Program-made: the position numbers and the translations under genes
Shown: positions 1 to 64,000 of the stretch, piece after piece
How positions within the stretch are numbered: position 1 is the first letter of the stretch
How the letters are laid out: each line of letters begins with the position of its first letter
From: Nitrospirales bacterium
GTDB taxonomy: Bacteria; Nitrospirota; Nitrospiria; Nitrospirales; UBA8639
Assembly: GCA_031315865.1 (NCBI GenBank)
Contig: JALDRJ010000002.1
Coordinates: forward strand, 1,462,001 to 1,526,000
Length of the DNA stretch: 64,000 nucleotides
Reading direction: 5' to 3'
The notes under the pieces: generated by a model
What the model saw: the letters and a program-made list of their open reading frames with translations, nothing else
What the model was told of the DNA's origin: nothing
Database searches by the model: none

Positions 1-1008
1 CATTGTCACGGTCAGTGGGTCGGCATGTTTCACTCGTCCAGTATGTCCTAAGCTCGCTCGTGTCATAATTGCCAGAGTCATGACACCGACGGCTCCCGTC
101 GTGAGCGCGTGTATAGCATCTTCCGGATTAAGCCAAACGCCAAGGATAGAACTGCCCAACAGGAACAGTGAAATGACCAACCACCCGTAGCCTACATGGA
201 GAACCAGGACGAGTGGCTCGCGCCATGTCATCCAGCCATACCAGCGAAGTAATCGAACCATATGGATGAGGCCGGCGACAAGGAACAGCATGCCGGTTGC
301 GGTCGATCGTGGAGCGAGGACCCAGAAGCTGGCGGTGATTCCGAGAAGAAGGATCGAAAATCCATCGTAGCGAGAGAACGTAGACGGTTGTTTCGAATAT
401 TGTCGCTCAGCCATAAAGTCTTCGGTAAATCCCGGGGTAACCCGGCCGCCAATCAGCGCGAGCAAGACCAGGAGAATAGCCAAGCCCATTCGATAAGCCG
501 GATCGGCTTCTTCATTATGTACCGACAAGGCATGAAACGTCAGATTGGCGAGGGCATAGAACGTAATGAGGATGCCGATTGGCGAGCGGTCCCAGATTTG
601 ACTGAGCATGATTTCACGCCAAACGATCCCGGCCACGACGACCAAAAACGATCCATCTATGATGGCCGCAAGGACTGGGGCGATTGAGGCGTTGGCCATA
701 GCCATTCGCCCACATACCCACGTTGCCAAGAGAAGCATGAGGGTCCATCCGCAGATTGGAGGACGATCAGACCAATTGGGGATGGCGGTGAAGACAAATC
801 CGGCGATGATGCAGGGCACGAAGCCAAAGACCATTTCATGCACATGCCAATCTCTTGCGGCATAGAACAGTTCGATGTCGGTGGACCCGGACAGGAGCAG
901 AATCCATAATGGAACGGCGATGCCGGCAAACAAAGAAGCTGAAAAAAAGAATGGGCGAAATCCATAGGAAAAAAACGCTGGTCCTTGAGAACTGGAGTCA
1001 TGATTCAT
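1..1008 (-). CDS. nnrS: NnrS family heme-copper membrane protein (3' end outside window)
   Basis: The minus frame is open from ATG at 1008 to the window edge (336 codons, no stop). The start reads MNHDSSSQGPAFFSYGFRPF, the usual NnrS opening (…GFRPFFL). It continues with many hydrophobic segments, WHVHEMVFG near residue 66 (the conserved HxHE metal/heme-binding region), and near the cut end MTLAIMTRASLGHTGR, a hallmark of the family. NnrS is a polytopic inner-membrane protein linked to nitric-oxide stress and denitrification. The C-terminal ~50-60 residues are missing only because the window ends. It diverges from the FetB-like gene, with a palindrome in the shared promoter region. Confidence 0.93.
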   Translation of the reverse strand, partial: MNHDSSSQGPAFFSYGFRPFFFSASLFAGIAVPLWILLLSGSTDIELFYAARDWHVHEMVFGFVPCIIAGFVFTAIPNWSDRPPICGWTLMLLLATWVCGRMAMANASIAPVLAAIIDGSFLVVVAGIVWREIMLSQIWDRSPIGILITFYALANLTFHALSVHNEEADPAYRMGLAILLVLLALIGGRVTPGFTEDFMAERQYSKQPSTFSRYDGFSILLLGITASFWVLAPRSTATGMLFLVAGLIHMVRLLRWYGWMTWREPLVLVLHVGYGWLVISLFLLGSSILGVWLNPEDAIHALTTGAVGVMTLAIMTRASLGHTGRVKHADPLTVTM

Positions 1009-1080
1009 GAGTGTTTTACGCTTAAGGATTGTGAATCTGTATGATACGGTGGATGCGCAAACTCTGTACAGGGATTGTGT

Positions 1081-1095
1081 CTGACATTATGTCAG
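1081..1095. promoter_or_regulatory. 15-bp palindrome between nnrS and fetB-like gene
   Basis: CTGACATTATGTCAG is a perfect inverted repeat (7-bp arms around one base). It lies in the 125-bp divergent intergenic region, 73 bp from the nnrS start and 39 bp from the fetB-like start, where an operator would be expected. It does not match the FNR/NnrR core TTGAT-N4-ATCAA. Which regulator binds it is unknown. Confidence 0.45.
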
Positions 1096-1133
1096 TTAGG
1101 TCGTTTCACGATTGACTTGAGGGCTTTTCCACG

Positions 1134-1838
1134 ATGAATACATCCGTCCAATCAATTTCACTCGTTGGATTACTGGCTGCTTTCGCGCCAGTCGGTATCG
1201 TCATTCTCATCCTGAAACACTGGGCATTGGGTGCCAAGACCGCTCTGTATGCCGTCGCACGAATGTTCATCCAACTGCTCCTCATCGGCTATGTCTTGAC
1301 CTATATTTTCGAGGCGAAGCATGCTGGAATCATTACGGGAGTGCTGGCAATTATGCTGTTGACCGCCAGCTGGATCGCCCTTCGGCCTCTTCAGAAGAAA
1401 GAACCTCACGTGTACGGTAAGGTCTTGGGGGCCATTCTGTTTGGTGGAGTGCCGGTACTTGTTTTAGTGACTCAGATTGTTCTTGAAGTGCAGCCTTGGT
1501 TTCTCCCCCGTTACGTTGTTCCACTCGCCGGGATGATCTTTGCCAGTTGTATGAATACGGTCAGCTTGGCAGCAGAGAGATACCAAGCAGAGCTTGACCG
1601 GGCGGCTTCATACATCGAAGCCAGGAATGCGGCCTTTCACTCTTCGTTGATTCCGGTCACGAACTCCCTTTTGGCGGTCGGTCTTGTCTCGTTGCCTGGA
1701 ATGATGACCGGTCAAATTCTCTCTGGAGTTTCGCCCGTGATTGCCGCCAAATACCAAATGGTGGTGATGTGCATGATTTTCGGAGCCTCCGGGATATCTG
1801 CGGCCCTCTATCTTATACTGGCTGGATGGCGGCGGTAG
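1134..1838 (+). CDS. fetB: FetB/UPF0014-family ABC transporter permease
   Basis: The 234-residue polytopic membrane protein matches the UPF0014/FetB family in length and pattern. It has a hydrophobic N-terminus, the segment ARMFIQLLLIGYVLTYIF (about 43-60), ALRPLQ after the third helix, PLAGMIFASCMNTVSLAAER near 131-150, and a C-terminal GQILSGVSPVIAAKYQ motif. In E. coli FetAB is linked to iron export and oxidative stress resistance. The partner ATPase FetA is not in this window, so either the ATPase is elsewhere or the protein acts differently here. A GAGG lies 12 nt before the ATG. The gene stands alone; the next gene is on the other strand. Confidence 0.85.
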   Translation: MNTSVQSISLVGLLAAFAPVGIVILILKHWALGAKTALYAVARMFIQLLLIGYVLTYIFEAKHAGIITGVLAIMLLTASWIALRPLQKKEPHVYGKVLGAILFGGVPVLVLVTQIVLEVQPWFLPRYVVPLAGMIFASCMNTVSLAAERYQAELDRAASYIEARNAAFHSSLIPVTNSLLAVGLVSLPGMMTGQILSGVSPVIAAKYQMVVMCMIFGASGISAALYLILAGWRR

Positions 1839-1874
1839 CGTCTGCGCCCACGGCTCTCTGCCTTGTATGCGACG

Positions 1875-2753
1875 CTAATCTTTCCAGGCAAAGCCTGAAT
1901 TTACAGCAAGAGAAGAAGGAGTCTGCAGGCCGGTATAGCGCGTGTCGTTGATAATCCAGGTGGGGTAACTTTTGATTTTTTCGGCCGCGCAAGGCTTGGT
2001 GAGAGGACTTCCACGTCCACCGGAGCTGCACTCGACATACGGTAATCGTTTGGCCGAAGCTTGAAATATGGCCTTCTGCTCCTGACAGCGGGGGCACCAA
2101 TACGCGCCGTAGAATCTGGCGCCTGTCTTCGTTAAATGCGTGGCTAAGGCTTGGAGCTGAGGATCTTCAGGGCCGGCGGCGGCATCGAATGTCCCACTAT
2201 AGTGCAGATGGAGGATGCCAACGATGATTAACGCAATCACGCTGGCTTCTTTAACCGATGTCAGCCATCCAGCAGGGCGTTGGATAATCGCGAGAATAAC
2301 CATACTGGTGAGAATAAAAAAGGACGCCAGGCAATAGGGGCAGGTCGCTTCAATTTCGACGATGGACACGATCGTGAGATAGGCACTGATCGCGAAACCA
2401 CAGATGGCGACGAAGAGGAAGGGCTTTGAGATGCAGGGTCGGTGTCTACTGTTCCAGATCAAGTTCGCCATGATGATGTAGGTCAGTAATCCCCAAAAGG
2501 CCATCGGGACCATTAAAAAGGTCGACCAGCGGCTACTTTGGACGAGGTCGCAGGCAGAACCTTCTGAACAAAAGGCTGGATGGTCTTCAAACCAAGCCAC
2601 GTACGTGAGGTAACTCGTCAAAAGAATGCCGGCTACGGCGAGAATCAACAAAGCGAGGGTTAAGGGAGGGATCCCATGAGGCTCGTTCGAAGTGGACGTG
2701 CCGTGAACGTTTGAGGCGGGCTCTGATCTCTGTCGCTTGTGACGTTTCGACAT
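1875..2753 (-). CDS. VKOR-thioredoxin fusion (vitamin K epoxide reductase family)
   Basis: The 292-residue protein has a charged N-terminus, then four or five membrane helices of the VKOR fold. The loop cysteine pair is C62/C68 (CSEGSAC) and the active-site pair is CPYC (138-141). After the last helix comes a thioredoxin-like periplasmic domain with CPRC at 220-223 (FYGAYWCPRC). In bacteria such fusions replace DsbB and reoxidise disulfide-forming proteins using quinone. The fused domain is presumably the internal redox partner. Both cysteine pairs are intact, so activity is expected. It converges with the fetB-like gene, 36 bp apart. Confidence 0.92.
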   Translation of the reverse strand: MSKRHKRQRSEPASNVHGTSTSNEPHGIPPLTLALLILAVAGILLTSYLTYVAWFEDHPAFCSEGSACDLVQSSRWSTFLMVPMAFWGLLTYIIMANLIWNSRHRPCISKPFLFVAICGFAISAYLTIVSIVEIEATCPYCLASFFILTSMVILAIIQRPAGWLTSVKEASVIALIIVGILHLHYSGTFDAAAGPEDPQLQALATHLTKTGARFYGAYWCPRCQEQKAIFQASAKRLPYVECSSGGRGSPLTKPCAAEKIKSYPTWIINDTRYTGLQTPSSLAVNSGFAWKD

Positions 2754-2867
2754 GTAAATACCTGATTCTTTATAGCATGACTGGACTTGTAAAAACGAGC
2801 TATGTCAGGATCGTAGCACACCAGTCTAAAGACAGGATCATGAGTTTGAGAAATTACTGTAATAGTG

Positions 2868-2885
2868 CAACAAAAGATTTGACCC
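2868..2885 (+). repeat. Isolated copy of the 18-bp end of the ~370 bp repeat
   Basis: CAACAAAAGATTTGACCC is identical to the last 18 bp of both long direct repeats around vapBC (14359-14376 and 15652-15669). It ends one base before the start codon of the J-domain gene. It probably marks the end of a repeat family scattered in this genome. Confidence 0.6.
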
Positions 2886-2886
2886 T

Positions 2887-3798
2887 ATGATTGAAGGCCG
2901 GAGTTTTTATCAAATTCTCGGCGTGCCGGAAGATGCGCTCTTGAAGGAAATTCAACGAGCCTGGCGCACGTTCGTGAAAGAGAATCATGAGGACGTCGTT
3001 CAGCCTTGGGAGCGGCAGGCGGCCAAGGAGCGCATGATCCTGATTAACCAAGCTTATGAAGTGTTGAGCAATGAAGACAAGCGAGCGGTATACGACAATT
3101 CGCATATGCTGAACGGAGGGTCCAAGATTGAACTGGTTCGCATTCGTGTCAGGCAGGCCAAAGAGATTATCCAAAAAGACTGCGCTCTGATTACCTGGGA
3201 GGATATTAAACTCATTGAGTCGATCATCGATTATTTGGATCGCAAGACTCAGGAGTCCTGTTTCGGACGGATGATCGATATTGTGTGCAATCATCCAGGC
3301 ATGGCAAAGCATGCGGTCTCCCTGGCCTTTGACGAACAGATCCTAAACGTGAAGACGACGCTCTTTGATACCGTGCTCCAACGGGCTCCGGCTGCTATCA
3401 CCTTCGATAAAGTCTACTTGTATGGAGAAGAGATTATCGGGGTTGGCGGGAAAGAGGAAAAAGAGCGGAATTATAATCAACTGGCTCGTGTGCTTTGTCA
3501 CCGGTTAGATCTGGCCAAGTACTTCGTGTATCCGTCCTTTCAGGAGCAGGCCTCAGGTTGTGAAAGCAATCTCCTTCGGACCTTGCTGACCCTCTCTCCC
3601 GACGCTATCACCCAAGATGACTTTGACAACTTTGTGAAGGCCGTGTGCGAGATCCGGTGGCATATCCATCATCAATTACGAAGCTATAACGAACAAGCCA
3701 TAGTTTGGATTCTCAAGGCCAGGCCCGATCTCATTCGAAAGCCCCCAAAGAAAAAAGAAAAAATGGAACTGCCTTTCCCCCTTCGGTCGAAGCCCTGA
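2887..3798 (+). CDS. J-domain protein with degenerate HPD motif
   Basis: The 303-residue protein has an N-terminal J domain (about 5-72: FYQILGVPEDA … LINQAYEVLSNEDKRAVYDN), recognisable by helices II-IV. The loop that should carry HPD reads NHEDVV, so the proline is lost and the tripeptide is HED. HPD is required to stimulate DnaK ATPase, so this may not act as a normal Hsp40. The remaining ~230 residues, rich in Arg/Lys/Glu with possible helical repeats, match no family I recognise. There is no glycine-rich or zinc-finger DnaJ region. No clear ribosome binding site precedes the ATG, and the repeat word at 2868-2885 abuts it. Confidence 0.8.
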   Translation: MIEGRSFYQILGVPEDALLKEIQRAWRTFVKENHEDVVQPWERQAAKERMILINQAYEVLSNEDKRAVYDNSHMLNGGSKIELVRIRVRQAKEIIQKDCALITWEDIKLIESIIDYLDRKTQESCFGRMIDIVCNHPGMAKHAVSLAFDEQILNVKTTLFDTVLQRAPAAITFDKVYLYGEEIIGVGGKEEKERNYNQLARVLCHRLDLAKYFVYPSFQEQASGCESNLLRTLLTLSPDAITQDDFDNFVKAVCEIRWHIHHQLRSYNEQAIVWILKARPDLIRKPPKKKEKMELPFPLRSKP

Positions 3799-4077
3799 CT
3801 CAAGCTTTTGAGATGTCAGCACATTCATCATTCGTAAGCTGATTCACGCACTCTACAACTATTGTTACCTGATTGTTGAAACGCAAAAATGTCTCCAACA
3901 ACGCCGCGGCACGAGCGTATGCGAAGCCCGCGTTTTTTCAAGCATAAGGATGGTGGCGATCTACGGCGTTGCGTGAATGGGTTGTAATGATCTTTTGAGT
4001 CGCTGGAGGGTTTGCATCGTTAATGCGTCTTCACAGACAACCCGGGAGATTCATGGATTGGAACACCGAGATAATGT

Positions 4078-4989
4078 TCAAGAGGAGGAAGAGATTTGTT
4101 CGAAGTTGTCGGAGTGCATTAATTCAATGGAGCTAGGCATGGGCGTTGATCCCGAAAATCTCGGGGCATACGAAAACTGATTCAAAAATTTTTTAAGAAT
4201 TGCTTGCTCCAGTCTGGACGGGAATGGAGTTGGGCAGGGGATGCGCACTAATAAATGAATGTGTCCCGGCTCTGGCAATTGAATGGTCACTCGTGGTTCG
4301 ACGGACGGTGTGTCGAGCCAGGCTTTGCCTTCGAGCGCCTTCATTTTTTTCCTGGCCTCTTGAAGATAAGGTTGACATTCTTCCTGGGCGGCTTTAAGCA
4401 GCAGATGTTCTGCCAACCTCCAATCATCATCGGTGCTCAAGGGGACGGTTATCACATGCAGCCGATAGTCCTTGGAGTATGTCTCGTTGGTTAACGAATG
4501 GTTGAGGAGCTGATTGTTCGGGAGAACAATGGCACGACCTGTGTATTGATGGGAGGTTTGCCCGGGACCAATCTCAAGGAGCGTGGTCGTCAGGAAGTTG
4601 TGATCCACGACATTGCCCCGTATCCCATTGATTTCGATCCGGTCGCCGACAGAATATGCATTGGAGGCTGTTCGAAAGAACGAACCAATGAGGCAATTCA
4701 GCAGTTCTTTGGTGGCCAGTACGAAGGCGACGGCTATGGCGATCAACGACACCGCGAAGTTTTGCAGTTGAGGAGCCCAGATAATCGCCAGCCCGACGAT
4801 CGAAATCAGGATCAGTGTATTTCTGATCGTGACCGACCAGCGCCGTCGCATGTCCCCACTCAATCGAGATCGCTCGAGGACCGAATGATGAAGCCCGGCA
4901 CGCAAAATCAGTCCGATCAGGACCAAAATGCATGCAGTCAGCCCCAAACGAAATAAGGTTTCTATGGGAAATGGAAGGATTCCACTCAT
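4078..4989 (-). CDS. MscS-family mechanosensitive ion channel
   Basis: The 303-residue protein starts with two or three membrane helices (about 8-27 and 53-92). An MscS-type pore-lining helix and β-domain follow (AVAFVLATKELLNCLIGSFF, then YSVGDRIEINGIRGNVVDHNFLTTTLLEIG), then an α/β C-terminal part with IVLPNNQLL. This is the small MscS type that opens under membrane tension to release osmolytes. No extra sensor domain is visible. The 279 bp between this gene and the J-domain gene hold nothing I can name. Confidence 0.9.
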   Translation of the reverse strand: MSGILPFPIETLFRLGLTACILVLIGLILRAGLHHSVLERSRLSGDMRRRWSVTIRNTLILISIVGLAIIWAPQLQNFAVSLIAIAVAFVLATKELLNCLIGSFFRTASNAYSVGDRIEINGIRGNVVDHNFLTTTLLEIGPGQTSHQYTGRAIVLPNNQLLNHSLTNETYSKDYRLHVITVPLSTDDDWRLAEHLLLKAAQEECQPYLQEARKKMKALEGKAWLDTPSVEPRVTIQLPEPGHIHLLVRIPCPTPFPSRLEQAILKKFLNQFSYAPRFSGSTPMPSSIELMHSDNFEQISSSS

Positions 4990-5139
4990 ATTAAACTATT
5001 ATACACATTCACAGTGTTCTTAACTGAAGAAATTTTCCTTTCATTCAAATATTGTCGGTGCGGTTAGTTCAGATATTAAAGCGACTCAACGTTCGCAGGG
5101 GAATACAGGTCCCTTGATTGGCCGGTTGGCGTGGGGTAC

Positions 5140-6105
5140 TTATGCCATTGCCTCGACAGGATCAGGAGCCTGTGTCAGTTCATAAGAAAAAACCGGTTCC
5201 TTCCCAAGCGCTTGAAGAATTTCAGTGACACGTTCAGATTTTCCCCAATCACTCCACAACACATCTTTCAGTTCGATCACACCCATCGATTCGGGGATAT
5301 GCGCTAAGAGATCCGATGAAAGATTCTTCTTCGGCATCTCATGATAAATCGACTCAAGCACTCGCTCTTCTTCGGAGGTGCCAATCACTCGTTCGAGTCT
5401 TTGGAATTGTTCCATGACCTCCGGCAGACATTTCCACCCCAATCTCCAAAGCGTCTCAGCCTTGGCGGCCAGGATGCCTGTATTCCACAGGGCCCTGTTG
5501 GATAAGGCATGTAAGCCTTTGAGTATCTGGGGTTTTTCGAAGAATCCATGGACCCGCCTTATACAAAGTCCGCTGCTCCATCCCAGCGGTCCTCCTATCT
5601 CAATCCACCCGTAATCCAGTTCAAGCGAAGTTGGCGGGACGCCTACGAGGATGATGCGATCTTCTAATAGTCTCGTCGCCTGGACCGCTTGTTGCACTGT
5701 TTGAATGAATCGTTCTTCGGGAAACACAAAATGGTCGGATGGGAATACGACCACGGTGGCATGGGGATTTTGGGCGCGAATATAGGTAAGGGGCAGAAAC
5801 ATTCCTACGGCCGTGTCACAATTCAAAGGTTGAGGGAGAATCTTTCCCGTATCTTTGTGGCCTGCCTGAGCAAAAGCTTGGCGCCGATGCTGACTTGCCA
5901 CGACGGTGATTTGCTGAGCCGGAGAAGTTACCTGTCTGGCTCGGTCCCATGTGTGTTGTAACATTGAACGAGTGCCAGTAAAGGTACAATATTGTGCGGG
6001 AAGTGGATCTCTGATCCGTTGTTCTATAAGGTGGTCCGTTCGTCCTCCGGCCCCACCCGCAAGGACGATTGACCAAAGATGGTCAGGGAAATGTGTCGAA
6101 ATCAT
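5140..6105 (-). CDS. Mannose-1-phosphate guanylyltransferase / sugar nucleotidyltransferase
   Basis: I start the gene at ATG 6105 (MISTHFPDHLWSIVLAGGAG), because the nucleotide-binding signature LAGGAGGR belongs at the N-terminus and AAGG lies about 9 nt upstream. A longer frame to 6234 overlaps the small upstream gene. The 321-residue product has the GT-A nucleotidyltransferase layout: LAGGAGGRTDHL, the metal-binding segment VVFPSDHFVF, and GYGWIEIG-like LDYGWIEIG. It makes GDP-mannose from mannose-1-phosphate and GTP, feeding polysaccharide synthesis. It lacks the C-terminal cupin (isomerase) domain of bifunctional enzymes. It is the last gene of a three-gene operon with a predicted sigma-54 promoter. 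Substrate identity is by family resemblance only. Confidence 0.82.
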   Translation of the reverse strand: MISTHFPDHLWSIVLAGGAGGRTDHLIEQRIRDPLPAQYCTFTGTRSMLQHTWDRARQVTSPAQQITVVASQHRRQAFAQAGHKDTGKILPQPLNCDTAVGMFLPLTYIRAQNPHATVVVFPSDHFVFPEERFIQTVQQAVQATRLLEDRIILVGVPPTSLELDYGWIEIGGPLGWSSGLCIRRVHGFFEKPQILKGLHALSNRALWNTGILAAKAETLWRLGWKCLPEVMEQFQRLERVIGTSEEERVLESIYHEMPKKNLSSDLLAHIPESMGVIELKDVLWSDWGKSERVTEILQALGKEPVFSYELTQAPDPVEAMA

Positions 6106-6139
6106 TGTATATACCTTATTAAAGAATATGACTCCATGT

Positions 6140-6307
6140 TTACCGCCTATGGTCTGGTGAATGTGTGCTGGACCACCGAATCCTACTGGTCTGTTTATCG
6201 ATATGAGGGCCATGGGTATTCTGCGTGCCTTCAATTACATCAGACGAAACTTTGGCGATTGCCCAGAGCACTCCGAACGCAATGAGGTATAAAAGAATCC
6301 AGGTCAT
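6140..6307 (-). CDS. Small single-pass membrane protein, coupled to upstream gene
   Basis: This 55-residue frame begins MTWILLYLIAFGVLWAIAKV, a clear membrane helix, followed by a short polar tail ending in PDHRR. Its ATG (6305-6307) overlaps the stop of the cold-shock-like gene as TAATG, a typical arrangement for coupled translation. The guanylyltransferase starts 34 bp downstream. No family is recognised. The coupling, hydrophobic N-terminus and operon position support a real gene, but it is short. Confidence 0.5.
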   Translation of the reverse strand: MTWILLYLIAFGVLWAIAKVSSDVIEGTQNTHGPHIDKQTSRIRWSSTHSPDHRR

Positions 6308-6558
6308 TATGATGCCTTGGCGGAGAGAACGGGATAAGTCTGAATGTCACAGGGAACATAGAACAGCCGAGTCAAGTTAGAGGCGCGCCCATCACTCGTG
6401 ACTTGGCATTGCACGTCTTCTCCCAGACGGGCAGGGCCGTTTCCACGTGTCAGGTTGTTCGTCGCGACGAATCGCGTTGATCCTTCGGCGACGCGAACCA
6501 TGTAGCCTCGTTTCAATACTTTCACGACTTGCCCACATACCAGAGAGTCCCGGTCCAT
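6307..6558 (-). CDS. Cold-shock/S1-like OB-fold protein
   Basis: I place the start at ATG 6558 because a full Shine-Dalgarno (AGGAGG) lies 8 nt upstream, although the frame stays open to 6738. The 83-residue product (MDRDSLVCGQVVKVLKRGYM…) has alternating β-strand patterns typical of an OB fold: GQVVKVLKRGYMVRVAEG, then RFVATNNLTRG and GEDVQCQV. This suggests RNA or single-strand nucleic acid binding of the cold-shock/S1 type. It leads a three-gene operon behind a sigma-54 promoter at 6609-6624. Confidence 0.62.
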   Translation of the reverse strand: MDRDSLVCGQVVKVLKRGYMVRVAEGSTRFVATNNLTRGNGPARLGEDVQCQVTSDGRASNLTRLFYVPCDIQTYPVLSAKAS

Positions 6559-6608
6559 ACAGTCAGCCTCCTTTTCAAAAAATGAGTACTCCCTACTCGT
6601 TTTTGCCA

Positions 6609-6624
6609 TGCAAGTGTCGAGCCA
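6609..6624 (-). promoter_or_regulatory. Sigma-54 (-24/-12) promoter for the cold-shock-like operon
   Basis: Read on the minus strand the site is TGGCTCGACACTTGCA, against the consensus TGGCACG-N4-TTGCA. GG and GC are exactly 10 bp apart and only one consensus base differs. It lies about 50 bp upstream of the start codon at 6558 and about 113 bp downstream of paired activator-like sites. Confidence 0.75.
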
Positions 6625-6722
6625 TTTTATTCGGTCTGGGCGGCATGCCACGGCAATCAAGCCCAGGCTGCTGATTGCTATCCGTGCGCTTACTGGACAG
6701 AGGTCACCTGACTCCAACGTAC

Positions 6723-6751
6723 GGACAAATTGTCTCATGTTAGGACAAAAG
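6723..6751. promoter_or_regulatory. Tandem enhancer-like sites (GGACAA pair), copy 1
   Basis: GGACAAATTGTC at 6723 is nearly palindromic. A second GGACAA follows exactly 20 bp on, at 6743. The same pair with the same 20-bp spacing occurs at 9352/9372. Both pairs lie ~113-116 bp upstream of a sigma-54 promoter, the usual distance for NtrC-type activators. The neighbouring response regulator (6845-8194) is the obvious candidate to bind here. Confidence 0.68.
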
Positions 6752-6844
6752 GCGGTGGGTATTCAGAAAAATGAACGAGGAAGTACGGCTCAGGAAAGAG
6801 GAGAAGAGTACGCACAGACCAACATATGGGACCAGTCTACCGTG

Positions 6845-8194
6845 CTATTGGTATCCGTATTCTTTCAGTTTGCGTTGAATCGTTTTCCGGTGGACCCCCA
6901 GGATTTCAGCGGTTCGAGCTTCATCGCCGTGATAGGCTTCTAGCACGCGAAGGATATGTTCGCGTTCGAGTTGTTCTAACGTCTTCCAGGCACTTGGAGA
7001 AGCGGGCTTCGATGCTCCCTGCGAAGTAATGGTTTCAGGAAGGTCTTGAGGCATGATTGTCGAACGTCCGGCCATCACAATAGCATGTTCAATCGTATGT
7101 TCAAGCTCACGAACATTACCCGGCCAGTCATATTGCATGAGGAGAGCCATCGCTTGTGAACCGACGTTCGTGACCTTTTTGGACCCCATGGTTCCATACT
7201 TCGCCAGAAAGTGATCGACGAGGGTTGGAATGTCTTGAAATCGGTCTCGAAGGGGAGGGAGGACGATCGTAACCACATTGAGCCGGTAGTACAGATCCTC
7301 TCGAAACTTTCCCTGTTCGACTAATTTCTTTAAATTTTTGTTCGTGGCGGCCAAAATCCGCACATCGACCTCAAGCGATGCGACACCACCTACCCGGCGA
7401 ATCTCATGTTCCTGCAGCACGCGAAGCAGTTTGCTCTGGAGTACGGGTGAAATATCGCCGATTTCATCTAAAAAACATGTTCCGCCATGCGCGGATTCCA
7501 ATAAACCCTTTTTGCTGGAGACGGCCCCGGTAAAGGACCCTTTTTCATGCCCGAACAATTCACTTTCCAGCAGAGTTTCTGCGAGTGTTCCACAGTCGAC
7601 CGCCACGAACGGGCCGTCTTTTCGTGAGCTGTTCGCATAAATGGCACGCGCAATGAGTTCTTTGCCCGTGCCGCTTTCGCCTTGGATCAAGACCGTCGAA
7701 TCAGTGGGGGCCACGCGGGCGATCAATTTATAGACCGTCACCAAGGCCGGACTATTCCCTTGGATATTGCTCAGCGGATTGGACGAAGAGACTTGCTCCC
7801 GAAGCATCTGGCTCTCTTCCAGGGAATGTTTATGTTCAATGGCACGGCGAACCCCCGTTCGAATTTCATCAAGGACAAAGGGTTTACTCAAATAATCGAA
7901 TGCGCCGGCCTTGATCCCTTCGATCGCGGTATTCAGGGACCCATAGGCTGTGAGCAGGATCACTTGGGTTCTGGGTTGGTGTTCGTGAATTGCTCCCAAC
8001 AATTCAATGCCGCTCATGCCAGGCATCTGGATGTCACTCAATACCACGTCAAGCGCTTGCTGTTTGACGACGTTCAGCGCCGATTGGCCATCATAGGTCG
8101 TATGCACGTCGTAGCCCTCTTTTTCCATGATCTCATGGAGAAGCGAGCAGGTTTCCGTTTCATCGTCAACGATGAGTACGCGTGCCGATGCCAT
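6845..8194 (-). CDS. NtrC-family sigma-54-dependent response regulator
   Basis: The 449-residue protein has three domains. The receiver (1-120) has acidic D10/D11, phospho-acceptor D54 and K104. The AAA+ domain (about 143-380) has the P-loop GESGTGKE at 172-179. The C-terminal Fis-type helix-turn-helix ends …ILGVHRKTIQRKLKEYGYQ. The sigma-54 contact loop reads GSFTGA (219-224) instead of GAFTGA. Once phosphorylated it should activate sigma-54 promoters from upstream sites. The ATG overlaps the stop of the histidine kinase gene (TGATG), so the two are translated together. GGACAA site pairs lie upstream of its own operon and of the next one. Confidence 0.95.
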   Translation of the reverse strand: MASARVLIVDDETETCSLLHEIMEKEGYDVHTTYDGQSALNVVKQQALDVVLSDIQMPGMSGIELLGAIHEHQPRTQVILLTAYGSLNTAIEGIKAGAFDYLSKPFVLDEIRTGVRRAIEHKHSLEESQMLREQVSSSNPLSNIQGNSPALVTVYKLIARVAPTDSTVLIQGESGTGKELIARAIYANSSRKDGPFVAVDCGTLAETLLESELFGHEKGSFTGAVSSKKGLLESAHGGTCFLDEIGDISPVLQSKLLRVLQEHEIRRVGGVASLEVDVRILAATNKNLKKLVEQGKFREDLYYRLNVVTIVLPPLRDRFQDIPTLVDHFLAKYGTMGSKKVTNVGSQAMALLMQYDWPGNVRELEHTIEHAIVMAGRSTIMPQDLPETITSQGASKPASPSAWKTLEQLEREHILRVLEAYHGDEARTAEILGVHRKTIQRKLKEYGYQ

Positions 8195-8985
8195 CAGGTT
8201 TTCTCATTCCATGAGGGAAGCCAGAGAAAAAACTTGCTCCCCTGTCCCACCGTGCTTTGCACAGAAAGTTTCCCGTTGTGTTGTTGCGCGATTTCAGAGG
8301 CAATCGCTAACCCTAACCCCGTCCCCTCACCAATACCCTTGGTCGTGAAGAAGGGTTGAAAGACCGAATCGAGGACATCCTTGGGAATCCCCGGTCCTGT
8401 GTCTCGAATTTCGATGCAAATTCCTGTTTCCTGAAGCCCTGTTCCTTGCAGAGATTCCGGCCGCGCGCAGACGGTCAATTCCCCGCCTTTGGACATGGCG
8501 TCAATCGCGTTATCGATGAGGTTATTGATGGCCTCCTGAAGTTGTAAGAAGTCTGCGCAGGCAAGTGGTAACGCTGGGGACCAATGAGTGATAAGACGTA
8601 TGGATTGCTTCTCAAGTACCGGGTGAAACAATTGAAGGGATTGATCCAGACAGTGCGGGACTGAAACCGCTTCGAGCGTAAGAGTCGGAGTTCTGGCAAA
8701 GTTCAACAAATCTTTCATGACCGTATTCAGCCGATGGGTCTGCTGATAGATGAGCTGAAGCCTCTGGTACACAGCTTCGGATAGATTTGTATCTTCTAGC
8801 AATAGTTGAAGATGTCCGGAGATGGCCGTGAGCGGTGTCCCAATTTTGTGAGCCATCGTCGCGACCAGTTTGCCCAACACGGCTAACCGTTGTTGCTTGA
8901 GCAATTCCCGCTGATCTCCAGCCAACCGTTCGTTGACCTGGGCCAGCTCTTCGTTGCGCTGTTTCAGCTCTTCAGTCGATTCCAT
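8194..8985 (-). CDS. Soluble sensor histidine kinase, partner of the NtrC-type regulator
   Basis: A coiled-coil N-terminus (ESTEELKQRNEELAQVNERL) leads into HisKA and HATPase domains: LGKLVATMAHKIGTPLTAISGH, N box NNLIDNAIDAM, G boxes DTGPGIP and GTGLGLAI. The phosphorylated His is followed by Lys-Ile, not the usual Glu. No membrane segment or sensing domain is visible, so it is probably cytoplasmic and takes its signal through a partner. I prefer ATG 8985. The frame is open to a GTG at 9081, but those extra ~32 residues look unlike protein and neither start has a clear ribosome binding site. Confidence 0.88.
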   Translation of the reverse strand: MESTEELKQRNEELAQVNERLAGDQRELLKQQRLAVLGKLVATMAHKIGTPLTAISGHLQLLLEDTNLSEAVYQRLQLIYQQTHRLNTVMKDLLNFARTPTLTLEAVSVPHCLDQSLQLFHPVLEKQSIRLITHWSPALPLACADFLQLQEAINNLIDNAIDAMSKGGELTVCARPESLQGTGLQETGICIEIRDTGPGIPKDVLDSVFQPFFTTKGIGEGTGLGLAIASEIAQQHNGKLSVQSTVGQGSKFFLWLPSWNEKT

Positions 8986-9233
8986 CACGGAATAATCTGA
9001 TTTTTTAGGCAAATGCCTTCTTCTCCTTCCATGTTGATGATAACACTCCAGGCTGTTCACTTTGACAAAACCTCGAGTCACTTGTCCAGATGATCAACCC
9101 TCGTCGAAACCGTCAATCTGAGTATTTCCCAATCTCCTGGGTTCTTGCCAACCACAGCCGAGCGCTTTATTTCCTGAGTAAGATGATAGATATTGTGGGA
9201 TCTCATTTTTCGTTTGTGGTTTCTTTTAAGACA

Positions 9234-9249
9234 ATGCAAAGGGGGTACC
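9234..9249 (-). promoter_or_regulatory. Sigma-54 promoter of the two-component operon
   Basis: On the minus strand the core reads AGGTACCCCCTTTGCA: GG and GC 10 bp apart, AC after GG, and TTGCA at -12. It lies 250 bp upstream of ATG 8985. The enhancer-like pair at 9352/9372 is ~116 bp further upstream, the same geometry as at the neighbouring operon. Confidence 0.68.
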
Positions 9250-9351
9250 TGAAAAAACTTGCACGATATGGAAGATGGGTAACTCTCAAGATCGTCTAAC
9301 GTTCCTCTCTCGTATTCGCCCCTGGCTTGCCATTTGACTGCTGCTCTTGGT

Positions 9352-9384
9352 GGACAAGTTGTCTGATTGAAGGACAATTTGTCG
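9352..9384. promoter_or_regulatory. Tandem enhancer-like sites (GGACAA pair), copy 2
   Basis: GGACAAGTTGTC at 9352 and GGACAATTTGTC at 9372 are two near-palindromes exactly 20 bp (two helical turns) apart. They match the pair at 6723/6743. Their position upstream of the kinase-regulator operon suggests autoregulation. Confidence 0.7.
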
Positions 9385-9427
9385 TAATCCCTACGCAGAC
9401 TATCCGTGCAGAAAACAGCTCAGAAGG

Positions 9428-9465
9428 AAAACGCCCCGTCTCTGCGTGAGGGATGGGGCGTTTTT
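9428..9465. terminator. Rho-independent terminator (bidirectional)
   Basis: AACGCCCC (9430-9437) pairs with GGGGCGTT (9455-9462), with T/A runs on both sides. It lies 43 bp past the stop of the small gene at 9508-9651, so it should end that minus-strand transcript and insulate it from the enhancer region. Confidence 0.75.
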
Positions 9466-9507
9466 GTGAGTCTCAAGGTCTAAAAAATAGGAGGGCCAAC
9501 TTACATG

Positions 9508-9651
9508 TTATGTCTCTTCATGTGAGTCATCATGGTCCAACACCGCATGTCGAATTTCCACGCCATTTGACTTCTTTCTGGGTCCTTCATCGTTCTTTCG
9601 TAAGTCGTGCGGCTCTGGTTCTGAAATAAGAGCGGGATATCCGGTGTCCAT
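9508..9651 (-). CDS. Small hydrophilic protein of unknown function
   Basis: I place the start at ATG 9651 because GGAGG lies 9-10 nt upstream. The longer frame to 9723 has no such support. The 47-residue product begins MDTGYPALISEPEPHDLRKN and is charged, ending HDDSHEET. No family is recognised. It follows the lipoprotein gene on the same strand and a strong terminator lies downstream, which together support a real gene. Confidence 0.45.
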   Translation of the reverse strand: MDTGYPALISEPEPHDLRKNDEGPRKKSNGVEIRHAVLDHDDSHEET

Positions 9652-9722
9652 AGCAGTGACCTCCATATGACAGATGAATGTAGATGATAGATGAAGGCTC
9701 CTCGTTGATCGTCCTAACATCA

Positions 9723-9992
9723 TCAGCTTATCCGCTGGTTTTCCTTCTTGAGCATGAGTAATGCCTGACGAACGCTTGCCGTCTTCGTAAGTTGGTGAGG
9801 GCCTGAACTCGTATGATCCTTAAGGGCGAAAGGCTCTTCATCACTGGCGGGTTCTTCATGATCTTGTGGATTGTCTGGATGTGGTGCCTGTCGATTCGAA
9901 TCGCTACAGGCACCAAACTTCATCATCAGTAGAAGACAGAGACAGATTCTAGTCAAGTTTCTCCTCATTCCTCCTGCCGTTGATCTTTTCAT
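9723..9992 (-). CDS. Small lipoprotein
   Basis: From ATG 9992 the product begins MKRSTAGGMRRNLTRICLCL, with a positive N-terminus, a hydrophobic core and the lipobox-like LMMKFGAC, so it is likely exported and lipidated. The remaining ~60 residues are polar (SDSNRQAPHPDNPQ…) and match no family. A second ATG at 9968 (MRRN) has AGGAGG only a base upstream, too close to be ideal, so the start is uncertain. The frame extends to 10040 without better signals. Confidence 0.55.
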   Translation of the reverse strand: MKRSTAGGMRRNLTRICLCLLLMMKFGACSDSNRQAPHPDNPQDHEEPASDEEPFALKDHTSSGPHQLTKTASVRQALLMLKKENQRIS

Positions 9993-10179
9993 GAGGTCAT
10001 TGATGCGGACGATCATGTACGAGTTGGCCCTTTCCAACATGAGATACGGAATACCCGTCCGCCCTTTAGGTTGACGAGCGCTTTCCTTACGTCTGCCCTA
10101 ATGTCAGAGAGCAAGGTAAGTGCCAAAGTGAGTCTGGCTTGAGGTTATCGGGAGGCTGTGCTGGGATGTGGGTTGGCAA

Positions 10180-10209
10180 GAAAGGCGGAGATCCGCTCTC
10201 CGCCTTTCT
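10180..10209. terminator. Stem-loop, likely terminator of the Spy/CpxP-like gene
   Basis: GAAAGGCGGAGA (10180-10191) pairs perfectly with TCTCCGCCTTTC (10198-10209) around a 6-base loop. It lies 60 bp past the stop of the minus-strand gene at 10269. The T-run is short on both strands. Confidence 0.55.
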
Positions 10210-10268
10210 CGATTAAAGGCTGGTATTTGATTGCTTTTACATTTCCTGCCTTTTCAGGCAATCGTGAA

Positions 10269-10781
10269 TTACCGATGTCCGTAATTTTTATGGCCAGACT
10301 TCTTCTGATATCCCTGACCTTTCCCGTGTACGGCTTTTTTGAGCAGACTCATATCGAATTGCACTCGCTGTTCGGGAGTTAACATGCTGCGGATCGCGAT
10401 TTTGAAGGCATATTTTTTCTGCATTTTCTGCTTCTTTAACGCCAAAATCTCATTGATCTTCTGGTCAATGGCGCTTTGGTCCGGGTTATCCTCCGTCACC
10501 AGTGTCACCAGCTCAATTTTTTTGACTTTGATTTGAGCCTTCAAAAGGCTTTTGGCCTTCTTGAGTTCCAGCCGCATCTTTGCGAATTTGGCCTTTTGGT
10601 CGTCGGTCAATGTTTCTGTCCAACAGGAGACCTCGTGAGATTTCTTGCCATAATTCATGTCCCCGCGATGATGGCCGGTATGATGTCCCTTCTGCATATG
10701 GTCCATATCAGCTAACACAGGGGCGCTGAAAAGGAACATCATGATGGATGAAAGAAGAATCGCTTGTGCAGTCTTTTGCAT
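10269..10781 (-). CDS. Spy/CpxP-like periplasmic protein
   Basis: The start is ATG 10781, with AAGGAGAG placed 5 nt upstream. The 170-residue product has a signal peptide (MQKTAQAILLSSIMMFLFSA, cleavage likely after VLA), then a His-rich stretch (HMQKGHHTGHHRGD). A helical core with two LTxxQ motifs follows (ETLTDDQKAKF and RSMLTPEQRVQF), the signature of the CpxP/Spy/heavy-metal-resistance family. These proteins are periplasmic chaperones or metal-binding stress proteins. The long helical middle (LKAQIKVKKIELVTLVTEDN) is typical of the CnrR/ZraP-like branch. The gene stands alone with its own terminator. Confidence 0.8.
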   Translation of the reverse strand: MQKTAQAILLSSIMMFLFSAPVLADMDHMQKGHHTGHHRGDMNYGKKSHEVSCWTETLTDDQKAKFAKMRLELKKAKSLLKAQIKVKKIELVTLVTEDNPDQSAIDQKINEILALKKQKMQKKYAFKIAIRSMLTPEQRVQFDMSLLKKAVHGKGQGYQKKSGHKNYGHR

Positions 10782-11141
10782 TGAATCTCTCCTTGGTGTG
10801 ATGGTTATTTTGTGAATTGGGTTGGTGTGAAATTTTCCGGCTATCGCCTGCCTGCCGATGCCTTCATGCATAATGAATATGTCACGAATTCAAGCGTGGC
10901 AAGCCTAGACGGATATCTTAGATATTGTTACGTAAACTGTCGTTTTTTCTTCTCTTCCTTATCGAAAGAAGTTTTCAGAGAGGAGAGATAATGATGATTT
11001 AAAAGGTACACTAACATTCCTCATTATACAGTATACATGTTCGTTGAGAGGAAATGTATGTGAAGAAAGGAAGTCGTGGTTCAATCACGTGGGTTATCGC
11101 GTCATCCTCCTTGATGAACGACGGACGGTCGTTTCGGATGC

Positions 11142-11801
11142 CTACGCTTTCGACGGACAGTCTTCTGGATCGGGAAGATAGGGAGCGAACCCCAACGTTC
11201 TGAGTTCTTCGTGATGGGTTGGAAGGAGCTGATCGTCTTGAGAGGAGATGTTTTCATCCTCGATAGCATCGGCGACCATTTGTCGAACGGATGCTTCTTG
11301 TTCGTCAGTGGCAATCTTTGGGCAGGGAAGTCCGGGAATAAATCTGGCGATCGTCACCTCACGTGACTTCGTGGGCTTGAATTCGATCTCATACGGGAAC
11401 CGGCGGCAGATGATGGGGCGCAGGCCGTATTGTGTACACAGCCCGGATGTTTCCTCGTAGAAAATGCAGTTGCCGTTCTTCTTCCTCAGACGTGGCATGT
11501 TATCGATTTCCGGCAGGACGGTGCCATGCTTCTTCTTGAATGTGTACCGGCCGACGATGAACTCTCCGAGTCCGTTGTCTGTGAGAGCCGCAATATCCCG
11601 GAGAGAAAGGAGAATGCCTTCTCCCCGTTTTTTATGAACGCAACAGCGGTCCCGACAACTGCTGCAGTCGGGCATCTGGAAGGATCCACGGGATTTCTTA
11701 ATCCTGACGGTCGCCGGATCCACCACACCGTTGGTTGATAGTGCCGTTCGCGTCAGGCGATTGAGTTTCTTAGTCAGTCTCCCGTGTATTCTCGTATCCA
11801 T
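11142..11801 (-). CDS. YkgJ-family cysteine-cluster protein
   Basis: The 219-residue protein carries the family's cysteine patches: DCSSCRDRCC at about 45-54, GNCIFYEETSGLCTQYGLRP, and ICRRFPYEI. This is the pattern of the YkgJ/UPF0153 group, thought to bind zinc or an iron-sulfur centre, with unclear function. The ~40 N-terminal basic residues and the tail are not part of the core. AAGG lies just upstream of the ATG. No operon partner. Confidence 0.85.
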   Translation of the reverse strand: MDTRIHGRLTKKLNRLTRTALSTNGVVDPATVRIKKSRGSFQMPDCSSCRDRCCVHKKRGEGILLSLRDIAALTDNGLGEFIVGRYTFKKKHGTVLPEIDNMPRLRKKNGNCIFYEETSGLCTQYGLRPIICRRFPYEIEFKPTKSREVTIARFIPGLPCPKIATDEQEASVRQMVADAIEDENISSQDDQLLPTHHEELRTLGFAPYLPDPEDCPSKA

Positions 11802-11961
11802 CGTCCTTGTTCCTGTCTCGGCAATTCTTCTCCACGTATATCAAGCCGGGGAGTGACAGCGCAATTGGCTCGTCATGGTGGATGGCGTTAATTACTTGAC
11901 AATCCCGTCAAAAAGGCAGAAAGTTGAGGGTGTTATCAGTTCAACCCGTGGAGGAACGATC

Positions 11962-12354
11962 ATGCTTGAAAAAATTATGCAGACTAAACTGAAGACCATA
12001 CCCTATGGGGCCACCATTATCGAAGCGGCCGAAAAAATGCGGCAAGAAAGCATTGGCGGACTTTTGATCGAAGGTAAGGGCGGATTCGTGGGATTCCTCA
12101 CAGATACCGACATTGTACGCAAGGGCGTCGGAAACAAAAAAAACTTAACCGATACCAAAGTCGAAGAGCTTATGAGCACGACATTACCCACCATTCAAGT
12201 ATCTAAAACATCCCATGAAGCCTTTGACCTCATGGGTGATCTTGGACTCCGGCATCTCTTGATCTGTAATGGTGACGAAATCGTCGGATTGGTCTCGTTA
12301 CGGGATCTCCTGTTGTATTTTCGAAGCCTCGAACCCAACATCGGGGTTGATTAA
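11962..12354 (+). CDS. CBS-domain-pair protein
   Basis: The start ATG 11962 has GGAGG at a good distance; the frame upstream to 11875 is not needed. The 130-residue product is one Bateman module: CBS1 (LKTIPYGATIIEAAEKM … GFVGFLTDTDIVRKGV) and CBS2 (TIQVSKTSHEAFDLM … EIVGLVSLRDLLLYF). Stand-alone CBS pairs bind adenine nucleotides and regulate partner proteins. Nothing nearby shows the partner. Confidence 0.9.
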   Translation: MLEKIMQTKLKTIPYGATIIEAAEKMRQESIGGLLIEGKGGFVGFLTDTDIVRKGVGNKKNLTDTKVEELMSTTLPTIQVSKTSHEAFDLMGDLGLRHLLICNGDEIVGLVSLRDLLLYFRSLEPNIGVD

Positions 12355-12492
12355 CTTCACGATTAAATTTTTGGCAATCATCGAGAATGTTATAAGCATC
12401 GCCTTTCCCTTAAAGCATCCAGATCTGAAGTAAGGGGAAATCGGTTGTTTGCGGATATCATGCGAGAAAAACTGGATGGTTTTCAAAAACTG

Positions 12493-13236
12493 TCATGTAA
12501 AAAAGTCTTCATTATACGGGCGCAAATCGAGTTCTAGGGACCAGGCGTTACGTGGTTGTTGAACGAGCCCCCAGTACGCTTCGGCCATGTCATCTGGATT
12601 CAGAAGCGGTTCCGTTGACGTTGGAGAGTCCTGCTCTCGAAGATGTGGAGTATCAATGGCTCCGTCAATGACGACATGAGCGACATGGATGTTATGCGGC
12701 CAAAGTTCTCGCGCCAGTGAATCGGCCAAACCTCGAACAGCAAATTTGGCGCTGCTAAAGGCGAGCCCCCCTTTCCTGCCACGAATAGACGACGTGGCCC
12801 CGCTGAACAGTATCGTTCCCCGTTGCAGGCTCATCATGTCGGTGACCGCCTCCTGGGTGCAGAGAAAACTGCCATAGGCACAGACGCGCCAGGCTTGTTC
12901 AAAGTCCTTTGGGGTCAGGTCCGCAAACTCTTTCCATGCGGCATTTCCGGCGTGATTAATGAGGAGATCGACCGGCCCGAACTTCTCGCGAATCGTCTCA
13001 TAGCCATTCCGAACTTGCGCAGGGTCGGAAATATCTGTGGGAATGCCTATGGCAACCGTTTCCTTCGTATTGAGCTCTTGCTCTAGGCGGTGAATGTAAT
13101 CACGCGACCGCGCGAACATTCCGACCCGATATCCTTCTTTAGCGAGTTTTCGTACGAGGGAGGCCCCAAGGCCGGACCCCACTCCCGTCACTATTGCTGT
13201 GTGTCGCATATTCATGCCTTTCTTCCCATACCCCAC
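12493..13236 (-). CDS. Short-chain dehydrogenase/reductase (SDR)
   Basis: The 247-residue protein is a classical SDR. It has the cofactor motif TGVGSGLGASL (TGxxxGxG), the NNAG-like NHAGNAAW, a catalytic Ser (SGATSS) and a YxxxK position filled by FSSAKFAVRGL, where Phe replaces the usual catalytic Tyr. NADP preference is suggested by Arg residues after the second strand (FARSRDY). An alternative start is MNMRHTAIV at 13215; both ATGs have plausible upstream purines. The substrate cannot be told. Confidence 0.88.
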   Translation of the reverse strand: MGYGKKGMNMRHTAIVTGVGSGLGASLVRKLAKEGYRVGMFARSRDYIHRLEQELNTKETVAIGIPTDISDPAQVRNGYETIREKFGPVDLLINHAGNAAWKEFADLTPKDFEQAWRVCAYGSFLCTQEAVTDMMSLQRGTILFSGATSSIRGRKGGLAFSSAKFAVRGLADSLARELWPHNIHVAHVVIDGAIDTPHLREQDSPTSTEPLLNPDDMAEAYWGLVQQPRNAWSLELDLRPYNEDFFT

Positions 13237-13530
13237 CCCTCTCCAGGTAAAGGTTCTGCTTTGATCTCTCTATCGGATCGAGGCCCGATCTTACTCTGAA
13301 CCATGGATGGATGAAAAGTAAGAAAAGCAGACATACAAGTGGAACAAGCCTTCTTCAGGCTACTCATTCAGTCCTCGCTCGGTTTGTGCACGCGTTGGAC
13401 ATGCCGGCTACAGGTCAAGAGCAGCACTATTCGACCATAAGGTTTTTATCCTGATTTCCGATATAGGTGTAGCAAGATTCATGGTTTCCTCAAACAAGAG
13501 GGAATATCATTCAACAAAAGGAGTCATCGG

Positions 13531-13917
13531 ATGGGAAAATCGTCTGTGCCGTTCATTGCATTGCTAGGAGTCGTGTTGCTGTGTGGAGTCACTACGTCAA
13601 ATAGCCATGCGGTAACTTTTGGAGCAAACGTCGTGTCGCTTCAAAATCAATGGGCAATCGATCAAGATGTTTCCGAACATTCCTCCCCATTCACCCTCGT
13701 GAAAAAAGAAGGCGGAAAAGGGAAAAAGTCTCATGAAGCAAAGGGGAGTAAAAAACACAAGGGCGAACACAAAAGAACCAAACGAGGCAATTCCGGAGAG
13801 TCAAAAGTCCATGGGATGGACCGGGCGCATGATGTGGCTGGTGAACATGGAGAGCACGGACGTGCAAAGGCCAGAGCGAAACATGATCGCGAACATCATG
13901 ATGATGACGAAGAATAG
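13531..13917 (+). CDS. Secreted Lys/His-rich protein
   Basis: AAAAGGAG precedes the ATG at a good distance. The 128-residue product has a signal peptide (MGKSSVPFIALLGVVLLCGV, cleavage near SHA). A mature part is dominated by Lys, His, Gly and Glu (KGKKSHEAKGSKKHKGEHKR … HDREHHDDDEE). It resembles metal- or polyanion-binding low-complexity proteins and matches no family I know. A strong hairpin follows the stop. Confidence 0.6.
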   Translation: MGKSSVPFIALLGVVLLCGVTTSNSHAVTFGANVVSLQNQWAIDQDVSEHSSPFTLVKKEGGKGKKSHEAKGSKKHKGEHKRTKRGNSGESKVHGMDRAHDVAGEHGEHGRAKARAKHDREHHDDDEE

Positions 13918-13961
13918 CGTGCTGCCCATGTATTCCTCACCTCTATTCGTCACCTCACTAT

Positions 13962-14000
13962 CAGTAGATTCTCACGGGCTCTGCCCGTGGGAATCTACTG
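13962..14000. terminator. 39-bp hairpin after the secreted Lys/His-rich gene
   Basis: CAGTAGATTC-T-CACGGGC at 13962 pairs with GCCCGTG-G-GAATCTACTG ending at 14000 around a TCT loop. There is no T-run directly after it, so it may be a terminator or a repeat border. The 376-bp direct repeat starts at the next base. Confidence 0.5.
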
Positions 14001-14376
14001 AGGATTTTGTTGAACGATCCTTACACTCGATAGCCCCTATAACCAACATCAATTCCTGAAATATCTAAAAACTTGTAGACTGTTCATAGCAGCCGGCTGG
14101 CCTGGCTTGTTCCTAGTTCCATCCTCCTAGACGTCTATACTTTGACCAGAGCTTTTTGAAGCTTACCCAACCATCTTGACCATTCTGCTGGATGAATCTG
14201 TTCCCCCTTTGCTCTAACCATTGCTCTCCGAGTGCTCCGTGTTCACAGTGAAGGTAATAAGTTATTGGGGCTCCAAGGTAAGGTTGTTCTCGTCACGTTG
14301 GCCTCGTTCGAGCTTGATAGGGAGGCATGCCTACCAAAACCGTCGAATAAGAATACAACAACAAAAGATTTGACCC
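14001..14376. repeat. Long direct repeat, left copy
   Basis: This segment and 15302-15669 are nearly identical direct repeats with scattered substitutions and a few small indels. Both start AGGATTTTGTTGAACGA and end CAACAAAAGATTTGACCC. No coding frame survives in this copy. Together the copies flank the vapBC pair. Confidence 0.9.
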
Positions 14377-14415
14377 CTTTACTCTCATGTTCCGGCGCGG
14401 CTTCTTTTTGTGAGC

Positions 14416-14832
14416 TCAGGGGGATTGCCAGCGGGTCTTGAGCCGACTGAAATCCTTTTTGTCAAAGGAGTACAAAACCATGTTTTGCTCATTTGCCCGT
14501 GAGGCTAGATAACAGTCGACGAAATCAATTTTTGTGGAAGCATATGACCGTAATGCGGTAGAGATGATACTCGTTTCCGGCCCTCTTACGCCTTTGAAGC
14601 TGAAAATCGTCATCAGTTTTTGCGCAATATCACGTCGAGGTACTTCGTAAAATTTCTCAAGTGTCCATATCATCTCAGCGACAACGACCGGAGGAATATC
14701 GAGTTCTTCGGATCCATCTTCAACACGTTCCATGAGAGATGTCGCTCGTTCAGTCTGTCTGGGTTCATCGCCGACTAAATATCGTAGAAGAACATTGGTA
14801 TCAACGAGCCGTGGCTTCTTTGGCTGTGGCAA
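14416..14832 (-). CDS. vapC: VapC-type PIN-domain toxin
   Basis: The 138-residue PIN domain has the acidic residues of the family: VDTNVLLRYLVGD at the N-terminus, a central VVAEMIWTLEKFY, then IDFVDCYLASRAN and LYSFDKKDFSRL near the C-terminus. Such toxins are RNases that cleave tRNA or rRNA. The gene overlaps the antitoxin gene by 32 bp, a typical coupled TA arrangement. Confidence 0.9.
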   Translation of the reverse strand: MPQPKKPRLVDTNVLLRYLVGDEPRQTERATSLMERVEDGSEELDIPPVVVAEMIWTLEKFYEVPRRDIAQKLMTIFSFKGVRGPETSIISTALRSYASTKIDFVDCYLASRANEQNMVLYSFDKKDFSRLKTRWQSP

Positions 14833-15064
14833 TGGCCACCTTCCTTCTGGTTATTTCCCGAATGTTCTTGCTATCGGACTTTCCTTTCGCAAAGTGACGT
14901 AGGGATCCTGCGAGGGCCTTCGCCCGCCCCCTGGGAATTCCCTTGAGTTTTACGTCGCCATTCTCAAGAACAAAATCGACTGCATCACCCTCTTTTATCT
15001 TCAGCGTTTCTCGTATTCGTTTCGGGATCGTGATCTGTCCTTTTGATGACAAGGTTGCTGACAT
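14801..15064 (-). CDS. vapB: VapB/AbrB-type antitoxin
   Basis: The 87-residue protein starts with a swapped-hairpin AbrB DNA-binding domain (SATLSSKGQITIPKRIRETL, then GDAVDFVLENGDVKLK). A basic C-terminal tail should bind and neutralise the PIN toxin. AbrB antitoxins repress their own promoter; repeated CTTTAC half-sites lie just upstream. Confidence 0.9.
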   Translation of the reverse strand: MSATLSSKGQITIPKRIRETLKIKEGDAVDFVLENGDVKLKGIPRGRAKALAGSLRHFAKGKSDSKNIREITRRKVAIATAKEATAR

Positions 15065-15066
15065 AA

Positions 15067-15107
15067 CTTTACCTCATTAAAAATCTTTACTATATATTAT
15101 GGTAAAG
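15067..15107. promoter_or_regulatory. Likely VapB operator
   Basis: CTTTAC occurs at 15067-15072 and again at 15085-15090. GTAAAG at 15102-15107 is its inverse, around an AT-rich core (TATATATTAT). The cluster lies just upstream of the antitoxin start, where TA autoregulation sites are found. Confidence 0.5.
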
Positions 15108-15301
15108 CGAACCTTGAAACATGTCAAATGCTTGGAGCTTAGGAGGTCTCGATCTATCTATCGCCGGAAAAAGCAGGAAGAGATGAAAGGACTGAATCGG
15201 AAGTCTTGCCCAAGACCTCGTGATTATCTCATTCACCTGATAAAGATTCTGGATCGTGCAGGGAGCAACTGAGGGTATTGTTGACCATGGCGAATCCATT
15301 T

Positions 15302-15669
15302 AGGATTTTGTTGAACGATTCTTGCACTCGATAGCCCCTATAACCAACATCAATTCCTGAAATATCTAAAAACTTGTAGACTGTTCATAGCAGCTGGCTG
15401 GCCTGGTTTGTTCCTAGTGCCATCCTCCTAGACGTCTATACTTTGACCAGAGCTTTTTGAAGCTTACCCAACCATCTTGACCATTCTGCTAGATGAATCT
15501 GTTCCCCCTTTGCTCTAACCATTGCTCTCCGAGTGCTCCGTGTTCGCAGTGAAGGTAATTGTGGCTCCAAGATAAGGTTGTTCTCGTCACGTTGGCCTCG
15601 TTCGAACTTGATGGGAGGCATCCCTAGCAAAACCGTCGAATAAGAATACAGCAACAAAAGATTTGACCC
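15302..15669. repeat. Long direct repeat, right copy
   Basis: The second copy of the ~370 bp repeat, in the same orientation as 14001-14376. A minus-strand frame of 73 codons (15436-15657, MPPIKFERGQRDENN…) is open here but broken in the left copy, so I do not call it a gene. It could be the worn end of a former coding element. Confidence 0.88.
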
Positions 15670-15797
15670 GTATGCTGATCATCAGTCAGCGGGCCTCGCG
15701 CTGGAAAGGGCATGTGGTTCAAGAGTTTGCGATCTTGATGAGTTCAAGAAACCTGTTACGGGGCCTGTTTTTGAAAGTCTCGTGATAAAGTGACTTA

Positions 15798-16937
15798 CTA
15801 TTCTCTTTCTAATTCTGTTGTTAAATCATCTGGAACAAGTTTCCCTTGATATATTTCAAAACTTAAGCGGATTGGAATAGTGATGGGGTTAGCAAGATTA
15901 TCTGCAAAGATTTTAGCCTCTAGCTCAAATTCAGAAGTTCTTGTTGCGCCGATGTAAAAACAATCATCAGACCATGATGTAGCACGAGGTTGAATGTCGC
16001 CCATCTTGGCCACAAGGGTCCATCTTTGGGAATGGGTTTTTAATTCTATGCAGGGCTGACTAATAGGTGAGAATACGTTAGGTATTTTTAATCGCGTGTT
16101 CTCTGGTCTAGTGGGATAGGATGTCTCGTCTAAAATAAGTAAATGGTCTTCATTTGGACCGCAAATTTCTATCCTAACATTCTTTCCCAACACACCTGAA
16201 AGGTTTTGGATCGTGAACCCAATTGCATGTAATGGTTCTTTTTCAATTAGATATTTTACAAGATTATGATGATATAAAGGATCATCCGTTCTCATTACTT
16301 CTTCCCAGTCGTAGCCTCGACGTGCTTTCTTATCTAAATAAATTTGCACATCTGAGGATATTTCTAATAGTCGACATTTACAATTTAGATTCGTCCCCAA
16401 GCTGTTCCTAGAAGATATATCCGCAAATTGCATCTCAAGATTTGGGGTTTGCTCTTTGTGTAATTCTTCCTTGCCCATTTGAGCTACTTCATCCATGTCT
16501 GCTTCGGCACAAGAACTGCCCCTTCGGACGTAAACAACATCTTTCTTAACAATTCCATAGTCCTTAATTGCGTAGAATGGCCGTTTTTGAACAGGGATCA
16601 GGATTGCGCCTACTTTAAGTCCTTTGTAATCCAAGGGTTGATAGGAAAAGCGTATAGGTCGATTGATTTTTGAATTTATGAACTGTTGAAGATTTGAATC
16701 GGATAAATGATGAGAAACTCCAACTACCTTACTGACCTGAGTTTGACCTTCAATTACACCGAGAAGAATGCAAGCTTCCTCCGTTCTCCAGCCGTTAGCA
16801 AAGGCTAAGATATCTTTTAGTATCTCACTTCTTTTTGCCTCCTCATGAGTTTTCTCAAATGGATATTGAGTTTGCTTGAAATCCAAAGCTTCACCTTCAG
16901 CTCTATACAACAAGCGACTAATAAATTGTTCATTCAT
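15798..16937 (-). CDS. AlbA_2 (Schlafen-type) domain protein
   Basis: The 379-residue protein has an N-terminal AlbA_2 domain. It shows EGEALDFKQ (about 14-22), SEILKDILAFANGWRTEEACILLGV (the AFAN…GV signature), and KDVVYVRRGSSCAEAD, the R-GSs motif that closes the domain. AlbA_2 proteins include predicted nucleic-acid-binding or RNase factors and are common in defence islands. The C-terminal half (about 170-379) is β-rich and unfamiliar. It is 25 bp downstream of the SEC-C/nuclease-like gene on the same strand, so the two are probably co-transcribed. Confidence 0.8.
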   Translation of the reverse strand: MNEQFISRLLYRAEGEALDFKQTQYPFEKTHEEAKRSEILKDILAFANGWRTEEACILLGVIEGQTQVSKVVGVSHHLSDSNLQQFINSKINRPIRFSYQPLDYKGLKVGAILIPVQKRPFYAIKDYGIVKKDVVYVRRGSSCAEADMDEVAQMGKEELHKEQTPNLEMQFADISSRNSLGTNLNCKCRLLEISSDVQIYLDKKARRGYDWEEVMRTDDPLYHHNLVKYLIEKEPLHAIGFTIQNLSGVLGKNVRIEICGPNEDHLLILDETSYPTRPENTRLKIPNVFSPISQPCIELKTHSQRWTLVAKMGDIQPRATSWSDDCFYIGATRTSEFELEAKIFADNLANPITIPIRLSFEIYQGKLVPDDLTTELERE

Positions 16938-16962
16938 AACCGTTTTTTCTTATACAGATGCT

Positions 16963-18642
16963 TCAGGTAGATTTCCTGGGCCAGTTCGGGAATATTGGTT
17001 GTCGATCGGGTTCCGACTTATAATTTGAGTATACCCACCTCTCACAATACGTAATTGCTAGTTCTTCTTGAGATTCTTGTTTTAATTTTTCAATGTCGGG
17101 ATGGTTTTGAAGGAGTTCTATTAATTTCTCTCTGGATGTATGCTTGTATGTTTCATATAAGAAATCAAACATATCTAGGCCATCCCTAATTTTTCGACCA
17201 TTTGGCTTGTGAACTCCGAAGAATGTCTCGGGATACTTTCGATAAGCAGATAATTCATTATCAGTTATTGGACGGGATGCTATTATTTTCCTGCCATCTT
17301 CCAGTGCATACACGCCAAAAATAATTCGGTCTTCTTCTGAAACAAACGCGTCTTGTAAGATTCCGACAACTTCCACTCCGTCCTCTCGTGGCACCAGATA
17401 TTTCTCGCCTATTTTTAATCTAGGAACATTAGGCTCTCCAAAAGCAAATTCGGGAATCTCCCCATCGAATGTCGAAGGAATATCCGAATGATCTTTAACA
17501 GAATCTATAACCTTAAACATGGGGTGATGTTTGTCGCGAACATGAAGAGCTTCACGAATGCTTAAAGACGTGAAGTCATGCTTAAAATCTGGGATTTTGA
17601 ACCCTTCTCCTAGTACAACCTGACGTGGTGCGGGCCTTTCTAAGGCATAGCGACAAGGATGGTTAGTTACAAAGACATACGCTTCAGGCGCTGGCTGTCC
17701 ATTTATCGTTAAATCAGTCTCTTTTTCTCTCATGCTCAGAACTGCTTCTTGCAACCATGTGAGACTCTGGATCTCATCTGCAGTTTCGGGAACATTTACA
17801 TCTATAAAAACCACCCTCTGGTGATTTGCCGTTTTACGCAGAGCGTTATAGAGCTGATTCGTAATTACTGCGGAAGTTTTATGGGGTTCACGGGACTTGG
17901 CTTCGACTGAGTATTTGGTTCCAGTATTTTCAAACGTCGCAGTGAACTCACAATGAGAGCTTGATACATCCTCCTCATTCTCTAACTCCAGATTAAATCC
18001 TGCTTTGATAAGAGTGGCAGCCACAAAGGTCTCGTAATAAGCTCCATTAAATTGGTCTGGGTTCTTCAAACGGTTAATTAATCTAGATTGAAGCTCAAGA
18101 TTATGAGCTAAAAGATAAAGGTTGTAAGATAAGTCTAGGTAAGCCTGGACCGCTCCCGTCATCGGAGCCTCACTCACTTTTTCTGGTTCCTTGATTATTT
18201 CCCTCTGATATTTACAGATTAGGTCATTCCATTGAAGGATGGGATGGCGTTTGTTGAAGTCTTTTTTTATCTCCTCAGTACCCCATTCCTCTCCCATTGC
18301 AATTTTCACATAATCAAATAAAAAATCATGAAACGTTTTCCATTTTTTTGAGTAATGTAAGACACTACCAACTGCTACTATTCGGTATCCCATATGACAG
18401 AGTGAAATTATTGGACGCCCCAGTCCTTGCTGTTTTTCTTGTTGTCTTCGAACAGCTTCCATTTCAGCCATCTTTGCGTCCAGTTGAGCTCTAACCGTGG
18501 GAGAAAGATGTGGGGTTTCAATATAGGAAGGTGTCCTGCCATGACACTTTTTATACTTCTTACCACTGCCACAAGGGCAGGGAACGTTTCGTCCAATCTT
18601 CTTCCTAGCTTGTTTTCTTCTTTGACGTTTTGGGTTACTCAT
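16963..18642 (-). CDS. SEC-C motif protein with nuclease-like core
   Basis: From ATG 18642 the product is 559 residues; ten more are possible from 18672, and neither start has a ribosome binding site. The N-terminus is basic (SNPKRQRRKQARKK), followed by a SEC-C zinc motif (GRNVPCPCGSGKKYKKCHG). In the middle, YETFVAATLIKAGF … SHCEFTATF … YSVEAKSREP fits the PD-(D/E)XK nuclease pattern (acidic residue, then E-A-K). A β-rich region and a helical tail follow. The combination suggests a nucleic-acid-cleaving protein paired with the downstream AlbA_2 gene. The nuclease assignment is my inference. Confidence 0.65.
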   Translation of the reverse strand: MSNPKRQRRKQARKKIGRNVPCPCGSGKKYKKCHGRTPSYIETPHLSPTVRAQLDAKMAEMEAVRRQQEKQQGLGRPIISLCHMGYRIVAVGSVLHYSKKWKTFHDFLFDYVKIAMGEEWGTEEIKKDFNKRHPILQWNDLICKYQREIIKEPEKVSEAPMTGAVQAYLDLSYNLYLLAHNLELQSRLINRLKNPDQFNGAYYETFVAATLIKAGFNLELENEEDVSSSHCEFTATFENTGTKYSVEAKSREPHKTSAVITNQLYNALRKTANHQRVVFIDVNVPETADEIQSLTWLQEAVLSMREKETDLTINGQPAPEAYVFVTNHPCRYALERPAPRQVVLGEGFKIPDFKHDFTSLSIREALHVRDKHHPMFKVIDSVKDHSDIPSTFDGEIPEFAFGEPNVPRLKIGEKYLVPREDGVEVVGILQDAFVSEEDRIIFGVYALEDGRKIIASRPITDNELSAYRKYPETFFGVHKPNGRKIRDGLDMFDFLYETYKHTSREKLIELLQNHPDIEKLKQESQEELAITYCERWVYSNYKSEPDRQPIFPNWPRKST

Positions 18643-18912
18643 AGGAGTTATATTAGAGCAAAACTTGACCATATAAAATTAAACGTTATTCGGTATTAAG
18701 TACTAATGACAATTAGGTCATAAAGTGACACCTCAGACGGAAGCTACCAAGAGCCGAAAAGAACTAGATGGGGTTCAATGAAGAAGATGTTGCTCAGGCA
18801 GCGACTAGGCTATTGGTAAATTAGCCAAAGCCCCAACTTCCGAAAACAGGTCTAAAACAGGTTTTGTGGGAAAGGGTCTACCGGCGGGGTGCGCGTAAGT
18901 GCTTGAAGAATA
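18643..18912. other. Intergenic stretch with left attachment flank
   Basis: No gene is visible. From 18840 the sequence is homologous to 50900-50973 next to the intact tRNA-Lys. It contains ACAGG at 18846 and 18857 (11-bp period). Confidence 0.6.
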
Positions 18913-18958
18913 TGGTGGGTCGTACAGGGATCGAACCTGTGGCCCGCTGATTAAGAGT
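18913..18958 (-). repeat. Partial tRNA-Lys, left attachment site of the island
   Basis: The 46 bp are identical to 50974-51019: CCA end, T arm, variable region and the 3' half of the anticodon stem-loop of tRNA-Lys. The 5' half is missing; the sequence departs right after TTAAGAGT. With the homologous flank the direct repeat is ~119 bp (18840-18958 versus 50900-51019). This is what integration of a tyrosine-recombinase element into the 3' end of a tRNA leaves behind. Confidence 0.92.
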
Positions 18959-19336
18959 TGTCGACCCAGCGATATACCTTATTATATAGAGGTATGCGTA
19001 TCATTTTAAAGCAAGGACTTCTGCTTCATCTTCATTTCTCGAGATATCTACAGATATTGATTGGGACAGGTTCCAAAACAGGCTTCCGTATTTTCACTAA
19101 CTTCTTCAAATCAAGCTATATCCTATGAATTTAGAAGTCTTTATTTCGAGGGAAAATTTTCGTTCTTGCCTACTTTATACATGCAATCGCTTTTGGAAAT
19201 TAGATCTTAGGTGCAGGGATGATTCTTCCTGTAGAGTAAGTGCTCTAGTACTTAAAGATAGCTTAAAGTAGCCATTAGTTTTTAGTGACTCGTAATCAAA
19301 ATAAGCATCCCCCTATCTATCACATCAAATCTTCCA
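18959..19336. other. Gene-free left end of the island
   Basis: I see no coding frame. An ACAGG pair occurs at 19066 and 19078 (12-bp period), possibly a recombinase arm site. The rest is AT-rich. Confidence 0.5.
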
Positions 19337-22300
19337 TTAGGGCCACCAACGTCCTACATCTTCAATGGCAGAGGCAGTCTCAAATAGCGCCGCATCACCA
19401 CCAAGAGTCTTCACAACATCCGTCACCAATCTGAGATTTGCCAGCAAGTCTGCTCTGGTACCGCGAGCGACAAAACTGACTATCTCGGTCATATACTTTA
19501 GGAGCATCGCTTGCGGGAGAGCAGCTAGTTGCTGAACTAGTCTTTCTCGTCTCCGTAGCATTAGCTCCTCATACCATAGAGTATTCACAAACAGAAATCT
19601 CATGTCCTCTAGAGCGCGTTCCAGCCCACTAATCAATATCTTTGTGCGTAAGTCTTCTGGCAAAATTGGACCAAGTGCTGTCACAAGTTCTACACTTATC
19701 TCAGCATCCTTACTCTCTACAAAGTTCAAGATTTTGTTTGTCACGCCCGATCGGAGAAGCTCTGGTCCGGCAGTTTTTAGCTCCTGTGCTATTCTGTTCC
19801 AAACAACACAAGCTTGTTCAATTGGCAGAGACTCTCCCAAATCGAGTAATTCAAGAACATGGGAATTGGTATCTTCGTTTCCCTCGGGCAGACGATGATC
19901 AAAGGCATCACAAGACAATTCGTTCTGCAGTTCGCTTTGAGGCTCTTCTACTAGGGAAGAATCTTTTTGCTCAGAATCTAACTCCGCTATTTTCTTGATG
20001 ATACCCTCAGTTACATAGTTCTGCGTTTTACTAGATTTGGCGGCATGTAGGATATCCTGTCGCATTTCTTTTGAAAGGCATGGTGCCAATTGGCAAAATG
20101 TAATATAAGAAATTGGCCTGAGAGTTAACCAAGTTGAATCCTCTTTCCTCAGATCTTTTATTATTAACTCGACCTCCGGCTTCAGTACTTCGTTTCTTTC
20201 ATATTCTGAGACACGACAAGCCAGCGAGACCAACGCTTTTCCCCTCAGTGCAGCCTCTTTCTCATCCCAAATGGTTACCTTTGATCTCACTGTATCAAAA
20301 CCTTGACAAACTAAATGCATAGGCAAGATGGCTGATAAGATAGTTAGAGCTTGCCAATTGTACTCAAACTTAGCTGCTTCGAACGCCTCAGAAAGTTGTT
20401 GAGGCTGACACTTATACACCACAGGAAGAGCGCGGACTAGGTGGGATTGAGCAAGTGTCCCCAAATCACGGTCTTTGAAAGATTTCGTCACTTCAAGAGC
20501 CTTGATTAAAGATTCCAAAGGAAACCGATTACTTAGCTTGATGAGCCCCCTACACCGAAAATCTTCGTTTTCTATAGAGACCACCATCGCTAATGCCTTG
20601 TCTAGAGAGTCGTCGGAAACTGCACAGGTAAGCTGAACGAACACAGCGTCTCGTTCCATCTCATCATTATGTCCGGTCTTACGTGTAAATATCGGTATCG
20701 CACGATTGAGTTGTGAACTTGATAATCGAAACGCAAATGCTTTTAAAAGATTCTTTAGACTAACATTGTCATCAAGTTCCGATACGACTGTTAGCATTTC
20801 GTCAAGCAGTTCGTCCGGAAACTTTTTGGCGAGTTCCGTCAAATGCATTACATTATGCCAAAGATTGCGAGTAGCTCTAACGTGGAGGGCTTCTTTGAAC
20901 GTCTGTCGCTGCTCTTCCCCTTGCAGACGCTCAGCCAGCGCTTCGAGGGTGAGAGCTTTTATCGCCGAATCTGGTAATAGTCTTGCCGCTGCGAGGACCG
21001 TGCCTTGATTTAGGCCTGAAGATATGTGTGCTAACTTTTCAATCACCAAGCCTCGCCAAAACCCATCCTCGTTCATAGATATGGAATTGCAGGCATCCAT
21101 CAGTGTATCCAGGCTGTCAACCCGCTCATGTTTAACGAGAGGTTCCACCAAGGAAACGAAAGCCTTCGCCCTGTACATATCTTCCTCAATCTTAGAAGCT
21201 ATTGATAGTGCTTCATCTAATAACGAAGCAGGAAGATGCTCAGAGAGTATCGACAAATTTTCGGCTTGTTTCTCATCTGAAAGCAACTGGATTGCAGCTA
21301 GAGCCTCCTCACATACCGTCTTAAGAAACGGTACCACTTTGCTTAAGATCTCAGCACGATATTCTAAATATTCAGAGGACTCGATTGTTTGCGTAGCAGC
21401 TAAGGATTCATGAACTACTTGCGACCATTCTCCATTCGAAATTAACGGGAGTAGCTTAGGCAACGCTCTTCCTCGTGCGTATGGGTCTTTTATTTTTCGC
21501 AATCTTGCAAGGATGGTTTTCACGACTTCCTTCCGTTTCAAGGCAGGCAGTGCAGGCGAGAAACTAGCGAAGCCATCCAATAATATGCCCTGAGTCTCTG
21601 TTACGGATTGAGCGTAATCGGAGTTGTCATTAGGTTTTATATTTTCTATTAAGCTTTCAGGATAAATTTTATCGGATAACGAAAGTGCAATTTGTTCTTT
21701 TTCCTCTTTTGATAAATAGGACGTAAAATACGTCAATGTATAAATTCTATTTACTTCAGTTTCAATGGAGTTCGCCACTCTCAGAACTGGCTCGATGAGA
21801 GCTTTCGGCAAACGTTGAGGAAGATAAGAAAGAATTGTCGCTCGTTCCTCATCATCTGCTGTGGACATTGCAATGTTAATAATTTCTTGCAACTTAATAA
21901 GACGCACCTTGCCAACCTGGTGAGCTGCGAATTGTGATAGAACCCATGCCCTATCCTTTTGATCAGAAACAGCTTTTAGGGTTTCTTCGGCCTCTCTGAT
22001 GCTTTCCCTTCCTAACGGCCCAGACACGCGCTTGCTGAGCCCTAAAAGGGCGTCCACTCTAGAAGGTACATATCTCGGTATCGAGGCAGATTTAATAAAA
22101 TACTCCTCGAGGAGATCTGTTGATATGTTCTGAGCGAGTTTCCCGAGCAACCATCCAAGGTAATGCTGGTTAGAAATTGACCATACCCAAGGTGCCACAA
22201 GCGTAGCTGCATCACTTGATAAACACGGGACGAGCGTTCCAAGAGTGTGGAGTACGGCCAATCCAGCTTTTTCAGCATTAGGGTAGCTCTCAACTAAGAG

Positions 22301-25300
22301 TTGAAGTGTTTTGATCTGTTGATCTTCAGATTGACGTTGCGCTAAACCCAAAAGTGCAACAAATCTGGCATCGTCGTCGCTTAACTTGCGTGCGATTTTC
22401 TCTGACGAGGTCAACTCGTTATCAGGTAAATGTTTTGTGAGGAAACCCAGCAGGAACGCTTTTCCTAATTGCACATTGCTGGACATGCTCTCTCGCGCTG
22501 CTTCAAGTACATTCTGCAACCCTTGCTCTCGTTCTTCCTCTGGTAGATAGGGAATAAAATCTGGAAGAAGCTTGGCATCCTCCTTGTTTTTTGCAAAATT
22601 TTTTGCCAAGATAAATGCTTCTTTCACTAGCCTTTCAGGAAGGTATCGTGATAGCTCCCGTAGAGTCTCTATGCGCTCATACTTCACAGATTTGGCCACG
22701 TTGAAAGATTCATCAGCCAACGACTCAGTAGTAATTGACGCTAACTTCCGCAATATCACGGCGCTAAACAGAGGACTCTCATGCGCTTCACGTAAAAGCT
22801 CACGATAAATTGATTCCACCTCCTCGGGAGGCAACTGTCTAGCCAGCGTCACGATAAGATCGGTTCGTTCCCGTAAACTCAACGATGAGTTCATTGCCCA
22901 ATGCACAGTTTCTCTCACTAAATGTAGACCTAATAATGGAGTCAATTCCTGGATAACTTCTAGTTGGTCCTTAAAATCTGAAATTGTAGAAATTGTTTCT
23001 GCTGCACGGTCTAAAGCCGTGACCCGCAAAGTTTCTGAAAAGTGTTCTTGCCCAGCAAAATCTCCAAGTGCCATAGCTCTATATCTAGCGTCGTTTATAG
23101 CGGCTGCCACCTGAAGATGGCGATTCTGTAACGAATCGGGCAGATGAGGCCCAAGTTGATTCAGGAGATCTCTGGCTAGTGCTGGCAGTGAGTCTAGAGC
23201 GTTTATGAGTCGCAGTACTTCTTCGAATGCATGAATCCGCACACTCCATTCCTCAATTTGGGGCGTCAGGCCTACTAGGGCCCTCGCTTTATTGTCTGTG
23301 TCTCTGAACGAATACGCCATAGTAATCGCTTCGTTAAGGTATGGTTCTGTCAAATACGTACCGCTTGCTAAAAGGTGTTCCGACCTGTCACGCTCCTTAA
23401 AAGCGCGCCCTATATAATCAAGCCCCTCTCTGAATCTGCCGTTTCGCATCAACGCAACGAGAAGTTCAATTGGAAGATTGGCGATGTTTCGCTTGATTGA
23501 GGTTTCCATCAAGGCATATCGGAAAAGACGTCCGACAGCTTTTGAGGATTCGGGAGGTAAAGAGAGTGATGCAGCAATTTGGGCTGCGCGCGACACATCC
23601 GCCAGATAACCAGGAAGATTTGCCGACCCCACTTGCATTTGGAACCATCCATTGTGACCCTGATCAGTCTCCTCACAGAGCAGCTTATGAATTTCCTCGC
23701 TTTGCTCAGCTTGTATCATGTGCCACGTAATATTCCCCTCAATGTAGCCATCATTTTCTAGCGTACACCACAGACCATTCTGTATTTTCGCACGGTAGTG
23801 GAAAAGTATCTGCCTATGTGCCTCAACTTTTGACAGACTTGAGCCCCCGCATTTATAGACACTTTCTGTCGTGAGCAACTGAAAAGCGATATCGTGCCAC
23901 AAGTCATGCAATCGATACGCTGCTTGATTCCTTGATTTAAACACCAGGGATTTATCACATAGAAATGTTAGGTTCTTAGCTGCCTGTAAGGCGCTTGTAT
24001 CCCATAATGATGCCGCACTCTTTACCGTAAAGTCCGCATCTTCACGCAAGACTCCCAGCCAGGCAAAGTGCATCCGCTGCTTATCGTTCAACCGACGCAG
24101 GCTAAGGCTAAATGATGCACTGAGACTAAACCGCTTCCGGTCCGTTACTCGTTTCAGTCCCTCAGCCACTGGATCGTCTAATTTTTCCAACCTAGTACTT
24201 TCATCACGAATTTCTTTCTCGAGTTGACCCCACGAAAGGTCACTACTGATTTGAGCTGCTGCTAGTTCTAAGGCTTGAGGAAGATAGCCCACAGCATCTG
24301 CGACCTCTTTAGCCTGCTGCCTTTCTTCAGTCTCAAGTGAATGCCCTACTCGACGGGAAAGCAAGTCAAGCGCCTCTTCCTCGGTCATCACACCTGGATC
24401 GTGCCATGTACAGGTATAGCCAGACTTCTCTAGAACCTTACCCACGCTTGCTTCACGGGTTGTTATTATCGCGTGGGAAGTGTCTCCACCAATTAGGAAA
24501 GGCCGTGCATCAGCCGGGTCCCAAACATCATCAATGATCGTCAAAACCCGTTTGTCTTTTGCCAGTACTTTCAGACATGCAGATGCTGCCTCAACGGTTG
24601 ATGGTTCGCCAGTATCGTTTTCATCTTTAAGAACCATCCACCACTTGAGGAGAAGTGGTAGTAGCTTGGGTTCATGATCAGAGTGTTCCTCTTGTCCCAC
24701 TGTGACCCAGAGTATTCCATCAGGAAAACCCTCATCTTGTACTTCGCCGTCGTGAGCGAGCGCCTGTGCCACAGTCGTTTTGCCACTTCCGGGCATGCCG
24801 TGAATGATGCTGATTTCTGGAGATTTCTCCTGATCTGGTCGTTTTATCAGCAATGTATGTTTCAGTTCTGCGAGAATTCGCGGGCGGATCACATAGTATG
24901 CGGGCGGGTGTTCTGCTTGATTAACTCCAGCACTATGTACATTAGTGGCATCCTCGAACATCGCTTTATGTAAGCCCATATCCACAATTGAATAGCGTGG
25001 TATTCCCCATCGGAACTGAAGTGACGCAATATCAAGCGCGCAATCAAAGTCTTTCGTGACGTTGAGAAGTGTTTCGGCTTTCGATTCAGCATCTTTGAAC
25101 TTTAGCGGAACACAATAGGTGCTGCTGTGAGAAAACCCCGTGCACTCTATAGCCATGTACTGCCGATCATTAACTAATTGAGACAGCAATATTGGATCCC
25201 GAGTCAAACCTTTGTCGAATTTGTAGATCTCATGCCGCCCGAAGCTCTCCCACTCCCTCAAGCTGCGCACAAGTGATACCATGACGAATGCATGGTTACT

Positions 25301-25639
25301 TGTTAATACAAGTAGTGGCAAAAGGTTAAAATCCAGACATAACCCACAATACAAGACCGAGAGATCTAGGCAAGTACCCTTTTTTTTTGTCACAAGGATT
25401 TCTCGCGGTGTGCGAATAGGTTGAACATGGTCATTAGGATGATAGGATTCTTTATCGTAGCTTATGTTTAGTGCTTTGAGCGCGTCGTACAACTGGGACA
25501 CCAGTTGCCTCTTTCCATCTGGTTGCTGTACCGTGTCGATTGGACGATCGATAAGATGGACCACGTCAGCAGCATCTGGCGTAACATATCGTGCAAGATT
25601 TGTTGGCGTGCTCTTAGACCAGTCTTCCGCCCACGGCAT
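19337..25639 (-). CDS. Giant transglutaminase-like / NB-ARC / helical-repeat STAND protein
   Basis: The product is 2100 residues. Residues ~1-235 resemble a transglutaminase-type cysteine protease, with C90 in KKKGTCLDLSVLYCGLC, H116 in LTSNHAFVMV and an acidic residue in AIECTG (E165) as a possible triad. Residues ~245-470 form an NB-ARC STAND NTPase: P-loop GMPGSGKTT (281-289), Walker B LTIIDDVWD (366-374), ITTRE (392-396) and GYLPQALELA (451-460). A winged-helix-like part follows, then about 1500 residues of degenerate ~35-45-residue helical repeats with a recurring pattern of A/L-rich helices and LPxxLL, suitable as a ligand sensor. Layout (effector-NTPase-sensor) matches antiphage STAND proteins such as Avs, but I know no named system with this effector. 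An LCAT-like lipase gene lies 129 bp upstream on the same strand. Confidence 0.85.
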   Translation of the reverse strand: MPWAEDWSKSTPTNLARYVTPDAADVVHLIDRPIDTVQQPDGKRQLVSQLYDALKALNISYDKESYHPNDHVQPIRTPREILVTKKKGTCLDLSVLYCGLCLDFNLLPLLVLTSNHAFVMVSLVRSLREWESFGRHEIYKFDKGLTRDPILLSQLVNDRQYMAIECTGFSHSSTYCVPLKFKDAESKAETLLNVTKDFDCALDIASLQFRWGIPRYSIVDMGLHKAMFEDATNVHSAGVNQAEHPPAYYVIRPRILAELKHTLLIKRPDQEKSPEISIIHGMPGSGKTTVAQALAHDGEVQDEGFPDGILWVTVGQEEHSDHEPKLLPLLLKWWMVLKDENDTGEPSTVEAASACLKVLAKDKRVLTIIDDVWDPADARPFLIGGDTSHAIITTREASVGKVLEKSGYTCTWHDPGVMTEEEALDLLSRRVGHSLETEERQQAKEVADAVGYLPQALELAAAQISSDLSWGQLEKEIRDESTRLEKLDDPVAEGLKRVTDRKRFSLSASFSLSLRRLNDKQRMHFAWLGVLREDADFTVKSAASLWDTSALQAAKNLTFLCDKSLVFKSRNQAAYRLHDLWHDIAFQLLTTESVYKCGGSSLSKVEAHRQILFHYRAKIQNGLWCTLENDGYIEGNITWHMIQAEQSEEIHKLLCEETDQGHNGWFQMQVGSANLPGYLADVSRAAQIAASLSLPPESSKAVGRLFRYALMETSIKRNIANLPIELLVALMRNGRFREGLDYIGRAFKERDRSEHLLASGTYLTEPYLNEAITMAYSFRDTDNKARALVGLTPQIEEWSVRIHAFEEVLRLINALDSLPALARDLLNQLGPHLPDSLQNRHLQVAAAINDARYRAMALGDFAGQEHFSETLRVTALDRAAETISTISDFKDQLEVIQELTPLLGLHLVRETVHWAMNSSLSLRERTDLIVTLARQLPPEEVESIYRELLREAHESPLFSAVILRKLASITTESLADESFNVAKSVKYERIETLRELSRYLPERLVKEAFILAKNFAKNKEDAKLLPDFIPYLPEEEREQGLQNVLEAARESMSSNVQLGKAFLLGFLTKHLPDNELTSSEKIARKLSDDDARFVALLGLAQRQSEDQQIKTLQLLVESYPNAEKAGLAVLHTLGTLVPCLSSDAATLVAPWVWSISNQHYLGWLLGKLAQNISTDLLEEYFIKSASIPRYVPSRVDALLGLSKRVSGPLGRESIREAEETLKAVSDQKDRAWVLSQFAAHQVGKVRLIKLQEIINIAMSTADDEERATILSYLPQRLPKALIEPVLRVANSIETEVNRIYTLTYFTSYLSKEEKEQIALSLSDKIYPESLIENIKPNDNSDYAQSVTETQGILLDGFASFSPALPALKRKEVVKTILARLRKIKDPYARGRALPKLLPLISNGEWSQVVHESLAATQTIESSEYLEYRAEILSKVVPFLKTVCEEALAAIQLLSDEKQAENLSILSEHLPASLLDEALSIASKIEEDMYRAKAFVSLVEPLVKHERVDSLDTLMDACNSISMNEDGFWRGLVIEKLAHISSGLNQGTVLAAARLLPDSAIKALTLEALAERLQGEEQRQTFKEALHVRATRNLWHNVMHLTELAKKFPDELLDEMLTVVSELDDNVSLKNLLKAFAFRLSSSQLNRAIPIFTRKTGHNDEMERDAVFVQLTCAVSDDSLDKALAMVVSIENEDFRCRGLIKLSNRFPLESLIKALEVTKSFKDRDLGTLAQSHLVRALPVVYKCQPQQLSEAFEAAKFEYNWQALTILSAILPMHLVCQGFDTVRSKVTIWDEKEAALRGKALVSLACRVSEYERNEVLKPEVELIIKDLRKEDSTWLTLRPISYITFCQLAPCLSKEMRQDILHAAKSSKTQNYVTEGIIKKIAELDSEQKDSSLVEEPQSELQNELSCDAFDHRLPEGNEDTNSHVLELLDLGESLPIEQACVVWNRIAQELKTAGPELLRSGVTNKILNFVESKDAEISVELVTALGPILPEDLRTKILISGLERALEDMRFLFVNTLWYEELMLRRRERLVQQLAALPQAMLLKYMTEIVSFVARGTRADLLANLRLVTDVVKTLGGDAALFETASAIEDVGRWWP

Positions 25640-25768
25640 ACAGACTCTCCAAGTTCATCAAGTTATTTATCGCCACAGGAAAATTGCCTACCCCCTCTTT
25701 CATATCGCTCTCATTTCACTGGAAAGCTAGTCAGCAGTATTAGACTATGTCATTTCCTGCTCTATGAC

Positions 25769-27253
25769 TCAGTCGATTGTGTTTGCACCGACTTCGAATA
25801 TATCTTGGACCGGCGGGGGATCGAGGGGACCTAGTGTCTTCCCTCTAAGATTGAGATGGTATGTGCCAGGTGATAAGTCTTCAAGAGTGCCTCTCCAAGT
25901 GGATATCCCGCCTTCTGATTTTGTTTGCTTTAACTGGAGACGTACATCTTTTAAATCGGTGGTCATAGATTTCACATCAACGATAATTGGACTTTGGTAG
26001 TATTCGGCATTTACCAGCTTGGCGATAATCTCAACGGGTTCTCCTTGGCTATACCAGTCATCAACTTCGAGCCCAAGAGCTGGATGCTCCTGGGCCTTAG
26101 GGGCAGGTTCTGGCTCACGAACTGCAGCAAGACTAGTTACTTGCATCTGTTTGATTCGCTCATACAGTTGTTCAAGTACTTGAGTGTTTCCCTGAAGCGC
26201 TCCGTGTTGCTCCGCAAAAAAAGTTTCACTGTACTCATCCGATAACTCTAATGGAGTAGCGGAAGCACGCGGCACAGTCCCGTCACCATCCCAAAGAAAA
26301 TCAGACACTATGTCCGGGGTTGCGTGGCTCACAGTAAGTTTGCCATTTGTTAGTTCAGCAGATTGGTAGGTCGGTTGTCGAGATCCCACTATTGGTATGA
26401 TCTTGTATCCTTGTTCATGATATGCCGCATTTTTACGATTGGCTTCAACCGCAGTCTCAATTTCTCGATGAAAAGCATCCCCCTTTATAGCACACTCCTT
26501 ATTCACACCAGGTATACTTTCTGCGTCTTTAACTCGCTTGTAGTTGCTACCGTCTTTCAGTACTTCGTAAATTGGCAATAACTGGTAGAGTGAATTAAAG
26601 GAACGTATTACTGTAGTTAAATCTAAAAAGAGGTTTTTATAAGGATGAGACAAAGACTTAAGTGCCTTTATTGATCCACGATAGGGAGTGCCGAACGTAA
26701 TTAAGGCCTTGCAATTGCGCCAGTTCTCTCCTTCCAGATTCTCCAAGTAGTAGCGAGCAATCAATCCACCCATGCTATGAGCGATAAGCAATACCTTCGC
26801 ATCCTTTGCACCGCTTTTTTCACGCCATTCAGGCAGTTTCTTATCAATGAGTGTTTTCAGTTGACGAGCTGCTGCACGATTATCACGTCGCCAATCGTAT
26901 GGGAACTCGAAGTAGTTAGCCTCTTTCTTGCCATCTAACGTCCCTGGAGTGACTTCAAAGCTCTCTCGAAACAGTTGCCTTAAGTGTGTGTACCCATCAA
27001 CAACTTTGATTAAGCCTGGAACCAGATGGAAATTCTCCATAACACGCGTTGCCTTGATGCCGTCGCCGAGGTCATCCACTTCCCAATCATCCTGTTGTAA
27101 GGCTAGCCCATGTAATGACGAACCCCAAGATGTGACCGCATCCCAAATCGATTGCCCAGAAATTTCCCATAAATCCCGATCATCTTTCTCAAGTACACTA
27201 CCCATGATCCCCGGTAAGATGACTACCAGATCTCTAATTTTTACTTTAGACAT
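25769..27253 (-). CDS. LCAT/PGAP1-like lipase with C-terminal β-domain
   Basis: The 494-residue α/β-hydrolase opens VVILPGIMGSVL, the typical start of lecithin:cholesterol acyltransferase-like enzymes. It has the nucleophile elbow AHSMGG (S160), D324 in WDGDGTVPRAS and H350 in EQHGALQG, a complete Ser-Asp-His triad. Residues ~390-494 look like an Ig-like β-sandwich (GLEVDDWYSQGEP … LSPGTYHLNLRG). No signal peptide is seen, so it is probably cytoplasmic. It lies directly upstream of the transglutaminase/NB-ARC gene. Phospholipid attack would be a plausible lethal output, or the enzyme may be regulated by the STAND protein. Confidence 0.85.
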   Translation of the reverse strand: MSKVKIRDLVVILPGIMGSVLEKDDRDLWEISGQSIWDAVTSWGSSLHGLALQQDDWEVDDLGDGIKATRVMENFHLVPGLIKVVDGYTHLRQLFRESFEVTPGTLDGKKEANYFEFPYDWRRDNRAAARQLKTLIDKKLPEWREKSGAKDAKVLLIAHSMGGLIARYYLENLEGENWRNCKALITFGTPYRGSIKALKSLSHPYKNLFLDLTTVIRSFNSLYQLLPIYEVLKDGSNYKRVKDAESIPGVNKECAIKGDAFHREIETAVEANRKNAAYHEQGYKIIPIVGSRQPTYQSAELTNGKLTVSHATPDIVSDFLWDGDGTVPRASATPLELSDEYSETFFAEQHGALQGNTQVLEQLYERIKQMQVTSLAAVREPEPAPKAQEHPALGLEVDDWYSQGEPVEIIAKLVNAEYYQSPIIVDVKSMTTDLKDVRLQLKQTKSEGGISTWRGTLEDLSPGTYHLNLRGKTLGPLDPPPVQDIFEVGANTID

Positions 27254-27975
27254 GAATCCACCTCCCTCTTACCAATCCGGTATATGTTCCGTTCCATAAA
27301 TAAGGTTCTAGCTTTTTCCAATATACTTATTGCTACTCATTAACAGCACTCACTATGTACTTAAAAGTCACCAATATCGTGCATTTAGTGAGTTAAATGT
27401 CAAGGAGTTTCTCCAATATTTATTTCCACATTCAAATGCACTCTGGATTAGCAGGGATCTAAATAAATTCCTCCGAGCGCTCATTCTGAGCTCAATTCTT
27501 TCCAGCTCTCATCATTTGAAAATCGAACCAAGGAGGCACTACCTCGGTACATTCTCTGGAACATGTTCTGTGCTCGTTTTACAGTGTACTCACAAAATTC
27601 TGGAGTAAAAGACGCAAATTTGGCGAAGGTTTCCCCTAAGGGAAGACTTCCCCCATTTCTAGTCAATTAGCTTCAAGGCTTCTTTTTAATTTTTTGAATG
27701 GTATGGCATAGCTTCGGAATAGCAACTCACATCAAACTTTTCTTATGGGGCCAAACGCATGGGAACCAAGTGGGTTTGAAGCTAACTCCAGCGATTCCAT
27801 CCATCTCTAGACAATATCCTCCTGATAAATTTTCTATCGATACTGCTCCTAGCCCTTCTGGGTTATTCGCATCTCAAGGCTTGCACGATTAAATACTGTG
27901 TAAGGACTCACCGAGAATACTTATTGAAGGGGAACATCCTGTCCCGATATCCCTAGTAGGTGGGATATAAGATTT
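27254..27975. other. 722-bp intergenic region before the integrase
   Basis: No convincing gene. A short palindrome TTCCCCTAAGGGAA lies at 27631-27644. Promoters for the minus-strand lipase and the plus-strand integrase must lie here, but I cannot place them. Confidence 0.5.
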
Positions 27976-29133
27976 ATGGCAAAGAAACTCACAGAGGCAC
28001 TGGTTCGGGCCCTGCCCTTCGGGGGAAAGGCCGTTCGGGACAGCGAGGTCAAGGGGCTCATGGTGCTCTGCCACAAGCGGTCAAAGAGCTACGCCATTCA
28101 GGGCGACATATGGCGGAACAAGCGGAAAGTCAAGTGCGTGAGGATCACCCTTGGCCGGACCGACCGGATGTCGTTGCGGGAAGCCAGGAGTTCGGCACGT
28201 CAACTGATGGCGGCGATCTCCAGAGGCGAAGATCCGACGGCTCCGCTCCGGTCCACCGCATTGACCCTGGCCGATGCCTGGGAACTCTATAAAAAGAACG
28301 GAACACTCTCGCCTAAGACGAGGAAGGAATACAGTGGACATCTCGCCCGTGAGTTCAAGGGGTGGTTGACCGTTCCTTTGGATGAGTTGGGCAACGACCG
28401 CCGCGCGGTCAGAGAGAAGCACGAAGCGCTCACAGAGAAACGCGGACCCTATGCGGCCAATGCGGCGTTCCGCACGTTCAGAGCCTTGTACAACCGGGCG
28501 TTGAAGGAAGATCCCACCTTGCCCCCCAACCCCGCCGTGGCGGTGTCGTTCAACAAGGAGTCCCGACGGGATTGGTCGATGAGCCGGGAAGAGTTACCAA
28601 CATGGTTTGAAAAAATTGACCGCCTGCAACCGATCTTTCGTGACCTACATATGTTCCTGTTGTTCACGGGGCTCAGACGGTCCGAGGCCTGTAGCGCCCG
28701 GTGGGAACAGTTCGACGAGAAGAAGGCCACGGTGCATATCCCTAACCCCAAGGGTGGTGTGGTGCGAGCTTTCACCCTGCCGCTCAGTCGTTTTCTGGTG
28801 CAACTGCTCAAGAAGCGACGGAGACAGAATGAGGTCTTGTTTTCAGCCAGCCCTTGGGTGTCTCCTTCGACTTCAGTCTCCGGCCATGTCGAAGAACCGA
28901 AGAAGCACGGACTGCCGTCGCCCCATGCGTACCGCCACAGCTATCGCACCTTGGCACTGGAGGCTGGCATCCCCTATACCGAAACGTGTTTGCTATTGAA
29001 CCACAAACTCCGGGACGTGTCCTATGGCTACATTACGCGAGATGCCCTCATGCAGCACCTCAAACTCCAGCAGGAAAAGATGACGAATTACCTGCTGGAC
29101 GCCCTCGATCCTGCCCCTGATCTTATGCGTTGA
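27976..29133 (+). CDS. Tyrosine-type site-specific integrase
   Basis: The 385-residue protein has an N-terminal arm-binding region (RVTLGR-like CVRITLGRTDRMSLREAR), a SAM-like core-binding domain (SPKTRKEYSGHLAREFKGWL) and a catalytic domain. The catalytic residues are R in FTGLRRSEACSARW, K in NPKGG, H-x-x-R in SPHAYRHSYRTLA, and a final H (LLNHKLRD) with the tyrosine in YGYITRD. It should catalyse integration and excision at the tRNA-Lys attachment sites. It sits ~9 kb inside the left attachment site, which is unusual. Confidence 0.93.
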   Translation: MAKKLTEALVRALPFGGKAVRDSEVKGLMVLCHKRSKSYAIQGDIWRNKRKVKCVRITLGRTDRMSLREARSSARQLMAAISRGEDPTAPLRSTALTLADAWELYKKNGTLSPKTRKEYSGHLAREFKGWLTVPLDELGNDRRAVREKHEALTEKRGPYAANAAFRTFRALYNRALKEDPTLPPNPAVAVSFNKESRRDWSMSREELPTWFEKIDRLQPIFRDLHMFLLFTGLRRSEACSARWEQFDEKKATVHIPNPKGGVVRAFTLPLSRFLVQLLKKRRRQNEVLFSASPWVSPSTSVSGHVEEPKKHGLPSPHAYRHSYRTLALEAGIPYTETCLLLNHKLRDVSYGYITRDALMQHLKLQQEKMTNYLLDALDPAPDLMR

Positions 29134-29522
29134 TATAGGTTGTTATATATTGTTTGCTGTTCATGATTCTCTTTTGACAAAGTGACTTATACTTCGGTAC
29201 ATCTTAAGGAAGAGAACCGGGTGCGATGATTGTACCGGCTCGCTTGTGTTTCTCAACAAGGAGGTGCTACCAGCAAACATTGATTTCATCTTTGTTGTCT
29301 CTGACCTCAGACGAGGTTGGTATTACTCACATTTAAAAATAGGAGGGCTTTCAATGAAAAGCTCACGAAACTTCCTTCCGCGTTCCTGCAGGGCGGTCGC
29401 TACCTCTCCCTCCTGATCAATCTTCCTCCCCACAGGATCCTCCAATCCGCTCACAACGTGGGGATCTTCAAACGAAAAATCCAAAAAATTCCTCCGTTGA
29501 AGATACCGATGCCGTTGATTCA

Positions 29523-29786
29523 TTGGCTAGAGGTAACCCCGAAAACTCCAATCGTTTTCTGACTGCGAAAGAAGCCGCTGACTTTCTGGGCTTCGCCGAG
29601 ATTACTCTGGCCATGTGGCGACATTATCGGAAGGGACCTCCCTATGTTCGAGTAAAACGACACATTCGATACAGTCTCAGGGATCTGGAGAACTACATGG
29701 CCGGCCGGTCCGCAGAGGGGGATGGGCCAGTGAAAGTTTTTCCTGATGCCAGTGCTACGGATTCTTCCAAAAAGAAAAGGATCTGA
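29523..29786 (+). CDS. AlpA/excisionase-type helix-turn-helix protein
   Basis: The protein contains a MerR-like HTH of the excisionase family: RFLTAKEAADFLGFAEITL followed by KGPPYVRVKRHIRYSLRDLENYM. The shown start is TTG 29523, giving 87 residues. The frame is open back to 29358 without ATG or GTG. A strong Shine-Dalgarno (AGGAGG) with ATG at 29354 lies one frame over and runs only 20 codons, so the true start is unclear or the gene has a frameshift near its 5' end. It lies between integrase and primase and could be the recombination directionality factor. Confidence 0.72.
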   Translation: MARGNPENSNRFLTAKEAADFLGFAEITLAMWRHYRKGPPYVRVKRHIRYSLRDLENYMAGRSAEGDGPVKVFPDASATDSSKKKRI

Positions 29787-29907
29787 ATGCCGAACAAATC
29801 ACTGAACCAACGGCGTTCACGTTTAGAAAAGTTGATCAATCCACAATCCGAAATTCATCCCCTCATACCAGACTGTCAAGATAGGGTTTGAGGGAAGGAG
29901 GCAAACT

Positions 29908-31878
29908 ATGATGACCGTCAAGAAAAACACGAAACTCGACATTGCACTGACCCTCGCCGCCATGGGGTTCAAGATCTTCCCTATTCGTGAAGGTACGAAG
30001 AACAAGCCGCGCGTCCGCTGGGCGAGGGGCGGATCCAAGGAACGAGCGACCGACGATCCAGCAATAATCAGGGAATGGTGGACGAAGTGGCCGCAGGCCA
30101 ACATCGGCATTGCCACCGGTCCGTCGAACCTAGTGGTGCTGGATATTGACATGAAAGATGAACGGAATGGGGAAGAGGCCTTCGCTCTGCTTGAATTGCT
30201 CTACGAATCCCTGCCTGAGACGCGGCAGGTCAGAACGGCATCCGGTGGGCGCCACCTGTTCTTTTATCGATCTGTTCCGATCAAGAATCAGGTCAACTTC
30301 AACAGCCGCATGATTGGTGAGGGTATCGACCTCCGTGGTGACGGCGGCATGGTCGTGGCGCCAGGATCTGAGACGGAGAAGGGAATCTATACGTGGATCA
30401 ATCCAGAGCATCCCATAGCCCAAGCCCCCGAGTGGCTTGTTGAGTTATGCACTTCGAATGAGGGAGGAGGACAAGGAGTTGACCTTCGGCTCAACAGGAC
30501 GAGTGACGCTCAGCCTTTGGACCCAATCGTTCCCCTCGACGAGGAGCTGGCAATTGCGAGGACCATAGATTTTCTCAAATCGCATCCACCGGCTATACAG
30601 GGTGAGGGCGGAGATTTGCACACTTATAGGACCATATGCCAAGTCAAAGATTTCGGTATCTCCGAGTCGAAATGTCTTGAATTGCTGGTAAAGTACTGGA
30701 ACGACGGCTGCGAGCCACCTTGGGAAGTTCGAGATCTAAAGAAGAAGGTGAGCAGTGCCTACAGGTACGGCACGGAGCCCCCTGGCGTTCTCTCTCCGAT
30801 GGCGGACTTCGACAAAGTTGAGGATGGGGATGAGCAATCCGAAAAACATCCTTCTATACCACCTCGGTTCCTGACGACCTTGTTACTGAAGCATTTACCT
30901 TCCCTATCGTGGTTGATCGGGGGCTTGATCCCTGAGTCCAGCTTCGGCATGCTGGTCGGCGAGCCTGGCACGTTCAAATCATTCTTTGCCCTTCACGCTG
31001 CGCTTTGTGTGGCCAATGGGAGAGCGTGCTTCGGTCGCCCCGTCCGACAGGGCGACACCTTTTATCTTGCCGGCGAGAGTGCCTTCGGTTACCGCCTGCG
31101 AACGATGGCGTGGGAACAACACATCGGGTATTCCGTTTCCCAACCTCCCTTTTACCTGCAGGTCGGGGGATCACACTTGAATCAGGGTGGGGAAGTCAGA
31201 AAACTGGCTGAAGACATCCTGACCCTATCACGGAATCCGAAACTCATCATTATCGACACCGTGCAGGTTTACTTGTCCGGTAATGAAAATAGCCCGGACG
31301 ATATGGGATCATTTGTGAAAGCCTGTCTCTCACTTCGCGACTTGACCGGTGCTGCCGTGCTCGTCATCCATCACCTTGGCAAGGATGTCAGCAAGGGGGC
31401 TCGGGGGCACACCTCGCTCATCGGTGCGGCGGACTTTATCTTCAAGACCGTGAAGAAAGAATCATCGATCGAAGTTGTCTGCCAAAAGATGAAAGAAGCT
31501 GATGACCGCACTCGAATGTTCTTGGAACCACACGTTGTCACTGTTGACCCAGGAGGGGAGTTCCCAGACTCGTTGATCCTCAGAGAGGTTCAACGGCCGA
31601 TGGACGACGAGACGACTAGCATCCTCCGGCAGGCCAAGGAGTATGACGGCCGGGGTCAGGGCGTGTTCGTCAAGTCGGTTGAGGAGGACCTGAACATTCG
31701 AGATGCGTATCGCAAGGTCAAAAAGATGATCCCCGAAGGCAAGCACAATGCTATCGATTTCGAAGACGGGTCGCTATGGATCGAACCTGATCCAGACAAC
31801 CCACAGGGGGTTAAGACTATTCGCTATGAAAGGGATTTTGCAGAGACGGATGCAGACATCTCCGACCTGTTGGCGTGA
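29908..31878 (+). CDS. Prim-Pol / RepA-like helicase fusion replication protein
   Basis: GGAAGGAGG precedes ATG 29908 at a good distance. The 656-residue product starts with a bifunctional primase-polymerase domain (ALTLAAMGFKIFPIREGTKN … LVVLDIDMKDERNGEEAF … RTASGGRHLFF … GEGIDLRGDGGMVVAPGS). A helical linker (about 225-290) and a RecA-type AAA domain follow (GMLVGEPGTFKSFFALHAAL P-loop; KLIIIDTVQVYLSGNENSPDD; VLVIHHLGKDVSKGARGHTSL), then a small C-terminal domain. This is the replication module of many integrated elements and phage satellites; it suggests the excised circle can replicate. Confidence 0.88.
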   Translation: MMTVKKNTKLDIALTLAAMGFKIFPIREGTKNKPRVRWARGGSKERATDDPAIIREWWTKWPQANIGIATGPSNLVVLDIDMKDERNGEEAFALLELLYESLPETRQVRTASGGRHLFFYRSVPIKNQVNFNSRMIGEGIDLRGDGGMVVAPGSETEKGIYTWINPEHPIAQAPEWLVELCTSNEGGGQGVDLRLNRTSDAQPLDPIVPLDEELAIARTIDFLKSHPPAIQGEGGDLHTYRTICQVKDFGISESKCLELLVKYWNDGCEPPWEVRDLKKKVSSAYRYGTEPPGVLSPMADFDKVEDGDEQSEKHPSIPPRFLTTLLLKHLPSLSWLIGGLIPESSFGMLVGEPGTFKSFFALHAALCVANGRACFGRPVRQGDTFYLAGESAFGYRLRTMAWEQHIGYSVSQPPFYLQVGGSHLNQGGEVRKLAEDILTLSRNPKLIIIDTVQVYLSGNENSPDDMGSFVKACLSLRDLTGAAVLVIHHLGKDVSKGARGHTSLIGAADFIFKTVKKESSIEVVCQKMKEADDRTRMFLEPHVVTVDPGGEFPDSLILREVQRPMDDETTSILRQAKEYDGRGQGVFVKSVEEDLNIRDAYRKVKKMIPEGKHNAIDFEDGSLWIEPDPDNPQGVKTIRYERDFAETDADISDLLA

Positions 31879-32605
31879 ACACCTACTTCTCAGGCGCTGA
31901 TCTCAGTTCTAATGCGGAAATGCTAGAAATAGCAGATCGGGCGGATTCCATCTGTCAGATTTCGTCTGAAATCCTAACCGATTCAAGGGCTTACGCCTCT
32001 TCAGATCGAATATGGTTTCATGGGGCCAAAGTGGATTTCGGATTTCAGCCTATATATGCAGCGAAATCCGAAATCCACCTCGCCGGAAAGTGATTCAGAT
32101 ATCTGAAAACTGAGAGCGATAGAAGTTGAAACGTCTCTGGTCTGGTCGGACCTTCCTCTATTCTACCCGGATCGGCCACATCGGACTTTAGGCATCCCGC
32201 CCTGTCCCAGGCATCTGTTCTATCGCCTGGAATCCACTGGGGCCGATCTGGCTGAGATTCGGAGCTATCATTTTAGACAGTTGCCTGCAACCTACGTAAT
32301 GAGGCCACCTCTGGGCAGTTCTTTTAGACGAAAGTAATAAACGCGTTACCAAAAGTAAGCGCACTCCCATGTACGGTTGGCAAACGCGGATGGGTCTCGC
32401 GCGTGCGGGGACTTCAGGCCCTCAGCGTTTTAAAACGTGTGCAATTTGAATCAGGTTCTTCAGGAGCCTTCTTTCTGCTAATGCTCGACGACATTTTCTC
32501 ATAAGGACATGAGGGATGGGGTGGCTCCCCCACGACCAACAATCGTCCCCTGTCCAACGGTGAAAACAGATTTAACGGATGCAGATGAATAGTGGAATCT
32601 GAAAT
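31879..32605. other. 727-bp region with palindromes
   Basis: I see no gene. It holds a perfect hairpin (32031-32078) and a 16-bp word (32593-32608) that recurs at 46386-46401. The frame at 31875-32093 runs through the hairpin and is not protein-like. Confidence 0.55.
32031..32078. repeat. Perfect 16-bp-arm inverted repeat
   Basis: GTGGATTTCGGATTTC (32031-32046) pairs exactly with GAAATCCGAAATCCAC (32063-32078) around a 16-base loop. The left arm plus loop (29 bp) recurs at 46355-46383. Confidence 0.85.
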
Positions 32606-32608
32606 CTA
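32593..32608. repeat. 16-bp direct repeat, left copy
   Basis: TGGAATCTGAAATCTA is identical to 46386-46401, where it forms the second half of the chimeric hairpin. The two copies bracket a ~13.8 kb AT-rich block. Confidence 0.7.
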
Positions 32609-33037
32609 CTTTTTCCCGTTAGAGTATTGACGGGATAAGCCAGATCGGGAATTTCTTAGATAGATTAGGGCGCCATACTTTTCGAATTTTTTCTTGCTAA
32701 TCTGGGCTCTTGTCCTAACTTTCTCTCGGCTCTGTCTTATGTTTCTAGGCGTTGCCAGCTCCTTAAAATCTTTGGCGGGTAGTTTCCATACAAAACAGAT
32801 GTGATCTTTTGGGAAAAAGGCTCCATACACAAAGTCCAATTCTTGGAGCATATGAAAAGATACTTCGACTTTGCGATTTTTTCTTCTCGCACATTTGATG
32901 GCAACGCGTCGTTTACGGTGGATGCATGCGTTGCTGACTCCCTGCGGTTTCGTGGCACCGATTTTTATCGCGATTTTACGCGCCGTATTAAGTCCCCAGG
33001 CTCTAGCGACTTGCCCACTTTTCTTGCCTTGTGACAT
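32606..33037 (-). CDS. Small basic protein, possibly nuclease-like
   Basis: AAAGGAA lies before ATG 33037. The 143-residue product is strongly basic at its N-terminus, with VAIKCARRKNRKVEVSFHML followed by DFVYGAFFPKDHICFVWKLP. That alternation of β-strands around a charged core is reminiscent of small restriction-fold proteins, but the acidic residues are not clear. I recognise no named family. It is the first gene of the AT-rich block. Confidence 0.55.
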   Translation of the reverse strand: MSQGKKSGQVARAWGLNTARKIAIKIGATKPQGVSNACIHRKRRVAIKCARRKNRKVEVSFHMLQELDFVYGAFFPKDHICFVWKLPAKDFKELATPRNIRQSREKVRTRAQISKKKFEKYGALIYLRNSRSGLSRQYSNGKK

Positions 33038-33704
33038 TGATATTCCTTTCCTTTGAGTTACCTGACTTACCGATTTTCTCTAAGCGTTACTATGTGAATC
33101 GGCATGTACATCGACACCCTTGATACACCGAGGTCTTCTTCAAAGGTGATTATTGACGGCTAGGGGAGGATACTCAAAGGTAAGATGTTTTTAGAAGGTA
33201 GGGGGCTCAACTAGAAAAGTCATAATTTATTTGGAAATCAGATCCACTGATCGGGAATCAGGGGGTCGCACCTAGAGAAAGCTAATGTTTTTTGGGCATT
33301 TTATCAAATGCCAGGTTCTAGAAACCTGTTTTGAAGCCTGCTAATGAGTAGGGAGTAGGGCGGCTCAATGTCAGAGTTTCGTCCTTACTGTGGAAATGAA
33401 AGAAGGAGAACATTAGTATCTTTGAAGAAATTCTACTTACGGGAGGAAATCTTTTTTCATATACTTCGTCTATATTTCTACGAGGGCAAGCATAGGTTTC
33501 GAGTATTAATTTCGAAGTGCAATCACTATGTATGCTTCTACGTCAAGTGAATATGTAGTAAGTGCAATTGAGCATACAGGTTCTTCAAGTGATACCCAGC
33601 ATTAACTTTTGGACAAGAGAATTTGATTTCTCACCACCCAATTTACACCAGGTACGACTTTGCTTGACAGCTAGCCCACTCACTATGTCGGCACATTTGT
33701 CTTT
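33038..33704. other. 667-bp gene-poor stretch
   Basis: No supported gene. An inverse ACAGG pair (CCTGT at 33325, CCTGC at 33337) lies here. A 60-codon frame at 33368-33550 has no ribosome binding site and is probably chance. Confidence 0.5.
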
Positions 33705-34010
33705 CTATGTTTGATTCTTTCCGAAAAGGTACGAAGATGTCCATAAAAGTGTTCCAATACACAATACAAAAAGTAACCATACCGGTATTTGCGGCATCGC
33801 ATGCAGAGCGTTGACTAATCCGAGAATAATCAATGGCATAGATAGTATTCCCAAAATTGCATGAATAATTGCTCGTAATACGGTCCAAGGAGAAGTTTCT
33901 ACTTGCATGAGGAGTGGAACAATTCTTTCTTCTGCCTCATCCACAATATCCTCATTCAGCTGCGCTCCTACATCGGCTTCATTAGGAAAAAGTAGAGAGG
34001 TGAAATTCAC
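33705..34010 (-). CDS. Membrane protein, probable C-terminal half of a frameshifted gene
   Basis: From GTG 34010 the frame gives 101 residues with a helical N-terminus (NEADVGAQLNEDIVDEAEER) and two membrane helices. The frame is open further upstream, to the stop at 34047-34049. That upstream part reads FFSALIIFCLSFVNFTSLLF, a perfect membrane helix continuing the previous gene. The two frames meet at a run of seven T. I think this is the 3' part of one gene of ~285 residues. Confidence 0.5.
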   Translation of the reverse strand: MNFTSLLFPNEADVGAQLNEDIVDEAEERIVPLLMQVETSPWTVLRAIIHAILGILSMPLIILGLVNALHAMPQIPVWLLFVLCIGTLLWTSSYLFGKNQT

Positions 34011-34030
34011 AAAAGAAAGACAGAAAATTA

Positions 34031-34564
34031 TTAGAGCAGAAAAAAATTAAAACTCCCAATTTCATGGTAAGCCGAATCATTTGATTGTACAGGTACTAAT
34101 GATGAGGTAACAAATTGTTTTGTTCGGCGTCCATAAAATATGAGTGGAAGTATCGTGGCGAGCCAAAGTGCGAAAAAGAATAACCCCACGCCTACGGCCA
34201 GGTCTGATTTATTAAACCCTAACTGCGTCTTGCTCCCCAAAACAAGGGCCCATACTGAAAGACCAATAAAAAATCTATTGAGCCGATTTATAAGCAATAG
34301 TTTACGAACTCGCCGAAAGAAAGTTGCAAAAACTTCGCTAGGAATCTGCCATAATTGACTAATTGGGTACGATCCGCTCTGTCCCCAGATTAATTTGCCA
34401 TTTTTCGGGTTGCAAGGCGGACTAAGCCAAGTTCCGTCCCCCACTGGTATGAACCCGATGCCATATCGTACATAAGATGCAAGCCATGCTTTTACTGGTT
34501 TTATTTGACCACTCTTGAAAGAATCCGTTTTCGTTGCTTTAAGTAACTCCGCGCTCTTTGTCAT
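34031..34564 (-). CDS. Membrane protein, probable N-terminal part of a frameshifted gene
   Basis: The 177-residue product begins MTKSAELLKATKTDSFKSGQ with a ~90-residue cytoplasmic part, then two membrane helices (RFFIGLSVWALVLG and VGVGLFFFALWLATILPLIF). It ends SFNFFLL right at the T-run (34040-34046) where the next frame takes over with a third helix. No family is recognised. It may be one gene with 33705-34010, split by a one-base difference. Confidence 0.55.
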   Translation of the reverse strand: MTKSAELLKATKTDSFKSGQIKPVKAWLASYVRYGIGFIPVGDGTWLSPPCNPKNGKLIWGQSGSYPISQLWQIPSEVFATFFRRVRKLLLINRLNRFFIGLSVWALVLGSKTQLGFNKSDLAVGVGLFFFALWLATILPLIFYGRRTKQFVTSSLVPVQSNDSAYHEIGSFNFFLL

Positions 34565-34657
34565 TACTCTCCTTTAAATTTTTTTGGAAAGGGATTGCTA
34601 AAGAATTTGTCTAAAACCTAGCTTGGATTGATAACTATGCAGACTACAAACGCTAAT

Positions 34658-35551
34658 TTACTTTTCTTTATGAGGAATTACGAGATCACCCATTTTATAG
34701 GGCTTTTCGAGGTAGTTGGGGGCATCGCGTTCATGTGGGGATCTAATAAAAAATTTTTCATTAATAGTTACTCCCTCAGCTTTTAATTGAATTTTACCTT
34801 CGGAATACCATGGATCAGAATCCCCAAATGTGAATTTTTTCAATTGAACAACTTCGATCGTAAATTCAACAAATTCATCTTTGTTGAGGAGGGGGCACTC
34901 AAGATGCAAAAAGAGGTCGCTATTGTCGTGAGCAAACCATTGATTCCATAGAATCTCCTTGTCATAAGTGCAGTTTGCACTCTCCGACTCTTTTCGTTTG
35001 ATCCTTAGTATTAATACAGTACCCGGTCTCCGTAAATATTCAAAACCAGTAACCAGCCTCTTGGATGTTTTTAAAAAGGAGACCCTACCATTTAAGTTTT
35101 TTATAGGTTTGAACTTTTCGTTTCTTATCAAAATTTTCACTGGGTCATTAACGGCATACATTATGTCTTTGTCGCCCTTATACCCTCCTAAAACTTTTGG
35201 CGGAATCCCTTTGCTAAAAAAAAGACGTGTATTTAATGTAGCAACTCTATACCATTCCGGACACTTCTCTGGTTTGTATATTAAATCTGAATTAGTGAGC
35301 GTCGGAAACGTACTACATGCCGACAGCTTATCCCAACGATTTGTGGGCCTCTCACCACGCACCTCATATTGAAGTTCAGGTTCTACAATATTCATAGGAG
35401 CATTGTACTCTCTTTTTGATTTTGAACCCAACGGATCCAGGTCCTCCATATAGTGGTCTACAAAAAATCCCACAACTGAAGTAGCAATAGCACCTGCTAG
35501 TAATATGACCATACGGCTCGCGCCAGGCGTTTTTTCTTCAGGTTCATTCAT
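34658..35551 (-). CDS. Membrane-anchored hypothetical protein
   Basis: The 297-residue protein has one N-terminal membrane helix (MVILLAGAIATSVVGFFVDH). A long polar domain follows with four spread cysteines (SACSTF, PEKCPEW, SANCTYD, LECPLL) and β-rich character (LILRIKRKESE, VEFTIEVVQLKKF). No family is recognised. It sits in the block of minus-strand genes between the membrane pair and two zinc-ribbon genes, and may be part of that set. Confidence 0.55.
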   Translation of the reverse strand: MNEPEEKTPGASRMVILLAGAIATSVVGFFVDHYMEDLDPLGSKSKREYNAPMNIVEPELQYEVRGERPTNRWDKLSACSTFPTLTNSDLIYKPEKCPEWYRVATLNTRLFFSKGIPPKVLGGYKGDKDIMYAVNDPVKILIRNEKFKPIKNLNGRVSFLKTSKRLVTGFEYLRRPGTVLILRIKRKESESANCTYDKEILWNQWFAHDNSDLFLHLECPLLNKDEFVEFTIEVVQLKKFTFGDSDPWYSEGKIQLKAEGVTINEKFFIRSPHERDAPNYLEKPYKMGDLVIPHKEK

Positions 35552-35659
35552 TACGATTTATGTTTTTTGTGAAAAATTCATGATTTACTATCAAGAAATC
35601 TATTCTTTCACATCAGAATGAATACACTATGTTATTCATAGAAATTTTTCCCGAGGGTA

Positions 35660-37105
35660 TTAGAGGCCCCTAATGACGCCTTTTCCCCATGTCCCATCAC
35701 CAGAGATAAGATGATGGGGGACTGGATCGCGAAAACTCCACGCTTTTTCGAATAAAGCTTTTTCTAATTCGCGATCAATTTTCTTCAGTTGATCGCGCAT
35801 ATTCGGAAGATTTATTTTTTGAACTGATCGGTGGGGAAATTGTGGTATGGGATTATTGGAGTCTCCAGTGCACTGCATTCGATAAAGTAAATTCAGTACC
35901 GTTGTCACGTATCGATGGGCAAGCAACAACATGCCATATACTGGCTCAAGGCCTTTTCGCACCAATGGAACATCGTTAGGGCAGAGCACCTCCAATTGTT
36001 GATTGAGGTTTTCCGAGCGACCCTCAAAGAAGCTTATACTTTCACCAATATCTTGATCTTTCCATTCTAAAAAACCTTTCAATTGGTTTTTCGCCCTTTT
36101 TGTTAACGGTTCATAATTAAGTGGAAAAGGGACTCCCATCTGATTGGAGACCTCTTTAAGTTTATCCGCCACCGTCTTATCTGTTAGGGCACCAATACGT
36201 TCTTGGAAAATTATTTGGACTTCAAACTCTGACCCTTTGTTCTTGTATTGAGCTTCATCTTTGTCTAACCGTCTCTCTAAATTCGCAAATAACCTCTGGA
36301 GTTTAGGCTTCATAGCCTTGGGGTAGAAATCACTTTCAAGTCGAATTTGCTCATCGTGCAAAAATGTCTTCCTGACTGATGTCAGCAATCGAAGGACATA
36401 AAACTCTTGGCGCATGGTCTGCAACAGTCTCTCCTCAAAACTCTTCATCTCAAATGTTGCAGCAAATGCGTCACTATTCCAAATAACTCTGTCGAAGTTT
36501 GCAGCAGTGTACGGCCATTCATTTTCAATTTTCCCAATTAGTCCCTGTTTAGCCTTCCACAGAATACCTATGCTTTTACCCTTTCTTACTTGTTTTAGGT
36601 TGCCTTCCGCGGCTTTAAGGCGATCATGCGGAAGCAGATCTCGCAATGTTCCATTTATATTTTTAACGACTCCAGAAGAGACACCAAGCTGAAAAGCAAT
36701 TAGGCGATCCTCAATTTCCTCCGCAAACTCTTGATTCCTTTCTTCCCGAATGGCACTTAGAAAATCTCGAAACGGCTGAATGGAATGATCCTTAATTACG
36801 CGAGCCAGCACCTTTTCAAAGTCCAATTTAATTCGGATGGCCTGGCTTCGTCGATAGGTTGTATCAAATTTCGTCTTAGGTCTTTTCAGGTTTTGGAGAC
36901 TCCGTTCCTTAGGTTTTGTATTGACTTTGATTGAAAGCAACATTCCACATTGGTTGCAGAATTTTTCATGGCCTGTGAGTGGATGTTGACATTGGGGACA
37001 ATGAATCACCTTATGAGATTTAACGGGTTGTCCGCATTGTTCACAAAATCTACTTGTCTTACGAAGTTTCGTCTGACAATGTTGACAGTGAAGGATGGCG
37101 GACAT
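35660..37105 (-). CDS. Double zinc-ribbon protein with long helical region
   Basis: The 481-residue protein starts with two zinc ribbons: CQHC … CEQC (about 7-24) and CPQC … CNQC (about 36-53). The remaining ~400 residues are charged and probably helical (DFEKVLARVIKDHSIQPFRD, RLDKDEAQYKNKGSEFEVQI). I do not recognise that part. The downstream-facing tail ends with FRDPVPHHLISGDGTWGKGV. It lies 54 bp after the 260-residue zinc-ribbon gene on the same strand, and the two ribbons are alike. Confidence 0.65.
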   Translation of the reverse strand: MSAILHCQHCQTKLRKTSRFCEQCGQPVKSHKVIHCPQCQHPLTGHEKFCNQCGMLLSIKVNTKPKERSLQNLKRPKTKFDTTYRRSQAIRIKLDFEKVLARVIKDHSIQPFRDFLSAIREERNQEFAEEIEDRLIAFQLGVSSGVVKNINGTLRDLLPHDRLKAAEGNLKQVRKGKSIGILWKAKQGLIGKIENEWPYTAANFDRVIWNSDAFAATFEMKSFEERLLQTMRQEFYVLRLLTSVRKTFLHDEQIRLESDFYPKAMKPKLQRLFANLERRLDKDEAQYKNKGSEFEVQIIFQERIGALTDKTVADKLKEVSNQMGVPFPLNYEPLTKRAKNQLKGFLEWKDQDIGESISFFEGRSENLNQQLEVLCPNDVPLVRKGLEPVYGMLLLAHRYVTTVLNLLYRMQCTGDSNNPIPQFPHRSVQKINLPNMRDQLKKIDRELEKALFEKAWSFRDPVPHHLISGDGTWGKGVIRGL

Positions 37106-37159
37106 TAGTAATTTCTCCTTGAAGCACTCACCTTTTTACTCGATCGAATTATCTGACCT

Positions 37160-37942
37160 TTATTCTGGATCAAAATACGCGCAATCTTTATGCACATTGG
37201 GATAGGGAAGTGCAACGTACTCATCTGCAGTACTATGATAGCGGCAATGGGCATGCCAACGTGGCCTTGTTCGACTCTTCCCTTTATTGTGATAAATTCT
37301 CGATAGTTCAACAGCCCACTCGGCATCGAGACTTTCCAACATTTTGGTGTGTATCTCATTGTTGGGCAAGCCATCAAGTATGCTGAAGGGATTTCCAGCC
37401 CGCACATGATTGTTACAGTATTGACAATCGACAACTTTCCCTTGTTTTAGGTGAAAATCGAGGCAGTCCTTGGCTCTATTCTTGACCTCACAAATTTCAA
37501 AAGTTTCTTCTTGGCTTTTCGCCGCACAGAAATCTGACATGACTGGACGAAATCCCCAAGCTTTCTGATTAATTTTAATCAAAGCTACTTTTTGTTTGGC
37601 CTCTGCGATTTGTTGCTTTTTCTCGTCATTGCTAATGTTGAGTAATTCTTTCTGAACGTGAGTACCACCACCACGAGGTAAGCGAGGACATACAGACGTG
37701 CTCGGTCGAAAATGTCGGCAGTCATAGCATTCAACCGGACCACTAACTGATGAGGATGAACCCTCCGCAAGCACTTCTGTCCCGCAATTTCCGCAAAACT
37801 TTTCATCTCCTTCAAATGGCGTCCTGCAATTTTTACAGTGTGTTGGGGACAGAGCATGATAGGCCTTGCCACATTCATGGCAGAACTTACTACCTTCAGG
37901 TAAGCGAGTTTGACAGTAAGTACAGACCATCAAGAAGATCAC
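37160..37942 (-). CDS. Double zinc-ribbon protein with CxxCRHF metal motif
   Basis: The 260-residue protein starts with two zinc ribbons (CTYC … CHEC and CKNC … CGNC). It then carries ECYDCRHFRPSTSVCP, a helical stretch (NDEKKQQIAEAKQKVALIKI), and further cysteines (DFCAAKSQEE, DCQYCNNH, HCRYHS, HKDCAYFDPE). The CxxCRHF…C…DCxxF layout is also seen in the small protein at 43080-43409. Metal binding, by zinc or an iron-sulfur cluster, is likely. Function unknown. Confidence 0.65.
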   Translation of the reverse strand: MIFLMVCTYCQTRLPEGSKFCHECGKAYHALSPTHCKNCRTPFEGDEKFCGNCGTEVLAEGSSSSVSGPVECYDCRHFRPSTSVCPRLPRGGGTHVQKELLNISNDEKKQQIAEAKQKVALIKINQKAWGFRPVMSDFCAAKSQEETFEICEVKNRAKDCLDFHLKQGKVVDCQYCNNHVRAGNPFSILDGLPNNEIHTKMLESLDAEWAVELSRIYHNKGKSRTRPRWHAHCRYHSTADEYVALPYPNVHKDCAYFDPE

Positions 37943-38525
37943 CAGGGAAAATTCATTGGAAACATGACAAATGTTTCTAGTGTTTTAACTACACATGTAC
38001 CAGCGCATAGAATGCATAAAGTGCCTTGAGCTGCCAATATACACCCTATTAAAATAATGGAGCGATGTTTCATCGGCAGCTTACTCAAAATGTACTATCT
38101 AGGCAAGAGAACTACACATATCCCTAAGATCCCAAAAATTTAGTGTTCTATAGTGCTCGATAGAAGCAAAGAAATCTGTGTAATGTAGTATCCGAAGAAA
38201 TGCCCAAGGTTTTTGCACTGCAATGCTTGGTGTGGAAGAGTCCCATTATTCCGGACCATTAACTTGGTGTCATAGTCAACCAAAGAACTCCACTCTTTCA
38301 GGGAGAATTAAAAACAAATGCTATAACTTTTTCCTATACAGCGCTCATCCAAATGACTTTCGGTTTGGTCATCACTCATTAGGTAAAATAAAAATTTTTG
38401 TGTATGTAATTGGGGTTCAAGATTTGTAAGAGAGACGCATGTGCCTACGTGGAAGACAAGAAGGTAAAGTAGATTGTTATTTCTATAGTGGCTATAGCTA
38501 ACAACGTAGAACTTTCCTCAGTCTA
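37943..38525. other. 583-bp AT-rich intergenic region
   Basis: Divergent promoters of the zinc-ribbon operon and the membrane protein at 38526 should lie here. I see no gene, repeat or motif worth naming. Confidence 0.4.
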
Positions 38526-39578
38526 ATGTCATTCAAGATATTTTTATTATCAATTGCATTTATTATTTCTGGTGGATCTCTTTTTGCGGATACATTCAGA
38601 AAAAATTGGCTATTAATGGGTATTGCCGTAGTTATCGCCACTCTAAGTACATATTATTTATTTGATGCTATATATGAAGATGTAATCGGAAAATCCAAAA
38701 AGAACGAATATAAAATAGCCGAAATTTCTGAGGAAATTTCGAGACTTTCCAACAAACCGAATAAGACAGGAAGTATAGAAAAATCTTCACTTTCCGACCA
38801 ACAAATTAAAAAGAAAAGTCTAGAAAAATCCTTTGAGAGGATCTGGGAAAACCCAAAAGAAAATTTGTTTGAAAAGTGGAATGAAGATTTAGCTAGTAAA
38901 GCCATGAAGGAATGGATGGCTGTAAGTGATTTCAACGATGCTAGATATGATATTGACGAGGATGGTACCTACGAGATCTTATCTCATGTAGATAGTTTTT
39001 GGCCCTTAGATTTACCATCAGGGAAGGTTGTCATAGGGATTGGTTTTATAATGGGACAGTCCTGCGAAGCTTGTATGGGGGAGGTAAACATTGTAAAGTT
39101 TACTAATAATAACAATGGGTATTGGGGCGTACGTACTCATAAGACTTTCTTGGCTGGTGATAGGGGGTATCCTCCAAAACAAATGCGTGTTTTGAAAATC
39201 GGTTCCGATAATTATGGAGTTTTTTTAGAGCATAAGTTTTTCCTTAGAGGAGGTTGGTATGAAACTGGGCGACTATTTGCAGAAATTAATGGGAATTACA
39301 AAGAAGTATTTAAATATTTCAAGGTGGCAGCTGGTCTCTTAACTGGTGAAAGATATCGATATTCTAAGATAAGTTTTGACCCGGAAAAAGGGAAGGATTA
39401 TTTTGATATCATAGTTAGAAGTAAGGATTTCTTTCTCAAAGAAGAGATAGAGGATAGAGAAATATTGGATTCTACCTATGCTCAAAAATTTTCTCAGCTT
39501 GATGAAAGTGAAATAGAAAAGGAGGTTTATAAATTTAACGGCCGCGAATATATATCTACAACTGTAAGTCTCTCCTAG
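38526..39578 (+). CDS. Membrane-anchored hypothetical protein
   Basis: The 350-residue protein has two N-terminal membrane helices (KIFLLSIAFIISGGSLFA and NWLLMGIAVVIATLSTYYLF). A coiled-coil-like segment follows (AEISEEISRLSNKPNK), then a soluble domain with a short acidic loop (DARYDIDEDGTYEIL), which resembles an EF-hand-like or dockerin-like acidic loop. GQSCEACMGEV lies in the middle. No family is recognised. It is the only plus-strand gene of the block and has very AT-rich codon use. Confidence 0.55.
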   Translation: MSFKIFLLSIAFIISGGSLFADTFRKNWLLMGIAVVIATLSTYYLFDAIYEDVIGKSKKNEYKIAEISEEISRLSNKPNKTGSIEKSSLSDQQIKKKSLEKSFERIWENPKENLFEKWNEDLASKAMKEWMAVSDFNDARYDIDEDGTYEILSHVDSFWPLDLPSGKVVIGIGFIMGQSCEACMGEVNIVKFTNNNNGYWGVRTHKTFLAGDRGYPPKQMRVLKIGSDNYGVFLEHKFFLRGGWYETGRLFAEINGNYKEVFKYFKVAAGLLTGERYRYSKISFDPEKGKDYFDIIVRSKDFFLKEEIEDREILDSTYAQKFSQLDESEIEKEVYKFNGREYISTTVSLS

Positions 39579-39725
39579 CATAAGCATTTAATATGTGAAG
39601 TTTTCTGATGTAATGCCCCTTAAAGGTTGAAGGGTTGCGGTAGACCATCTTTTTCTACTTCTGCTTGGTCTACTTTTTCTGCAGAAGGGCAAGCAGTTAA
39701 CTCCATCTCTATGACAATCACAATC

Positions 39726-42700
39726 TTACGTCTTTTCCTCAAGTAATCTGTCCATTGCTTGCTCTAGATTTAACTCTAATTCCGTCATTCTTTCTTGAAA
39801 GGCCATGGCTTCTTTTGATCTGCGGATTCTCCCAATTTTTTCAGCATCTTTGACCAAGGAACGCTCACCTATAGCTTGCCTCGTGCGTTCACGTGTTGCT
39901 CCCTTCAGAAAGTTTGAAAATAGTTGCTTGATACCGGTATGCACCATTTGTATTTCAGAAACAACTTGTGCCTGGGTCAGAATTTTTTCTCTCATGGAAA
40001 GACGCTGGCCAAGATTGAGCCCTGGAGGCATTGACTTCTTCTTGGTATAGAGTTGATCCAATCTTAACTGTTCCCTGACCAATGCTTGGGCGATGTTTCG
40101 CGAGTGAGACAGGTCAAGCCCGAGATTACGATGTAATGCCTTATTCAGCCCCTTCCTATGAGACAATTCTGAGAGATGGCCTTTTGTGCCTAATTGAAGT
40201 TTAGAGCTACTTTTCAAGTCAGCTGTTTGAAGTCCCGTTTCATCTATAAATATCGACAAGTTCTTTTGATTATCTCGAACAAAGGACAACATAGCTGTTT
40301 CCAAAGGTGATTCACGCTTTTGCTTTAAAACATCTTGCACCCTGCGAAAGTATTCTCGCTCTTCCTTTGACAACTCACGGCCCGTATTGAGCATTTGTCG
40401 TCGATGAACATTCTTGCTCTCTTCAATATGAACATCCTTTACTTTGTAGCTAGATGCTTTAAGGCGTTTTCCAGCTTCCAAACCCTTAAAAAGGCTAAAT
40501 AGGTTGCCTTCTTGACCAAACTGCTGACGGTTTCTGGCTTCCTCGGTCGCTAAAGACCTTGTGTAGTCTACAGCTTGGTCAAAATTTGTTCTGCTCGAGG
40601 TTCTTATATCTTTGCCATAATCAAGAGGCTGATCTGAGTGGGCAAGTCGTTTGGCCCTCGGTTTGTCGGCTTCGTTTTTGGTTCTTTCAATTTCTAGATC
40701 ATCATGACCACGACCGGATTCAGTTTTATGGACTGCTGTCGGGCGTTCTACACGAATAGTCATGTCATTGCGGTAATGGGTTTCCTGATAATCGCTCAAT
40801 TGTGAAATAGGATCCCTTGTCAACGCTTCAAGAACTTTCCTTGACAATCCATGCTCACTTTCATCCAGCCGTTTACCCATTCTATCTCTCTGGGCAAGCC
40901 CCTGAGCAGAATGTTCTTCTACATGTCCTATTTCTCCACGGCCAGGAACTGTCATGGCCTTTAACAGTCCATTAACCATGGGACCGAAGTTCTGATATTG
41001 CGGTCTTTGAATAGCTTCAATAATTTCTTTGAGCTTTTGTGCAAACTCAAAACGTAACAGCAACCCACTCTCAATTTGTTGTTCTCGCTGATACTGACGA
41101 CTCAAATTCGTTAAGTCTCGCTCCTTTTTTGCTAGGTCCTTTAGGTGTTGCTCAAGTCGCTGTTGCTCCTGTGTGAGGGTCATGTGTTCCGCGATCATTT
41201 CTTTATCACGACGCTTTGTTTTGATTTGTTCTTGTCTTAGTTCTGATAGCTGTTGGTTAAGCGTGTGTTTCTGCTGTTGGGCTTGCTCCTGTTGTTGGGT
41301 CAGAACCTTTTTTTTGTCTGTGCAATCACGGATATGGTTTTGGAGTTGTCCCTTTTCGTGAGTGAGGACTTTCTGACGCCGGTTCAAGACCTTGGTCTGC
41401 TGCCACAATCTCTGTTTTTTTTGGGTAAGCTCTTTTTGACGCTGGGCAGATGCTTTAATATGCTGCTGAACTTGCCGTTTTTTCTGGGCGAGCACTTTCT
41501 GTTGTTGGGTAAGTACTTTGACCTGTCGTTGGACTTGGCGATGTTGTTGTTGAATACCTTTTTGTTGACGAATTAGCCTGGCTTTGAGTTCTTGAACTCT
41601 ATTTTGTTCCTTGTTAAGCGATTGTCGCTGTTTAGCGATTGATTCATGTTTTTTCGTGGCTCGTTGCTGTTCTTGAAGTGACACCTCTGGGTCTCGCGCA
41701 AAGGCCTTGATTTGGTTCTGAGCGCGACGGTGCTCTCTGGTGAGAGTTTTTTGCTGTTTGGAGAGGACATTTAGTTGACGTTGGACTCGATTCACCTCGG
41801 CAGTGACAGCTCTATACCTTTGAGCAATAGCTTTAACCTCGCCTTGAACTTGTCGCCTTTTTTGTTTGAGGACATCTTGCTGTTGAGTGAGTGATTTAGT
41901 CTGCTGCTGAGCACGTTGTCGTTCTATAGAGACAGACTGTTGGCATTGAGTCAACGTGTTAGTCTTCTGCCCATTCTGATGCTGCTCCTGTGTCAAACCC
42001 TTCTCTTCTTGCGCAAAAGTCTTAGTCTGTTGCAGTGCCTGTTTCAGTGCTCGCGACAATTCTTTTAGCTGGGGTTTCAGTTCCTTAATAAGACGTTCTA
42101 CCTGGTGTCGTTTCTGAGTCAGGGTCTCTTGGCGTTTGGTTAATGTGTGCGTCTGTTTCTCCATCTGACGCCGTTCACGGGTTAACTTGTCTTTGCGCTT
42201 TGCAAGTGTCTGCAATTGCTGCTGAGAGCGACTCTGATCATGAATTAGTGATCGCTGTCGGGCAGCCAGAACTTGAGCCTGGTTTGACTTCTGCTGAAAT
42301 TCCTGGGCTATCTGGTCTCGATTTCTCCGTGGTGTTTTGGACTGCTCCAGACGCTCCCGCCCTCCCTGAGTAAGAATTTTCGTTTGTTGAGTGACTGACG
42401 ACGTTCGTATGTCCCTGTGCTTCTGACCTTGCGCACTAACCCGATCGTGTTCTGATTGAGCTTGTAGGTGCTCACGAGATCGAGAGTTGTGCTGATCGGG
42501 TTGCTGGTCCTGGGTAAAGACTGACTGCACTTGGTCTTCCGGTAAATTGGTTTGCCCTCTTCCTTGTGCAATTTCGTCTCGACGAGCGCCCTGTGGTGCT
42601 GGTGATTGCTCTAAAGTATTATGTTGTTCCCTGGCTATGCGCTCATCAAGGTCTATTTTGGCTGTGACGTGTTGCTCATGTACGAGGCGTAGATTTTGTA

Positions 42701-42875
42701 TATTATCAGCGACTCTGGATAATCGATCGAAAAGATTCTTTTCTGTCTGCTGGATATCCTGGTGTAGTTGGGCAATGATGTTGGGACGCTTTATATTCTG
42801 CTGCCCTGAATCAGGATTTTTCTGTCGTTCTTTGGCAAGTTCCTGGTGACTTGCTCTTAGTTTTCGGTCCAGCAT
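39726..42875 (-). CDS. 1049-residue Gln-rich coiled-coil protein made of 21-residue repeats
   Basis: Residues ~200-600 are a chain of 21-residue units (three heptads), for example VQRQVKVLTQQQKVLAQKKRQ followed directly by VQQHIKASAQRQKELTQKKQ, then LWQQTKVLNRRQKVLTHEKG. This predicts a long continuous rod. Flanking parts are polar. The C-terminal ~450 residues (LSRKVLEALTRDPISQLSDY … RRSKEAMAFQERM) are helical and unfamiliar. No enzymatic motif is seen. The gene lies between the zinc-ribbon pair and the VirD4-like ATPase. A scaffold or DNA-bridging role would fit, but this is a guess. Confidence 0.7.
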   Translation of the reverse strand: MLDRKLRASHQELAKERQKNPDSGQQNIKRPNIIAQLHQDIQQTEKNLFDRLSRVADNIQNLRLVHEQHVTAKIDLDERIAREQHNTLEQSPAPQGARRDEIAQGRGQTNLPEDQVQSVFTQDQQPDQHNSRSREHLQAQSEHDRVSAQGQKHRDIRTSSVTQQTKILTQGGRERLEQSKTPRRNRDQIAQEFQQKSNQAQVLAARQRSLIHDQSRSQQQLQTLAKRKDKLTRERRQMEKQTHTLTKRQETLTQKRHQVERLIKELKPQLKELSRALKQALQQTKTFAQEEKGLTQEQHQNGQKTNTLTQCQQSVSIERQRAQQQTKSLTQQQDVLKQKRRQVQGEVKAIAQRYRAVTAEVNRVQRQLNVLSKQQKTLTREHRRAQNQIKAFARDPEVSLQEQQRATKKHESIAKQRQSLNKEQNRVQELKARLIRQQKGIQQQHRQVQRQVKVLTQQQKVLAQKKRQVQQHIKASAQRQKELTQKKQRLWQQTKVLNRRQKVLTHEKGQLQNHIRDCTDKKKVLTQQQEQAQQQKHTLNQQLSELRQEQIKTKRRDKEMIAEHMTLTQEQQRLEQHLKDLAKKERDLTNLSRQYQREQQIESGLLLRFEFAQKLKEIIEAIQRPQYQNFGPMVNGLLKAMTVPGRGEIGHVEEHSAQGLAQRDRMGKRLDESEHGLSRKVLEALTRDPISQLSDYQETHYRNDMTIRVERPTAVHKTESGRGHDDLEIERTKNEADKPRAKRLAHSDQPLDYGKDIRTSSRTNFDQAVDYTRSLATEEARNRQQFGQEGNLFSLFKGLEAGKRLKASSYKVKDVHIEESKNVHRRQMLNTGRELSKEEREYFRRVQDVLKQKRESPLETAMLSFVRDNQKNLSIFIDETGLQTADLKSSSKLQLGTKGHLSELSHRKGLNKALHRNLGLDLSHSRNIAQALVREQLRLDQLYTKKKSMPPGLNLGQRLSMREKILTQAQVVSEIQMVHTGIKQLFSNFLKGATRERTRQAIGERSLVKDAEKIGRIRRSKEAMAFQERMTELELNLEQAMDRLLEEKT

Positions 42876-43079
42876 TTTATGCCTTTGACTCGCAAGATCA
42901 TTAGTTATAAAGGCATGAGTGTTAAATTTGAATACTACATGTGGAGACGATGCCTACGATTAGAATGCAGATTGCATATCAGCGGAAACATGTTTGAGAC
43001 AATGACTATAACCTTCTACAGTTGTCAGACAAAACATCGTAATTAGGCAAGGACATTTTGAGAGCAAATCACCCGCGGT

Positions 43080-43409
43080 CTATTCCTCAAAGAGAGTACA
43101 ATCTCCATTGGCGTTGGCGCGTGCACATAAAATGTAGATACGCCTTTTTTCACCGGAAATAGGGTCTATGGCTCTCCTATTTTCCTTCGTCGTCCAACGT
43201 GCGCACCACGGATAGTTTATTGGTTCATAATCAAATTCTTCCTCACGATCGAACCGCTGTTGTTCCAACAAAGCCTTTTTATTTTGTTCCTCTTCCCATT
43301 TCACCACCTCTTCCAGTATTTCTGGGGTATGGTAGTCGTTATGACGAAAAGGCTTGACAGGCGTACGTTCTCGAAAGTGACGACAATTTCTACATATTGC
43401 AATATCCAT
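43080..43409 (-). CDS. Small CxxCRHF cysteine-rich protein
   Basis: The 109-residue protein starts MDIAICRNCRHFRERTPVKP and later has YPWCARW, YILCARANANGDCTLFEE. The order CxxCRHF, C, C, DCxxF parallels the second half of the 260-residue zinc-ribbon protein, so it is probably a stand-alone version of that metal-binding domain. It is 106 bp downstream of the VirD4-like ATPase gene. Confidence 0.6.
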   Translation of the reverse strand: MDIAICRNCRHFRERTPVKPFRHNDYHTPEILEEVVKWEEEQNKKALLEQQRFDREEEFDYEPINYPWCARWTTKENRRAIDPISGEKRRIYILCARANANGDCTLFEE

Positions 43410-43515
43410 TCGCTCTTTTTCTTTCTTATGATTCTTCTGAATTCGTGAGACCCGTTTCTCCTCAATTTATGGATGTGAACAGACAAGTGGTGCAATGCTT
43501 TGTTAGGAATGGCCA

Positions 43516-45183
43516 CTATGTTTCGGTACTGGATTTAACTCCTTTTCTTAATGACGTATTACGATTGAGGGCTAGATTGGGTCCCTTATAGTTTTTTCCC
43601 CTCACATGGACAAACCACGTTTGAGGTCTCTCAACAAGCGCACTGAGAGAACCGACTACGACCGCTTGACCTCGCGACAGCGTCTGCAGAACCACGCGGG
43701 TAGGGAGGTCTTTTTTATCTTTGATTTCACTTTTGACATTTTGGCTTACACCATCTTTCGAATATGTCGCGTCGAATGTTTTAAAAAGTATTTCACTTTC
43801 TCCTACCAATTTTGAGGCCAAGTCAGCAGTTTCAGGATCTCCGACTTGCATGAAGATTTTTGCAGCCATATTCGAGACAATTCCCTGCCACGCATCTTCG
43901 AGTCCAGAGTTTTTCAGCATATGGATACTCTGAGTTGCGACAAGGCCCATACAGCCAAATTGTCGCATTAGCGAAAAAAAATTACTATCTCCAATACTCT
44001 CCCCTTTCAATTCCGTAGCCACATCTGAATATTCATCTGCAAGAAACAGGAGAGGTCTTTCTTTGTTTTGAAGGTCCGATCTTTCAAAACGAGTGAGCAC
44101 GTGCTGCTGAAACATCACTTTAATTACGGTACAAAGAATTTTAGCAATTGCGAGATTCCGCTTCGATACACTAACGAGTACAAATTTACCATTTTCGATG
44201 ATTTCATCGTATAAACTCAGTTGCCTGCGAGAAGGAGGGATCTCGTCGGAAAATACATCGAATTTTCTGGATCTAAATAGTCCATAGCATTGATCCATAA
44301 ATGATTTGAGTATGGGTTTATCTTTTTCATTTTCTAAAAATCGATTGAGTGTACTATTACACAATCGAAATTGTTCCAATGCATCTTCATTAAAGGTACT
44401 GGAGAGGGATCTTGCCAAGTCCAATGCTAGCTGGAGGTTTTCTTCCTCTTTAGACTCATTACCAGGTGACGGCGAATAACCCAAGAAAAGGGATGCCAAA
44501 TTTTGTAAGGTTGGACGTGTTTTCAGTTCTTCTTGCAAAAGCTCTAGCAGCGAGAGACCTGCACCAAAGAGTTTCCCAAGTTCATTAAGCCAAAATGGTT
44601 CTCGAGACCCAATTCCGGCGCTCTTTGCTGCCATGGCTAATGCTTTTCCAAGAGCATCTGGATCTAGGAAGGAGTGGATGAGGTTACGTTTCTCTCCATG
44701 CTCCTTCATAAAAGACTCGTTGATGATAATTAGATCCTTTCGTCTCCCAACCTTAGAGAATTTATTAACGATATCTCCTACTAATGCGCTTTTGGGATCC
44801 AGGAGCAGACCTCCAAATTTCTTGGTCTTTGAAGATTGTTCAAATGCTAGAATTTGGTCGAGAAGATGCATCATTAAGAATGTTTTCCCACAGCCCGGGA
44901 CTCCAAATATGCCATAACTCTGGCAAAGTCCCTGATCCTTGATATAGATTTGACTAGGGGCTTCCCCTAAAGAGTATTGCATCTTTTCCTGATCTATCCC
45001 TGTACCGCTATAGTTTCGTGGTGCTCGAGCTTGGGCAGGATGAATTCTAGCTGGCGGCCGAGATCGAATAATGACTTTTGGTGGTTTGGTTTTTGAGGGG
45101 AGGGAGCGGATTAAGCATAATTCGCTACCCACTTGAATTCGACCTTTTACTTTAACTTTTCTACTCTTGAATTGAATCGACAT
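43516..45183 (-). CDS. VirD4/TraG/TraD-like coupling ATPase
   Basis: The 555-residue protein has the P-loop GVPGCGKT (94-101) in SYGIFGVPGCGKTFLMMHLL, LLLDPKSALVGD after it, Walker B LLFLADEYSDVA in the C-terminal half, and the TraG/TraD-type motif GLVATQSIHML. These are features of type IV coupling ATPases that pump DNA or bind relaxosomes. No N-terminal membrane helices are visible, unlike most VirD4 proteins; some mobilisable elements and HerA/FtsK-like defence ATPases share this. No relaxase or mating-pair genes are recognisable in the window. Confidence 0.8.
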   Translation of the reverse strand: MSIQFKSRKVKVKGRIQVGSELCLIRSLPSKTKPPKVIIRSRPPARIHPAQARAPRNYSGTGIDQEKMQYSLGEAPSQIYIKDQGLCQSYGIFGVPGCGKTFLMMHLLDQILAFEQSSKTKKFGGLLLDPKSALVGDIVNKFSKVGRRKDLIIINESFMKEHGEKRNLIHSFLDPDALGKALAMAAKSAGIGSREPFWLNELGKLFGAGLSLLELLQEELKTRPTLQNLASLFLGYSPSPGNESKEEENLQLALDLARSLSSTFNEDALEQFRLCNSTLNRFLENEKDKPILKSFMDQCYGLFRSRKFDVFSDEIPPSRRQLSLYDEIIENGKFVLVSVSKRNLAIAKILCTVIKVMFQQHVLTRFERSDLQNKERPLLFLADEYSDVATELKGESIGDSNFFSLMRQFGCMGLVATQSIHMLKNSGLEDAWQGIVSNMAAKIFMQVGDPETADLASKLVGESEILFKTFDATYSKDGVSQNVKSEIKDKKDLPTRVVLQTLSRGQAVVVGSLSALVERPQTWFVHVRGKNYKGPNLALNRNTSLRKGVKSSTET

Positions 45184-46110
45184 ATTTTTTTCATTACATG
45201 GTCTTGAATCTATATGCTACCCAATCTCATAAAAAATATATCTTATGAACTTATGACCATTTTTTACAATTTCATGCTCATTTATTATTCCCGTTACACC
45301 TCTTACGGCAAAAGATTTTGACAAACTTCATCAATTTGTCAAGCAATTATGTGAGGGTAATCAAGTTTAGGAGCAGCTGACTAAAGATCGGTGGATCTAT
45401 GGCAGAGAAGACAAACGGTTTCAGCGGCTTGTGCGACCCGTGTCCGACGTGAAACCTGTTATAGACCTGTTACCGAGTAAAAACTAAGAAATGAGACAAT
45501 TGATTTGAAAGAATAGGATGTAAAGGCAAGATAGTGTATTTCAGCAGACCAAATACCAGTTCTCTATTTTCCTAACTCTCTCTCCACGTCCTTCAACACC
45601 CGGCTCAACCTCACGCCCGACGCCTCCGACAGCTTGCGCATGTTGATCTGGCTCATGTTCCGCTCGTCCCGCTCCACGTCCCCCACGTAAGTCCGATGGA
45701 GGTCCGCTCACTTGGCGTCAGCCACATGTTCGCCTCTGTTTGGCGGGGGGTGCTTTCTCCGTGAGTGTAGTCGGAGGGAGCTCCACCGACATTTCGAAAG
45801 GCAAGCCTGGATCCTGTGGTATGACCGATGGATCAGAGAGGAACTTCAGAGAACGGCGGAGTCGTCCTACGAAAATCAGGTGCCGCTCATGGTGGCCAAG
45901 CTCCTGGTGAGGCCACAGAGCTAGGGTGGTTATCCTCAGATCCCCTTCGTTCCTATTTTTCTCTGTAAAGCTTCAATCTGGCGTCAGCTTTTTTAAGCCG
46001 GTGGCCGATAATAGAATCATAGTACGTATTATTAAGTACGTAATATTTGAGTCGATAATTCTGATCAGCTCATGGCTCGGTGGTGAGCATATATAAAGGA
46101 GGGAACGAAG
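45184..46110. other. Degenerate region between ATPase and small hypothetical gene
   Basis: Includes an inverse ACAGG pair (CCTGT at 45455 and 45466, 11-bp period), whose surroundings (GAAACCTGTT…GACCTGTTACCG) match the tRNA-Lys attachment flank, and the XRE remnant at 45564-45728. A plus frame at 45712-45924 is open but has no credible start signal. Confidence 0.55.
45564..45728 (-). pseudogene. Remnant of an XRE-type helix-turn-helix regulator
   Basis: The minus strand encodes ADLHRTYVGDVERDERNMSQ and INMRKLSEASGVRLSRVLKD up to a natural stop, the C-terminal half of an XRE HTH (usually …RTYVGDVERGERN…). A TGA lies just before it and the sequence upstream no longer resembles the family. It is a truncated regulator. 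Confidence 0.7.
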
Positions 46111-46314
46111 ATGACCAAGCTAAATAACAATGATGGTGATTCGAGAAGGGATGCGTCTGTCCTTGAAGGGGCGAGCAAGAATGTCTGGAGGCAGCTGTAC
46201 GAACTGGACCGGCGGGTGGCGCGATTGCAAAGGTTGGGGGACCTGAAGGGTGCCGATCCCGACCTGACTCAGAAGGAGGCAGAGATCCTCCCGATGTTGT
46301 TGGAGAGGAGATGA
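46111..46314 (+). CDS. Small hydrophilic hypothetical protein
   Basis: AAAGGAGGGAACGAAG before the ATG is a strong ribosome binding site. The 67-residue product (MTKLNNNDGDSRRDASVLEG …) is charged and helical (YELDRRVARLQRLGDLKGAD). A second start (ATG 46312, GATGAG overlap) opens a 33-codon frame that runs into the chimeric hairpin at 46355 and looks truncated by it. No family is recognised. Confidence 0.6.
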   Translation: MTKLNNNDGDSRRDASVLEGASKNVWRQLYELDRRVARLQRLGDLKGADPDLTQKEAEILPMLLERR

Positions 46315-46354
46315 GCGCTCTGGATCATCTGGAGGAGGTGTTCGAAATGAAGAA

Positions 46355-46401
46355 GTGGATTTCGGATTTCAGCCTATATATGCGATGGAATCTGAAATCT
46401 A
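46355..46401. repeat. Chimeric hairpin, right border of the AT-rich block
   Basis: Bases 46355-46383 equal the left arm and loop of the hairpin at 32031. Bases 46386-46401 equal the word at 32593-32608. The second arm is therefore imperfect. It looks like a junction formed from the two sites near 32 kb. Confidence 0.7.
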
Positions 46402-46478
46402 AGAAGCTATGAATGAGACTAGCTGGGTAGGAATTAGAAGAACTAAGTTCGTATCAATGATTAATAAGTATTGAGACT

Positions 46479-47783
46479 TTATCTTTTAATGATGGGATCA
46501 TGTTTACTATCCTTCTCTAAAACATGCACCCCAAGTAATCTTCTTGAGTTGACCGCATCATCTATCCGATCCCATTTTCTTTGGTTTTCTGAATAGAATT
46601 TCCAATAATCTAAAAGCAGTTCATCAATCTTTCTGTCTAGGTTCTGTAAACCGACTGGATCATTACAAAATGAATATTGGTTTCCCCATCCCTTCATGAC
46701 GTTATTTGCCACACTCAACGTTTCTATTAAGGTCAACTTCTTTTTTAGCAGATGCTTTGGTTGATCCATTGCTACCTTACTTTTGGTCAGAATTTCACTA
46801 ACACTATGTAATAGTCTTTCTTTCGATTTCGGGTTTGGTCTGATTTCACCTGGACGGATCTCACAACCCAAAAAATCAAATCCACTCTTGATGTATCCCT
46901 GCTCTGCTTTGTCCTTGTCTTTAAATGGATCATAAGCGCTTAAGCCAAATTCGGCTAGGATTCGTTTTCCACTTTCGAATGCGGCGACAACCTTTCTCTT
47001 ATTGGGTCCTAGGATAAGAAAATCGTCTATATATCTGAGACATATTACCCCACGATCATTTAATTTACTGTCAAATTCTTCTAATAAAATATTCCCCATT
47101 ATTGGTGAGAGACAGCATCCCTGAGCAACTCCTACTTCATAGATGGGGAAGGCATCAGCTTGTTTCCCCAATTCGTCAAGGTTCTCTAATTCGGTTTGAA
47201 CTGCTTCCTGTATTAAGTCGTTGAACTTCTGATCGGTTATAACACTCTTAATCTTCTCGAGAACTATGTTTTTGGGTACTTTGGTAAAAAACCCTTCAAT
47301 ATCAGAGCAAATAAAGTACTTTGCCCCATTTCTTATGGAGTTGTAAGCGGCTTTTACTGCTCCAGGAACTCCTAATCCTTTTCCCTTGATTCCTCCAAAA
47401 CTTGTAGGAATTTTATAATAGGGGTCTAATGCCTTTTCATCCTGTAGGACATTGAGAATAGCTCTCTGAACAATTCGGCTTTCAATCGTGGATATAACAA
47501 GAGGGCGGGGAGCTTTCCTCGGTCGTGGGATTGGGACACCGATTGATGGTGGAAAAGTAAATTTCTCTTGCCGAAGGAGGCGATTTATGCGGTTGAGATT
47601 GGTATCTGCCTTTTGTTGAAATAAATCAACTTCATCACGTGTTTGCTTACACTTCGAAGCACGACCGTTCTCATATACAGTAGTCCACGCACTTCTTAAA
47701 TTTTTCGGACCATGGACTTTTGCATATAGAGATTTGAGCTTAATTTTTTTGCCTTTGCTGAGCTCCCACTGGCAAACCTGAGC
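46479..47783 (-). CDS. Reverse transcriptase without standard start codon
   Basis: The frame is open for 434 residues, from just after a TGA at 47784-47786 to the stop at 46479, with no ATG or GTG in its first 200 codons; the first conventional start is TTG 47171, deep inside the catalytic domain. RT motifs are complete: RPLVISTIESRIVQRAILNV, ICSDIEGFFTKVP (motif 3), VAQGCCLSPIMGNILL (motif 4) and CLRYIDDFLIL (YIDD, motif 5), then a helical C-terminal part. It is not a retron RT by eye (no NAXXH/VTG seen) and has no maturase or endonuclease domain. Its 5' end abuts the duplicated cassette, so it is probably truncated there. Confidence 0.75.
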   Translation of the reverse strand, partial: AQVCQWELSKGKKIKLKSLYAKVHGPKNLRSAWTTVYENGRASKCKQTRDEVDLFQQKADTNLNRINRLLRQEKFTFPPSIGVPIPRPRKAPRPLVISTIESRIVQRAILNVLQDEKALDPYYKIPTSFGGIKGKGLGVPGAVKAAYNSIRNGAKYFICSDIEGFFTKVPKNIVLEKIKSVITDQKFNDLIQEAVQTELENLDELGKQADAFPIYEVGVAQGCCLSPIMGNILLEEFDSKLNDRGVICLRYIDDFLILGPNKRKVVAAFESGKRILAEFGLSAYDPFKDKDKAEQGYIKSGFDFLGCEIRPGEIRPNPKSKERLLHSVSEILTKSKVAMDQPKHLLKKKLTLIETLSVANNVMKGWGNQYSFCNDPVGLQNLDRKIDELLLDYWKFYSENQRKWDRIDDAVNSRRLLGVHVLEKDSKHDPIIKR

Positions 47784-47801
47784 TCAGCTGTCGCAAAGAT
47801 G

Positions 47802-48011
47802 TCAGACACCAGTGGGGGTTTCAGCATGTGGCGGTGTTGCCCCATGTGTACTCACCCAACCGCCCTCCACTCGTGGAGAGTCAGTGCATCCTCTACTTGC
47901 CGCGGCACCTGGAGACGGCCCGCTGAGAAGGGATGCCTGGGCTAAAGCAAGTAAAACAGAGAACACAAATGTGACGGATAGGAAGTGACCCAAGCTCGCA
48001 CGTTTTTGCAT
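47802..48011 (-). CDS. Small secreted protein, 3'-truncated copy
   Basis: The product starts with a signal peptide (MQKRASLGHFLSVTFVFSVL, then LALAQA). It continues through the 131-bp repeat (SLLSGPSPGAAASRGCTD … THGATPPHAETPT) and stops two codons after it. The proper C-terminal part is present in the other copy upstream. ATG 48011 lies 10 nt after the stop of that copy. Confidence 0.5.
   Translation of the reverse strand: MQKRASLGHFLSVTFVFSVLLALAQASLLSGPSPGAAASRGCTDSPRVEGGWVSTHGATPPHAETPTGV
47810..47940. repeat. 131-bp direct repeat, copy 1
   Basis: Identical to 48171-48301; the unit spacing is 361 bp. It forms the middle part of the small secreted-protein gene. Confidence 0.93.
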
Positions 48012-48021
48012 GTACGACCTG

Positions 48022-48301
48022 TCACTGGGTCTTCCTCCAGTTTACCTTTTTGGGGACCACTTTCAAGTCCGCCACAAGCCCTGCCTCTGCCTTCAAATAA
48101 ATGCTGTCTACCGTCCAGTGATATTTCAAAGCTCCGGTGATATTTAGCACAGCCTGGCAAAGGCTGCATTCAGTGGGGGTTTCAGCATGTGGCGGTGTTG
48201 CCCCATGTGTACTCACCCAACCGCCCTCCACTCGTGGAGAGTCAGTGCATCCTCTACTTGCCGCGGCACCTGGAGACGGCCCGCTGAGAAGGGATGCCTG
48301 G
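48022..48301 (-). pseudogene. Small secreted protein, 5'-truncated copy
   Basis: The frame enters with repeat copy 2 and continues with ECSLCQAVLNITGALKYHWT and VDSIYLKAEAGLVADLKVVP to the stop (RKTQ). The signal peptide is missing; the first ATG in frame is at 48231. Joining the signal peptide of the downstream copy, one repeat and this C-terminus gives one continuous 117-residue exported protein with a CxxC. No family is recognised. Confidence 0.5.
48171..48301. repeat. 131-bp direct repeat, copy 2
   Basis: Exact duplicate of 47810-47940 in the same orientation. Confidence 0.93.
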
Positions 48302-48452
48302 ACGCTATTATTTTTTAGATAACCATGTTCAGAAGATAATCAAGAGGCCAAGACTGATATTGACGTGAAAGATCAAATACTAAAAAACTTATAAGGGAAA
48401 ACTGCCAGGCTTGTGGACCAGAAAAGGGGGTGGAGCAGCTGATATGGAGCTA

Positions 48453-50666
48453 TCAGTTGGAGAGAGTAAACTGTTTTTTCTGATTCTCAAGAAAGAGATT
48501 TACTCTTTCTCGTGAGCTGTAATTAGGGTCTGTTATTAACTTATCACTTAGATCACTAAGAATTCCTTTCATTCTTCCTTTATCTTTTGCTTGATGTTCA
48601 TTAATAAAACTTCGAACTGAATTAATAACTTCATCAGGTAGGCTGTGAGAGATGTTAACTCCTAATAGGTTAGGGAAAATATTCTGGTAGACCTCTTTTA
48701 TGACCTCAGTATGAGGAGCCAATGAAATATAATTGTAGAGAAAATCTGGACGCATGTAACAGCTCACTGAATATTTGTTTGAAAAGACCTGACAAACAGT
48801 CCTATGTGTTACTTTGTCACTTGATAGCCACCAAGTTCGGTAGCCTGACCAATTTTGGTGGCTCATTTCCCTATTCTTTTCCCTGAGTGCAAAAATAGTC
48901 AAAATAAGTTTTGCATCGTTTGAAGCTCTATGTTTATCCCTTTTTTCTTGCTCGAGTGCCGTTGTTAACTGGGTTAGTTCAGTTTTGTCGATATTAATGC
49001 CAGTGCTTTCTAAAGGAACGAATTCCACACCGAAATTTTCCTGTAAACACAACAGCAAATCCCTGTTAAGGTTGGCTAGGGTTGGGTTACAGAATTTGTC
49101 TATAAAATCATTAAAGGTGGAAATATTATTTTTTAGTTTTGAATAAAAATACGCCCTGATCAAGATTTCCTTGATGTAAATAATGGTTATATCATCGTCA
49201 TATAATTCTTCACTGTCTTTGAATTCTTCTTCATAATTATTAATAATTTTCTTAATGTGAGCAGCAAGCTCATTTAGTATTGTTTCATTAATTCGAAGCT
49301 TTACCCCTGCGGCCTTAGCTCCACTGAGTAGGTTCCAATATCGTCTATTCTGTTCATCAAGACATATTTCAGATAAAGCGGGAATTAATATAGAAGTACA
49401 TACATACACATCTAGTTTTGATGCCATTTGTGTAAAAAAGAGTGAGACTTTTGGCTCACATTGGAGCAAAAATAGCAGCATGTAGGTATTTGCTAGGCAT
49501 TTAAGATATTCTTTTTGTTCGGTTGTCCCATGGTACACGAGATTGCGAATTGTCAGTAACAGAGCCTTTTTAACTGATTGCTTATTCTTCAAGATTACCC
49601 GACTTTCATCTACAACCTCTGAAATCGTTCCGTAAAGATCCTTTTCAAATGCCTCCTTGCTATGCCCAGTACTTACTAGGTCTGAAAATTCTAACCCTTG
49701 CCTATAAAATAATTTATTTAGAGTCTCATTGATCAGGGAAACTGCATCCTGGATTCTTACATCATCTGTCCTTAAATACTTCTTAAGCTCTGGGACAATG
49801 CTCTCACGAAAGGATTTATGAAGTGCCAAATCTCTAAGATTTTTATCAGTTAGTTCTTTGCGTGTTTCATAAGGGAGACAATATCCATTGTCTTTTGTGT
49901 GATACTTTATTTTTCTTTCCGGTTTGGAAGAAAGAATTTGCAGTCTATCATCTATTTGGGAAGTCAGAACTTTAGGTTGGAATTTTAAATATTTCCCAAT
50001 TTCCTTGATAATTTCCTCTCGATTTTTGAGGATGTTTTCGTCTGGATCAGTTCCCTCCAAAGCATAAAGTATCAAGGTGTCAGCCAGAACTTGGTCTAAA
50101 TTTAATGCATCCTTTCTCATATCCCATTGCTGCCTAAGAAAAACATAGAGGCGCGGATCAGAGACAAGATCACCTATTTCGAACCCTGCCCCAGGTTTTT
50201 GAAACTCATGCAAATAGTTGTTTTTAAAGACCTCATAAGCATTCACTGTTGCAGGTGAATTGTTGACATTAGCGCCAAACCATAAAAGGTCATAAACTTG
50301 CATTGGTTTCTTATGTTTATCCGCGAGTTCATCAATTAATTTATCTTTGTCTTTGATCTCTTGGTTTGTAACGTATGTGAAGCGATCAAATTTAATATTG
50401 TTGTCCTTTAACAGTTTTACGGACCCTGAGGCTTTTCCTTCCCCATCTTTCTCAATCGAGAACTGATATATTACCTTTTGATTCCCTTCTTGATTGAAAA
50501 CATGGTCAAGTCCATCTATGCCTTTGTCTCGTATCCCCCCAGCCGGAACAAAGGAATACCCCAATCTTCCTGAAAGAAAGTTCTTAGCAAAATCTTCAAA
50601 TACGAACCCATCGTCGATATGTCCTAGAGCACACATACAAGCTTTGGGATCTACACCGTTCATCAA
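48453..50666 (-). CDS. Large protein with restriction-endonuclease-like N-terminus
   Basis: The 737-residue protein begins with a region resembling a restriction-fold domain: FEDFAKNFLSGRLGYSFVPA (E24), GGIRDKGIDGLDHVF (D51), VIYQFSIEKD (QxS where E/QxK is usual). A long helical middle part follows. Near 600-660, a stretch with DAKLILTIFALREKN and GYRTWWLSSDKVTHR … YMRPDFLYNYISLAP is reminiscent of a PIN-like domain. Both assignments are by eye. It lies at the right border of the island, alone, and is AT-rich. A nuclease-based defence protein is the best guess. Confidence 0.6.
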   Translation of the reverse strand: MMNGVDPKACMCALGHIDDGFVFEDFAKNFLSGRLGYSFVPAGGIRDKGIDGLDHVFNQEGNQKVIYQFSIEKDGEGKASGSVKLLKDNNIKFDRFTYVTNQEIKDKDKLIDELADKHKKPMQVYDLLWFGANVNNSPATVNAYEVFKNNYLHEFQKPGAGFEIGDLVSDPRLYVFLRQQWDMRKDALNLDQVLADTLILYALEGTDPDENILKNREEIIKEIGKYLKFQPKVLTSQIDDRLQILSSKPERKIKYHTKDNGYCLPYETRKELTDKNLRDLALHKSFRESIVPELKKYLRTDDVRIQDAVSLINETLNKLFYRQGLEFSDLVSTGHSKEAFEKDLYGTISEVVDESRVILKNKQSVKKALLLTIRNLVYHGTTEQKEYLKCLANTYMLLFLLQCEPKVSLFFTQMASKLDVYVCTSILIPALSEICLDEQNRRYWNLLSGAKAAGVKLRINETILNELAAHIKKIINNYEEEFKDSEELYDDDITIIYIKEILIRAYFYSKLKNNISTFNDFIDKFCNPTLANLNRDLLLCLQENFGVEFVPLESTGINIDKTELTQLTTALEQEKRDKHRASNDAKLILTIFALREKNREMSHQNWSGYRTWWLSSDKVTHRTVCQVFSNKYSVSCYMRPDFLYNYISLAPHTEVIKEVYQNIFPNLLGVNISHSLPDEVINSVRSFINEHQAKDKGRMKGILSDLSDKLITDPNYSSRERVNLFLENQKKQFTLSN

Positions 50667-50973
50667 TTTGGTCCTTTAGAATAATAAAAAGGGTAGTTTT
50701 ATATTTTTAAAGAATATTTCATATTCTTTAGAAAATCCATGCCTTAATCCAAGAGTCATGGAATGGCCAATGTTTAGCTCAGGACTTTAAAGACAAGAAA
50801 TAGGAGGTTGATTACATTCATGACTGGGATGCCCTTCGAATACAACAAAGAGCTTTAAAGCATATATCAGAGTGGTGGGGCCCATGGGAGAGCTCGACGC
50901 CGGAAAACAGGTCTAAAACAGGTTTTATGGGAGGGGGGCTACGGGCGGAATCCGCGTAAGTGGTTGAAAAATA
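50667..50973. other. Right end of the island
   Basis: No gene. From 50900 it matches the left attachment flank (18840-18912), including ACAGG at 50907 and 50918. Confidence 0.6.
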
Positions 50974-51049
50974 TGGTGGGTCGTACAGGGATCGAACCTG
51001 TGGCCCGCTGATTAAGAGTCAGCTGCTCTACCAGCTGAGCTAACGACCC
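50974..51049 (-). tRNA. tRNA-Lys (anticodon CTT)
   Basis: 76 nt including encoded CCA. The cloverleaf is complete: acceptor GGGTCGT with ACGACCC, D arm GCTCAGCTGGTAGAGC, anticodon stem CTGA with loop CTCTTAA, T arm CAGGTTCGATCCCTG. The 3' part (50974-51019) recurs at 18913-18958, so this is the tRNA used by the island; the 5' half is unique here. Confidence 0.97.
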
Positions 51050-51057
51050 ACCTAGAG

Positions 51058-51172
51058 GTTATTGAAAAAGATCACCAGCGGCGTTCTCGTTGCTTGTGCT
51101 TCTCGACGTACAACCCGTACGCCTCGAAGCTCTCGCTGCCTGCGGCCTTGCTGGATGAGCTTTTTGAATAAC
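51058..51172. repeat. 115-bp imperfect palindrome between the two tRNAs
   Basis: GTTATTGAAAAAG (51058-51070) mirrors CTTTTTGAATAAC (51160-51172) with one mismatch. The centre CGTACAACCCGTACG is an exact hairpin and the arms GCTTCTCG / CCTCGAAGC also pair. It looks like a non-coding stem-loop repeat, possibly of a genome-wide family. Confidence 0.7.
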
Positions 51173-51277
51173 CCCCGATTAAAAGAACTGAAGATACTTA
51201 ATCAGCTTCGTTCTCGTTGCTCATATGTGAAGTTCGTGAAAACTCTTTCTGTGAGTCAAACGATGTTTCAGAATAGA

Positions 51278-51353
51278 TGGCGCGCCTGGCAGGATTTGAA
51301 CCTGCGGCACCTGGCTCCGGAGGCCAGTGCTCTATCCACTGAGCTACAGGCGC
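51278..51353 (-). tRNA. tRNA-Arg (anticodon CCG)
   Basis: 76 nt including CCA. Acceptor GCGCCTG pairs with CAGGCGC, D arm GCTCAGTGGATAGAGC, anticodon loop CTCCGGA, T arm GCAGGTTCAAATCCTGC. Intact. Confidence 0.97.
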
Positions 51354-51477
51354 AAATCCTTTCTCTGTATGGAGATCTTTGTCAGATTCTCCTGCCTACT
51401 TTGATAGCAATCAATCAAGAAAAATGTAACGCTAGCATGCTTTTCTTGCCGATGTCCAGGCAGTTCCGACATTCGTG

Positions 51478-52389
51478 TTAGTCGCATGACGGAGGGGGCT
51501 CGGTCGAAGCTCTCGCCTGTTCAATGACTCCTGTAGACGCTTGAACGACTTCTGGCGGCAAGTGAAGAATATCGGTCAGGATCAGCTCGACTTCCTTCGG
51601 GGTCATGCCATTAGAAGGCGCAATAAAGCGTTTACGCGCCACTCGCCGTTCCTGGGGGTCGTCTGGCTCATAATAACCCAGGAGTTCTCCGCTTTGTGTG
51701 GCTTGCGTGAGCCGTTGCTTCCATTCGTTGACGGTTTCAGCGTTCCATGATGCGGTTTCTAGATTCCCTTTGAAGATTTCAAGCTGCGTCCAGACGGCCC
51801 ATCCGACAAAGACGGCCCATGTTTCGTTTAAGACCTCCCAGGCATCTTCTTTGGAAAGAAACCGTAATTCCGTGGCGGCCTTGCGTTGCCGTATGGGGTT
51901 GATGCGGACAAACCGGTAGTGGCACTGCAATTGTTTATTGGCGAGAGCCAGAATCTGTTGCGCGGTTGGTGAGAGTGTTTGTGGGTCTTTGGCGGAAAAG
52001 AGGTAGTCCAGGTACGCATGGAACAATTCATGGTAGAGCAGGCCCAGGTCGTGGTGGGTCATGCGATTGAGGTTGGCCAACACGCCGCCCGCTTTGTTGA
52101 AGGAGAGCCGCATGTTGAGGATCATGCGATGGTCTTCCGGGTGATATTCCGCGGCATACGTCCGCAGGTCTTCGAAGACCACCGTGACGAATGTTGGGTC
52201 AATCTCTTTGAGAAATTCCGTGGGAAGGCCGCGGGCTTCCGCTTGTTCGACGAGCGCTGGCCATGGATGTTGCGACTTGATGTGAGCGGATGCGGCATCA
52301 TTGGCCCAGGTGTTCGAAACGCATGCCAGCATCAATATTCCTGCGATGATGATCGTCCTGATGGTCGATTGCGTGTGGTTGTGTGCCAT
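51478..52389 (-). CDS. Secreted zincin-like protein
   Basis: I start at ATG 52389, four bases after the helicase stop, with GGAG nine bases upstream; the frame to 52464 overlaps the helicase. The 303-residue product has a signal peptide (TIRTIIIAGILMLACVSNTW, cleavage near TWA). HELFH at about 120-124 in LLYHELFHAYLDYLF suggests a metal site. WEVLNETWAVFVGWAVW may give the third ligand (E in NETW). It is probably a periplasmic peptidase or inactive relative. It is in the same transcript as the helicase. Confidence 0.7.
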   Translation of the reverse strand: MAHNHTQSTIRTIIIAGILMLACVSNTWANDAASAHIKSQHPWPALVEQAEARGLPTEFLKEIDPTFVTVVFEDLRTYAAEYHPEDHRMILNMRLSFNKAGGVLANLNRMTHHDLGLLYHELFHAYLDYLFSAKDPQTLSPTAQQILALANKQLQCHYRFVRINPIRQRKAATELRFLSKEDAWEVLNETWAVFVGWAVWTQLEIFKGNLETASWNAETVNEWKQRLTQATQSGELLGYYEPDDPQERRVARKRFIAPSNGMTPKEVELILTDILHLPPEVVQASTGVIEQARASTEPPPSCD

Positions 52390-52393
52390 CGGC

Positions 52394-54409
52394 TTAACTC
52401 CAATGATAGGCCTGGTCTTCTTCGATGAGGTTCCAGGTTTCCATGAATGATGGTGGGATGTCATCGAGGAAGCGTGATGGCTTTGATAACACCGATCCCG
52501 TCATTTTGTCATAGACGTTTATAGGATACGTTAAAAACAGCTCTTGTTTGGCCCGGGTGACTGCGACATACAAGAGCCGACGTTCTTCTTCGACTTCGTC
52601 GTCAGCGAGGAAAGAATAGGCCGAGGGAAACCGTCCATCGACCAGCCAAATCACGAACACGCATCGCCACTCCAGGCCTTTGGCTGAGTGGATGGTCGAG
52701 AGGATGAGCCGTTCGTCATCACGATCGGGGGCGTCCACGTCGATAATACTTTCATTCGGCGGCTCCAGCGTGAGATCGGCTAAGAAGTCGCTCAATTGCT
52801 GGTAACGTTCGGCCATGATGCTGAGATGTTCAAGATCCCGGATGCGTTTCGGGTAGTCATCGTACTGATCCTTGAGTATGGGAAGGTAATATTCCAGCGT
52901 TTCGCTGATGAGCTCTGTGGGGCGCGGGGTATCATGGCCGGCAATATTTTCCAGCAGGGCGGCTAACTGTCTGAGGCCATGCGCGGATCGTCCTGTTCCA
53001 CTTTTCAGCACTTCATAGGGTTGCGTGGTGATGAGCAATGAGGCGATTAGGTCCTTGGCCTTTTTAGGGCCAACGCCTTCGATTAACAAGAGGATACGGT
53101 TCCAACTCACCGAATCCAGCGGATTGTGCATGACCCGCAGGTATGCCAAGAGGTCTTTCACATGAGCGGTTTCGATGAACTTGAACCCGCCGCGCTTGAT
53201 GAATGGGAGGTTACAGCGGGTGAGTTCCAGCTCGAGATCAAACGCGTTAAAACTGGATCGGAAGAGCACGGCGATCTCATCGAGCCCGATGCCTTCTTCT
53301 CGAAGCTCTAAAATTTTTTGGGCGATGAATCGGGATTGCGCATTCTCGCCCACGGCTTGAACGAGAACGGGAAGTGGCCCGTCGGTTTTTTTTGTGAAGA
53401 GTTCTTTCGTATATTTTTCAGGCGCGTTGGCGATGATGCCATTGGCCAATTGGAGCACGGGTTGCGTGCTGCGATAATTTTCTTCGAGCTTGTAGATGGT
53501 GGTGTCGGGAAAGAGCTCAGGAAACTCCATGATGTTGCGGAAGGTCGCTCCGCGAAAGGCATAGATGGATTGCGAGTCATCGCCGACGACCATCACGTTG
53601 TCATGCGTGGCGGCTAGTTTGCGCACCACATCGGCTTGGAGCCGATTGGTGTCTTGATATTCGTCGACGAGGATGTACCGGAAAATTTGGGAAATATTAT
53701 GACGCGCCGTGTCGTCCGTGTAGAGCAGCGTGCGGAGTTTGACGAGTAGGTCGTCATAGTCGACTAATTGCCGCTGTTGCTTGGCGGCTTCGTAGGCCTG
53801 GTGGAGCTTCGTGAGTTCCTCGAGAAACTCGGCAAAGTGCGAATAGTCGTTTAGGAGAATCGTGTCGACACTTTCCAACGTATTGGCGCTTTTGCTGTAT
53901 AAGTCCGCGATCGTGCGTTTTCGTGGAAATCGTTTTCCGATTTCATTGAGTCCGAGTTGTCCGCGAAGAAGATTGATGAGATCTTCGGAATCTCCGCGAT
54001 CGAGGATCGTGAATCCAGGGTCGAGTCCGACCGCGCGTCCATAGCGTCGCAATAAGATATTGGCGACTGAATGGAATGTGCCTCCGGCGACTTGTTCGCT
54101 GCGTCCCCCTATCAGGTGTCCTACGCGGTCCAGCATTTCCTGGGCGGACTTGCGCGTGAACGTCAGAAGCAGGATGGACGCAGGGTTGATGCCGATATCG
54201 ATCAAGCGGGCGACCCGGTAGACGAGCGTTCGCGTTTTGCCGCTTCCGGCCCCGGCAATCACCAAGGCTGGGCCCTCCACGGCTTCGACGGCTGCTAATT
54301 GTTGTGGATTCAGCTCTTCGGCGTAATTCAGAGACAGGGTGGGGCTGGGACGTTCGACCGCGGGACGCTTGAGGACGTAAAGCTTTTGGCCGGGTGCGGT
54401 CGAATCCAT
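52394..54409 (-). CDS. UvrD/Rep-family SF1 DNA helicase
   Basis: The 671-residue protein has all SF1A motifs: Q motif LNPQQLAAVEA, motif I GAGSGKT (53-59), Ia LLTFTRKSAQEM, II ILVDEYQDTN, III VGDDSQSIYAFRGA, IV KLEENYRSTQ, V STIHSAKGLEW, VI LLYVAVTRAKQELFL. It is a 3'-5' helicase for repair and replication. At 671 residues it is close to Rep/UvrD size and lacks the RecB nuclease domain. Which family member it is cannot be decided from sequence alone. Confidence 0.94.
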   Translation of the reverse strand: MDSTAPGQKLYVLKRPAVERPSPTLSLNYAEELNPQQLAAVEAVEGPALVIAGAGSGKTRTLVYRVARLIDIGINPASILLLTFTRKSAQEMLDRVGHLIGGRSEQVAGGTFHSVANILLRRYGRAVGLDPGFTILDRGDSEDLINLLRGQLGLNEIGKRFPRKRTIADLYSKSANTLESVDTILLNDYSHFAEFLEELTKLHQAYEAAKQQRQLVDYDDLLVKLRTLLYTDDTARHNISQIFRYILVDEYQDTNRLQADVVRKLAATHDNVMVVGDDSQSIYAFRGATFRNIMEFPELFPDTTIYKLEENYRSTQPVLQLANGIIANAPEKYTKELFTKKTDGPLPVLVQAVGENAQSRFIAQKILELREEGIGLDEIAVLFRSSFNAFDLELELTRCNLPFIKRGGFKFIETAHVKDLLAYLRVMHNPLDSVSWNRILLLIEGVGPKKAKDLIASLLITTQPYEVLKSGTGRSAHGLRQLAALLENIAGHDTPRPTELISETLEYYLPILKDQYDDYPKRIRDLEHLSIMAERYQQLSDFLADLTLEPPNESIIDVDAPDRDDERLILSTIHSAKGLEWRCVFVIWLVDGRFPSAYSFLADDEVEEERRLLYVAVTRAKQELFLTYPINVYDKMTGSVLSKPSRFLDDIPPSFMETWNLIEEDQAYHWS

Positions 54410-54620
54410 AAATACTCGTGAATCGTCGTCCGTTATTTGTGTTCCGTGAATGGTTTTTGGGGGGTCTTACGAGCAACGCCTCACGGATACTGCGATACGT
54501 TTTTCTAGCATACGAGTTCCGGGGTTGCAATGTTCAGTTCATCGAGCGTGGGGCGCCCTTGGACAGGTTCCGAAAACATAGGGTATAATCCTCAGATAAT
54601 CTTCAGCAGAGAAGGAAATC

Positions 54621-55520
54621 ATGATGAAAGGCCCCGATACGTACAAACCAGTCTTAAAAGACCTTGCCAATACCATGCTCGGAATATCCCGTGAGTCCGT
54701 GTCGCTCATGAAGCGAAGTGACCAGCAACGTTCGCTCAAGCTCACACGAGGCCAAGAGTGGGAAATCTATCTGGAATTCCTCCGCGTACAATTTAATCTA
54801 GTCGACCGTCTTTCGGCCTTTCATATTCCCCTTCAAGATCAACCCGAATTCATGAATAGTTTAGAAGATAACGTGACGACCGAATTACGTGCCGTACTCA
54901 CGCCAACGATGAGTGCCGCGGAAGTCGATGATATGGAGGTCACGTTAGCTGTTGGAAAAACGGTAGCGGAGAGTCGACAGATTTATGAGCGGTATAAATT
55001 TGTCGTGACTGAGCAGTCTAAGGAGCGGGATGCATTGTTTCATGCATTTGCGGCTCGTGTCGCCGATAAAATGGGAGCTGGAAAGAGCGATGGCCTAGCC
55101 TCCGCAGCCTTTCTCTGCGCAAGTTCCGTCGTGCCAGCCTTATCGAAACTTTTTGAAGACGCGTCGAATCCACCGTCGCCTGCTGTCAAAACGGAGGCTG
55201 TCGAGGCGGTGGCGAGTGCTGTGTCGGATGAGCGGTCAGCCAGTGCGGAGTCCAAGAGTTCGGCCAGCGCAGAGTCCAAGAGTTCCGAAGGCGCGCAAAT
55301 CATCAAACTCGTTCGCGTGATGTCTAAGATTTCCGGGGAAGAGGTCGATTCCTGGTGGGGAATTCACCCGCAGTTTCAACGAGACCTTCAACCTCAAGAG
55401 GTCAAAGAGCTGGCAAAACATATGAACCGGGTCACTCGCATTATTGGTGAACGATTCGCCGTGGTTGCCTCTCTCGCGCAAGCGGGGAGTGGCAGTGACC
55501 AGCCTGTCGGAAATGCCTGA
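54621..55520 (+). CDS. Hypothetical helical protein with SASAESKS tandem repeat
   Basis: GAAGGAAATC precedes ATG 54621. The 299-residue soluble protein is mostly helical (QEWEIYLEFLRVQFNLVDRL). Residues around 207-224 hold a tandem SASAESKS repeat (8 residues, 24 bp). The C-terminal part ends with HPQFQRDLQPQEVKELAKHM. No family is recognised. It diverges from the helicase gene. Confidence 0.75.
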   Translation: MMKGPDTYKPVLKDLANTMLGISRESVSLMKRSDQQRSLKLTRGQEWEIYLEFLRVQFNLVDRLSAFHIPLQDQPEFMNSLEDNVTTELRAVLTPTMSAAEVDDMEVTLAVGKTVAESRQIYERYKFVVTEQSKERDALFHAFAARVADKMGAGKSDGLASAAFLCASSVVPALSKLFEDASNPPSPAVKTEAVEAVASAVSDERSASAESKSSASAESKSSEGAQIIKLVRVMSKISGEEVDSWWGIHPQFQRDLQPQEVKELAKHMNRVTRIIGERFAVVASLAQAGSGSDQPVGNA

Positions 55521-55658
55521 TGTTGAGAGTCCTCCTGCCCTGAGTCAATATATTCTTACTTCGACACCTTGTCTGTGTCTGTTCGCCTTGTCAATCACGG
55601 TGTGCGTCAATCTATCGCCTAATCTGTCCCAATCGTTCAGTCAAGTGGAGGGCATGTT

Positions 55659-56084
55659 GTGAAAATTCTTTTTCTCCTCGTTGCCTTTGTCATGGTGTTT
55701 GGGTTTGGGTATTACACGGGACAACGTCCTGAAGAAATTAAGCAGAAAATACGTGAATTTTCAGGAGAGGTCCTGAAGCAGACGATAGGCTTTGATAAAG
55801 GGTTTTCGGTGCGGCGGGACTTTCTTCAAGCCAAGGCCAGACTTATCGAGGGGAAGTCACAGTTGTTAGACGGAAATTATAAAGAGGCCGCAAAGGAACT
55901 CGGACAAGCCTTTGACCATTTAGGACAAGCACAGACTGCCGCGGGAGATGGACATGCGGGAAAGCAGGTGGAGAAACTTATGCATGAGATCTTGGAAGCC
56001 CAATTACTACTAGCCAAGGGCAAGCAAGTTTCCCGAGAAACGTTTAATGCCTTCCAGGAAAAGCTTGATTCGCTCCTTCCTTAG
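55659..56084 (+). CDS. Small membrane-anchored helical protein
   Basis: Starts at GTG 55659 with GTGGAGGG 9 nt upstream. The 141-residue product has an N-terminal membrane helix (MKILFLLVAFVMVFGFGYYT), then a helical, probably periplasmic part (DFLQAKARLIEGKSQLLDGN). It may be a TPR-like unit; no family is recognised. Confidence 0.7.
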   Translation: MKILFLLVAFVMVFGFGYYTGQRPEEIKQKIREFSGEVLKQTIGFDKGFSVRRDFLQAKARLIEGKSQLLDGNYKEAAKELGQAFDHLGQAQTAAGDGHAGKQVEKLMHEILEAQLLLAKGKQVSRETFNAFQEKLDSLLP

Positions 56085-56157
56085 GCGAATCAAGCCATGT
56101 TTCGGGAAGTTCGTACCCTTCCCCGCTGAATATCAACAATGACAGGATGCTTCCAGT

Positions 56158-57012
56158 CTAAGCTGCACTCACGGGCTGTTTTTTCCAGGCGCTGAGCATG
56201 CGTTCAATGCGCATTTGCACGACAATATCGGGATCTTTGAGTAGCGGTTTAATCGCATCCCGTCCCCTGGGGTCACCGATTTTTTCTAAGGCGGCGGCCG
56301 ATGTTAACCGAATCCACCAATCTTCATCCTTCAGTTTTTCAATCAACGGTTCAACCGCAGCAGGATCTTTAATTTCTCCTAACGCCAGGATGGATTGCTT
56401 TCGAACAAATTCGTCTTTGTCATCCAGGGCTGAAATTAATCGTTCGACGGCTGGCTGGCCGAGTTCGGATAGTGCCCTCGTCGCGTCGTCTTTAAATTCA
56501 TCATTCTTCAGCATAGACATGAGTGGGTCGAGGACCCGCTCATCATTAATTTTCCCCAGTGTTTTAATGGCGTACTTTCTGGAATCCCAATCCCGTAGAT
56601 ATCTCAATAAGAGCTCGACGGCAGGCGATCCGATCATGGCAAGGGCTTCAACCGCCGCTTCTCTGACCTGCCAATCGCCATCGCGCAAGCAGCGAACGAG
56701 CGGTTCAATACATCGCTCGTCTCCCATTTCTCCGAGAGTAATGACGGCTTCTTGCCGAACGACCCAGTCTGTATCCTGTAACAAATCAACCTGGATGTCG
56801 ATTTCATCTTTGACTTTCTCTTCTTCGAGTTCTTCTTCGCCTTCCTCCTCGGTCCCTTCTTCTTCCGCACTGGCCTCGACGGGGTCAGTCTGATCTTCTG
56901 CCGTCACTGCGTCGGCGACTTCATCCACGAATTCATCGCTGACTTCTGTGGACTCTGCGGAAGTCTCTATCTCTTGTGGTTCTTCTTGGGAGTCTTTGGT
57001 TTCATCGCTCAT
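56158..57012 (-). CDS. HEAT-repeat (PBS lyase-type) protein with acidic N-terminus
   Basis: I start at MSDETKDSQ (57012), since GGAAGG lies 9 nt upstream. The first ~80 residues are almost entirely Glu/Asp/Ser/Thr. The rest is a run of ~30-residue HEAT units: DTDWVVRQEAVITLGEMGDE, RDGDWQVREAAVEALAMIGS, DDKDEFVRKQSILALGEIKD and KDEDWWIRLTSAAALEKIGD. Such proteins bind partners or assist chromophore or metal-cofactor enzymes; no enzymatic site is seen. Confidence 0.88.
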   Translation of the reverse strand: MSDETKDSQEEPQEIETSAESTEVSDEFVDEVADAVTAEDQTDPVEASAEEEGTEEEGEEELEEEKVKDEIDIQVDLLQDTDWVVRQEAVITLGEMGDERCIEPLVRCLRDGDWQVREAAVEALAMIGSPAVELLLRYLRDWDSRKYAIKTLGKINDERVLDPLMSMLKNDEFKDDATRALSELGQPAVERLISALDDKDEFVRKQSILALGEIKDPAAVEPLIEKLKDEDWWIRLTSAAALEKIGDPRGRDAIKPLLKDPDIVVQMRIERMLSAWKKQPVSAA

Positions 57013-57090
57013 ATTCGTCATCCTTCCTTTACCCGGTGCTGTTCGGTGAAATGCCCAGGTCTGATAGAGACCGGTATCAAGGCTATCGCG

Positions 57091-57294
57091 TTACGATTCT
57101 TTTTTGGAAGCCTTTTTCGCAGAGGCCCTGGCTATGCGAGCCTTGGCGCTGCGTACTTTTCGTTGAATGCGTTTTAAACGTTTTCGAAGAGCTCGAACCG
57201 CTTCATCGCTTTCTGAACTCTCGTTGCCAGTCTTTTTGTCGTGAATTTTTTTACGTAAAATCTGTTTGTCTTCATCGAGTGACCGAGTCGCCAT
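57091..57294 (-). CDS. Small basic helical protein
   Basis: The 67-residue protein (MATRSLDEDKQILRKKIHDK … SAKARIARASAKKASKKES) is rich in Lys/Arg and probably binds nucleic acid. A GGGAG lies 12 nt upstream. It sits between the cytochrome and HEAT genes on the same strand. Confidence 0.6.
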   Translation of the reverse strand: MATRSLDEDKQILRKKIHDKKTGNESSESDEAVRALRKRLKRIQRKVRSAKARIARASAKKASKKES

Positions 57295-57420
57295 AGGATA
57301 GTCGTGCTCCCTTACGTCAGGATGGTGAATAGCCTTATTATTTAAGGAGTCTAGTCAAGGGCTTGGAGGCCTGTCAACATTGCGAAAATTCTCTGGTTTT
57401 TGATATTTAGCAGGGTAAAG

Positions 57421-57460
57421 AAAAACCCCCGTCCTACACTGAGGACGGGGGTTTTAGTTT
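57421..57460. terminator. Rho-independent terminator after the cytochrome gene
   Basis: CCCCCGTCCT (57426-57435) pairs with AGGACGGGGG (57442-57451), flanked by A and T runs, so it can work on both strands. It lies 65 bp past the stop of the minus-strand gene at 57525. Confidence 0.85.
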
Positions 57461-57524
57461 TAGACCTAGATACGGTTCTGACAATCAAGAACAGGACTAG
57501 GCATTCTTGATTGACGTCTTGATG

Positions 57525-57986
57525 TTACTTCTTGCAGAAGCTTCTTTCGTAGGCGATGACTTTCCAGGTTTCTTCATCGTTGATCGCACTTGGGTTCAAG
57601 GAGACCATTCCGGTTCCTGGGCTACCATGTTTGATGATCCAGAACATTTCGCCGTCTTTTCTCTTCTTGTGGAACTTGCAGTTCGTGAAGTCACGTGGTC
57701 CAGGGTTTAAGACCGCTCCGGCAGGACCATCGCCTTTTCCTGACTTACCATGACAGTTCACGCAAGTACCTTTGCCTTCGAAGATTTTCTTTCCTTCAGC
57801 AATAATCTCAGGGGATGCTTTGTCAGCTTTCTTGTACAAATCCGTTTTCATCTTCTTGGCCTCGCCCCGTTGATCCGCAGGGACTCGGGGTTTGAGCGGG
57901 TCCTTCTCTGCACCAGCGATGGCCATTCCGGCTGAAAGAAATACTGCAGCAGTCAAAAACGCAGTCGCACGCAAAAAGAGCTTCAT
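57525..57986 (-). CDS. Exported c-type cytochrome (monoheme), paralogue 1
   Basis: The start is ATG 57986 with AAGGAGG six bases upstream. The product (153 residues) has a signal peptide (MKLFLRATAFLTAAVFLSAG, cleavage near AIA). One heme site is CVNCH, followed by KSGKGDGPAG, DFTNCKFHKK and a Met (GTGMVSL) that may be the axial ligand. It begins LKPRVPADQRG after the signal, like its paralogue at 58231-58689. Small monoheme cytochromes of this kind act as electron carriers in the periplasm. The extra cysteine in DFTNC and FC near the end is shared by both. Confidence 0.9.
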   Translation of the reverse strand: MKLFLRATAFLTAAVFLSAGMAIAGAEKDPLKPRVPADQRGEAKKMKTDLYKKADKASPEIIAEGKKIFEGKGTCVNCHGKSGKGDGPAGAVLNPGPRDFTNCKFHKKRKDGEMFWIIKHGSPGTGMVSLNPSAINDEETWKVIAYERSFCKK

Positions 57987-58230
57987 GAAGACCTCCTTAA
58001 CATTAAAAAGAACAAGCGTTAGCAAATATTTGCATTCCACCACAATATCAGCTGTCAGGGGGATAGACTGCAGAAGTGGTGAGAAACTTAAAAGCTCACC
58101 AATATATCAACCATTTTTTCTTGATGTCAAGGTAAGAGTGAAAAGATCTGTAATTCATTGTAAGATAAGAGGAATTTTTCATTTTTTCCTGTAGAAACGC
58201 TTACTGTTGATAGGTGTAAATTACTAATTA

Positions 58231-58689
58231 TTAATTCTTGCAAAAAGTCCGGATATAGGGAATGACGATCCATGCTTCATTCTCAGAAATCGAGGGGACC
58301 ATGGGAGGCATTGGCCAGCTGCCAAATTTGATGACATAGAATAATTCCCCATCCGTCCGCTTTCGTTGAAACCGACAATTCGTAAAGTCTCGAGGCAAAA
58401 CCGGGAGAAAGCCTGCTGAAACGCCGTCGCCTTTTCCGGTTTCCCCATGGCAATTCACACAAATACGTTGATAAATCTTTTGCCCTTGCTCGAGTAGCGA
58501 TTTTTCCACATGTCGTGAATTCTCGAACATCGGGGCTTGAAGATTTCTGTAATGGGTGCGATGTTGGATAGGGACTCGGGGTTTCAGGGGTCTACTTTCA
58601 GGTGGTAATGCGTGAACGGAAGTCCAGACCAGTGAAAGGAACGCAATGAAAAGTATCCTAATGAGGGTAGCTTGAAGCTTGCTAAGCAT
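58231..58689 (-). CDS. Exported c-type cytochrome (monoheme), paralogue 2
   Basis: 152 residues, with signal peptide (RILFIAFLSLVWTSVHA), then PLKPRVPIQHR, CVNCHGETGKGDG, DFTNCRFQRKRTDGELFYVI and FCKN at the end. It aligns well with the gene at 57525, so the pair probably arose by duplication. The start directly follows the TAG stop of the RodZ-like gene (TAGATG). Confidence 0.88.
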   Translation of the reverse strand: MLSKLQATLIRILFIAFLSLVWTSVHALPPESRPLKPRVPIQHRTHYRNLQAPMFENSRHVEKSLLEQGQKIYQRICVNCHGETGKGDGVSAGFLPVLPRDFTNCRFQRKRTDGELFYVIKFGSWPMPPMVPSISENEAWIVIPYIRTFCKN

Positions 58690-59601
58690 CTAGGGAGTTA
58701 AGACGACTTCTCTAACGACTTCGCCAGGTTTACCGAAAGGCCCTCGGGGTTCTCCATTCAATCGAACGGTCGCTCCAGCCGCGTTTCCCAACGTCAGCGT
58801 GAATTGTTGTCGAGCCTCCCAGGTCGCGCGTTGTCCGGGTTGGAGGAGCGCTTCTTTGGGACTCGCGTCATCCGATTGGACGACGACCCACGTCAGTTGC
58901 GTCGCTTCTATCTCAAGGCGAATGGGCTCCGTCGAAGCCGGTTGCACGAGTTTTGGCTGTTCAGGTACCGGAGGCGGTGGCGGAGGAGGAAGAGCCGCAG
59001 ATACTCGTGGCTTTGGCGGTTCAGCGACCGGGGAAACTTCTTCCTTCACTTGTGTTGATGAATTTTTGGATGCTTTTGATTCTGGTTCAATGCGAGCCGC
59101 TTGGGAGACAGGCGAGACCGGGTCCTTGGGTTGACGATTGGAGGGGACGCTTGCTTGATCTGCAGGAGCAGGCGTCGGCGAGCTTTGCTGTTCTTTGGGC
59201 AAGAGGAAACCTAAGGCCACAATGATAATGATCGTGACGATGATCACCACATTGCGATTGAGTTTGCCGCGCTGTTCTTCCTGAATTTGAAGTTGGATTT
59301 GCTGTTGAGCCTGTTGTCCACGATGATAGAACTCATGGGAACTTTCCGAAAAGCGGCGAAGGGCGTCTTCTTCGCTAATGTTGAGTGATTTCGCATATGT
59401 ACGGACGAATCCACGGGCAAAGACTTGTTCCGGAAGTGCTTCGAAGTCCTCATCTTCCAGCGCTTGAAGAAATTTCGGTTGGATCCGTGTCAGAGAGGCT
59501 ACCTGATCCAGGCTAAGGCCTTGGGTTTCCCGGATCTTTTTGAGGTATGGCCCGATGGACTCGAGCGTGGGCATCGTTGTGTCGCTTGGCCGATCAGTCA
59601 T
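58690..59601 (-). CDS. RodZ-like HTH membrane protein
   Basis: 303 residues with an N-terminal HTH_25 domain (GPYLKKIRETQGLSLDQVAS … FVRTYAKSLNISEEDALRR), a Gln-rich linker, a membrane helix (VVIIVTIIIIVALGFLL), a Pro/Ser-rich periplasmic linker with PPPPPPVP, and a C-terminal DUF4115-like β-domain. RodZ-like proteins link the MreB cytoskeleton to cell-wall synthesis. The next gene starts directly after its stop. Confidence 0.88.
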   Translation of the reverse strand: MTDRPSDTTMPTLESIGPYLKKIRETQGLSLDQVASLTRIQPKFLQALEDEDFEALPEQVFARGFVRTYAKSLNISEEDALRRFSESSHEFYHRGQQAQQQIQLQIQEEQRGKLNRNVVIIVTIIIIVALGFLLPKEQQSSPTPAPADQASVPSNRQPKDPVSPVSQAARIEPESKASKNSSTQVKEEVSPVAEPPKPRVSAALPPPPPPPVPEQPKLVQPASTEPIRLEIEATQLTWVVVQSDDASPKEALLQPGQRATWEARQQFTLTLGNAAGATVRLNGEPRGPFGKPGEVVREVVLTP

Positions 59602-59698
59602 GAGTCAGTTCTATGGAATGCGAACACCCGATATACGACGTCTTTATCGAGAGAGACAGCCATGAACGTGCATGCCGGGTTGGGTAAGTTTCGTTGAT

Positions 59699-60613
59699 TT
59701 ACGAAAGATCATCGAAATGTGTGAGCCGTTTAAACTCTCGAAAGCGATCATCAATTTCTTTACGATCCAGGTCACGCAGGCGATCCAAGCTGAAGGCTTC
59801 GACATTAAATGAAGCCATGACGCTCCCAAAAATGATGGCTCGCCGGAGTCCCTCATCGGTCATATCTCCCGTCGAGGCTAGGTGTCCCATGAAACCTCCG
59901 GCGAATGTGTCGCCCGCTCCCGTGGGGTCTTTCACCTGTTCTAAGGGAAAAGCCGGCGCACCGAACACTTGATCCCCGGTGAACATGAGGACTCCATATT
60001 CCCCTCGTTTAATGATCAAGTGTTTGGGGCCTTTGGCCAGGATTCGTTTAGCCACTTGCACCAGGTTCGGGTCTTCGCCCAGCGCACGTGCCTCGCCATC
60101 ATTGATGATTAGGATATCAATCTTTTCCAAAACTTGCCAGAGAGCTTCACGTTTTCCGTCGATCCAGAAATTCATGGTATCGCAGGCGACGACTGATGGA
60201 CGCGTGACTTTTTGCAGGACATCCATCTGGAGCTCTGGATCTATATTTCCGAGGAACAGCATATCAGGATTACGGTATTGTTCTGGAATCTTCGGTCGAA
60301 ACGTCTCGAGGACGTTGAGGTGCGTTTCGAGGGTATGGGCCTCATTCAGTTGATATGTATATTCGCCTTTCCATCTGAATGTTCGTCCGTCACGTCTTTC
60401 AAGTCCATCCAAATTCACCCCCCGACTCCGAAGAAAGGCAAGATGCTCTTCAGGAAAATCTTCACCAACCACGGCGATCAGATCGACCTCTGTGAAAAAG
60501 CTGGCGGACGTGGAGAAATATGTCGCAGACCCTCCCAGTACGTCATTGGCCTCTCCAAATGGGGTCCGTACCGTATCAAATGCCATTGAACCGACTACTA
60601 ATAGTTTTCCCAT
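59699..60613 (-). CDS. PfkB-family sugar/nucleoside kinase
   Basis: The start is MGKLLVVGSMAFDTV at 60613; the ATG at 60652 lies inside the upstream mtnP gene. The 304-residue product has the PfkB signatures: GGSATYFSTSASFF near the N-terminus and DPTGAGDTFAGGFMG near the C-terminus (catalytic Asp in GAGD). Adjacent to mtnP it may phosphorylate a nucleoside or methylthioribose-related sugar, but substrate is not evident. Confidence 0.88.
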   Translation of the reverse strand: MGKLLVVGSMAFDTVRTPFGEANDVLGGSATYFSTSASFFTEVDLIAVVGEDFPEEHLAFLRSRGVNLDGLERRDGRTFRWKGEYTYQLNEAHTLETHLNVLETFRPKIPEQYRNPDMLFLGNIDPELQMDVLQKVTRPSVVACDTMNFWIDGKREALWQVLEKIDILIINDGEARALGEDPNLVQVAKRILAKGPKHLIIKRGEYGVLMFTGDQVFGAPAFPLEQVKDPTGAGDTFAGGFMGHLASTGDMTDEGLRRAIIFGSVMASFNVEAFSLDRLRDLDRKEIDDRFREFKRLTHFDDLS

Positions 60614-60621
60614 AATTCGCT

Positions 60622-61515
60622 TTACCTTTTTGGTGTTTGGGGTTTTCCCCATTGCCGTGAAAAGAATACATGAACGCGTTTTTTTGCCGCTGCCGTGATG
60701 GCTTCAGGTGGGGTGACGAGGGCATGCTCCAAGGCTGTCTGACAGGAGCACTGTGGATTTTCAGGCGCCAGGCGCAGCGACGCTTTAAGTACGGCTTGAG
60801 CGATTTTCACATTCTTCTTCATGATGTTGAGAATCGCACCGACCGATACCGCCTCTTCAGTCTCATGCCAGCAATCGAAGTCTGTCACGAGGGCCAGCGT
60901 GGCATAACACAGTTCGGCTTCTCGAGCGAGTTTGGCTTCGGGAATATTGGTCATCCCGATGATATCAACTCCCCATTGCCGATAAAGTCTGGATTCGGCT
61001 TTTGTCGAAAATTGGGGGCCTTCGATGCACAGGTACGTCCCACCTCGGTGAACAATCTGGCCCACTTCTTGACTGGCTTTTTGGAGGGTTGAGGACAGCG
61101 CGGAACAAATCGGGTCGGCTAAGGACACATGAGCTACCAGACCTTGATCAAAAAACGTGTGTGATCGTTGGGTTGTCCTGTCGATGAATTGATCAGGGAG
61201 AACGAAGTCTCCAGGCTTAATAGTTTCTTTCATACTGCCCACGGCGCTCACCGAAAACACTTGCGAGACACCCAGCGATTTCAGTGCATAGATGTTGGCG
61301 CGATAATTGATTTGAGAAGGTGAGATGGTATGGCCCTTCCCATGGCGAGCCAAAAAGGCAAGGCGCTTCCCTGCGATGTTGCCAAGGACGATCCGGTCAG
61401 AGATTCGCCCGAACGGCGTCTGAGGTCTGACTTCTTGAACTTGTTCCAGACCTTCCATCTGATACAACCCACTACCGCCGATGATCCCGATGTCGGCCTG
61501 AAGTTTCGTAGGCAT
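60622..61515 (-). CDS. mtnP: S-methyl-5'-thioadenosine phosphorylase
   Basis: The 297-residue protein has the purine nucleoside phosphorylase fold: IGIIGGSGLYQMEGL, RHGKGHTISPSQINYRAN, EGPQFSTKAESRLYR, GMTNIPEAKLARE and VTDFDCWHETEEAVSV. This set is typical of MTAP, which phosphorolyses methylthioadenosine in methionine salvage. GAGG is nine bases before the ATG. It overlaps the start region of the kinase gene. Confidence 0.92.
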   Translation of the reverse strand: MPTKLQADIGIIGGSGLYQMEGLEQVQEVRPQTPFGRISDRIVLGNIAGKRLAFLARHGKGHTISPSQINYRANIYALKSLGVSQVFSVSAVGSMKETIKPGDFVLPDQFIDRTTQRSHTFFDQGLVAHVSLADPICSALSSTLQKASQEVGQIVHRGGTYLCIEGPQFSTKAESRLYRQWGVDIIGMTNIPEAKLAREAELCYATLALVTDFDCWHETEEAVSVGAILNIMKKNVKIAQAVLKASLRLAPENPQCSCQTALEHALVTPPEAITAAAKKRVHVFFSRQWGKPQTPKR

Positions 61516-61545
61516 GAGTCACATCCTCTTAGCGCATGCTGGTGG

Positions 61546-62562
61546 TCATGAATGTGTGTGTGACGGCACAGCCTCAAGGTTTTGAGGCGCGTTGTCGTGA
61601 AGGTGAGTCAGGAATCCTTGAATCACCTCCAGGGCTCGACTCGCTACGTCGGTCGCTGATTCGTGCGCAGCGACGTTCAACCACTGCACGGACGGTTCTT
61701 TCCGGAACCAGGTTATCTGACGTTTTGCAAAGTGCCGGGTATCCCGTTTTAATATCCGGACCGCTTCTTCGTAGGAATACTCCCCCATGAGGTATCCGGC
61801 CATCTGTTTATACCCAAGGCTCGTCATGGAACTGAGATGTCGATGATACCCCTCGGCGAGTAACCGTTGTGTTTCGTCGATCAAGCCTTTCTCGATTTCC
61901 CGTTCAACTCGGTCGTCGATGCGTTGGTACAGATGTTCGCGCTCCATCCGCAATCCGATGACGAGAGCATGATACGGGGCCTCCTGGAAATTATGCTGTT
62001 GATGAGCGTCAGAAAGCGGTATACCGAGAGCGTGGTACACTTCCAGCCCACGTTGGACTTTCACATAATCATTCGGATGTAATCGCCGGGCCAAGGCTGG
62101 GTCGACCTGGGAAAGTTGCCTATGGACATAGGCAGCTCCTTTCTCACGGGCTTGGAGATCCAGCTGTTTCCGTAAATCCCAGTTCGCTGGTGGCCCTGTC
62201 CAAAGACCATGCAGCAACGTGCGAATATACAGCCCTGTTCCTCCAGCGACCAATGGAATCTTCCCATGTTTATGAAGACCCTCAATCATATGTCTCGCAT
62301 GCTGCCGGTAATCACCGACGGAAAAGTGTTGATCCGGGTTGACTAAATCAATCAATCGATGCGGAATGCCCTGTCGTTCTTGAAGCGTGGGCTTATCCGT
62401 TCCTATGTCCATGCCTCGATAGACTTGGCGGGAATCTGCGGTCAGGATTTCCGTTTCTAGTTCTTTGGCGATTTCTATGGCTACCCGGCTTTTGCCGATT
62501 GCCGTGGGGCCCATGAGTACGATCACGGGTTCTACTGGACGTATGGAAGAGTCCGAAACCAT
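61546..62562 (-). CDS. miaA: tRNA dimethylallyltransferase
   Basis: I start at MVSDSSIRPVEP (62562), 32 bp after the mutL stop; the frame to 62658 overlaps mutL. The product has the P-loop LMGPTAIGKSRVAIE, then LTADSRQVYRGMDIGTDKP, IPLVAGGTGLYIRTLLHG and QITWFRKE. It adds the isopentenyl group to A37 of tRNAs reading UNN codons. mutL-miaA order is common in bacteria. Confidence 0.93.
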   Translation of the reverse strand: MVSDSSIRPVEPVIVLMGPTAIGKSRVAIEIAKELETEILTADSRQVYRGMDIGTDKPTLQERQGIPHRLIDLVNPDQHFSVGDYRQHARHMIEGLHKHGKIPLVAGGTGLYIRTLLHGLWTGPPANWDLRKQLDLQAREKGAAYVHRQLSQVDPALARRLHPNDYVKVQRGLEVYHALGIPLSDAHQQHNFQEAPYHALVIGLRMEREHLYQRIDDRVEREIEKGLIDETQRLLAEGYHRHLSSMTSLGYKQMAGYLMGEYSYEEAVRILKRDTRHFAKRQITWFRKEPSVQWLNVAAHESATDVASRALEVIQGFLTHLHDNAPQNLEAVPSHTHS

Positions 62563-62593
62563 GGTAGGTTGTAACACAGGTGAAGGCCGATTC

Positions 62594-64000
62594 TCATGCA
62601 CGGCCGAAAATTTTATCCAGTTCCTGTGGAGAAAATCGTAGCGCGACTCGCCGGCCATGGGGGCAGGTCATCGGATTTCCTTCTTCAGCCCAATCGGTCA
62701 GTAATCGCGTGATTTCCGGTTCATTCATGGGGCGTCCAGCTTGGACGGCGCTTTGGCAGGCCATCGAGGCGAACACGGGGCGAACTTTGGCGTCGAGCGA
62801 ATCGTGGGACTTCCATTCTGCGAGGTCATCCAGGACATCTTGGATCAGCGCGCTATACGGCATTGTTCCTAAAACCGATGGAACCGCGCGAATGACGAAG
62901 GAGCGTCCTCCGAACGGTTCGATTTCCAATCCAAGCTTGGCCAGTTCTGGGACATATTCAGCCAGAAGGTCGCATTGATGGGCGGGAAGATCGATGGGTT
63001 CAGGGATCAACAGCGGTTGAGTCTCGATCTTCTGTCGTTGCCAGGCTCTCCATAAACGTTCAAACAGCACTCGTTCATGTGCCGTGTGCTGATCAACGAT
63101 TTGTAATTCTCCATTCACTTGGGCGATCAGGAAAGTTTGACGCACCTGTCCGAGTGAAACAATTTGTCGTTCATCGGACATGAGGGAATAGGTGGGACGA
63201 GTTTCTTGCGACGTCGCAAGTAAGGGATCTCTCCCGGCTTCTGTGGCGGTTTCAAGTGTATGGGGCATGAAAAGGGATGTGGACATGTTTTTGTCAAAAG
63301 GACGATCTGATTGACGATAAGAAGACTGCATAACCCCATGGGTTTCCGCCGATACGGCTGGCCCCGGGTGTCCCTCGGCTAGCGTTACGCCAATATTCTC
63401 TCTCGTTTGGGCTTTGAGTGGTTGTCGGATCGCGGCCTTGATGACGGAATGGACCACGTCCGCTTGGGAGAAACGAACTTCTCGCTTGGCCGGATGGACA
63501 TTCACGTCGATCGCGGCAGGAGATATATTCAGGAAGAGTGCGAAGACCGGATGTTGCCCTTTGGGTAAAAACGAACCATAGGCTTCGTAGGCGGCATGGG
63601 TGATCGTCGTATTCTTCACTGCCCTTCGGTTGACGAAAATGTCTTGGGGGGTTCGGCTGGATCGAGTATGGTACGGACTGACCGTGAGGCCAGTGACATG
63701 AATGCCTGCCTGATCAAAGTCGAGTGGAAGCATTCGGTCAATCAAGCGGGTGCCGTAGACTTGCACGAGGCGATCTGCCGCCGTCTGTGTATTGGGATAA
63801 TCAAAGACCGAGTGATCGTTATGGAGCAATCGAAAGTGGACTGCGTGATGTACTAGGGCAGCCTGTTGAACAGCTAAGCAAATTTTGGAGAATTCTGTTC
63901 CCACGGATTTTAGAAATTTTAACCGTGCGGGTGTATTAAAGAACAAATCCTGGACGTCGACTTGAGTGCCTTGTGGGGCGGGACTTTCTCGAGAGGACCA
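62594..64000 (-). CDS. mutL: DNA mismatch repair protein MutL (5' end outside window)
   Basis: The frame runs to the right edge. It reads PQGTQVDVQDLFFNTPARLK near the edge, the MutL GHKL domain motif, then a linker and the C-terminal dimerisation domain (EIVDQHTAHERVLFE, FVIRAVPSVLG, ACQSAVQAGRPMNEPE, CPHGRRVALRFSPQEL). CPHGRP-like and QACQ-like motifs hint that the protein may have the endonuclease site, but the DQHAxxERxxYE motif reads DQHTAHERVLFE. Confidence 0.94.
   Translation of the reverse strand, partial: WSSRESPAPQGTQVDVQDLFFNTPARLKFLKSVGTEFSKICLAVQQAALVHHAVHFRLLHNDHSVFDYPNTQTAADRLVQVYGTRLIDRMLPLDFDQAGIHVTGLTVSPYHTRSSRTPQDIFVNRRAVKNTTITHAAYEAYGSFLPKGQHPVFALFLNISPAAIDVNVHPAKREVRFSQADVVHSVIKAAIRQPLKAQTRENIGVTLAEGHPGPAVSAETHGVMQSSYRQSDRPFDKNMSTSLFMPHTLETATEAGRDPLLATSQETRPTYSLMSDERQIVSLGQVRQTFLIAQVNGELQIVDQHTAHERVLFERLWRAWQRQKIETQPLLIPEPIDLPAHQCDLLAEYVPELAKLGLEIEPFGGRSFVIRAVPSVLGTMPYSALIQDVLDDLAEWKSHDSLDAKVRPVFASMACQSAVQAGRPMNEPEITRLLTDWAEEGNPMTCPHGRRVALRFSPQELDKIFGRA

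Follow-up and report, generated by a model that had tools for sequence, protein, structure and literature searches.

What does a coupling-type ATPase do where neither a relaxase nor a mating channel accompanies it? The question is raised by a minus-strand gene block in Nitrospirales bacterium (UBA8639; GCA_031315865.1, contig JALDRJ010000002.1), which we analysed within a window of 64,000 nt (positions 1,462,001–1,526,000 of the forward strand). An earlier note on this DNA had described a 1049-residue protein with 21-residue (63-bp) units over ~400 residues, neighboured by a small CRHF protein and a coupling-type ATPase, and had hesitated between an unknown DNA-processing or defence system and a degenerate mobilisation module. 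All three genes were recovered as reading frames where the note had placed them, the ATPase with Pfam matches to T4CPs, and on the choice of function we keep both readings in play, with a repurposed motor slightly ahead.

Two copies of a 117-nt tRNA-Lys repeat enclose the ~32-kb island that contains the block (Table 1). GC content is 0.44 between these repeats versus 0.50–0.51 outside, and the stretch that they bound is an integrated island in a lysine tRNA gene. From the left, it encodes a 2100-aa NB-ARC protein adjoining an LCAT-like hydrolase, the tyrosine integrase, the HTH_17 protein, the Prim-Pol/AAA_25 protein (for which no relatives were found in 60 related genomes), the block, a UG17-type reverse transcriptase (RT) interrupted by a repeat, and a 737-aa protein that matched no family. 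An integrase and att-like repeats at the tRNA gene, as expected of an IME, are thus present, and the other cargo (NB-ARC plus LCAT-like hydrolase, and the RT) is defence-like. The earlier note had overlooked this tRNA-Lys island with its integrase, Xis-like HTH and Prim-Pol genes. The island is mosaic, with pieces of other genes that include an XRE-HTH fragment at 45577–45700.

Table 1. Features of the tRNA-Lys island and its minus-strand block (coordinates are those of the window).
Feature	Position	Strand	Basis or remark
117-nt repeat, left copy (island end)	18842–18958		Contains tRNA-Lys 3' fragment; 91% identity to 50903–51019
Tyrosine integrase	27976–29133	+	PF00589 3e-10, Arm-DNA-bind_3 8.9e-9
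HTH_17 excisionase-like (Xis-like) reading frame	29358–29783	+	PF12728 9.7e-7
Prim-Pol + AAA_25 replication protein	29908–31878	+	PF09250 4.9e-41, PF13481 2.1e-37
47-nt palindromic direct repeat, left copy	32029–32075		16-nt perfect arms; flanks the block
101-aa protein, two hydrophobic segments	33705–34010	-	
177-aa membrane protein	34031–34564	-	No family
297-aa protein, one N-terminal transmembrane segment	34658–35551	-	No family
Double-zinc-ribbon protein, 481 aa	35660–37105	-	Zn_Ribbon_1 3.3e-10, DZR 8.8e-10
Double-zinc-ribbon protein with CRHF-type domain, 260 aa	37160–37942	-	DZR 1.7e-10
350-aa membrane-anchored protein	38526–39578	+ (opposite strand)	No family
Q/K/R-rich coiled-coil protein, 1049 aa, orphan	39726–42875	-	
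19 units of 21 residues (63 bp), residues 191–589 of the coiled-coil protein	41109–42305	-	Autocorrelation, shuffle control, heptad analysis
Cys/His (CRHF) putative zinc-binding protein, 109 aa	43080–43409	-	Without Pfam match
VirD4/TrwB-like (T4CP superfamily) ATPase, 555 aa	43516–45183	-	Pfam, AlphaFold2 model
47-nt repeat, right copy	46353–46399		89%
117-nt repeat, right copy	50903–51019		Overlaps 3' half of tRNA-Lys (50974–51049)

The block is itself flanked by two copies of a 47-nt repeat, which we could discard as a dispersed genomic repeat because it occurs at just two sites genome-wide, and this pair suggests that the block came in as a unit. GC content differs between the integrase/Prim-Pol module (0.54) and the block (0.425) and, with the 47-nt repeats separating them, the two probably arrived separately. 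Such a history speaks against the motor and coiled-coil protein serving to maintain, by partition or anchoring, the island's own Prim-Pol replicon, a role hinted at by the Prim-Pol/AAA gene for replication that the island carries and by a weak match of the coil region to SMC_prok_B, which reflects a weak resemblance to SMC-type coils; we regard this role as improbable.

Pfam profiles for TrwB_AAD_bind (PF10412, 3.9e-12), TraG-D_C (PF12696, 1.1e-10) and T4SS-DNA_transf (PF02534, 1.1e-7) matched the ATPase, whose Walker A (GVPGCGKT) and Walker B (LFLADEYSD) columns are invariant in a 12-row alignment of distant relatives. The AlphaFold2 model built on that alignment (pTM 0.67) has a motor core mostly at pLDDT 70–90 and low-confidence parts in residues 1–75, 519–555 and some of the all-alpha region, which falls between Walker A and B (helices within residues 175–304). 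Its best PDB match was TrwBΔN70 (Foldseek 5.9e-12; Z 22.5 over 368 residues at 4.1 Å with VIA-align), the structural alignment having ~13% identity to TrwB, ahead of DndH (Z 20.3), TdpA (19.0), Cag-beta (18.7), a DotL complex (18.5) and HerA (17.5). With these profiles and TrwBΔN70 as top fold match, the ATPase is a T4CP-type motor and, by sequence and predicted fold, belongs to the T4CP (VirD4/TrwB) superfamily: like TrwB of R388 and VirD4, it combines a RecA-like domain for nucleotide binding, in which both Walker motifs are present, with an inserted all-alpha region and TraG-D_C. It differs from them in lacking an N-terminal transmembrane domain, in place of which the model has a basic, low-confidence N-terminus, and in residing in a genome without VirB4. 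No transmembrane segment was found in the ATPase (no hydropathy window of at least 1.6), nor was a decayed transmembrane frame seen in the reading frames upstream. According to published work (PMC7434980), VirD4-type proteins cannot do without this domain in conjugation, although T4CPs that have none are able to transfer the plasmids that encode them.

Close homologues of the ATPase were absent from 98 relatives, 396 genomes of the phylum, phages and viral contigs. A first scan of genome contigs was empty, and a profile scan of them yielded 15 distant loci, relatives having 26% identity on plasmids and 23–30% in genomes, with a maximum of 30%. The survey of their context rests on those with nameable neighbours (L020, L021, L023 and L025 fall outside it), and every sampled relative with a recognised neighbour was in a conjugation or mobilisation setting: two (L011 and L017) adjoin TrbI/VirB10 proteins, L024 a VirB4-like TraG P-loop protein and L022 MobA_MobL, others lie beside annotated TraA and MobF relaxases, one is on a MOBF-typed plasmid, and those of Paraburkholderia (L018) and Agarilytica plasmid pSU3 adjoin a coiled-coil plus tyrosine-recombinase-like protein. 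These T4SS, relaxase and recombinase-like settings point to a conjugative ancestry of the ATPase, which has the longest branch in the tree (2.47 changes/site), making its exact placement unsafe. Homologues in relaxase-bearing conjugation clusters, which the earlier note had named as evidence against a novel system, were therefore encountered for the ATPase at superfamily level (at most 30% identity); for the block and the coiled-coil protein no homologue was found, and the objection therefore does not extend to the block as such.

Such relatives, beside MobA/MobL, TraA, MobF or coiled-coil/tyrosine-recombinase-like proteins, would also fit a mobilisation module of an IME, in which the ATPase would be the element's own coupling protein, the channel would come from a helper, and the relaxase would be either unrecognised or helper-supplied. 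The integrase, Xis-like HTH, Prim-Pol gene and tRNA-Lys repeats agree with this, and there is published precedent in IMEs that lack MPF, in others that lack a relaxase and in the tyrosine-recombinase-like relaxases MpsA, MobK and TcpM (PMC5704250, PMC9299015). We consider a mobilisation role quite possible, although on balance we would not expect it, given an island in which no relaxase candidate was found, a host without VirB4, an ATPase without a transmembrane domain, an integrase that is of the standard Arm type and a coiled-coil protein in which we saw no recombinase or HUH signature. In the scanned island ORFs, no match was found to relaxase families (those of the MobA_MobL, Mob_Pre and Rep types were searched at this scope), so that the own relaxase expected of an IME was not among them, and neither was a second tyrosine-recombinase-like protein. 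Genome-wide, PF03432, PF08751 and VirB4 (TIGR00929) gave zero matches, so that the partner T4SS and relaxosome of a T4CP were not found by these searches, and PF12696 matched this ATPase gene only. The absence of relaxase and mating-pair genes reported in the earlier note thus extends from the island ORFs to these genome-wide searches. No link of the 47-nt palindromic repeats in the island to a helper-recognised oriT was shown.

Known elements resemble this arrangement in part. In pSU3 and L018, the T4CP gene likewise lies downstream of one for a protein with a coiled-coil-looking stretch, and in pSU3 a classical relaxase is not annotated either, but their partner protein ends in a tyrosine-recombinase domain (PF00589 at 7.7e-6 in L018 and, weakly, 0.017 in pSU3), unlike the coiled-coil protein in the window. 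SGI1, with MpsA/MpsB, is also a genomic island without a classical relaxase (PMC9299015), but it uses its helper's coupling protein, whereas the island in the window has its own T4CP-like ATPase.

The earlier note had allowed for an unrecognised relaxase; could it be hidden in the coiled-coil protein? Its repeats bore out the initial description: in residues 191–600, identity was 0.249, 0.253 and 0.259 at lags of 21, 42 and 63, against an all-lag mean of 0.106 and a maximum of 0.173 in 200 composition-preserving shuffles, and in the DNA it was 0.447–0.458 at lags of 63, 126 and 189 versus 0.28. Tandem Repeats Finder missed the array, whose units have a mean identity of 26% in protein and 44% in DNA; this low identity marks the array as old or selected, with no recent expansion. 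In each heptad a single position is strongly hydrophobic (88%) and another weakly so, within a Q/K/R-rich chain, so the protein has the look of a coiled coil that is extended and weakly packed. It had no match in Pfam, PADLOC or PHROG, and its C-terminus no homologue among plasmids, viral contigs and PDB sequences; a single match in the phylum (E 6e-4) fell in a frame with stops and was taken as chance. Structure prediction of the C-terminal part, which the earlier note had proposed as a check, gave helices only (residues 601–1049, AlphaFold2 without alignment, pLDDT 45), a confidence too low for the model to enter the fold search. HUH relaxases have their motif in a beta-sheet fold; the protein has no HxH motif, and this low-confidence model of its C-terminal part is all-helical. 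A tyrosine recombinase was rejected: at −0.1 bits, the profile score of the protein was exceeded by many of the 500 shuffles. By eye, the stretch HRNLGLDLSH...LVREQLRLDQLY resembles a recombinase motif; its profile test was negative. The idea of a relaxase within this protein thus found no support.

Whether the ATPase and coiled-coil genes form one unit with the zinc-ribbon and membrane protein genes bears on what the block might do. The CRHF protein and residues 72–163 of the 260-aa zinc-ribbon protein have a Cys/His domain in common, with an alignment score of 59 versus 26 ± 4.8 for shuffles, none of 500 scoring as high. For a second copy within this zinc-ribbon protein, also CRHF-like, the similarity was insignificant (97 of 500 shuffles), and we therefore claim one common domain and no more. 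This domain suggests that the ATPase/coil half and the zinc/membrane half belong to one unit. The plus-strand gene for the 350-aa protein separates the two halves, and gaps of 106 bp between the ATPase and CRHF genes and 204 bp between the CRHF and coiled-coil genes leave a tight operon of these three unproven. Elsewhere in the phylum, the sole match to the CRHF domain is stop-interrupted (9.5e-4), and a homologue of the whole block was not found, so neighbourhood conservation is without support. Profile searches, the route first suggested for placing the block proteins, succeeded for the ATPase and zinc-ribbon families and left the coiled-coil, CRHF and 177-, 297- and 350-aa proteins unmatched. 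Reading frames for the ATPase, CRHF, coiled-coil and zinc proteins are open and full-length. This intactness, together with the retained catalytic motifs, makes it unlikely that the block is a degenerate conjugative remnant that lost its relaxase and channel genes and keeps the ATPase and coiled-coil protein as decaying or neutral passengers, even though an orphan T4CP on a long branch, in a mosaic island with an HTH fragment and an interrupted RT, is what such decay might leave.

Resemblance to defence systems is likewise partial. The mad8 model of PADLOC matches the ATPase (8.6e-14), as would be expected for MADS, but the other block proteins match no mad model, falling short of the mad1–mad7 set; moreover, T4CPs from T4SS and relaxase loci match the same model, so we rejected the match as evidence for defence, and it favours neither side. 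DndH, TdpA and HerA (of HerA-Sir2/DUF4297) are of the same motor superfamily by fold (Z 15–20), but TrwB ranks higher, and no nuclease or Sir2 partner is adjacent to the ATPase; no known defence partner gene was found within the block.

Since the searches turned up neither a channel nor a nickase, and since the remaining cargo of the island is defence-like, we rank a repurposed role slightly above mobilisation. Our tentative preference is that the ATPase is a repurposed, cytosolic DNA motor of T4CP fold carried as island cargo, as the T4CP fold without a transmembrane domain, the sole TraG-D_C match of the genome, the defence-like cargo and the CRHF link would suggest. Against it stand the conjugative settings of all its classifiable relatives, the lack of a defence partner gene, the unproven operon and the missing block homologue. 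If so repurposed, the ATPase, of conjugative ancestry, would work without a mating channel, hexamerising on DNA and pumping it using ATP, while the coiled-coil protein may act as a scaffold or receptor, recruiting the motor to its DNA or to membrane-anchored and zinc-ribbon partners from the block, and the zinc and membrane proteins may serve in DNA binding and anchoring. The block would then be an intracellular DNA-processing system, probably of a conflict or defence type. The wider proposal, that the 33.7–45.2-kb block is an undescribed multi-gene system of soluble motor, coil filament, CRHF/zinc-ribbon and membrane proteins, with no relaxase or channel, that acts on intracellular DNA, we put forward as doubtful.

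The find is real and mildly unusual: an orphan soluble motor and an orphan, repeat-built coiled-coil protein on a tRNA-Lys island, of interest for its missing partners and, on present evidence, not categorically new. Should the block serve in mobilisation, it must rely on a relaxase of a type so far unrecognised. A functional motor would instead represent a pump of conjugation type that works outside conjugation and has acquired an unrelated coiled-coil partner, and would show how genes for mobilisation can give rise to systems that handle DNA within the cell.

The island in tRNA-Lys is probably composite, since its tyrosine integrase (starting at 27976) lies far from both ends. The pair formed by the NB-ARC protein and the LCAT-like hydrolase adjoining it resembles an NLR-type defence pair; a search of the two against the PADLOC defence-gene models gave no matches. 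To the eye, the N-terminus of the 737-aa protein (GIDGLDHVF...VIYQFSIEK) reads like a PD-(D/E)XK nuclease. The reverse transcriptase frame is without an obvious start codon, with one 131-nt repeat copy adjoining the 5' end of the gene, and GC-rich debris, an XRE-type fragment, separates it from the VirD4/TrwB-like ATPase. Outside the island, two more repeats are adjacent to the 268-nt pair.

Features of the island, its surroundings and the distant ATPase relatives' loci
Feature	Position	Strand	Remark
Genomic island, ~32 kb	18842-51019		in tRNA-Lys; ends are a 117-nt repeat
NB-ARC (STAND) protein, 2100 aa	19337-27253	-
XRE-type HTH-looking frame, fragment	45577-45700	-	HRTYVGDVERDERNMSQINMRKLSEASGVRL
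Reverse transcriptase	46479-47783	-	closest match RT_UG17, 4.9e-44
131-nt repeat pair	47810-47940, 48171-48301		copies identical
737-aa protein	48453-50666	-	family: none
Direct repeat, 268 nt	13991-14258, 15292-15559		96%
Schlafen/AlbA_2 protein	15798-16937		neighbour of 268-nt repeat
Coiled-coil + tyrosine-recombinase-like protein near coupling protein	L002:13035-16587		pSU3 of Agarilytica
Same	L018:6606-11539		Paraburkholderia

The pSU3 and Paraburkholderia loci are candidate mobilisation modules, in which a relaxase like MpsA of SGI1 would be accompanied by the module's own type IV coupling protein.

Follow-up and report, generated by a model that had tools for sequence, protein, structure and literature searches.

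The locus described here lies on the minus strand of the window, a 64,000-nucleotide stretch of a Nitrospirales bacterium genome (contig JALDRJ010000002.1). It holds a gene for a reverse transcriptase (RT) of a known family, G2L4 (group II intron-like 4), preceded by a leader in which two copies of a repeat, R1 and R2, enclose a segment, U. Its features are as follows.

46479..47744, minus strand: G2L4 RT, full length, 421 codons plus stop, with candidate ATT start at 47744-47742 and YIDD active site
47752..47756, minus strand: AAAGG, Shine-Dalgarno-like, 7 nt before the ATT, read from sequence
47757..47788, minus strand: RT-proximal hairpin, 9-bp perfect stem GCTGAGCTC/GAGCTCAGC with 14-nt loop
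47802..48011, minus strand: small ORF MQKRA..., 69 aa, from U into R2, its stop ending 8 nt past R2; proposed N-terminal half of an assembled gene
47810..47940, minus strand: R2, the copy of the 131-bp repeat nearer to the RT
47941..48170, minus strand: U, the 230-bp segment between the repeats
47942..48025, minus strand: short leader ORF, 27 aa, GTG at 48025, MTGRTCKNVRAW..., with Shine-Dalgarno GGAGG at 48034-48038
48022..48231, minus strand: R1-U5' open frame, listed with 69 codons and a start inside R1
48022-48170, minus strand: U part of the R1-U5' frame (...HWTVDSIYLKAEAG...KKV), proposed C-terminal half of the assembled gene
48039..48066, minus strand: candidate promoter P2 in U, TTGAAA-16-TAAACT, from promoter scan and script
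48171..48301, minus strand: R1, the copy of the 131-bp repeat farther from the RT, immediately after a candidate promoter
48316..48343, minus strand: candidate promoter P1, TTGATT-16-TATCTA, adjoining the 5' end of R1, identified by eye

R1 and R2 are 100% identical over their 131 bp and lie 361 bp apart from start to start. The leader occurs at a single place in the whole genome, and its comparison with Rfam gave one sub-threshold match only, on the opposite strand and outside R-U-R. ShosTA-like and OLD/GajA-like genes are found among the neighbours and were counted in favour of the leader-copying proposal given below.

The RT frame (46479-47783, minus strand) runs for 434 codons without a stop and has an intact YIDD core, as re-derived from the window sequence. 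Reading through the translation and the DNA confirmed that ATG and GTG are absent upstream of RT motif 4, and the start given by the ORF finder, TTG at 47171, falls within the core. A sequence-only reading of this DNA had placed the 5' end of the RT against a duplicated 361-bp cassette and had offered three options: removal of the start by that duplication, a rare start such as ATT, or translation coupled to upstream sequence. The repeat is real, but it is 131 bp long, 361 bp being the start-to-start distance, and the RT frame starts 26 bp past the nearer copy with no overlap. No N-terminal residues are missing either. In an alignment with 10 relatives, the ATT at 47744-47742 aligns with the ATG of 8 (the exceptions are L004 and L035, and the ATG of L034 was read from its sequence), and the N-terminus of the solved G2L4 RT 9d5x also aligns with the ATT start (MSRLYKDI vs. 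IKLKSLYAKV). Like the window RT, L004 has no ATG at the aligned start position. These alignments rule out a truncated RT or pseudogene, and removal of the start by duplication is contradicted both by the complete N-terminus and by the duplication being a layout common to 15 of 17 testable loci. The rare start is the best supported of the three options: ATT, judged by eye, is the best near-cognate start at the right place, it follows AAAGG at 7 nt, and a full-length enzyme would result. Coupling to upstream sequence is possible, given the hairpin and the short upstream ORFs directly before the RT start, and a single-base sequencing error may have altered an ATG at this position.

On the strength of profile match and alignment, the window RT is a member of the G2L4 family. 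A profile of 11 family members matched the solved G2L4 RTs 9d5x and 9d4s in the PDB with 432 and 429 bits (E about 1e-128), and the next entry was the best group II RT with 137 bits; the window RT itself is 34% identical to 9d5x over 417 columns. The motif YIDD replaces YADD in the window RT and in 9 of the 10 aligned relatives, L099 having YVDD; the relevant passage of PMC4244168 describes YIDD as unique to G2L4. The best PADLOC model for the window RT was UG17 (148.9 bits), with the general RT model at 148.6 bits, and UG17/DRT10 membership was dropped because the PDB profile search pointed to G2L4 with far higher scores. NCBIfam Drt2 gave 30.9 bits against a cut-off of 390, and group_II_RT_mat 147.8 bits against a cut-off of 300. 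Double-strand break repair activity has been published for a P. aeruginosa G2L4 RT (PMC12337344), and the same paper reports a preference of G2L4 RT for strand annealing and for snap-back synthesis; G2L4 RT repair activity is also reported in PMC13015716. One search of viral contigs did not find the locus of the crystallised G2L4 RT.

We surveyed 21 loci of the family, of which 17 had enough gap-free upstream sequence to be testable (three of the loci, L120, L121 and L123, nearly duplicate one another, with 95-97% in the RT). The layout R-U-R-RT was found in 15 of these 17. Within each of the 15 loci the R copies are 59-136 nt long, with 0-4 mismatches and a spacing of 321-382 nt, and the end of R2 lies 39-79 nt from the RT; R measures 112-136 nt in 13 loci, 59 nt in L098, where R2 has a 13-nt deletion, and 78 nt in L005, where it is cut. 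L002 and L126 lack U and have a single R, which lies directly ahead of the RT. The layout was found in none of 27 other RT loci (L006-L032). The repeat pair is thus a layout of the family and not an accident, and chance duplication is ruled out. R differs between most loci though it is near-identical inside each; for example, 17 of 133 sites of R distinguish L121 from L124 in either copy, while R1 and R2 match exactly in each of the two. In all six pairs of loci compared, the leader was closer than the RT gene, most clearly in L033/L034 (RT 969/1236, R 132/132, U 234/242). The 15-base motif TGCAAAAACGTGCSA was found in 57 stretches of the viral contigs, one of which had an RT profile match (L095, on the same contig as L034).

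The window hairpin was equalled in 0 of 300 shuffles; a stem near the RT start could be drawn in 17/17 loci and was clearly above shuffles in 5. For P1, the script chose TTCTGA-16-AATAAT instead, whose end lies 5 nt ahead of R1, and a separate promoter scan gave neither. P2-like hexamers lie 85-102 nt ahead of R2 in 11 of 15 loci, a single P2 match by itself being not above shuffles. P2 is off its usual place in L099, L127, L128 and L005, in the last because its R is cut. A CKNVP-like motif of the leader ORF recurs in relatives.

R forms a folded RNA in one clade, with substitutions that preserve pairing: among six sequences of this clade, 12 pairs of R were changed on both sides, compared to 3.7 in shuffles, with 0 of 500 shuffles as high. 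An RNA model of the alpha-clade R gave no match in the window's clade, and its strong matches outside the six training loci, L120 and L123, are no independent support because they are near-duplicates of L121. For the window's clade, the R fold has 26 pairs, 5 with double changes, and a covariation term of the wrong sign, which cannot be weighed because three sequences are too few. A fold combining R2 with the RT start showed almost no covariation in six loci.

If R-U units are placed in tandem or in a circle, a single frame extends from the 3' part of U across R and on into the 5' part of U (the U3'-R-U5' frame). In the genome this frame is split, with its halves in permuted order, and the first half stops just past R2; in the window that half is the MQKRA ORF, whose predicted structure is one helix (residues 7-30, mean pLDDT 67). 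The evidence in these sequences that such a gene codes is mixed. The frame is open in 15/15 loci, and the protein similarity of R+U5' was above that of column shuffles in four alpha-clade loci (p=0.0025), in five (0/400) and in the window with L098 and L033 (0/300 as high); substitutions in R by codon position were 22/18/38 in the four alpha-clade loci. L033/L034 gave no coding signal (p=0.57), U5' alone gave p=0.15, 0.045, 0.037 and 0.45 in four sets, and R alone gave p=0.06 in the window, L098 and L033, a trio in which another frame was equally similar (1.10 vs. 1.12), though it has stops. Taken locus by locus, frame openness is unremarkable (0.01-0.38 for the probability of the 3' extension). 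Of the 15 loci, 5 have a second sense frame across R as well, and in three (L098, L121 and L128) the longest antisense frame exceeds the chosen one. The starts of the MQKRA frame vary, with CTG in L004, a stop right after the ATG in L119 and no evident start in alpha-clade loci such as L121 and L124. A better-placed Shine-Dalgarno precedes a different, short frame, and the -10 of P2 in the window abuts it. The unit length is a multiple of 3 in only 2 of 15 loci, and the frame ends inside U in most, reaching the end of the U-R-U read in L101 and L124. Minus-1 frameshifting at C/G-AAA-AAC, as a way of connecting the leader ORF with the R frame, is a guess because the site, with only five A, is non-canonical.

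We tentatively propose, with somewhat less than even confidence, that the RT copies its own leader as an RNA template and, through strand transfer, builds a small membrane-protein gene with a role in defence or stress. Template use, strand transfer, the assembled gene and its function are inferred with DRT2 as the precedent. Transcription from P1 would start near R1 and yield an RNA consisting of R1-U-R2-hairpin-RT. The RT may then bind the hairpin directly ahead of its own start codon, which we take to resemble the DIVa hairpin of group II introns; the DIVa hairpin is bound by group II intron RTs. The RT would copy R2, then U, then R1, to the 5' end of the RNA, and the cDNA end complementary to R1 would re-anneal to R2, a strand transfer as at retroviral terminal repeats that would suit the strand-annealing activity reported for G2L4 RT. 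Repeated cycles would give tandem (R-U)n DNA, in which the promoter in U would precede the U3'-R-U5' frame. The encoded small protein is predicted to have a signal peptide or membrane helix, and it probably acts in phage defence or stress. We hold more loosely the extension that G2L4 RTs are engines of gene assembly and not, in the main, stand-alone repair enzymes, the gene being intact only as cDNA. The published role of G2L4 RT in break repair is counted against the leader-copying reading.

Among the alternatives, we consider it rather unlikely that the leader is a structured, repeated regulatory 5' region controlling translation of the RT, with the repeats kept matched by recombination and the RT engaged in break repair. 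The hairpin beside the RT start (clear in 5/17 loci), the leader ORF with its Shine-Dalgarno, the structured R and the published repair activity (PMC12337344, PMC13015716) are all consistent with this explanation, which leaves unexplained the second R right behind P1, near-identical in 15 loci, and gives no reason for the leader to be closer between loci than the RT gene.

It is improbable that R serves as a noncoding RNA template like those of DRT9/DRT10, present twice, from which the RT makes short repeated DNA with no protein assembled. The DRT10 ncRNA is 137 nt long and lies upstream of a SLATT gene (PMC12632851), a length close to that of R in 13 of 15 loci; R is folded, as seen in one clade, and UG17 was the top PADLOC model; against this, the RT profile is that of G2L4 (432 bits), the two large window neighbours scanned gave no match to a SLATT partner, and the two R copies and the open frame would go unexplained.

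Still less probable is a DNA switch, in which R-R recombination excises U, perhaps in a circular form that carries the assembled gene, and brings P1-R immediately ahead of the RT. Long direct repeats are prone to recombination, and the single R of L002 and L126 is what such excision would leave. The gene after the RT is resolvase-like in L033 (by annotation) and in L034 (judged from its ORF), and an integrase-like ORF occurs in L122. However, the single R of L002 may be an assembly collapse, because its contig coverage is only 1.94x, and the RT would be left without a role in the leader. That the RT is a decayed gene whose start was lost through a chance tandem duplication, as the absence of ATG and GTG before the core might suggest, is highly improbable given its full-length N-terminus, intact motifs and a leader shared by 15/17 testable loci.

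The crystal structures and repair mechanism of G2L4 RT are known, while a description of its RNA template was not found in the literature searched. A leader that occurs in 15/17 testable loci, is structured in one clade and is closer between loci than the RT gene is a concrete template candidate. If cDNA is made from it, the annealing activity of the enzyme would have a simple purpose, and the locus would be a bacterial system using retrovirus-like strand transfer at terminal repeats.

Compared with known systems, the window RT resembles G2L4 RT in its full-length sequence, YIDD and N-terminus, whereas the function for which G2L4 RT is known is the repair of breaks through microhomology end joining; a term search in three G2L4 papers found no mention of an R-U-R leader or template. 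With group II introns the locus shares RT ancestry, and no Rfam intron matched in the window at gathering scores. A repeat pair near an RT recalls diversity-generating retroelements (DGRs), which have a template repeat and a variable repeat with adenine-directed changes in a target gene. They were rejected, the R copies being identical in the window and the leader present at one genomic place only. DGR-like loci turned up for contrast: among the 16 lower-scoring viral RT loci (L103-L118), 8 carry repeats of 31-42 nt at distances of 624-792 nt. DRT10/UG17 and DRT9 likewise have, ahead of the RT, a folded RNA about 130 nt long (PMC12632851), whereas the RNA here is present twice and the RT is not UG17. 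In DRT2, as proposed here, an RT lies beside an RNA whose tandem copying joins a permuted frame and places a promoter before it (PMC12039810). The DRT2 RT belongs to a different family, its repeats are short ACA motifs instead of long near-identical copies, its unit is about 120 nt instead of 321-382 nt, and its frame is endless (the neo gene), whereas the frame here ends in most loci and only 2 of the 15 units could, by length, give a DRT2-type stop-free concatemer frame. The candidate promoter here, unlike that of DRT2, lies whole inside U. If the proposal is true, genes assembled by reverse transcription would be known from a second system, with an RT of another family.

The leader of the window reverse transcriptase (RT) consists of two copies of a repeat, R1 and R2, on either side of a segment U, and lies among the following features.

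43516-45183, minus strand: TraD/VirD4-like coupling ATPase (TrwB_AAD_bind, E 3.9e-12; PADLOC mad8, E 8.6e-14)
46479-47783, minus strand: RT open frame, 434 codons, RVT_1 domain intact (E 3.8e-21)
47802-48011, minus strand: small ORF running from U into R2 (the MQKRA frame)
47810-47940, 47941-48170 and 48171-48301: R2, U and R1
48039-48066: P2, candidate promoter in U (TTGAAA-16-TAAACT)
48316-48343: P1, candidate promoter near R1
50974-51353, minus strand: tRNA-Lys and tRNA-Arg genes, close to the RT element

The 434-codon frame with an intact core bears out the sequence-only reading, as does the lack of a usual start ahead of that core: inspection of the translation and the DNA revealed neither ATG nor GTG upstream of motif 4, and the start chosen by the ORF finder, a TTG at 47171, falls within the core. 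The truncated N-terminus that was also suspected is contradicted by the alignment of the window RT with ten relatives. Conservation sets in at SLYAKV, and eight of the ten have an ATG two to four codons ahead of its equivalent (the exceptions are the RT loci L004 and L035). At that position the window has ATT (47744), with AAAGG seven bases earlier, and the N-terminus of the solved RT 9d5x (MSRLYKDI) coincides with it. An earlier start in the RT frame is impossible because of the stop at 47784-47786. The window RT is thus predicted to be complete.

Identity as UG17/DRT10 or as a group II maturase was considered and rejected, given that the PADLOC and NCBIfam models scored nearly equally (UG17/DRT10, 148.9 bits; general RT model, 148.6 bits; group II maturases, 147.8 bits against a cut-off of 300 bits) and that a profile search of PDB sequences decided for group II intron-like 4 (G2L4). 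In that search the eleven-member family profile matched 9d5x (432 bits) and 9d4s (429 bits), both titled 'Group II intron-like 4 reverse transcriptase', and the next match was a group II RT (137 bits). On this profile match we regard the assignment to G2L4 as settled. A 2014 survey singles out YIDD as a feature found in G2L4 alone (PMC4244168); the relative L099 has YVDD instead.

Of the duplicated 361-bp cassette described by the sequence-only reading, the repeat pair stands, as two identical copies, but each copy is 131 bp long and 361 bp is their spacing. Searched whole in the 3.78-Mb genome, the leader was found at one place, with no second. The family set comprised 21 loci with RT profile scores >310 bits, repeat fetches of one place being merged (the window, L002, L004, L005, L033, L034, L035, L098-L101, L119-L124 and L126-L129). 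Three of them, L120, L121 and L123, are near-duplicates on viral contigs (RT 95-97% identical), and their overlapping leader is identical at 151/152 and 82/82 positions. The layout count covers 17 of the 21, leaving out L120, L123 and L129 (<160 bases upstream) and L004 (N runs). On the reverse strand of L004, runs of 316 and 310 N lie inside both R copies, and the sequences bordering the two runs repeat each other; the runs are probably gaps at the repeat.

The order R-U-R-RT was found in 15 of the 17. Across these, R measures 59-136 nt, its copies have a spacing of 321-382 nt and differ by 0-4 mismatches, and 39-79 nt separate R2 from the RT. In L005 the contig ends within R, and the R2 of L098 is identical for 59 bases and then has a 13-nt deletion. 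In the other two the RT is immediately preceded by one R, without U (L002, upstream of the RT at 763, on a low-coverage contig; L126, 1310-1442); these loci may have arisen by deletion, represent another state of the element or reflect assembly collapse. None of 27 other RT loci (L006-L032, four with <1000 bases upstream) showed the layout. Upstream of the RT in L031 there are several clustered, CRISPR-like repeats of ~35 nt with a spacing of ~70 nt, which differ from R-U-R. Among 16 lower-scoring viral loci (L103-L118), eight (L105, L108, L112-L115, L117 and L118) have 31-42-nt repeats 624-792 nt apart near the RT, and the five of these that were inspected all read as ordinary DGRs. The family is rare among the genomes searched, i.e., 2/235 in the window's order and 2/369, 4/398, 5/240 and 5/240 in other sets, the two 240-genome sets sharing four of their five matches. 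It occurs, for example, in P. aeruginosa (L033) and in a gammaproteobacterial MAG (L002).

That a duplication had removed the RT start by chance is contradicted by this spread of the layout. Within loci, the R copies change together. Between L121 and L124, R agrees at 116/133 positions in either copy, while the copies within each locus are identical. Each of the six pairs compared showed a higher share of agreeing aligned positions in R and U than in the RT gene: L033/L034 agreed at 969/1236 (RT), 132/132 (R) and 234/242 (U), L121/L124 at 807/1227, 116/133 and 184/222, and the most distant pair, the window and L098, at 657/1251, 35/59 (with many gaps) and 128/217. Judged from these comparisons, one old duplication would not keep the copies identical across so many diverged loci.

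The R folding energy lay under the shuffle mean in 15/15 loci (z -0.5 to -4.3, median -1.8). Joint folding of L100, L101, L121, L122, L124 and L126, which we call the alpha clade (our own label, not taxonomy), gave a common R fold with 38 pairs, of which 12 were changed on both sides, compared to 3.7 (sd 1.7) in shuffles, 0/500 being as high, although related sequences can beat such shuffles. In this fold 89.9% of cells pair, compared to 28-46% for slid structures, over which it is favoured by having been derived from the same six sequences. The covariance model of R matched the six training loci, L120 and L123 (near-duplicates of L121) and nothing in the window's clade. A 5-9-bp stem ending 6-32 nt before the RT could be drawn in all 17 loci examined. 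It clearly beat shuffles in the window (0/300), L004 (1/300), L034 (4/300), L002 (7/300) and L033 (10/300), and did not clearly do so in most of the others. Its sequence varies between loci with the pairing kept, e.g., GCTGAGCTC/GAGCTCAGC, GCTGAGCCG/CGGCTCAGC and GTTGGGGCT/AGCCCCGAC.

In U-R-U, the order that a tandem or circular copy would have, 15/15 loci show one frame that enters R from the end of U, spans it and remains open over 131-235 nt at the start of the next U (U5'); in L101 and L124 it reaches the end of the sequence examined. In the window this frame would run from MQKRASLGHFLSVTFVFSVLLALAQAS... via R to ...HWTVDSIYLKAEAG...KKVNWRKTQ, with 116 residues from the ATG at 48011. In the genome its halves lie apart in reversed order; the first stops at 47802, just past R2, and U provides no separate start for the second. 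By reading, the first half continues into the RT frame in L121 and overlaps the RT start in L100. Openness alone is weak coding evidence per locus (P 0.01-0.38), and the summed log10 P of -13.8 is overstated because related loci are counted as independent. A second sense frame also spans R in 5 of the 15 loci, and the longest antisense frame exceeds the chosen frame in L098, L121 and L128.

Protein similarity over R and U5' was compared with column shuffles for four alpha-clade loci (p = 0.0025), for five (0/400), the window with L098 and L033 (0/300), and the close pair L033/L034, where it was not above shuffles (p = 0.57). In the same order, R alone gave 0.005, 0/400, 0.06 and 0.72, and U5' alone 0.15, 0.045, 0.037 and 0.45. 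For the window, L098 and L033, a rival frame was nearly as similar (1.10 vs. 1.12) but contained stops. Substitutions at codon positions 1/2/3 in the four alpha-clade loci numbered 22/18/38 in R and 18/22/23 in U5'. These comparisons lend moderate support to coding by the permuted frame, best in R of one clade.

The starts of the leader frames are unsettled. An ATG opens the MQKRA frame in seven loci (the window, L005, L033, L034, L098, L099 and L128), TTG in L127 and CTG in L004; in L119 the start is immediately followed by a stop, and no clear start is evident in alpha-clade loci, L121 and L124 among them. In most loci a well-spaced Shine-Dalgarno sequence precedes a short frame that encodes a motif resembling CKNVP or KNRL and is one frame off from the R frame. 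At 85-102 nt ahead of R2, 11/15 loci have P2-like hexamers (TTGACA-like, 15-16 nt, TAnnnT), which were also seen by eye in L004; a single such match in the window is not above chance (2 found vs. 3.5 expected). Because the -10 of P2 touches GGAGG, the two cannot serve one transcript in the window. In 9 of the 14 loci with upstream sequence, the best-scoring P1 candidate, mostly with weak hexamers, has its end at most 25 nt ahead of R1 or 1 nt within it.

The surroundings fit a defence or mobile setting, without proof. Given the coupling ATPase, the window element may belong to a mobile or defence island; tRNA genes are a usual integration site of islands. A 737-aa protein upstream of the element (48453-50666, minus strand) had no match at threshold among Pfam, NCBIfam and PADLOC families; its N-terminus we take, by eye, to recall restriction-endonuclease-like proteins. 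At 39726-42875 (minus strand) there is a glutamine-rich 1049-aa ORF, by eye probably a coiled coil. Elsewhere, L034 has neighbours that match ShosA (E 2e-86) and, less strongly, ShosT (1e-8), L002 has an OLD/GajA/AriA-like ATPase nearby, one protein close to L098 weakly matches a restriction enzyme (3e-6), and no PADLOC family matched the TIR-domain protein beside L033. A resolvase-like gene lies 3' of the RT in L033 and L034. By ORF reading, the L124 element with its R-U-R leader (2403-4292) lies amid phage head and portal genes, and L122 lies near an integrase and a large terminase.

We infer the use of the leader as a template and every step after it. The RNA would start near R1 and carry R2 ahead of the RT, i.e., the layout that strand transfer needs, and cDNA reaching the 5' end of R1 could re-anneal to R2 and then continue, yielding tandem R-U cDNA. 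A preference for strand annealing and snap-back synthesis is described for the G2L4 RT (PMC12337344). The identical stretch of 59 bases in L098 forms the 5' part of R, where the model requires a match, and the 13 missing nt belong to a part of R2 that would be left uncopied after the jump; this one case fits the model. Term searches in three G2L4 papers and in the library returned no R-U-R leader; the founding Cell 2022 paper (PMC9530004), which may describe upstream sequence, lies outside their scope. DRT2, for which a gene existing only in concatemeric cDNA is described (PMC12039810), is the precedent, and the logic of gene assembly is already known there; the joining device differs from that of the G2L4 leader. 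We therefore rate the RT family and the DRT2-type assembly logic as known, and their combination and the different joining device as new.
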